Positions 1-25,055 of a DNA stretch of 25,055 nt are shown piece after piece. This DNA is from a virus. Location: positions 1 through 25,055 of the IMG/VR virus record IMGVR_UViG_3300035034_000588; one strand, 5' to 3'. Below the pieces are notes generated by a model, which searched no databases, was not told where the DNA came from, and saw only the letters and a list, made by a program, of their open reading frames with translations. Position 1 is the first letter of the stretch, and each line of letters opens with the position of its first letter. The position numbers were made by a program, and so were the translations under genes.

Positions 1-158
1 ATTTCTGTCACTTCAAAACTATCGAAGTATGTAAAATTGTTCGATATTGTGTTATTCATTTCCTTTATTACAGGAATGACAAATATTTCCATCTCTTTGT
101 CTATTATAAGAGACATTCCAAATTTCGTGGTGTAACACCAACCAATGACTTTATTCAT
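1..158 (-). CDS. Partial hypothetical protein, C-terminus beyond window
   Basis: This is an open minus-strand frame that starts with ATG at 158 and runs off the left edge after 52 codons. It begins MNKVIGWCYTTKFGMSLIID and shows no motif I recognise. Its start lies inside the last codons of the upstream membrane-protein gene (8-base overlap with 151-351), the tight packing seen throughout the window, which is the main reason to believe it. The visible part is mixed hydrophobic and polar, with no clear membrane segment or signal peptide. It would be the last visible gene of the small minus-strand group. Its function is unknown. Confidence 0.55.
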   Translation of the reverse strand, partial: MNKVIGWCYTTKFGMSLIIDKEMEIFVIPVIKEMNNTISNNFTYFDSFEVTE

Positions 159-351
159 TATCTTCAAGTTTAAATGTGAATACTGGTCTGATTATTATAT
201 TCCATACTGAGAATATAAGTAGAGAAAACCAAAATATGTTTTCTTTAGCTGATTGACTTATGCCACTCGAATGAAATATAACAACTCCAACCAATATCCA
301 AGGGATCATTGGAAAGATGTAAATGTAAATAATGTATGCTATGTTTTTCAT
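151..351 (-). CDS. Small two-helix membrane protein, unknown function
   Basis: A 66-residue protein with two hydrophobic stretches, at about residues 4-26 (rich in I, Y, F, V, with PMIPWILVGVV) and 38-57 (FWFSLLIFSVWNIII). They are joined by a short polar loop (SSGISQSAKEN). The tail is short and acidic (KLEDNE). The layout suggests two transmembrane helices with both ends on the same side. Size and topology would allow a holin or a superinfection-type membrane protein, but no sequence feature proves either and no lysis enzyme is visible nearby. The start codon lies only about 14 bases past the U-tract of the terminator ending the upstream gene, so expression probably depends on readthrough or on a promoter I cannot identify. 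Confidence 0.6.
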   Translation of the reverse strand: MKNIAYIIYIYIFPMIPWILVGVVIFHSSGISQSAKENIFWFSLLIFSVWNIIIRPVFTFKLEDNE

Positions 352-364
352 AGTAAGTGTTTTA

Positions 365-388
365 GGTTAAAAAGCCCCGAAGGGCTAG
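365..388 (-). terminator. Rho-independent terminator with UUCG loop
   Basis: Read on the minus strand, this is AGCCC, loop TTCG, GGGCT, then a short run of T. The 5-bp GC-rich stem occupies 373-377 and 382-386, and the UUCG-type tetraloop is unusually stable. It lies directly after the stop codon of the gene at 391-630 and just ahead of the next minus-strand start at 351. It may therefore act as a partial terminator or attenuator between the two genes. Confidence 0.85.
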
Positions 389-390
389 TT

Positions 391-630
391 TTATGCGTTA
401 TCATTAGTTTCCAGCATTCTTTGTATTCTGTTTTGGAACACTTCAACTCTTTGATGATAGATTGAGTTCAACCGCTTCGCGTCATCAGATGATAAGACAC
501 GTGAGTCTTTCAACTTGTTAACGTTCTTAATTTCTGCTTGAACAATTTCACTTGCACATTGTAATCCATTGATTACTTCTTCTTTAGACATTAATTCCAT
601 AATAATATGTTTTTGAGTTTGAGCTACCAT
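391..630 (-). CDS. Small helical hypothetical protein
   Basis: A 79-residue, mostly helical, polar protein with heptad-like spacing in the middle (KNVNKLKDSRVLSSDDAKRL). I recognise no family. The first ATG (630) is preceded on the minus strand by AAGGAG three bases upstream, one of the few Shine-Dalgarno-like sites in the window. Internal ATGs at codons 11 and 14 (MELMSKEE) are alternative starts, and the last gives a more typical phage N-terminus. The gene ends at a strong terminator (365-388). The 164 bases upstream hold two palindromes that could be operators, which would fit a separately controlled early gene. This is an inference. Confidence 0.65.
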   Translation of the reverse strand: MVAQTQKHIIMELMSKEEVINGLQCASEIVQAEIKNVNKLKDSRVLSSDDAKRLNSIYHQRVEVFQNRIQRMLETNDNA

Positions 631-682
631 GCACTCCTTGTATTTAACATTTTGATAAACCAGATGTAAGGAACATAAACTG

Positions 683-732
683 GTAATATTACGCTGGATA
701 AGTTAGACATTAATATCTAGTCTGTAGACTGG
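683..732. promoter_or_regulatory. Palindrome pair upstream of minus-strand gene, candidate operators
   Basis: GTAATATTAC (683-692) is a perfect 10-base palindrome. AGTCTGTAGACT (719-730) is an inverted repeat with 5-base arms. The seven bases CTGGATA occur downstream of each (694-700 and 729-735). They lie in the 164-base gap upstream of the minus-strand gene that starts at 630. The spacing and the repeated flank resemble a repressor-binding arrangement, but I see no regulator gene to pair with it and short palindromes are common in AT-rich DNA. Confidence 0.3.
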
Positions 733-756
733 ATACGTTACTCTTATATTTAACTT

Positions 757-790
757 AAAAAAGAGCCATATCTTACGATATGACTCTTTT
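757..790 (-). terminator. Rho-independent terminator after 795-1379 gene
   Basis: The stem is GAGCCATATC (763-772) paired with GATATGACTC (777-786), with one C-A mismatch and loop TTAC. It is flanked by AAAAAA at 757-762 and TTTT at 787-790. Read on the minus strand it follows the stop codon of the gene at 795-1379 and ends in six T. The matching A run on the other flank could allow action in both directions. Confidence 0.85.
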
Positions 791-794
791 GAAT

Positions 795-1379
795 TTACTG
801 TTGCAAGGTTGCGTCTATCAATTCCGCGTTTACATTATCACCTTCTTTTATTTCTTCGTCCTCCACATCTTGCATTTTAGACTTTTGAAAAGCAACAAAG
901 GTTGCTATCGTAGACTTTGGCTTAAAGGTAGCCTTGGCACGTCCTGCCAATTTTCTGATTAGTTCCGCATCTTGCAACCCTTCAGGTTTAGCCATCTCAA
1001 TCTTTAGATCATTGGCAGCGGTCGATTTAGATTCTTCAAACTCAGCTCTACTTTGCGAACGGATCACAATTTTAGGTCGTTTTGAATTGTAAAGTTCATC
1101 TAAAACTTGCTGGTTTCCCAACACAATGCCATCATTATCACTCAAATAACAGCGCAGGTGCTTACCTTTGCCATCTTTATTTGGTGCTACCGATCCATCT
1201 ACTACGGTTACAACTTTAGAGTGAACTAAGTTGCCGCTACCATCATCCACGGGTGCGGATGATGATTTTGAAAAATCGTGTATCCACGGAGAATTTCCAC
1301 CCGTTGAAACTTTAGCATTTGAAGCTTTAGCAGCTTCGATAGTTAACCAACCATCTTTTTCTTTAATTTCTTCGTACAT
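795..1379 (-). CDS. Hypothetical phage protein, first gene left of the divergent region
   Basis: A 194-residue polar protein starting MYEEIKEKDGWLTIEAAK. The frame is open 43 codons further upstream, but that part reads MKFFCGNKCVW and on, crosses a GC-rich hairpin, and is more likely leader than protein, so I chose the ATG at 1379. The middle has a possible beta-rich stretch (KHLRCYLSDNDGIVLGNQQ) followed by KIVIRSQSRAEF. The rest is lysine/glutamate-rich with a charged acidic tail (DVEDEEIKEGDNVNAEL). I recognise no catalytic motif. The acidic tail and small globular core recall phage single-strand-binding proteins in general shape, but no family signature supports that. It ends at the terminator at 757-790 and is transcribed away from the structural genes. 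Confidence 0.7.
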   Translation of the reverse strand: MYEEIKEKDGWLTIEAAKASNAKVSTGGNSPWIHDFSKSSSAPVDDGSGNLVHSKVVTVVDGSVAPNKDGKGKHLRCYLSDNDGIVLGNQQVLDELYNSKRPKIVIRSQSRAEFEESKSTAANDLKIEMAKPEGLQDAELIRKLAGRAKATFKPKSTIATFVAFQKSKMQDVEDEEIKEGDNVNAELIDATLQQ

Positions 1380-1414
1380 AATACATACATATTTAGTTAG
1401 TAAATTGCCTTTCA

Positions 1415-1439
1415 CAAACCGAACCCGACCGGGGGTTTG
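1415..1439. repeat. GC-rich compound hairpin in minus-strand leader
   Basis: CAAACC (1415-1420) pairs with GGTTTG (1434-1439). Inside it, CCC and GGG form a second short stem around GACC. The local GC content stands out against the AT-rich surroundings. It lies 36 bases upstream of the chosen start at 1379, so it would be in the 5' leader of that minus-strand gene. No T tract follows on either strand, so it is not a terminator. Confidence 0.5.
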
Positions 1440-1513
1440 CGCAGCAAAAACAATTTGGATGATTTTATTGGGGACCCAAACACACTTATTTCCGCAAAAA
1501 AATTTCAAAAAAA

Positions 1514-1537
1514 TTTTGTATTGTCAATATAATTTTG
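1514..1537 (+). promoter_or_regulatory. Candidate promoter for first plus-strand genes
   Basis: TAATTTTG at 1530-1537 matches the Bacteroidota -7 element TAnnTTTG, and ATTTTG lies upstream at 1513-1518. The 11-base spacing is shorter than the usual 17-23 bases for host-type promoters, so this could be a phage-specific variant. The same decamer, TAATTTTGTA, recurs at 2929-2938, just before the next operon, which supports a real signal. The predicted transcript would have a leader of about 295 bases. Confidence 0.4.
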
Positions 1538-1802
1538 TACATTAGCTAAATCACCATGACCACCCTTGAGGATAAAAGTAAAGGGTTAGACATCGGGTTG
1601 TAAGAAACAAGAGTTTACATAGTTTCTGAGTTGTCCCCGGTAGTGATGAAAATTGCATGAGTATAGATCTTAGGTTAGGTAAACTGCAGGTAAAGCAACT
1701 AACGAAGGTTAAATACGGTAAGATTGAAGTCTCATGTTAAAGATTCTTAGAAGACTCCTTTATTAGGATTTTGAAGGGGTAAGTTATACTTAATTTAAAG
1801 TA

Positions 1803-1838
1803 ATGGAAGAAGAGATAGTTAAATTAATCACCAAATGA
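1803..1838 (+). CDS. Possible 11-residue leader peptide (MEEEIVKLITK)
   Basis: ATG at 1803 opens an 11-codon frame that ends with TGA at 1836-1838. The next gene's ATG is at 1840, leaving a single base between. Such spacing would allow a terminating ribosome to restart on the next gene. It may be a leader peptide, a chance frame, or an upstream reading frame that tunes translation of the first plus-strand gene. There is no independent evidence that it is translated. Confidence 0.2.
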   Translation: MEEEIVKLITK

Positions 1839-1839
1839 A

Positions 1840-2217
1840 ATGACGAAAGAGAAGAAAATAGCTAAGTACTTTGAAAAAATAAAGAAGTTAGAAGATGAGC
1901 TATATTATGGATTACTAGATATAGATAATTTGCTAAGTGAAAAGCTCTATAAGTTTGATAAAGATATTACTGATATTGACCATCCTTATTATCATATGTC
2001 TTATGAAGAGTTTGATGAAGAGTTCTCAAAAGAACATGGTGAGTGGAGAGAATATATATTAGGAGGTAGTTTATTTACTAATAAGCATAGAGATATGCTA
2101 GAGAATAATGCTAATCATATCCTAAGTGTTATTGAGGAATACGATAAGAAGATGTTTTTAAAAGAAAATGCTATAAAAGGCACTGACATAAGACATCCAA
2201 GATATGCAAATAAATAA
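1840..2217 (+). CDS. Hypothetical protein with N-terminal coiled-coil
   Basis: A 125-residue charged protein. Residues 1-45 are strongly helical and lysine/glutamate-rich (KYFEKIKKLEDELYYGLLDI) and could form a coiled-coil. The middle has a tyrosine-rich stretch (DHPYYHMSYEEFDEEF). I recognise no family. It is the first gene after the divergent leader and is followed 10 bases later by the zipper microprotein at 2228, so the two may be co-translated partners. Codon use is as AT-rich as that of the neighbouring accessory genes and lower in GC than that of the capsid genes. Confidence 0.7.
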   Translation: MTKEKKIAKYFEKIKKLEDELYYGLLDIDNLLSEKLYKFDKDITDIDHPYYHMSYEEFDEEFSKEHGEWREYILGGSLFTNKHRDMLENNANHILSVIEEYDKKMFLKENAIKGTDIRHPRYANK

Positions 2218-2227
2218 AATAAATAAA

Positions 2228-2341
2228 ATGGAAGAATTGAAGAAAGAGTTAGAAAGTTTAAAGAAGAGGATTTATAGATTAGAAAAAGAAGTAGTACAAT
2301 TGAAAGCTAAGTGGAATCATAAAAATTTATTGAGAAGATGA
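2228..2341 (+). CDS. 37-residue leucine-zipper microprotein
   Basis: A short frame with ATG at 2228 and TGA at 2339-2341. It reads MEELKKELESLKKRIYRLEK and on to EVVQLKAKWNHKNLLRR. Hydrophobic residues fall at L4, L8, L11, I15, L18, V22 and L25, a perfect 4-3-4-3-4-3 heptad pattern with charged residues between, so the peptide should form a parallel coiled-coil. The last 10 residues are basic and aromatic (KWNHKNLLRR). It lies 10 bases after the stop at 2217 and 36 bases before the next start. Its role is unknown; it might multimerise, or pair with the helical N-terminus of the preceding protein. Confidence 0.6.
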   Translation: MEELKKELESLKKRIYRLEKEVVQLKAKWNHKNLLRR

Positions 2342-2377
2342 GTTTTATAACAGCTTTAAAATATAAAATAAAAGAAT

Positions 2378-2842
2378 ATGAAAAGAATTGATTATACACC
2401 AACGTCTACTACAAGGTTTGAAGCTTACGATGAGAAAGACGGTAGAGTAGAAGTTCCTTTTAGTAAATTAGTAAACCAAGTTAATGGTGCAACTGTATTG
2501 GCTTCTTTTGGGTTTAGATTAACGGGAGGAGGAGTCTTTTCAGCATTTGTAGATAATAATTATCCTACAGTTGCTACATCAATAACTTTAAATGGAAATA
2601 ATAAAAGTTTAAATGTTGATTTTAATAAACCACTTCCTTATTATGAAGTTGATGGTGTAAGTTTTCGAGCATTTTATGCTTTAGAAAATTATAGGAATAA
2701 TACTAGCCCACAACCACCTGTATTTCTTGAAAGATTAGATGGTAACGATTCTCAGATTACTTTTACATGGAGTGACACATTATTTGGTAAAGACATGCAG
2801 TTATTCTTTTTAGCTTTTGATTCAAATTTAGAAGCCTTATAA
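2378..2842 (+). CDS. Beta-rich hypothetical protein, possible virion accessory
   Basis: A 154-residue protein made mainly of alternating polar and hydrophobic stretches typical of beta-strands (NGATVLASFGFRLTGGGVFS; SQITFTWSDTL; MQLFFLAFDSN). It has no signal peptide and no cysteine. A proline-rich turn (NTSPQPPVF) sits near the C-terminus. I do not recognise the family. The composition resembles small phage decoration or fibre-accessory proteins, but the gene is far from the fibre module and the link is weak. It is the last gene of the first plus-strand unit and is followed by a strong terminator at 2871-2905. Confidence 0.7.
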   Translation: MKRIDYTPTSTTRFEAYDEKDGRVEVPFSKLVNQVNGATVLASFGFRLTGGGVFSAFVDNNYPTVATSITLNGNNKSLNVDFNKPLPYYEVDGVSFRAFYALENYRNNTSPQPPVFLERLDGNDSQITFTWSDTLFGKDMQLFFLAFDSNLEAL

Positions 2843-2870
2843 TAGGGTTGTAAATATTTAATAAACAATT

Positions 2871-2905
2871 AAAAAGTGATAACTAACAATTATCACTTTT
2901 TTTTG
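2871..2905 (+). terminator. Strong rho-independent terminator
   Basis: AAAAAGTGATAA (2871-2882) pairs perfectly with TTATCACTTTTT (2890-2901) around a 7-base loop, and a T run follows up to 2904. It separates the accessory genes at 1840-2842 from the packaging/chaperonin operon. The next promoter candidate begins within its T tract. Confidence 0.9.
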
Positions 2906-2936
2906 TTTTATACTTGCATATGTAAAAGTAATTTTG
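2903..2936 (+). promoter_or_regulatory. Candidate promoter for packaging/chaperonin operon
   Basis: TAATTTTG at 2929-2936 fits the Bacteroidota -7 element TAnnTTTG. TTG at 2903-2905 is 23 bases upstream, at the outer limit of the known spacing; another TTG lies at 2914-2916. The decamer TAATTTTGTA is shared with the site at 1530. The first gene starts 28 bases downstream (2965). It would drive the run of genes to the large terminase. Confidence 0.5.
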
Positions 2937-2964
2937 TATATTCGAATTGATAATTTAAGAACAT

Positions 2965-3351
2965 ATGGAGAAGAAGAGAATTAAACTTAACATAGATAAG
3001 AAGAAAATATTCCAGCTATACGTTGGAGTAATGAATCCTTTTCTTAAATTGTCTAATAGAGAGTCAGAGGTATTATCTCAATTGCTTTATTTGAATGATC
3101 ATTACAAAGAATACTCAGAAGGAGTTAAATGGAAAATGGTATTTGATAAAGATAATAGACGAAAAACATATGAAGATATGGAGATCTCTGTTCATCAATA
3201 CAATAATATATTGTCGTCATTAAGGAAGAAGAATATATTGCTTCCCGGTAATATTTTAACTAAGAAGTTGCTTATATATCCCGATAATGGTCTTAATATG
3301 AACTTTGAAATGAATGTAATTAATGAAAGAGTACCAGAAGCACATACGTAA
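2965..3351 (+). CDS. Winged-helix-like DNA-binding protein candidate
   Basis: A 128-residue basic protein with a lysine-rich start (EKKRIKLNIDKKKI). Residues about 24-45 (NPFLKLSNRESEVLSQLLYL) resemble the first helices of LuxR/MarR-type helix-turn-helix domains. Residues about 72-97 (YEDMEISVHQYNNILSSLRK, then KNILL) could be the turn, the recognition helix and the start of a wing. I infer a small wHTH regulator or virion DNA-binding protein. Its place as first gene of the operon, directly before the HU/IHF-like gene with a 29-base overlap, fits either a transcription regulator or a DNA-packaging factor. I do not recognise a named family. Confidence 0.7.
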   Translation: MEKKRIKLNIDKKKIFQLYVGVMNPFLKLSNRESEVLSQLLYLNDHYKEYSEGVKWKMVFDKDNRRKTYEDMEISVHQYNNILSSLRKKNILLPGNILTKKLLIYPDNGLNMNFEMNVINERVPEAHT

Positions 3352-3568
3352 GATATCATTGGAATACCAAATACCTGAAGAGGTTGTTGAAGCTGCAGTA
3401 CGAAGTATATATGAATACATTCGTTATAACAGTAAAGACCTTGTAAGTGTTAGGATTCCTAAATTTGGATTATTTGCAGTAAAACCTAATAGAGTAAAAT
3501 ATATAAATGAAAACAAAGAAAGAGGAAAGAAAGGTAGATCCGAGATTCAAGAGAACGATTCAGATTGA
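3323..3568 (+). CDS. HU/IHF-like DNA-binding protein
   Basis: An 81-residue protein of the bacterial HU/IHF type. Helix 1 (EYQKHIRKISLEYQIPEEVV) and helix 2 (VEAAVRSIYEYIRYN) form the dimer core. They are followed by the conserved strand VRIPKFGLFAVKPNRVKYIN, equivalent to the IPGFGKF region of HU. The long beta-arm that grips DNA is short or missing and is replaced by a lysine-rich tail (KERGKKGRSEIQ), so it is a minimal form. An IHF-like gene next to packaging genes is a known trait of crAss-like phages. It probably bends or compacts phage DNA. The start lies 29 bases inside the preceding gene and the end overlaps the next by 62 bases. Confidence 0.8.
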   Translation: MKEYQKHIRKISLEYQIPEEVVEAAVRSIYEYIRYNSKDLVSVRIPKFGLFAVKPNRVKYINENKERGKKGRSEIQENDSD

Positions 3569-3776
3569 ATTTAAAGGTAAGACCTTCCCAGTAGAACTTG
3601 ATGAAACTCCCCATAGACATAAAGATGAGGAATACGAAGTTTACAAAGAAAGACAGAAGATGGTAGCATACTTCAAGAAAATGGAGAAGAAAGAAATGCT
3701 ACATAAGAGTCTCAGCTACATTGATAAGATGGTTGGACAAAAAGGTATAACTTATAAAAATAAAGATAATGAGTAA
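3507..3776 (+). CDS. Small basic hypothetical protein overlapping HU gene
   Basis: An 89-residue lysine- and glutamate-rich protein. A likely beta-strand pair near the N-terminus (KRTIQIEFKGKTFPVELDET) is followed by a charged helix (EYEVYKERQKMVAYFKKMEK). I recognise no family. Its first 62 bases lie in another frame of the HU-like gene, and its end overlaps the GroES-like gene by 8 bases. The overlap supports translational coupling across HU, this protein and the chaperonins. The first ATG was kept because the next internal Met would remove the strand pair. It could be a chaperonin substrate adaptor or a DNA-bound virion protein, but this is speculation. Confidence 0.65.
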   Translation: MKTKKEERKVDPRFKRTIQIEFKGKTFPVELDETPHRHKDEEYEVYKERQKMVAYFKKMEKKEMLHKSLSYIDKMVGQKGITYKNKDNE

Positions 3777-4092
3777 AATAGTAGAAGGATTTGAAATACC
3801 AGAATTTACTCCACTAGGGAGATATATATTGATACCAGCATTACATAACGTAATGAAGTCATTAGAAGAAGCAGAGTTTGAAGACGATGGTTTGGTAGAG
3901 TCAGAAACTGAATTGTCAGAGAAAGACTTTCAAACAGTTGTTCTTGCTAAAGGTGAAGGGGTGTCAGAACTTATAGAACCGGGAGACAAAATACAAATTC
4001 TACCGCAAGGTGATTGGTGGGTTCCACTAACTATTGATGAGGTAGAATATTTTTTAATCAGAGATCACGTGGCAGTAGGTTTATTTAAATAA
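3769..4092 (+). CDS. groES: GroES-like co-chaperonin
   Basis: A 107-residue protein with the GroES (Cpn10) pattern. It has an N-terminal strand PLGRYILIPA (15-24), a loop region (25-53), the strand TVVLAKGEG (56-64, matching the VLAVGxG motif), the turn PGDKI (71-75), and a closing part VPLTIDEVEYFLIRDHVAVG (85-104). GroES forms a heptameric lid on GroEL. The loop that should contact GroEL is long, acidic and divergent: DDGLVES (39-45) stands where bacteria have the GGIVL motif, so it may be specific for the phage GroEL. It starts 8 bases inside the previous gene and lies 4 bases before groEL. Function by homology; confidence high. Confidence 0.85.
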   Translation: MSKIVEGFEIPEFTPLGRYILIPALHNVMKSLEEAEFEDDGLVESETELSEKDFQTVVLAKGEGVSELIEPGDKIQILPQGDWWVPLTIDEVEYFLIRDHVAVGLFK

Positions 4093-4096
4093 GAAT

Positions 4097-5650
4097 ATGA
4101 AGAAGATTATTTATAATAAAGAAGCACAAGGCAAACTTATAGAAGGGATAGATTTAGTAGCAGACGCTGTTAAGTTGACATTAGGACCTTCAGGAAGATA
4201 CATGGTAATAGGGAAGTCCTTTGGGCCCCCTATTACTACTAAAGATGGTGTAACAGTAGCTAGAAGTATAACGTCATCAGACCCTTCAATTAATATAGGG
4301 TGTGAGATGATAAAGCAAGTAGCCTCTCAACAATTAGAGACTGCAGGTGATGGTACTACAAGTGCTACTGTATTAGCACAAAGAATTATACATCTTTACA
4401 AAGATTCTGAAAAGTCTCCTCGTGAGATTAGAGATGAGTTTAAAGCAAAGACAGAATTTATAATTGAACAATTAGATTTAAATAAAAAACCATTAGAGAC
4501 TGATGAAGAACTTAAAGCTGTGGCAACGATTGCAACTAATGGTGACGAGGAACTTGGCACTCATGTGTTTAATGCTATTAAAGCTTCCGGAAAAGATGGG
4601 GAGGTTGTGGTTGAAAACTCTAAGAATGCTGAGACTAAGGTTGTATCATATCCCGGTTATATGTTCGAACGCGGATATGTTTCTCATCACTTTGCTGGGA
4701 CTAATGCAGAATGTAAGCTAGATGATGTTTATATTCTATTCTGTGATGATGAGATAAAAGACTGGCAGGAGATTAGGCATATTGCTGAAGCAGTTATGGC
4801 ACAGCGTAGGGAATTACTTATTGTGTGTAAAGATATTGCGGAAGGACCTCTTAGTAATTTGATTCTAAATATTCAACAAGGAAGGCTTAGGTCATGTGTA
4901 GTTAAACTACCAGCACTTCGTAACAGGGGTGAGATACTGCTTGAAGATTTAGCAATTAAAACGGGAGGTAAGGTTATATCACCTAAGAAAAAAGGACATC
5001 AACTTAGAAAGGTTCAACTAGAACATTTAGGACGATGTGATTCTGTTACGATTGATAAATCTAAAACAGTACTTGTAGGGGAGAAAGGTGATGAAGCAGC
5101 AATTGCTGAGAGAAAGAAACAAATAGAAGCTGACCTAGAAAAGGCTGATAAATTAGAAATTATATTACAAAAGGAAAGGTATGCTAAATTTATTAATGGC
5201 GTGTCTGTCTTATACGTTGGTGGTCACTCTGACGTTGATCTTGCAGAACGTAAGGCACGCATTGATGATGCTGTCCGTGCTACTAAAGAGGCTCTCAAAG
5301 AGGGAATAGTTCCCGGTGGAGGATTTGCTTTAGCTAGAGTTGCAAGCGATAATATACAAAAGTATGATGAGTTGTATTCTCCTTTAAGTACTATTGCAAG
5401 TAATTGTAATGATGTATTTGATTTAGAAATATCTGCAAAGCAAGAAGTGTATGATTTTGCGAAAGACGTTAGAGGAAACTATATTGAGCTTGGTATTATA
5501 GACCCTGTATCTGTTGTTAAAGAAACAGTTATTAACGCTTACAGTGTTGCAACGTTAGTTCTTTCTACAGCAGGGATGGTTTATAACGAAGACTTTGATA
5601 TGGAAGACGCGGTACTAGATGGTATAAAACACGGTAAAGACAGATTTTAA
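4097..5650 (+). CDS. groEL: GroEL-type chaperonin (group I, Cpn60)
   Basis: A 517-residue chaperonin that folds proteins inside an ATP-driven chamber. The ATP-site signatures are intact: LGPSGR (29-34), TKDGVTVA (48-55, D50), [11 protein letters not shown] (84-94, D85), the hydrolysis aspartate D391 in [14 protein letters not shown] (406-409), and GIIDP (466-470, D469). The apical domain has the GYVSHHF stretch equivalent to E. coli GYLSPYF. By eye, the segment between VAS and GIIDP is about 19 residues shorter than in E. coli, covering inter-ring contacts, and the protein ends HGKDRF without a GGM tail. Expected length is about 545. It sits one base before the next gene and close to terminase and capsid genes. 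Capsid-protein folding is the likely job (inference). Confidence 0.93.
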
Positions 5651-5651
5651 T

Positions 5652-6179
5652 ATGGCATCAATTCTAAGAAACTTCGCACCGGACATTTCATTTTGGGAAG
5701 CAAACCCAACAGTGAATACTATACCTGAGTTTTTAGAGTTGAAAGATAAATTAGGAGTTAAGAAGTCGTCTACTATTATGTGGGCGATTTCTTTTCTTTT
5801 AGACCAAAGTGAAGATAACGTATGGAAGAATATGCCGTATGAAGAAGCCGTTGGTCTTATAACATCTGATTACTTAGATGATTCTAATTTTGATTTTGAT
5901 GATTATGAAACTCAGATGAATGCTTATAAAAGACATCTTATGACTCATGGAGAAAGGTCATTGATGAACTGGAAGAATAAGCTTGAGGAGAGAGACAAAT
6001 TTTTAAAAGACACAGAGTACACTCTTGATACAGTTAAGACCATAGACACAGCTCAAAAAGACACTCTCGCTATATTTAAAATATATGAGCAGATACAAGA
6101 AAAGTTAGGACAGGAGGAAAGCGCATCTACAATTGTAGGTAAAAAGCAAGAGAGTGCATCAGAAAAAGGACAGATATGA
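5652..6179 (+). CDS. Conserved phage protein before terminase, possible small terminase
   Basis: A 175-residue mainly helical protein. The first half (SFWEANPTVNTIPEFLELKD, then KKSSTIMWAISFLLDQSEDN) appears globular. Residues about 95-150 are a long charged helix with coiled-coil features (HLMTHGERSLMNWKNKLEER). The tail is disordered and polar (ESASTIVGKKQESASEKGQ). I recognise no family. It starts one base after groEL, and its last bases form an ATGA overlap with the next gene, which itself overlaps terL. The position directly before the large terminase and the helical build fit a small-terminase analogue. Crassvirales small terminases are poorly defined, so this stays an inference. Confidence 0.7.
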   Translation: MASILRNFAPDISFWEANPTVNTIPEFLELKDKLGVKKSSTIMWAISFLLDQSEDNVWKNMPYEEAVGLITSDYLDDSNFDFDDYETQMNAYKRHLMTHGERSLMNWKNKLEERDKFLKDTEYTLDTVKTIDTAQKDTLAIFKIYEQIQEKLGQEESASTIVGKKQESASEKGQI

Positions 6180-6358
6180 GAACTGAATTTAAACTCGCAG
6201 AGTATGTATATGTTAGTACAGACCCTGATCAATTTAAGAGAATGATTATTGAAATCAGACAAAACTTTAATGGATATCTATATGTGTTATCCTTAGGTCC
6301 TGATACTACATTACATTATGCTGAAGAGTTAACTAGAGAAAGAACATTACAAATATGA
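6176..6358 (+). CDS. 60-residue protein coupled to terminase
   Basis: A 60-residue protein starting MRTEFKLAEYVYVSTDPDQF. It has an initial strand-like stretch, a helix (DQFKRMIIEIRQNF) and a second strand-like stretch (GYLYVLSLGPDTTLHYAEEL). I recognise no named family, though small proteins of this EFKLxxYVYV type occur next to terminase in related phages as far as I recall. It overlaps both neighbours by ATGA (6176-6179 and 6355-6358), strong evidence of a real, translationally coupled gene. It may be a packaging accessory. Confidence 0.7.
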   Translation: MRTEFKLAEYVYVSTDPDQFKRMIIEIRQNFNGYLYVLSLGPDTTLHYAEELTRERTLQI

Positions 6359-8775
6359 CAAACGATACTCCATTAAATATAACTGATTATCCTGAGTTTA
6401 TTAGAATAAATAATAAGAAAGCATTTCTAATAGATGAGATTCCTGATCATCATCCCGGGAGTATGAAGTATATACGTTTCTGGAGAGATGAGAAAAGAAA
6501 GTGTATCGAAGGGTTATGGACACAAGATACTAAAGATGAGGATGTAAAGGGTATGTATAGGTTTATGCCGCCTAATCTTTACTTTTATGTTAATCATGGA
6601 ACCATAGCTCACGTTAAAAAGAAAGGGCAACCGTTTGAAATAATCAGACCATTTCTTAGAGATGTTGAATGGGAGTTCTTTTATAATTGGATGGAGTGTA
6701 GAGGTTTCTCTGGATTTACAGATGATGATGAATATCATTGTATTAGAGAGAGGCATATAACAGAAATTGTAGAAAAAAAGACAAGAGCTGTTTATGAAAC
6801 AGAAGAGGATTGGAAAGACTACTGGGAAATGATTTGTAAAGATCAGCATGGTATTATAGACAAAGAATTGTATCATAACTATTACTCTAAAGAAACCGGT
6901 AAGCCTAAAAAATATATACCTGCTAGAGAATATATGAGGAAACTACATGATAAATCATTAGGTAGACCTTTGTATGCTAATCAAGCGTTAAATATGTTCC
7001 TGTTGGGCTCAAGGGGTTTTGGTAAATCATATATGGTTGGTGTCGGTGTAATACTACATGAATGGTTGTTTGATGGAGCTAAAGTTTATCAATTTGATCC
7101 TGAAAAAAAATGGCCGGGTAAAGTTGATGTATTTGTAGGAGCTGCTATTGCAGCTAAGTCTTCTGATCTTTTATCTAAGACATGGCAAGCATTTAACAAT
7201 ATGCCCGGTTCATGGGGAGAAGGTGAGAACTATGTACCACCGCCGTTTAAAAAGAATTTTTTAGGATCATTAAAAGCTAACAATGGTCAGTCTCCATTTA
7301 GACATCAATACGAAAAGAAGAAGGGTAACTCTACTATCATTGAAGGATCTGGTTCTGCTATAAAGCACGGTATTTATACCACAGAAAACCCAGAAGCTGC
7401 GGCTGGTGGACGTTACACGGTAGCTGCTATAGAAGAGGTAGGACTACTCCCAAATGTGCTCACCGTACATGGTTCAAATGAAGCAACACAGATAATTGGT
7501 GGTAATGTTATAGGTTCCAGTATTTATATTGGTACAGGCGGTAACATGGAAAAAATTGTAGAGTCTGAGATTATATTTAGAGATCCTGAAGGGTTTAGAT
7601 TCTTACCATTTGATAATAAATATGAGCCTAATGACGGTGGAAAGATAGGATGGTTTGTTCCTGCAATCTATAATATCAATGACTATAAAGATGAGAATGG
7701 AAATACCAACATTCCAAAAGCAATAGAGCATTATAATAAACGGCGTGAAAAAGCGAGGAGCGCAAGGGATAAGTCAGCTCTCGCCCTAGAGATGATGAAC
7801 TATCCATTAGTACCGAGCGAGATGTTCCTTAATACAGGACTAAATATATTTCCAGTTGCAGATCTTAAAATGCAGCTATCCTATGTTGTTAATAATCCTA
7901 ATAGATATAGAAACTTAAATCAAGTAGGTAGGTTTACTATTAACCCTGAGACTAAGAAAGTTGAGTATGTAGAAGATAGTACTCTTGAAGAAATTACTAG
8001 ATTCCCACTAAAAGATAATAAAGGAATGCCCGGTGCAGTAGTCATTAGAGAGCATCCTAAGACTAATCAAGACGGTACTATAATTACAGGTAGATACTTA
8101 CAAGGAACAGATACTTATGATGATGATGAAAGTGAAACTAATTCGTTTGGTTCTAGTTACATATTAGATACCTTTACTGACAGGATTGTTTGTGAATTTT
8201 TTGGTAGACCTTCTACTAATGAATTCTACGAGACTACCAGAAGGATGAATATGTATTACAATGCAATGCATAATTATGAAAACAACAAGAAAGGATTATT
8301 TACATATTACAGATATAAGAACTCAACACACTTACTTTCGGACACACCGGAGTCTTTAAGAGATATTGAAAACGTAACATTCTCTAAGAATGGTAATAAA
8401 GCAAAGGGTGTAAATGCTAGTAAAGCAATAAACTCATACGCAAGAGATCTTCTTGCTAATTGGCTAATAGAGCCGGCACCTGCCAAAGACGGTGATCCTG
8501 AGGAAGAAACATTAATGAATCTTCATAATATATGGAGTGAGGGATTGCTTAGAGAACTAATTTACTGGATGCCTGATGGTAACTATGACCGTGTATCCTC
8601 AATGGGTATGCTGTTAATTATTAGAGCAGATAGACAAAAGGTTATAGAAAATAGACGTAAAGGAGTTGAGGCTGCTGAAACTATATTTGAACATTCATTC
8701 TGGGCTAGAAATAGATCTACTAGTGATAACATATATGGTAAAAACGCTATTAGCCGCTATAAAAAAATATTTTAA
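6355..8775 (+). CDS. terL: Terminase large subunit (TerL)
   Basis: An 806-residue packaging motor with ATPase and nuclease parts. The Walker A motif is GSRGFGKS (218-225). A Walker B-like strand VAAIEE (356-361) has acidic residues E360 and E361. The C-terminal nuclease domain contains QGTDTYDDD (583-591, D586 the likely first metal ligand) and YDRVSSMGMLL (744-754, D745 the likely third ligand). The roughly 210 residues before Walker A are longer than in most phage terminases but fit the long crAss-like type. It is the last gene before a 64-base gap with a promoter candidate, so it may be the end of the packaging transcript. It cuts and translocates phage DNA into the prohead. Confidence 0.93.
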   Translation: MTNDTPLNITDYPEFIRINNKKAFLIDEIPDHHPGSMKYIRFWRDEKRKCIEGLWTQDTKDEDVKGMYRFMPPNLYFYVNHGTIAHVKKKGQPFEIIRPFLRDVEWEFFYNWMECRGFSGFTDDDEYHCIRERHITEIVEKKTRAVYETEEDWKDYWEMICKDQHGIIDKELYHNYYSKETGKPKKYIPAREYMRKLHDKSLGRPLYANQALNMFLLGSRGFGKSYMVGVGVILHEWLFDGAKVYQFDPEKKWPGKVDVFVGAAIAAKSSDLLSKTWQAFNNMPGSWGEGENYVPPPFKKNFLGSLKANNGQSPFRHQYEKKKGNSTIIEGSGSAIKHGIYTTENPEAAAGGRYTVAAIEEVGLLPNVLTVHGSNEATQIIGGNVIGSSIYIGTGGNMEKIVESEIIFRDPEGFRFLPFDNKYEPNDGGKIGWFVPAIYNINDYKDENGNTNIPKAIEHYNKRREKARSARDKSALALEMMNYPLVPSEMFLNTGLNIFPVADLKMQLSYVVNNPNRYRNLNQVGRFTINPETKKVEYVEDSTLEEITRFPLKDNKGMPGAVVIREHPKTNQDGTIITGRYLQGTDTYDDDESETNSFGSSYILDTFTDRIVCEFFGRPSTNEFYETTRRMNMYYNAMHNYENNKKGLFTYYRYKNSTHLLSDTPESLRDIENVTFSKNGNKAKGVNASKAINSYARDLLANWLIEPAPAKDGDPEEETLMNLHNIWSEGLLRELIYWMPDGNYDRVSSMGMLLIIRADRQKVIENRRKGVEAAETIFEHSFWARNRSTSDNIYGKNAISRYKKIF

Positions 8776-8790
8776 ATACTAATAATACTT

Positions 8791-8820
8791 TTGTTTATTA
8801 GAAAAAATTTGTATAATTTG
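8791..8820 (+). promoter_or_regulatory. Candidate promoter for portal/capsid genes
   Basis: TTG at 8791-8793 (in CTTTTG) is followed after 18 bases by TATAATTTG (8812-8820), a near match to the Bacteroidota -7 element TAnnTTTG. Spacing is in the accepted 17-23 range. The next gene starts 20 bases downstream at 8840. The site lies in the 64-base gap after terL, where no gene overlaps. Confidence 0.45.
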
Positions 8821-8839
8821 TAACGCATAAAATATTATA

Positions 8840-11296
8840 ATGGATAATACATCGTATAGAAAAGGACATTTTCCTCCACAAAAGTTAGCCACTACTAGAA
8901 AAACCAAGAAGTGGTTTGAGGAATGTATAGAAGCTGGTGAACAATTATCATTTGTATCAGATTCACGTATAAGACAAAGTTGGCAAAACAAGCGGGCTAA
9001 CTATGATCTTGCTAATGATAAATTAGATAACGCAGATGTTAAGAGGGTTACTAATCCTTATAGTATTGAAGGACTTACTATTCCTGCTAAAATGCAGAAC
9101 TATCCCGTAGCATTACCTAAGATAGATTTGTTAGTAGGTGAAGAGATGAAACGTAGATTTGACTGGAGAGTTAGAGTTGTCAATGAAGATGCTGTTACTC
9201 AAAAAGAAAAAGACATTCAAAAGCTTGTAAACGAAACTTTAGTTAATACTCTTACAGCAGGTGTTCAAGATAAACAAGAGTTTGAACAACGTATGAAGCG
9301 TCTTAACAGATTTAAAAATTACGAATACCAAGATGTAAGAGAACGTAGAGCTACACAACTTCTTAAGTATCTATGGAAAAAAGAGGAGCTTGAACATAAG
9401 TTTTCGAGATCTTTTATGGATTTACTAATCTCTTCAGAGGAGATAATGTGCATTGATATTATAGCTGGCGAACCAACTGTTAGAAAGGTTAACCCATTGG
9501 AATTACATGTTATTTCTAATGGTGATTCTCCTTACGTAGAGGACGCTGATATAATTATTGAAGATGGATATTATCCTCCCGGTAAGGTAATTGACATGTT
9601 TCATGATGAACTCAAAGACAAAGACGTTAAACGTATTATGGATGGTGACCTTACTGATAGTGGGGATAGTCATTTTTCATTGGGTGAAAGAGAGCGATCT
9701 ATTATACCTACAGGAGAGTTTGAAATCATTGCGGACCCCGAAACAGGAATCTTAGAAGAATCAGGATATAATGGTGGTAATAGAGGTTATAGAGGTGCAT
9801 TCGATTTAGATGGTAACGTACGTGTAATGCGTGTAGTTTGGAGAGGTGTTAAAAAGATTGGTAAGGTAAAATACTTTGATCCTCAAACACAATCTATAGA
9901 AGAAGATATTGTTCCTGAAACCTATAAAGCTAGAGAAGGAGAGAAAGTTAAATGGATCTGGATCAATGAATGGTATGAAGGTACTATGATAGGATCTGGT
10001 AAGGATTCTCTTAAAGTTAAGTTTGGACCAAGACCTATTCAGTTTAGATCTATGGACAATCCATCTAAGTGTCAATCAGGATATGTTGGTACTTACATGA
10101 ACATTAATGATTCAAGAGCTTATTCGTTGCTTGATAGAATGAAACCTTATCAGTATCTATACAATGTGTATATGTATCGTACTGAACAAGCTTTTGCTAA
10201 ATCATACGGAAAAATATTAAAGCTACCTTTACACTTGGTTCCTGACAATTGGGATCTTGATCAATGGTTAAACTATCTATTTCAGATGAATGTGATGGTA
10301 ACCGATGGTTTTAAAGAAGGTGATAAAGGAGCTTCTCAAGGAAAACTAGCTGGTTCTATGGATAGTAACAACATGGTTGCTGACTTAGAAATGGGTAATT
10401 ATATACAACAGCATCTTATGATGTTAGAGTATATTAAAAAGGAATTAGGTGAAATTGCAGGAGTTACTGAACAAAGACAGGGACAGATAGAAACTAGAGA
10501 GTTAGTAGGAAATGTTCAAAGAGCAGTAACTCAGTCAGCGCATATTACTGAGAAGTGGTTTAAAGTTCATGATAACTTTAAGAAACGTGTACTTACAATG
10601 CTACTTGAAACTGCTAAGTATGCTTACAAAGGTAAGACTATGAAACGCCAAATGATATTAGACGACATGACTAATATGTTGTTTGATATTCCCGGTGATG
10701 AAATCATGGAAGCTGATTATGGTCTATTCTTAAGTAACTCTGCTGCTGATACAGAATTGTTTGCTGACCTCAAGATGCTATCACAAGCTGCTCTTCAAAA
10801 TGATAAGATGAGTATTGGTGATATTATAGATGTCTACACTTCAGATTCTATTGCTACTATTAAGCGTAAGATTGAACTTGCAGAAGAAGAAAAGACTGAG
10901 ATGGAACGTCAGCAGTTTGAAAAACAAATGCAACAACAGCAACAAGCTACTCAAGCTCAGGTTCAGAACGAACAGGATAAACGCGCACTTGAAGAACGTA
11001 ATAATGTAAGAGATAACCAAACTAAGCTTCTTGTTGAAGAAATGAAACTAAGAGCTCAGTCAATGGCAGACTCTGGTGATTATGATGACGGACAATTGTC
11101 ACTTGAACTTAGAAAGCATTTAGATGGAATGAAAGTTAAAGAGCAAGAGTTGATAGCAAGTATGCAAGAAAGTCAAGCAAAACTATCTTTAGATGAAAGA
11201 AAAATAGAAGACTCTATGAAGATGCATAAGGATAAAATGATTCGAGAAGACAAAAAAATTAAGAAAATGGGAGCAAAGCCGGCAACCAAAAAGTAG
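8840..11296 (+). CDS. Portal protein
   Basis: An 818-residue protein in the normal portal position between terminase and capsid genes. The N-terminal part contains the patch KIDLLVGEEMKRRFDWRVRV (about 92-111). The middle is rich in strands and turns. Residues about 545-600 (IETRELVGNVQRAVTQSAHI, then TEKWFKVHDN) form the helical core expected of portals. The C-terminal 150 residues are a long charged, glutamine-rich helix (QFEKQMQQQQQATQAQ near residue 695), ending basic (KKMGAKPATKK). The length matches crAss-like portals. The protein forms a dodecamer at one capsid vertex, through which DNA enters and leaves. Confidence 0.88.
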   Translation: MDNTSYRKGHFPPQKLATTRKTKKWFEECIEAGEQLSFVSDSRIRQSWQNKRANYDLANDKLDNADVKRVTNPYSIEGLTIPAKMQNYPVALPKIDLLVGEEMKRRFDWRVRVVNEDAVTQKEKDIQKLVNETLVNTLTAGVQDKQEFEQRMKRLNRFKNYEYQDVRERRATQLLKYLWKKEELEHKFSRSFMDLLISSEEIMCIDIIAGEPTVRKVNPLELHVISNGDSPYVEDADIIIEDGYYPPGKVIDMFHDELKDKDVKRIMDGDLTDSGDSHFSLGERERSIIPTGEFEIIADPETGILEESGYNGGNRGYRGAFDLDGNVRVMRVVWRGVKKIGKVKYFDPQTQSIEEDIVPETYKAREGEKVKWIWINEWYEGTMIGSGKDSLKVKFGPRPIQFRSMDNPSKCQSGYVGTYMNINDSRAYSLLDRMKPYQYLYNVYMYRTEQAFAKSYGKILKLPLHLVPDNWDLDQWLNYLFQMNVMVTDGFKEGDKGASQGKLAGSMDSNNMVADLEMGNYIQQHLMMLEYIKKELGEIAGVTEQRQGQIETRELVGNVQRAVTQSAHITEKWFKVHDNFKKRVLTMLLETAKYAYKGKTMKRQMILDDMTNMLFDIPGDEIMEADYGLFLSNSAADTELFADLKMLSQAALQNDKMSIGDIIDVYTSDSIATIKRKIELAEEEKTEMERQQFEKQMQQQQQATQAQVQNEQDKRALEERNNVRDNQTKLLVEEMKLRAQSMADSGDYDDGQLSLELRKHLDGMKVKEQELIASMQESQAKLSLDERKIEDSMKMHKDKMIREDKKIKKMGAKPATKK

Positions 11297-11395
11297 AAAA
11301 GAGGCTATAGGTTACTTTATTAAAATGTAACAGATTTTATTATTTATTTGGATAATACAAAAATAATTTATTAATTTACATAAATCATATAAGAA

Positions 11396-12559
11396 ATGAG
11401 CGAATTTTTAGGAGGCGATTTGGAGTTTGATCTTGAGGACATTATTGATCCAGAAGGAACGGTCACCCCAGATAGCATAGAAGAAGGAAATGATGATAAT
11501 CCTAAGGATAAAAATCCTAAGGAAAAAGAAACTAGTAAAGATTCAAAAGAGGATGAAAACTTAATGGATCTTGATGCAGAAGGTAATGAGATTACAGCAA
11601 CCTCAAATGATGAGGATGAGGATGAAGATGACGTAGATGATAAGAAAGGAACTGAGGAAGGCTCCGACGACGACACTACAGAGAGTTCTTCTTCTTCCAA
11701 TATTGCTGATTATGCCTCTGCTCTCTACGAAGAAGGAGCCTTCCCGGATATTGATGAAAAGGAGTTAAAAGATGTAAAAACCGTTGAAGATCTGATCAAT
11801 TTAAATCGAAAGCAGATTCAAGCCAACGAGTTACGTGATCTTTCTCCCGATCAAAAAGAAGCTTTGAAAGCTTTTAGGAATGGTATTTCAGTTGACGAAT
11901 TCAAACAGATGAAGTCTAGTGAACTGCAATATGATTCTATTACTGACGATCAACTAAATGAAGAAGAAGTAGCAAGTAAAATTGTCACTGACTTTTTGCG
12001 TATGACTAATACTGATGAATCTGTTATTTCAGATTTGCTAGAGTCATATAAGATTGACGAAAAACTTTCTGATAAAGCAAAGACTTATCTTCCGAAGATA
12101 AAGAGTGCTATTAAAACTCAGAATGAGAATGCCGTTAGAGCAAGAGAAGTTGAGCGTGAGAATGCCGTTAAAGAAATTAAGTCTGGACTTGATTCAGTTA
12201 AAGAAGTCTTTAAAGGAGTTAGTCTGAACGAAAAAGAGAAGACAGAATTGTTTGAGCAAATGACACGACCTGTAAAGGTTTTAGAAGACGGGACTCAGCT
12301 AGATGCTGTAATGGCAAAACGAACTGAAGACCCCGTTAGTTTTATGATCAAACTACATTACTATACCAAACTAGGTTTATTTGATAAAGAGCCAAATACA
12401 GATTTCTTACAAACTAAAGAGAGAACTAAGGCACTTAAGAAACTAAGCGAAAAGTTTGATAAAGGAAATTCATCTAATCGCTTATCAGGTTCGAGGAAGA
12501 CATCGGATTCGGAGCTGTTTGATTTTGATGATATACCCGATGTACAAGTTAAATATTAA
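11396..12559 (+). CDS. Acidic scaffold-like protein
   Basis: A 387-residue, strongly acidic protein between portal and capsid genes, the usual place for scaffolding. Residues 1-105 are low-complexity and acidic (NDEDEDEDDVDDKKGTEEGS) followed by a serine run. The remainder is helical with charged repeats (AVRAREVERENAVKEIKSGL) and a conserved-looking globular part (PVSFMIKLHYYTKLGLF). The end is acidic again (LFDFDDIPDVQVKY). Phage scaffolds are usually acidic, helical and poorly conserved, so the inference is good, but sequence alone does not prove it. It begins 100 bases after the portal gene, a gap with weak promoter-like elements and no clear terminator. Confidence 0.72.
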   Translation: MSEFLGGDLEFDLEDIIDPEGTVTPDSIEEGNDDNPKDKNPKEKETSKDSKEDENLMDLDAEGNEITATSNDEDEDEDDVDDKKGTEEGSDDDTTESSSSSNIADYASALYEEGAFPDIDEKELKDVKTVEDLINLNRKQIQANELRDLSPDQKEALKAFRNGISVDEFKQMKSSELQYDSITDDQLNEEEVASKIVTDFLRMTNTDESVISDLLESYKIDEKLSDKAKTYLPKIKSAIKTQNENAVRAREVERENAVKEIKSGLDSVKEVFKGVSLNEKEKTELFEQMTRPVKVLEDGTQLDAVMAKRTEDPVSFMIKLHYYTKLGLFDKEPNTDFLQTKERTKALKKLSEKFDKGNSSNRLSGSRKTSDSELFDFDDIPDVQVKY

Positions 12560-12589
12560 TTATTAACCCGATTGCAAACTTAAAATAAC

Positions 12590-14077
12590 ATGGCTAAATT
12601 GTCGCAATTTCAAATGACAGATGCTAAATCGTGGAGTGGTATGACCACTAAAAATCACATCGGAGCGATTTGGAATGCTGCCCCACAGAAAGCATCTAAT
12701 ATAATGACAATGGTTCACCAAACCAACTTTGGTATGGATCTTGACACTTACCTTAATCAGTTTGGTGTTAAAGTTCTAGAAAACGAAGATGACTTTGTTT
12801 GGGAACTCATTGGTACTTCTAAAAAGAACATTCCTCTTGTTGAGGCACGTCTTACACGGAATGGTTCGGCGATAGCTGCTACTGATAAACCCGGGGTTGG
12901 CTTTAGCCGATTCTTCATGGTTTTTGAAGAGCAGTGGTTTACTGACGTAAACGTTATCGTAGGACACATGAATGAACTTTACCCACTTCGAATCGTTGCT
13001 GATCCGGAACCAGATGGAAACTACTGGGTGTATGAGGTAGAGCTTATGTCCGATAGTTCTGACAAGTATATGGACACCGAAGAATTGGTTGCCGGACGTA
13101 GATTCAGTAAAGACTGGTCTATCGTTGAGCAAACTCTTTCTAGAAAAGGTGGTGGAGTTAACTTCACTTCTCCTTTCTCGATGAGAAATCAGTTCACTAT
13201 GATCCGTATGCAACACCAGACTCCCGGTAACATGATCAACCGTCCGTTTGGAACGATGTTCAAAAACGATAAAGGACAGACATTTAAGATCTGGACTCAA
13301 TATCAAGATTATCAATTCGACCACCAATTCCGTTTGGAGAAAAATCGTGGACTTATGTTCGCTACTTCAAACCGTAAATCTGATGGATCTTATGGTAACT
13401 TTGGTAAGTCAGGTTTTGTCATTAAACAAGGTGCTGGTATCCGTCAACAAATGGAAGCTTCGAACACAGTGTTCTATAATGACTTTACCATTAAGTATCT
13501 ATTGAATGTTCTATTGGATCTTTCCGAGAATAAGTTGTCAATGGACCAACGTAAGTTCGTCTTGAAGACAGGTGAACGTGGTGCTGTACAGTTCCACTAT
13601 GCTCTTGAAGATTTCTCTCAATTGTTCCAACCCCTCTTTAACGAGGATAGGATGTTTAAAAATGATGGTATGGGACTTACCTCACTTGGCCTTGGCTATG
13701 GTGGACAGTTCCTACGTTACGTTGGCCCAATGGGAATTGAGGTTTCTGTTTCTGTAGATTCTCTATATTCTGATAGAGAAAGAAACAAAATCTATCACCC
13801 AGATGGTGGTGTAGCTGAGTCGTATCGTTATGACATTCTTGATGTAGGAACTTCAGCAGGAGAAGCAAACATTCAGAAAGTTATGGCTAAAGGACAAGAA
13901 GATATCTGGGGATATGAGCCCGGACTTCGTGATCCTTATTCACCAACTGGTGGACGAATGAAGTATATGGCTAACGCTGTTGATGGTTATACAGTACACC
14001 GAGCATGTGTGTTTGGTGCTAAAGTAACTGATCCATCACGTACCGCTAGCTTTATTCCTAACATTCTAGCAGCGTAA
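12590..14077 (+). CDS. Major capsid protein
   Basis: A 495-residue protein after portal and scaffold-like genes. The length is that of crAss-like HK97-fold capsid proteins. It starts MAKLSQFQMTDAKSWSGMTT and contains long mixed stretches typical of capsid shells, with many glycine/phenylalanine turns (GFSRFFMVFEEQWFTDVNVI). There is no signal peptide and few cysteines. Codons are noticeably richer in G and C than in the fibre genes, as expected for a very highly expressed gene. It starts without a Shine-Dalgarno site (TTAAAATAAC before ATG), in line with Bacteroidota initiation. It is probably the main client of the nearby GroEL (inference). Confidence 0.88.
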   Translation: MAKLSQFQMTDAKSWSGMTTKNHIGAIWNAAPQKASNIMTMVHQTNFGMDLDTYLNQFGVKVLENEDDFVWELIGTSKKNIPLVEARLTRNGSAIAATDKPGVGFSRFFMVFEEQWFTDVNVIVGHMNELYPLRIVADPEPDGNYWVYEVELMSDSSDKYMDTEELVAGRRFSKDWSIVEQTLSRKGGGVNFTSPFSMRNQFTMIRMQHQTPGNMINRPFGTMFKNDKGQTFKIWTQYQDYQFDHQFRLEKNRGLMFATSNRKSDGSYGNFGKSGFVIKQGAGIRQQMEASNTVFYNDFTIKYLLNVLLDLSENKLSMDQRKFVLKTGERGAVQFHYALEDFSQLFQPLFNEDRMFKNDGMGLTSLGLGYGGQFLRYVGPMGIEVSVSVDSLYSDRERNKIYHPDGGVAESYRYDILDVGTSAGEANIQKVMAKGQEDIWGYEPGLRDPYSPTGGRMKYMANAVDGYTVHRACVFGAKVTDPSRTASFIPNILAA

Positions 14078-14098
14078 TATTAATTTAAATAATAAAAA

Positions 14099-14977
14099 AT
14101 GGAAGAATTAGATACACAAGTTGAATTTAAACTACCTAATAAGATAGTTTACATTAAACCTATTAAGGGGCGTTCATGGTTGCCAGACGACCATTCAGCA
14201 AGTTTTTTATTTGGAGAATCCAGCATTGAATATGTTGTACCGCAGGATAGTAGAGGGGTCCTAGTTGACCCCCTTACTCCTTCGGAAAGAGAATTCTTTG
14301 AAAGTAGGAAATCTTCAGGAATGGATTTCGAGCTTGGTGATTTATCAGTACATAAAAAAGAAGATAACTATTGGCATAGTTTTAAAGTAAAGCTAGATTC
14401 AAGACAGACAAAGCTTGATCTATCTAAACCTATAGACTATATTCGATATAAAGTTCTTTTGACGAATAAGAAATATATTTGTCCTACTGCTGATAAAGAG
14501 GCTGTTGATCGTAAATTAAGTTATAAGTTTTGTATAGCAGAAGAGGGTGAGGAAATCAGACGTAAAGCCACAGGCATTGATGCTTTGAAAGAAGCTTTTA
14601 AATTCTATGGTAGAATGTCAGCATCTAACGATGATATGATTGACTTTCTAAAGCAATATAAACTTAAGAATACTAAATTCAAAAAAGCTATTCCAAAAGA
14701 TGCTAAAGACACATTTCTTAAATCTGAAATCAGTGGTATCATAGACAAAAACCTAGATATGTTTCTAGAGATTGTAAATGATCCTTACTACGAAGATAAG
14801 AAACTAGTTGTTAATGGTCTTGAAAAAGGAGCTATTGAATTAGTGGGACGAACATACCAAACACCAGAGGGAGTATTCCTAGGTGATACAAGTAATGAGG
14901 TCGTTAAATATCTTAACAACAAGATGAATAACGAAATCAAACTACAAATAATGGGTAGAATAGAAAATAGTAAGTAA
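14099..14977 (+). CDS. Conserved virion protein after capsid gene
   Basis: A 292-residue protein starting MEELDTQVEFKLPNKIVYIK. The first half is strand-rich and includes YWHSFKVKLDSRQTKLDLSK. The second half is helical (IDALKEAFKFYGRMSA; FLEIVNDPYYEDKKLVV). I know of no function. A gene of this type next to the capsid gene is seen in crAss-like phages as far as I recall, so a capsid auxiliary or head-vertex role is reasonable. Its last base is the first base of the next start (TAATG), showing coupling with the connector gene at 14977. Confidence 0.72.
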   Translation: MEELDTQVEFKLPNKIVYIKPIKGRSWLPDDHSASFLFGESSIEYVVPQDSRGVLVDPLTPSEREFFESRKSSGMDFELGDLSVHKKEDNYWHSFKVKLDSRQTKLDLSKPIDYIRYKVLLTNKKYICPTADKEAVDRKLSYKFCIAEEGEEIRRKATGIDALKEAFKFYGRMSASNDDMIDFLKQYKLKNTKFKKAIPKDAKDTFLKSEISGIIDKNLDMFLEIVNDPYYEDKKLVVNGLEKGAIELVGRTYQTPEGVFLGDTSNEVVKYLNNKMNNEIKLQIMGRIENSK

Positions 14978-15657
14978 TGACAGCAAACGAAATGTATAAC
15001 AATTTTCAGCTAGAGTACGACCGTGTGGCTTCCGATGCCGCTAAGGGTTGGCTTCCTGAAGAAGTTGCTTGGTTTATCAACTCGTATTCTTCTGATCTAT
15101 TAAGGATCAAGACAGAATCATCTGATAATGCTAAAAGACAAAGCTATATATTTCCGTTTAAAAGGTCACAAATACTTATTCAATCATCAGATCAGACAGG
15201 AGCCACGGGACCGAGTAGTGTATTATTCGAAATACCGTCAGACTATCCCGGACGTTCAGAAAAGGAAGTTGTAAAGTGGATCAATTGTGATTTCACCTCG
15301 ACTGTGACTCCTGTTACTGATGATGAATATTTTTCCCTAAATATAGACGAAACAAAAGCGTCAAGCGTATTAGAATTGAGAAGGCTACTAATGAGTAGAC
15401 CGTCCAATTCAGAAAATTTAATAGAATTATTTTTACCAAAAGGTTCGAATTTAGTTGTAGATGAATATTTAATTACGTATATTCGAGAACCTAGGTTGGT
15501 AGTAATAGACTTAGATAATCCAGATGATCAAGTTAACTCGGAGTATCCGGCTAACAAACATTATGAGGTTATCAGAGGAGCAGTACTTTACGCTTTAGAA
15601 GCGGCTGCTGATAGTAGGTTGCAGACATTTCCTGTGAAACCTATTAATTTTAACTAA
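14977..15657 (+). CDS. Head-tail connector / ring protein candidate
   Basis: A 226-residue protein with a helical N-terminus (TANEMYNNFQLEYDRVASDA, then PEEVAWFINSYSSDLLRIK), a strand-rich middle (EYLITYIREPRLVVIDLDN), and a C-terminal helix (HYEVIRGAVLYALEAAADSR). This pattern recalls the neck/ring proteins that follow capsid genes in Bacteroidota phages, which join the portal to the tail. The start shares one base with the previous stop. The 24-base gap to the next gene is A/T-rich. I place it in that class by pattern, not by a certain homolog. Confidence 0.68.
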   Translation: MTANEMYNNFQLEYDRVASDAAKGWLPEEVAWFINSYSSDLLRIKTESSDNAKRQSYIFPFKRSQILIQSSDQTGATGPSSVLFEIPSDYPGRSEKEVVKWINCDFTSTVTPVTDDEYFSLNIDETKASSVLELRRLLMSRPSNSENLIELFLPKGSNLVVDEYLITYIREPRLVVIDLDNPDDQVNSEYPANKHYEVIRGAVLYALEAAADSRLQTFPVKPINFN

Positions 15658-15681
15658 ATGTTTAATTTAAAATAAATAAAT

Positions 15682-16941
15682 ATGTCTACTTTTGCACAAA
15701 ATCATGTACAACAATTGTTTGTTGGTGGAACAGCCGCCAAAACTGCAAGCGGTACATTATCTGATGCTAACGCAGGAGAAATTTGCATTTTGTCACCACA
15801 AGGTCAAATCCTAACAGAAGCAACTGCTCTTACAGCGGATGCTTTTAAGATTGGTATCAATCGTGGTGGGGAACCTGATGTCGTATCAGACATTATAGAG
15901 AAAGCCAAGGTAAAGCACTTTGGATTAAAAACCTACACAGCTGCTACCGAGCAACTTGATTATATTGGTTATAATGGAACCACTGGTTCTATTGAAGTCA
16001 ATAACAACGCTCTTTACTACGTACGTCTTTATATGGAAGATCTTCATAACAGATCATCTTCTGACGGAAAACGAGTAAAGTTTGGAACTTATAAATCAAC
16101 CTCATCTGCTACTCAAGAATCTATTGCTACTGGAGTTACAAAATCTTTGATTTTTAATTTCGATCGTGAAGCTGAAGATCAAATCAAATTTGAACGAGTT
16201 TGTGATGAAGCTGGTGTTGGTGCCGCTGGTGCTAGTACGGTTACCGTAACAAAAGGATCTAAGATTCTTGAAGTTGATGCTGCAGTTACATCTTTGGTGG
16301 CTGGTGATTATCTTCGAATCGGAGGTACTGGTACTACAAGCCCTGTTTTCAAAGTTACTGAAATCGTTGGCACCACTGCTGTTAAAATTGACGTTCCTTT
16401 CCAAGGAGATAGCGCAGTAGTTGCTATCGCAAACGTTGAACGAATTGCAGCTGCCGATGCTATTTCTGCTGAGTTTGGTATCAAACTTACAGGTCTTCCT
16501 CTTGACTTTAAACTTGGTAAAATCAAGTATAAGAAAAGCCGATGGGAAACTCAGCTTGACACTACTGAAGGTTTCAATGCTACCCCAATTACACGTTCAG
16601 CTGCCGCTACTCCCGGTACTGGTGTAGTTGAAATTGTTAAAGAACTAGAATGGTTCACTCAAGGTAACGAAGGTGAATTCTTCCGTATGGGAGAACCTAA
16701 CATCTTCGATGCTCGTCAAGATGCTGTCAGCACTGTTGCTGGTGGTGGATATGACTTGATTGATATCTTGTTCGTTAATGACGAAGTACTTGGAATTGGT
16801 AGTCTTGTATCTGCCAGTAAGCATGTAACACTTGCTATTCCTGCTACTGCGCCCGCGTATGCTACAGGTGCTGATGACATCACTGATGTTCTCGAAGTAT
16901 TACTTGCAGGATCAGCTGACGGAAGTCTCGCTGTATCGTAA
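15682..16941 (+). CDS. Abundant virion structural protein (tail tube-like or capsid auxiliary)
   Basis: A 419-residue beta-rich protein. Residues about 125-175 (KRVKFGTYKSTSSATQESIA, then IFNFDREAEDQIKFERV) and about 180-255 (a Thr/Val/Ala-rich insertion, TVTVTKGSKILEVDAAVTSL) look like separate beta-sandwich domains. The protein is rich in Ala, Thr and Gly, and its codons are more G/C-rich than those of the fibre genes, as for the capsid gene. It is preceded by A/T-rich sequence (TTTAATTTAAAATAAATAAAT) and followed by a strong terminator. It may be a tail-tube-type protein or an auxiliary capsid protein; a short-tailed crAss-like phage favours the latter or a barrel protein. The precise role is undetermined. 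Confidence 0.7.
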   Translation: MSTFAQNHVQQLFVGGTAAKTASGTLSDANAGEICILSPQGQILTEATALTADAFKIGINRGGEPDVVSDIIEKAKVKHFGLKTYTAATEQLDYIGYNGTTGSIEVNNNALYYVRLYMEDLHNRSSSDGKRVKFGTYKSTSSATQESIATGVTKSLIFNFDREAEDQIKFERVCDEAGVGAAGASTVTVTKGSKILEVDAAVTSLVAGDYLRIGGTGTTSPVFKVTEIVGTTAVKIDVPFQGDSAVVAIANVERIAAADAISAEFGIKLTGLPLDFKLGKIKYKKSRWETQLDTTEGFNATPITRSAAATPGTGVVEIVKELEWFTQGNEGEFFRMGEPNIFDARQDAVSTVAGGGYDLIDILFVNDEVLGIGSLVSASKHVTLAIPATAPAYATGADDITDVLEVLLAGSADGSLAVS

Positions 16942-16957
16942 GATGAATAAAATAAAG

Positions 16958-16988
16958 GAAGAGGGGAAACTCTCCTCTCTTCTTTTTT
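16958..16988 (+). terminator. Rho-independent terminator after structural block
   Basis: GAAGAGGGGA (16958-16967) pairs with TCTCCTCTTC-like bases (16973-16982) to form a 10-base stem with one G-U pair and a 5-base loop, followed by TTTTTT (16983-16988). It ends the capsid-to-419-residue unit and separates it from the fibre module. Confidence 0.85.
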
Positions 16989-17022
16989 ATCTTACTTTTT
17001 TTAACTTTTAATTCTTGTCGAA

Positions 17023-17556
17023 ATGGCCTTAGTACCTAAATATACAGCATGCTTAAAAAAGAAAGGGACTGAGTTTAATTTTGTAGATACTACTGGTGCA
17101 TATAATGTAACCACTAATCCTACAGGATGGAACACTCCTAATGAAGCTGGGTCCGATGTGACTTCAGCTTATTTTCGTATTACATCACCTTCAGGCTCAA
17201 TTTATGATTATGATATTACTTCTCAAATACCAGATACAATAACTGGTGATATAGAGTATACAGCATATTTAGGTGATTGGGAAGATGGCGTATATCAATT
17301 TGAATACATTATAAACGGATTAGTATCTTATAATGTATGCTTAAAAAAATTCTTTTCTCCTAAAATTGATTGTTGCATAGATGAAGTTCTCTACAAATTT
17401 GTAGATGAATACCTATGTGATGATTGTTACGATTCTGAAGAAATTATATCCTTAACTTATTTTAGAGACATGTTACATGTAACAGCTCTTACCAAAAACG
17501 AAACTCAAATCAAAGAAGCTCTAGAGTTCCTAGAAGATCTTTGTAATTGCTTATAA
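17023..17556 (+). CDS. Cysteine-rich hypothetical structural protein
   Basis: A 177-residue protein. The N-terminal two thirds are beta-rich (EAGSDVTSAYFRITSPSGSI; EYTAYLGDWEDGVYQFEYII). The C-terminal third is helical and carries clustered cysteines (KIDCCIDEVLYKF, YLCDDCYDSEE, LEDLCNCL). The paired cysteines could bind a metal or form intra-particle disulfides. I recognise the layout from small proteins near fibre genes of Bacteroidota phages but not a named family. It is the first gene after the terminator at 16958-16988, and the next gene also begins with cysteine pairs, suggesting that the two interact. Confidence 0.68.
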   Translation: MALVPKYTACLKKKGTEFNFVDTTGAYNVTTNPTGWNTPNEAGSDVTSAYFRITSPSGSIYDYDITSQIPDTITGDIEYTAYLGDWEDGVYQFEYIINGLVSYNVCLKKFFSPKIDCCIDEVLYKFVDEYLCDDCYDSEEIISLTYFRDMLHVTALTKNETQIKEALEFLEDLCNCL

Positions 17557-17573
17557 TTTAAACTCTTTAAAAA

Positions 17574-18203
17574 ATGGCTTGTAACTGCTCCTCGTCTTGT
17601 AATTGTGATTCTGGTGTTGAACTTATTGGTGTTGTTGATGGAGTAGATGCTCCTTCAATTTCTAATATAGTTGTTAATGGAGATAACACTATTTCGTTTA
17701 CTTTTTCTGATTCCAGTACTATTACTACTGCTGCTGTAACTGTTAATGATCCAGCGGCTTTATCATATTTATATTACCACAGTCTTTCAACTTCTTCTTT
17801 CACATTAGGAGCCAATCTATTAGCAACTGAAGGTGATAAATTAAAGATTTTATATACAGGTACTGTACCTGATACAGATCCTTTGAATATAGAATTTGAT
17901 GGTAACACACTATTTCAATATACTAATACTACTGGTAATGATTCTGAATTCCAAGTTAATATGGAAGTAATAAGAGCATCATCTAATAGGTTACAAACGA
18001 TTGGTTCGTTAAGTATATTTAATAATGATGTTCCTATATTAGGTGATACTAATGTATTTACTACAACTTCGGTAATACAAATAGATTCTTTTGAAGGATC
18101 TTCAAATACTTATGATTTTACAAGTACTATAGATTTTGATGGCAACGGAGGAGGAACCACTGTAATATCATTGTTAAATGTTGAATTAATAACAAACGAC
18201 TAA
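17574..18203 (+). CDS. Beta-rich protein with N-terminal cysteine pairs
   Basis: A 209-residue protein that starts MACNCSSSCNCDSG, with four cysteines within 11 residues, then becomes a serine/threonine/asparagine-rich beta protein (NTISFTFSDSSTITTAAVTV; SNTYDFTSTIDFDGNGGGTT). The composition is that of a fibre or head-decoration domain. The Cys pairs could hold a metal or anchor the protein to the Cys-rich protein encoded just upstream. It is followed one base later by the decapeptide-repeat fibre gene. No family is recognised with certainty. Confidence 0.65.
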   Translation: MACNCSSSCNCDSGVELIGVVDGVDAPSISNIVVNGDNTISFTFSDSSTITTAAVTVNDPAALSYLYYHSLSTSSFTLGANLLATEGDKLKILYTGTVPDTDPLNIEFDGNTLFQYTNTTGNDSEFQVNMEVIRASSNRLQTIGSLSIFNNDVPILGDTNVFTTTSVIQIDSFEGSSNTYDFTSTIDFDGNGGGTTVISLLNVELITND

Positions 18204-18204
18204 A

Positions 18205-19203
18205 ATGGCTAGAAATATACTATCTAAAAATTTAGCATTACCCACAAATACAGATCTTGTTATTGATTTAACAGATGATGCTGAAATTTACAATATAAAT
18301 TCTAATGTAACTTTAACTACTGATGTTAGTATAACAACTACAGGGACTCCTATAGAGGGTACTTTTATATGGTTATACTACAATGGTAATTGTACAGTAG
18401 ACGGAAATGAACTTGAAATATTTGGAACAAGTGTTACTGAATATGCTGATGAAAAACTAATGTTCTATTATTTTTATAGAGGAGGATCATGGAAGTTAAT
18501 TCCTTTGAATCTTAATTTACTAAAAATAGAAACCGGTGATATAACAACAGCTGCTCTTGCTAACTCAGCAGTAACTACAATTAAACTTGCTGATAACAAT
18601 GTTACTACAGCTAAAATAGCAGATAATAATATTACAACTGCTAAAATACTAGATGCTAATGTAACTACATCTAAAATATTAGATGCTAATATAACATCCG
18701 CTAAGCTTGCTACATCTGCTGTGACTACTGCAAAAATATTAAATGAAAATGTTACTACTGATAAACTTGCTAACCTTAGTGTTACTGAAGGTAAGATAGC
18801 GAATGCTGCTATAGCTCCTAGTAAACTTGAACAAGTACAAGAAGTAATACCAGTAATTGTAGATATCACAGGTGATAATGTATCTGGGTATGCAAACATT
18901 CCTTTTAAATGTACTCTTAAATCAATTAAGTACGCAGTATTAGAAGATCTAGATGGTGATACAAATGATGTCACATTAGCTGTAAATATTAATGGTGTAG
19001 TATCGACCACTGTATTTCAAACAATACTTTCTGCTACAGCAGGTGATGCTCTTAAAGGAACAGTAGGAACACTTACTTCATCACCTAGCCCTGGAATTCA
19101 AATACTATCAACTGGCAATGACTATGTTGAAATAGAGTTATCTCAAACTACAAACCAAGGTGGTAAGGTTCAATTCTTTTTAGTAGTAGATAGAACTGAT
19201 TAA
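18205..19203 (+). CDS. Tail fibre with decapeptide repeat shaft
   Basis: A 332-residue protein. Residues 1-112 form a beta-rich head (LPTNTDLVIDLTDDAEIYNI; GSWKLIPLNLNLL). Residues 113-212 are ten 10-residue units of the form [VI]TTxK[IL]xxxx, each exactly 30 bases long (18541-18840), as in the shafts of many phage fibres. The C-terminal 120 residues (NIPFKCTLKSIKYAVLEDLD and on) form a beta-rich tip that could bind the host surface. Related phage fibres trimerise along such repeats. It follows the Cys-pair protein directly, so the two probably assemble together. Receptor unknown. Confidence 0.78.
   Translation: MARNILSKNLALPTNTDLVIDLTDDAEIYNINSNVTLTTDVSITTTGTPIEGTFIWLYYNGNCTVDGNELEIFGTSVTEYADEKLMFYYFYRGGSWKLIPLNLNLLKIETGDITTAALANSAVTTIKLADNNVTTAKIADNNITTAKILDANVTTSKILDANITSAKLATSAVTTAKILNENVTTDKLANLSVTEGKIANAAIAPSKLEQVQEVIPVIVDITGDNVSGYANIPFKCTLKSIKYAVLEDLDGDTNDVTLAVNINGVVSTTVFQTILSATAGDALKGTVGTLTSSPSPGIQILSTGNDYVEIELSQTTNQGGKVQFFLVVDRTD
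18541..18840 (+). repeat. Ten in-frame 30-base repeats (fibre shaft)
   Basis: Ten consecutive 30-base units in the fibre gene encode decapeptides such as VTTAKIADNN and ITTAKILDAN. Consensus is [VI]TTxK[IL]xxxx; the last unit (IAPSKLE...) is divergent. The DNA copies have drifted at synonymous sites, so the constraint is on protein. They are contiguous with no spacers, so they are not a CRISPR array. Confidence 0.9.
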
Positions 19204-19212
19204 TAATAAATT

Positions 19213-19794
19213 ATGACACAAGAAGTATTAGATCTGCGTATATTAAATGCGCAAATAAAGACTGCCTATCAATTTAGTGATCAGATATTAAAACCTGCTT
19301 GTTATGGTACATTTAATGAGTCTCTTGCTAATAAAGCTAAAATACAAAATCAATTACTTAAAGCTTTATGGAGATTTAAAATTGATGAAAATGAAAGCTG
19401 TTCTTGTTTAACAGAAGACCAAGTTTGTGACATATTAAACTTTTTAGATAACCAAATTAAAACACCATATTTACCACCTAATGATCCTACTACTACTACT
19501 ATTAATGATGAAACGATTACGTTCATATTTAACCTAGTTTCATTAGGTTGTGATAAAGCATGTGTATCTGATTATAGAGATATTCGAATTAGTATATATA
19601 CAGGTCAGGGAATAGTAGGAGCTTTCTCATTATCACAAGGAACTCTTAATGTAGTAGATCAAGATACCGTATCTGTATCAATAACTACCACTTTAACTGG
19701 TTCATTATTTATGAACTTTATAGTAGAAGAAGTTGAAGGAGTATTTGAAACTATAGTGCAAGGCCATCTATTAACCATATTAAAACAGGAATAA
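19213..19794 (+). CDS. Hypothetical virion-associated protein
   Basis: A 193-residue protein. The N-terminal half is helical (QEVLDLRILNAQIKTAYQFS; KIQNQLLKALWRFKIDE) and has Cys pairs (SCSCLTEDQVCDILNFLDNQ). The C-terminal half is beta-rich (NDETITFIFNLVSLGCDKAC and on). It is likely a fibre-associated or chaperone-like protein, since the preceding genes also have a cysteine-bearing part next to a beta part. It is separated from the fibre gene by a 9-base A/T gap. I do not recognise the family. The 54 bases after it hold only an 11-codon frame that I did not call. Confidence 0.65.
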   Translation: MTQEVLDLRILNAQIKTAYQFSDQILKPACYGTFNESLANKAKIQNQLLKALWRFKIDENESCSCLTEDQVCDILNFLDNQIKTPYLPPNDPTTTTINDETITFIFNLVSLGCDKACVSDYRDIRISIYTGQGIVGAFSLSQGTLNVVDQDTVSVSITTTLTGSLFMNFIVEEVEGVFETIVQGHLLTILKQE

Positions 19795-19848
19795 ATGTTT
19801 AGATCTAAAAATATATCTGAATGGAGATGATACATTACCTATATAATT

Positions 19849-20874
19849 ATGGCTAAGAAAAAAGAAATAGATATAAAGATAACAAGAGGTACTACCAATA
19901 AGATTAAGGTAGGTAATATAGAGGTTCTCAAGAAGAACGATCCTGTTACTATTTCTACTATACAAACATCTAGTCCTCTTGTTTTTACAGGAACTGGTGG
20001 TGTGTCTCAACCAAGAATAGTTTCTGGTAACTATAATGAAGTAACAGATGTTCTAACTCTTACAAGAGATGACGGTACTATTATCAATGTGAGTATTCCT
20101 ATTACTTCAGATGTACAATCTATATATAATTCTTTATTTCCATCCGGAACACTAACTGCTGATGATGTAGGAGGTGTTGATTCTGGCACAAATGTAGATA
20201 ACCTTACTGGATTAACTATTTCCGAAGTATTTGATTTAATATTTTTTCCTCCTTCAAATCCTACAGCTTCATTATCTGGATCTGAAGTTAAAACGTTAGA
20301 GGTTGGAACAAGTATCTCTCCAGTCTTAACTGGTACTTTTAATCAAGGATCTGCGGGTTCCTTACTAAGTATATCACTTGAAAAAGATAATGTCGAAATA
20401 GCCACTGTAAATCCATATACAGATGTTGGGCTAACATCAGTTACTCCTGATACGTTTGTATATGATATGACATTTACATATGATGCGGACATATTACCCG
20501 CAGGAAGTATAACAACTAATAATGTAAACTACTCATTTATATATCCTATATTTTATGGTATATCATCGGACAACTCTATAGACGCAGCTGACATTATAGC
20601 TGGTACTAAAGTAGTGTCTTCTGATACAACACCAACTGTTACATTTAATAGTACATCTTCTGATTATATATGGATAGCAGTGCCATCATCATTTGGTACA
20701 TTTGATTCTTGGTTTGTTAATGCTTTGAATCAAGGCGCTATAGGTACAATATCAGATTTATTTAATGCTCCGTCAGTTGTTAGTGTAACTACTGTCAACT
20801 GGTCTGGTATTAATTATGAATTATATGTTAGTAATTTTTCAACTGAATCAACAGAACCAATGACTTTTAGCTAA
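19849..20874 (+). CDS. Beta-sandwich tail/fibre protein
   Basis: A 341-residue protein. A basic start (AKKKEIDIKITRGTTNKIKV) leads into a beta-rich stretch with the phrase PRIVSGNYNEVTDVLTLTRD. The rest appears to be two or more immunoglobulin-like or carbohydrate-binding domains (NPTASLSGSEVKTLEVGTSI; TTPTVTFNSTSSDYIWIAVP). The final part (SGINYELYVSNFSTESTEPM) fits a tip domain. I have seen similar proteins among structural genes of Bacteroides phages, where they are described only as tail proteins. Its stop overlaps the next start by one base (TAATG), so it is coupled to the beta-helix protein. Confidence 0.7.
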   Translation: MAKKKEIDIKITRGTTNKIKVGNIEVLKKNDPVTISTIQTSSPLVFTGTGGVSQPRIVSGNYNEVTDVLTLTRDDGTIINVSIPITSDVQSIYNSLFPSGTLTADDVGGVDSGTNVDNLTGLTISEVFDLIFFPPSNPTASLSGSEVKTLEVGTSISPVLTGTFNQGSAGSLLSISLEKDNVEIATVNPYTDVGLTSVTPDTFVYDMTFTYDADILPAGSITTNNVNYSFIYPIFYGISSDNSIDAADIIAGTKVVSSDTTPTVTFNSTSSDYIWIAVPSSFGTFDSWFVNALNQGAIGTISDLFNAPSVVSVTTVNWSGINYELYVSNFSTESTEPMTFS

Positions 20875-22625
20875 TGGCAATTACATTAAATGACAATCAG
20901 GACATAAGAGCTCCCAAACATGCGGATGACAGGTTAGATAAAATCTTTACTCTTACTGAATTGTTTACTATTAATATTAATTATCGTTACCCCGGTATGA
21001 TTACTTGGGTTGAAGATCTTCAAGAATACTATTATCTACAAGCTACTGCAGCAGATGATTTATCTGACAATAATTTTTGGACTCCACTTGATAATATTGT
21101 AATAAACAATGAATACATTCAACAAATCGCTTATGTTGAAAATGCAGCAAATGGAGGAGATGATGCAACAGGAGTGGTTAATGATCCGAATCAACCATAC
21201 CTTAATTTAAAAACAGCAATTGGATCGCTAACAGCTGCAAAATGTGCTGTAAGAGTAGGTACAGGAAATCATGTTGTACCAACTGATGCTGCTTTAGGAG
21301 ATATACTTCAGGACATAGATTCTTTTGTTACTGAATTAGTAATTGAATCTAATGCAGATCTTATTACATGTGATCAAAGATTTGTAAGAGGTAATGGTAC
21401 AGAGCTAATTAACTTCTCATTTTTTGGGGAGAATACTGATATTGTATCTGGAGATACAGCATTTGGTATTTCTAACTCTACGATATATAAATGTCAAATA
21501 GTTTGCAATGACATAACTTCGGGAACTACAGCATTTTCAATGAATCATCCGGGAACGAATGATTTATTTGTAAATAACTTAACTACCATAGGATTAGGTA
21601 CGGGAGGATATTGCTTATCAATTCGGGGTAATTCAGATACTCGAATGGTTGTTAAGGGTGATTGTATATTTTCAGGAAATCAAGGCCCATTCGCATCTAT
21701 TATTAGAGCACGTTTTGTTTATGGTAGTGTAGATATTGTTATTAATGGAAAGCTTATTGATTCAGCAAGTAATGGTGACTGTATATTTGTAGGAGACTCA
21801 ACAGGTATAACTAATATTATAGTAAGAGGCGGTGTAGAATATAATACTACTCGTAATAGCAATTTTATTAAGATTGAAAATCCTTCAATCCATTCTCAAA
21901 TTAATTTCGAAGGTGACTTTGAAACGGGTGTTGGGGCAGGTCGTGTTCGACTTCTTTATATGAATAGAAATGTTGTTCAGGATCGTTCCCAAGTATTAAC
22001 TTACAAGGGAAATGTAAATATTGCTGATGGTGAACTATTATTCCTTACAGGAGCTACCCCTAAAAAAGTAAATATGGATGGCTCTTTTATAGTTGGAGCT
22101 AATACATTTTCTGGTTCAAACGGCGTTATTAGATCAAGTTCGAATACACCGATAGAGCTAAATTTAAAAGGTAGTTACACATTACCAGATGGTCTTGCTT
22201 TCTTTGAGTTTCCAGATACTTATACAAGTAATTACAAAATTACAACTGATAATATCCAAGTTCAATTTGATAGTTCTGCTGGAGATCTATTTACTCCCGC
22301 TAGTGTTACTTCGGGGTTATATGAAATTCTTTGTTTAGGTACATTTAGAACGAACTCAACACAAGTATTTCCTTCTTATGTATCTTTAAGTTATTTATCA
22401 GATTTAACATCACCCGCTCTTGGAGCTTCTGATAAAAACTTTGTGCATGATCAACCAATAGCATCTGCTTCTTGGTCTATTAATCACGCATTAAACAAAT
22501 TTCCAGCTGTTACAATAGTAGATACATCAGGTAATGAAGTAATAGGTGAAACAAATCACGTTGATAACGATAATATAACAATAACATTTAGCTCATCCTT
22601 CGCGGGTAAAGCTTATATAAATTAA
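20874..22625 (+). CDS. Beta-helix tail spike-like protein
   Basis: A 583-residue protein. The first 85 residues form an attachment region (ITLNDNQDIRAPKHADDRLD; YYYLQATAADDLSDNNFW). About 90-480 is a run of short beta-rungs with asparagine/glycine turns (NNLTTIGLGTGGYCLSIRGN; GDCIFSGNQGPFASIIRARF), as in right-handed beta-helix spikes that bind polysaccharide. The last 60 residues (QPIASASWSINHALNKFPAV, then TIVDTSGNEVIGE) match a common phage tip motif of the form W-x-I-x-H-x-L-x-K-x-P-x-V followed by D-x-x-G. No catalytic residues are obvious, so it may only bind. It is probably a receptor-binding spike. Confidence 0.75.
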   Translation: MAITLNDNQDIRAPKHADDRLDKIFTLTELFTININYRYPGMITWVEDLQEYYYLQATAADDLSDNNFWTPLDNIVINNEYIQQIAYVENAANGGDDATGVVNDPNQPYLNLKTAIGSLTAAKCAVRVGTGNHVVPTDAALGDILQDIDSFVTELVIESNADLITCDQRFVRGNGTELINFSFFGENTDIVSGDTAFGISNSTIYKCQIVCNDITSGTTAFSMNHPGTNDLFVNNLTTIGLGTGGYCLSIRGNSDTRMVVKGDCIFSGNQGPFASIIRARFVYGSVDIVINGKLIDSASNGDCIFVGDSTGITNIIVRGGVEYNTTRNSNFIKIENPSIHSQINFEGDFETGVGAGRVRLLYMNRNVVQDRSQVLTYKGNVNIADGELLFLTGATPKKVNMDGSFIVGANTFSGSNGVIRSSSNTPIELNLKGSYTLPDGLAFFEFPDTYTSNYKITTDNIQVQFDSSAGDLFTPASVTSGLYEILCLGTFRTNSTQVFPSYVSLSYLSDLTSPALGASDKNFVHDQPIASASWSINHALNKFPAVTIVDTSGNEVIGETNHVDNDNITITFSSSFAGKAYIN

Positions 22626-22630
22626 AGAAA

Positions 22631-23560
22631 ATGGCAAAAGATTATTTAGTAAATATAGATTTAAACAAGAACTCATTACTTCAAGCAGTAATAGAGGTTC
22701 TTGCATCTGCACCCGGTTCTCCAACAGAAGGACAGGTGTATTATAATTCAACTGACGAAACCATATATGTTCGTACAGGTTCTACATGGTTAGATCTTGG
22801 TGTACAAGGTGGAGCAGGAGCAACTAATTTATCATTTAGTAGAGATGGAACTACAGTAACTATATCTTCTAGTACAGGAGATAATGCTATTATACTTGCA
22901 GCTACTGGTGCTTTAGCAGGTGTTATGTCAGCAGCTGACAAAGATAAGTTAGATAACATTGAAGCATCAGCCGATGTAACAGACGCTACTAATGTAGATG
23001 CTGCAGGAGCTACTATGAATAGTGATACTAATGTTTCAGCTAATGGATGGGTATTAGATCAAGACAATATGTCTAGTGATGATAATACTAAAGTTCCTAC
23101 ACAACAGTCTGTAAAGGCTTATGTGGATAACATCATAGCTGGTTTAACAGCATTAGAATCTACAGACATAGATACATTAGCAGAAATTAATGCTATTATA
23201 GGTGATGCTACACTAATATCAGAAGAAGTTACAGATACTACAAACTTTGACTTTGTTATTGATGAAGATAACATGGTTTCTGATTTAGCTACAAAAGTAC
23301 CAACTCAACAATCTGTTAAAGCATACGTTGATAATAATACATTAACTAAGTTTAGTGAAACAATAGGTAACGGTGCAGCTACAACTATAGTGTCAACACA
23401 CAACATAGGTAGTAGAAACTGTACAGCACAAGTATTTGAAACAGCTAGTCCATACGCACAAGTAGAATGTGATATAGAAATGGATACAATAAACGCAACT
23501 AGTTTTACATTTAATGTTGCCCCATCAACAAATGAATTCACAGTAATAATTATAGGATAA
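22631..23560 (+). CDS. Tail fibre with repeated KVPTQQSVKAYVDN motif
   Basis: A 309-residue fibre protein. The N-terminal part contains a common fibre motif (SAPGSPTEGQVYYNSTDETI, then RTGSTWLDLG). Residues about 95-120 (LAGVMSAADKDKLDNIEASA) match a segment seen in many phage fibres. Two 25-residue repeats of DxDNMxSDxxTKVPTQQSVK, ending AYVDN, occur at 23057-23131 and 23261-23335. The C-terminal 70 residues (NIGSRNCTAQVFETASPYAQ and on) form a tip domain. The motifs identify the class but not the receptor. It follows the beta-helix gene after 5 bases, so it belongs to the same adhesion unit. Confidence 0.8.
   Translation: MAKDYLVNIDLNKNSLLQAVIEVLASAPGSPTEGQVYYNSTDETIYVRTGSTWLDLGVQGGAGATNLSFSRDGTTVTISSSTGDNAIILAATGALAGVMSAADKDKLDNIEASADVTDATNVDAAGATMNSDTNVSANGWVLDQDNMSSDDNTKVPTQQSVKAYVDNIIAGLTALESTDIDTLAEINAIIGDATLISEEVTDTTNFDFVIDEDNMVSDLATKVPTQQSVKAYVDNNTLTKFSETIGNGAATTIVSTHNIGSRNCTAQVFETASPYAQVECDIEMDTINATSFTFNVAPSTNEFTVIIIG
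23057..23335 (+). repeat. Two in-frame copies of a 25-residue fibre motif
   Basis: Positions 23057-23131 and 23261-23335 encode near-identical segments, DQDNMSSDDNTKVPTQQSVK and DEDNMVSDLATKVPTQQSVK, each followed by AYVDN, and about 130 bases apart. The DNA differs at many synonymous sites, so the repeat is old and maintained by protein function, probably in a trimer stalk. Confidence 0.8.
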
Positions 23561-23561
23561 T

Positions 23562-24845
23562 ATGCCAAAGTTCAAAACTGATGCCATAGTTCCAGAACAA
23601 GCTTACGGTCCTGGATGGAGTGGTAATTTAGCAGCCGCTACTAAAAATGCTATCTACGATGCAATAGAAGCTTTAGGATCAATGGGAGCCGTAGGTGGTT
23701 ACTCCATGATATGGGCAGAAGAAAATGGAGCTGCTAGTACAGTAACAAATGGTGGTTACCAATATTCTTTTGGTAATGGGGCAACAAATTCAGACGGAGC
23801 AGTAATTGGATTTGATTGTACAATAACTGCGTTAACTATTAGTACAGGGTCAAACACTTCCGTAACCGTCGAGCTAGTTGTAAACAACACGCCTACTGGG
23901 AATACAGTGTCTACATCAAGTAGTCAAACAGCAGTAGCTCCAGTAAATGTTGCAATATCTTCAGGTGATAGAGTAACATTTAGAACAACCGCAGGGTCAG
24001 GAGGAGCACCTATCACAGTAGGAGCAGCGTTAAGAAGTGGCGCAGTACCCGATGCTTTAATAAATGACGTAAGTCCACAGCTAGGGGGGCTTCTTGATGC
24101 CAATGGATTTAACATTGACATGGGTACTAATCTAATAACTGACACTAAAGTTGGTCAATGGGACACTGCTTTTGGTTGGGGAGATTGGGAAGCAGGAGTT
24201 GATAAAACATTTGTAGACGCATTAAATATAGATGCTGATACTCTTGATGGTTTAGATTCTGATGCTTTTGCTCAAGATGTTAATGGACAATCAGCAGTAG
24301 CTGGAAGTGTAACTTTAGACACTGATGATCTGGCTGACCCTAATGGGAATTATTTTAGTGAGCAAAGAGCGCACGATGCTATATGGAAACAAGGCACTGT
24401 CTTTCCAGTTTCTCCTGAAGATAAGCAGCATTTCTATCGTACGGATTTAGAGCTGCTTTTTTACTTTGATTTGGCTCGTGATGGTGGAAGCGGGAGATGG
24501 GTAACTGCGTCTAGTTTTGAATTGGTTTTTGCAAGAGCTGGGACATTTTCAAACACAAATACAGCACTGACTTTTTTGACTACCTCAAACAAAATACTGA
24601 CCCGTGACTTAGTAATAACACGTTCAGATTATGGAAGTACTGCACTAGCTAGTGAAGGTACAGTCAACATTAGAAGAAATTCAACAGTAGAAGAAACGTA
24701 TACAGTAGCTGGTATTGGAGATAACAGGCTGTTGGATTTGCCATTGGCTTTGGGAGCAACGCTAAATATCATATTCACAACGGGAGCATCAGAATCAGTC
24801 GAAAATCCCGAGGTGACTTTAACCTGTAAATACACCGCCTCATGA
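23562..24845 (+). CDS. Tail fibre-like protein with several adhesion motifs
   Basis: A 427-residue protein. The start (PKFKTDAIVPEQAYGPGWSG) and the motif SPQLGGLLDANGFNIDMGTN (about residues 171-190) are typical of fibre proteins from marine and Bacteroidota phages. It has a beta-rich middle (GFDCTITALTISTGSNTSVT) and a LDGLDSDAFAQDV phrase near 230-240. A conserved-looking tail (DKQHFYRTDLELLFYFD, then WVTASSFELVFAR) precedes a final tip domain. It overlaps the esterase-like gene by ATGA (24842-24845), so the two are translationally coupled and probably act at the same host surface. No enzyme residues are visible. Confidence 0.75.
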   Translation: MPKFKTDAIVPEQAYGPGWSGNLAAATKNAIYDAIEALGSMGAVGGYSMIWAEENGAASTVTNGGYQYSFGNGATNSDGAVIGFDCTITALTISTGSNTSVTVELVVNNTPTGNTVSTSSSQTAVAPVNVAISSGDRVTFRTTAGSGGAPITVGAALRSGAVPDALINDVSPQLGGLLDANGFNIDMGTNLITDTKVGQWDTAFGWGDWEAGVDKTFVDALNIDADTLDGLDSDAFAQDVNGQSAVAGSVTLDTDDLADPNGNYFSEQRAHDAIWKQGTVFPVSPEDKQHFYRTDLELLFYFDLARDGGSGRWVTASSFELVFARAGTFSNTNTALTFLTTSNKILTRDLVITRSDYGSTALASEGTVNIRRNSTVEETYTVAGIGDNRLLDLPLALGATLNIIFTTGASESVENPEVTLTCKYTAS

Positions 24846-25055
24846 TAGTCCTACCAGCGCCATCTAGCCCACCAGCTTTTCTCACATCCACTCAGACATT
24901 CTTTGGCAATGTAAAATTTTATCAGGATGTAGATCGTGACTATTTTCTCGATTACTATGTGCCACAAGGTACAAGACCTGTAGGAGGATGGCCATGTGTT
25001 ATTGCTATTCATGGTGGATCATTTATTAATGGCGACAAAGACTTTATCAATTCTG
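24842..25055 (+). CDS. Alpha/beta-hydrolase (esterase-like), N-terminal part
   Basis: The first 71 codons of a gene cut by the right edge. It starts MIVLPAPSSPPAFLTSTQTF. The segment DVDRDYFLDYYVPQGTRPVG (residues 29-48) is followed by WPCVIAIHGGSFINGDKDF (50-68). HGGS with the following GDK is the oxyanion-hole signature of the alpha/beta-hydrolase esterase/lipase family (HGGGWxxGDK type), and D-x-Y-x-P before it is also typical. The catalytic Ser, Asp and His would lie beyond the window. Its coupling to the fibre gene by ATGA suggests a virion-linked deacetylase or esterase that removes acyl groups from the host's surface polysaccharide. This role is inferred. Confidence 0.75.
   Translation, partial: MIVLPAPSSPPAFLTSTQTFFGNVKFYQDVDRDYFLDYYVPQGTRPVGGWPCVIAIHGGSFINGDKDFINS

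Follow-up and report, generated by a model that had tools for sequence, protein, structure and literature searches.

A diverged GroES-GroEL gene pair among the packaging genes of a crAss-like phage

The window, i.e. the whole stretch of DNA analysed here, is a linear viral record of 25,055 bases. The phage belongs to Crassvirales, with a marker set made up of the major capsid protein (MCP), an auxiliary capsid match (PF25650, E=3e-13) and the PHROG terminase and portal families. The ring 3/4 match (PF25710) is weak, 21.4 versus 27 bits. An earlier reading made from the sequence only had called it a probable crAss-like phage, which the MCP match (PF23898, E=1e-156) bears out. Among GenBank entries, Cellulophaga phage phi14:2 (Steigviridae) is the closest relative, at 44% identity in the MCP and 48% in the terminase large subunit (TerL). 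The features of the locus are as follows:

2965..3351, + strand: orfA, the conserved gene that opens the module; tblastn homologues upstream of TerL in most Crassvirales loci
3323..3568, + strand: orfB, candidate HU/IHF-like small DNA-binding protein (Pfam and synteny)
3507..3776, + strand: orfC, 89-aa protein (ORF; overlaps the GroES start)
3769..4092, + strand: GroES-like co-chaperonin, 107 aa, with a diverged mobile loop (hhalign, AF2/Foldseek, dN/dS)
4097..5650, + strand: GroEL-like group I chaperonin, 517 aa (PF00118, PHROG 5725, PRK12849, residue tables)
5652..6179, + strand: 175-aa protein, TerS (small-terminase) candidate by position (tblastn: conserved beside TerL in many loci)
6176..6358, + strand: 60-aa ORF between the TerS candidate and TerL (ORF; 62% identical in contigs L091/L092)
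6355..8775, + strand: TerL (PHROG 6681, E=5e-102)
8840..11296, + strand: portal protein (PHROG 6547, E=8e-133)
12590..14077, + strand: Crassvirales MCP (PF23898, E=1.3e-156)

By synteny, orfA stands in the place of Gp13 of Bacteroides phage crAss001, annotated as a putative VpsT-like transcriptional regulator, and orfB in the place of crAss001 Gp14 (protein HU); the function of orfA is thus putative, and the Pfam scores of orfB (PF14908, E=0.0013; PF00216, E=0.0055) both lie below the cut-off. The groES ORF overlaps the preceding ORF by 8 bases and is separated from groEL by a gap of 4 bases. Coordinates and spacing of the two genes had been given exactly in the sequence-only reading. Its statement that the pair lies directly upstream of terminase holds as far as placement in the packaging operon is concerned, but two ORFs (5652-6179 and 6176-6358) separate GroEL from TerL. 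The gene adjoining terL is likely TerS in crAss-like phages (PMC7886860). A sigma-70 scan of the window found fewer promoter-like sites than expected by chance. A Bacteroidetes-type promoter pattern (TTTG...TAnnTTTG) is present at 2902-2936, just before orfA, although the enrichment of this pattern is weak (4 sites in the window versus 1.7 expected).

The ORF at 4097-5650 is without doubt a group I chaperonin. It matches Pfam PF00118 (Cpn60_TCP1) with E=1.3e-40 (139.9 bits versus a cut-off of 34.3), PHROG 5725 'chaperonin groEL' with E=3e-112, and NCBIfam PRK12849 with 412 bits, above the cut-off of 352. The score against the GroEL equivalog model TIGR02348 is below the cut-off (392.5 versus 582.1 bits), so the protein is a diverged chaperonin and by the NCBI standard no orthologue. 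The best solved structure for it is an ancestral (reconstructed) Bacteroidetes-group GroEL (E=3e-94); the match to the chaperonin of phage EL is far weaker (E=1e-25). Conservation of the ATP-site residues D50, D85, D391 and D469, noticed already from the letters of the sequence, agrees with the alignment to E. coli GroEL, where they correspond to D52, D87, D398 and D495. All four aspartates are present in every crassviral GroEL tabulated. The GGM tail is missing from the window protein.

Identification of the small protein as GroES rests on profile comparison, structure prediction and synteny taken together. Single-sequence searches gave no Pfam or NCBIfam match, a PDB sequence search gave no GroES match, tblastn against phage records found nothing, and the match to PHROG 3188 (GroES) has E=0.022. 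Profile comparison by hhalign is more sensitive: against 74 phage GroES sequences, a profile of the window protein and its homologue in the independent contig L091 reaches 91%, and 96-97% when further relatives are included, while control profiles of five neighbouring gene families stay at or below 0.4%. As a further control, 200 single small ORFs were drawn at random, and no more than four of them came to about 89% against the GroES profile. Three of these four sit in loci with TerL in place, all upstream of TerL, i.e. where GroES homologues are expected. The next-best random ORF (29%) was later recognised as GroES-like, of the phi14:2 group. An AlphaFold2 model built on a 47-sequence alignment, which took in canonical GroES, has pLDDT 81; with 12 paired-family GroES sequences alone the model is poor (pLDDT 48). 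In a Foldseek search with the window model, ranks 1-28 are all GroES/Cpn10/gp31 entries (E from 1.4e-4, TMq 0.48-0.57), T4 gp31 (1g31) among the matches with E=2.8e-3, and the only confident matches outside this group are two chains of the ClpP complex entry 7ekq, at ranks 29 and 32. The model thus predicts a GroES fold for the window protein. Moreover, the gene lies after an HU-like gene and before TerL, in the place of crAss001 Gp15, annotated as 'putative 10kDa chaperonin'.

Contig L091 is collinear with positions 2906-9759 of the window at 76% DNA identity, and its TerL is 82% identical. It has the same gene order, with an orfC homologue in the same place (64% identical), GroES 62% and GroEL 73% identical to the window proteins. 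dN/dS between the two is 0.20 for groES, 0.18 for groEL and 0.10 for terL, with synonymous sites near saturation. The presence of the same pair under purifying selection in an independent contig indicates that it is neither an assembly error nor decaying; misassembly, which the sequence-only reading had itself named as a way to be wrong, is thereby ruled out. The pair is real and, judged from the sequence data, looks functional.

Two further observations concern these contigs. A 10.6-kb viral contig (L171) is 100% identical to window positions 10263-20876 and probably comes from the same phage. We also noticed a non-coding stretch at the divergent operon start (window 1540-1800, L091 about 135-400), which has 82% identity versus 76% for the genes. 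In a hairpin with a 6-bp stem (about 1603-1627) both sides have changed with pairing kept, AGAAAC/GTTTCT in the window versus CTTTAC/GTAAAG in L091. The stretch matches no Rfam family, its fold energy is not below that of shuffled sequences, and its exact motifs are found only in the L091 contig. It is possibly a structured RNA.

The GroES-family gene is distributed over almost the whole order. Scans with TerL and MCP alignments yielded about 155 crassviral loci; when viral contigs were searched with the window GroEL as the sole query, nothing matched, and alignment queries were required. Of the 63 Crassvirales loci that hold TerL and at least 3 kb of upstream sequence, 58 have a GroES-family ORF no more than 6 kb before TerL, and no GroES-family matches are found elsewhere among the 5,057 ORFs of TerL loci. 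Since some of the sequences behind the GroES profiles come from these very loci, the rate of matches cannot count as independent evidence, whereas the absence of matches elsewhere can. Chaperonin genes are less regular. Out of 98 TerL loci, GroEL lies directly behind GroES in 14 distinct ones, GroES is alone in 35, and 7 (one truncated) have GroEL with no adjacent GroES. The distance from the GroES 3' end to TerL is mostly 0.5-1 kb when GroES is alone and mostly 2.1-2.9 kb in paired loci. The extra distance equals the size of one groEL, which places groEL after groES and ahead of the gene that precedes TerL. GroEL presence requires seven changes on the TerL tree, and 19 of 28 whole records, crAss001 included, give no PF00118 match. 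In viral contigs generally, about 70 of the best 80 GroEL loci (L011-L090) have a canonical GroES nearby, in most cases immediately before GroEL; environmental phages thus commonly carry GroES-GroEL pairs.

Some 'phage' GroEL records resemble bacterial DNA (L041, H11, H14, H21, H22); the GroEL of L041 hardly differs from that of Acinetobacter, and H11 and H14 are 501-kb Salmonella contigs. Inspection by eye of crassviral loci also revealed Hsp20-like small heat-shock ORFs a few genes after GroES in loci missing GroEL (L135, 1325-1714; L136, 7472-7876), and DUF2829/Tad2 (anti-Thoeris)-like ORFs between GroES and TerL (L100, 7129-7872) or just upstream of GroES (L142, 1370-1840).

Regarding the origin of the chaperonin, the closest cellular GroEL among the matches listed in a GTDB-wide scan is 38% identical to the window protein, which argues against recent capture from a host. 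Recent host transfer is ruled out on these grounds, and with it the near-identical host gene that the sequence-only reading had considered as a possible outcome. In an unrooted tree all 20 crassviral GroELs, together with those of Cellulophaga phage Calle_3 and the elemo phages, are split from cellular and most other phage GroELs (SH-aLRT 94). On the question raised earlier, whether the gene clusters with host or with phage chaperonins, the crassviral proteins come to lie outside the cellular clade. A single crassviral GroEL clade is not rejected (pAU 0.91), although the long branches leave it unproven. Rooting with the EL chaperonin is unreliable, since its end branch is 7.9, and our conclusions use the unrooted split.

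The surfaces by which GroES and GroEL contact each other are altered in paired loci. Apical residues Y199, Y203, F204, L234, L237, L259, V263 and V264 are the substrate- and GroES-binding residues of E. coli GroEL, as defined by mutagenesis. At these eight positions the host consensus is kept in 26% of cases in paired crassviral GroELs versus 82% in other phage GroELs, and the window GroEL agrees at three of the eight, with R at the L234, A at the L237 and H at the Y203 position (E. coli numbering). At 21 positions of the ATP site, the corresponding values are 84% and 96%. The mobile loop of GroES, whose hydrophobic motif in E. coli is I25-V26-L27, behaves similarly. Counted by aligned column, a hydrophobic-x-hydrophobic motif is present in 25 of 25 non-crassviral and in 16 of 16 lone crassviral GroES, and in none of six paired ones. 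The window protein has L-V-E at the aligned position, where the loop alignment is uncertain; the alignment of paired GroES loops is uncertain in general, as L091 has 'VSL' one residue outside the aligned register. Paired loci are related, and therefore the interface counts are not independent. In addition, phi14:2-type phages have a diverged GroEL face and yet their GroES keeps an I-x-L-like loop, which means that a changed interface and pairing do not always go together. A change of both faces at once, combined with a conserved ATPase engine, is, as far as sequences can tell, the trace that co-evolution into a private pair would leave.

The inter-ring contacts are also altered. Positions 452 and 461 (R452 and E461) are R/K and E/D, respectively, in 79 of 79 cellular GroELs. 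Among the 14 paired crassviral GroELs only two have K at 452 and none has an acidic residue at 461, and V464 is likewise not conserved, in a region where the alignment is gappy. With these residues changed, the chaperonin may be a single ring.

Based on these results we consider it rather likely that the phage encodes its own chaperonin system, a private folding chamber for one or more phage proteins such as capsid or portal. The following order of events would account for the data. GroES would be a long-standing member of the packaging operon of crAss-like phages and, where it is alone, may cap host GroEL in the way of T4 gp31. In some lineages, that of the window phage included, a phage groEL lies between groES and the TerS candidate. 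The contact surfaces of both proteins would then diverge while the ATPase core stays intact, and the two would form a private chamber, made at the same time as the packaging and virion proteins, whose clients may be one or more abundant phage proteins, e.g. capsid or portal. The data themselves establish what the genes are, their synteny, the intactness of the ATP site, purifying selection on both genes, their distance from host proteins and the altered residues of the interface. From these we infer mutual binding of the two proteins, exclusion of the host partner and the existence of such clients; gene order suggests expression together with the packaging operon and its probable timing. A dedicated chamber had been proposed in the sequence-only reading from placement. 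The rewritten interface supports it and the position beside virion genes fits a role in morphogenesis, while the choice of capsid or portal for the client is a positional guess. A more specific version, in which a lone co-chaperonin gained a chaperonin and both rewrote their interface into a host-orthogonal, possibly single-ring pair, is put forward tentatively, as the less probable side of an uneven bet. If it is true, folding of phage proteins neither depends on nor competes with the host chaperonin.

Alternatively, phage GroES could cap host GroEL while the phage GroEL subunit enters or modifies host rings and shifts their client range, with no separate chamber. Most often in Crassvirales GroES occurs alone, as exemplified by crAss001 Gp15, and acting with host GroEL was therefore probably the ancestral way of working; the intact ATP site also speaks for this reading. 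However, the low identity to the closest host GroEL among the matches listed and the departure of the GroES-binding positions and mobile loop from the host pattern speak against it, and the lack of conserved inter-ring residues makes mixed double rings less likely; we regard this explanation as unlikely. A chaperonin that acts alone, with the neighbouring GroES serving host GroEL separately, seems improbable to us as well. The chaperonins of the giant phages EL, OBP and AR9 are reported to be co-chaperonin-free (PMC9598537), the GroES-binding face is rewritten here, and phi14:2 and crAssphage cr108_1 carry the two genes apart. Against this stand the 14 adjacent loci with the genes side by side in the same order and the greater closeness of the sequence to bacterial GroEL than to EL; the adjacent GroES gene in the window argues against independence of the EL/OBP/AR9 type. 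A third alternative, a general stress or host-takeover gene that lets the infected cell fold more protein and serves no virion client in particular, we give only a small chance. GroEL is patchy on the TerL tree and widespread in unrelated phages, as is typical of accessory genes, but throughout the order GroES hardly ever leaves its place beside the packaging genes, and a mere dosage effect would not fit the diverged interface. That the contig is misassembled or contains host DNA can practically be dismissed: the record is a linear fragment, but L091 is collinear with it and the protein is distant from the cellular GroELs among the matches listed.

CrAss-like phages are among the most abundant human gut viruses, and our search turned up no account of the folding of their virion proteins. 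Our results show that the crassviral packaging operon almost always includes a GroES-family gene, usually one that is not annotated as such, and that Crassvirales hold a natural series from a lone co-chaperonin to a complete pair. Such a series offers a test of how the interface between chaperonin and co-chaperonin changes once the virus owns both halves, and of whether capsid folding is the reason.

Several known systems resemble the locus in part. In bacteriophage lambda the capsid is folded by host GroEL-GroES, and T4 and RB49 supply their own GroES (PMC9598537). T4 gp31 and RB49 CocO are phage GroES orthologues, and the model of the window protein matches gp31; they work with host GroEL, whereas the window phage encodes a cognate GroEL; its groES is not a lone gene of the gp31 type, as groEL starts 4 bases downstream. 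The giant-phage chaperonins of EL, OBP and AR9 share with the window GroEL (in this case by prediction) a phage-encoded GroEL-like ATPase, although the EL sequence is distant. Viral chaperonins are widespread and expressed in soil (PMC8390657), and chaperonins occur near some phage DNA polymerases (PMC11348598). Flavobacterium phage immuto, Calle_3, the elemo phages and Bacteroides phage DAC19 have a chaperonin close to a co-chaperonin, as in the window. They differ in not being Crassvirales and, within the stretches seen, in lying outside a packaging operon; Calle_3 has one ORF between the two genes, elemo has the reverse gene order, and immuto and DAC19, unlike the window phage, largely keep the bacterial interface.

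Within Crassvirales, phi14:2 has GroEL (g105) upstream of TerL, portal and MCP, as in the window. Its g096 (L001, 7767-8156), annotated as hypothetical, is a diverged GroES by profile comparison (95-97%) in the core GroES position, and was missed by a whole-record profile search. In contrast to the window, GroEL is about 2.3 kb upstream of this gene, not adjacent, and 36% identical, and GroES retains the hydrophobic-x-hydrophobic loop. Similarly, cr108_1 has an annotated chaperonin (KNV36_gp090) upstream of TerL and a GroES-family match after it (ORF 14052-14264, E=6e-11) in the hypothetical gene KNV36_gp084 (L008, 14079-14459); the two are about 1.5 kb apart and GroEL is 30-32% identical to that of the window. 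Both phages thus own both genes, not side by side. Gp15 of crAss001 has the same syntenic place as the window GroES (HU, GroES, TerL) but is lone, with a canonical GGII loop, and the whole 102,679-base genome gives no PF00118 match.

The main text of both crAss001 papers, the crAssBcn isolate paper and the 2021 crAss-like survey does not mention chaperonins. Our search, with most subscription journals and supplements outside it, found no description of the pair in Crassvirales or of GroES as a constant crassviral gene. The pair had been called unusual; this judgement is weakened by what is already annotated, namely GroEL in phi14:2 and cr108_1, the lone '10 kDa chaperonin' of crAss001, and GroES-GroEL pairs in phages of Bacteroidota outside Crassvirales. 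The part that looks new is the order-wide position of GroES upstream of TerL and the subset of phages with groEL directly behind groES and a rewritten interface. Compared with the sequence-only reading, the surprise is therefore smaller for GroEL in a crAss-like phage and larger for the position of GroES and the rewritten interface.
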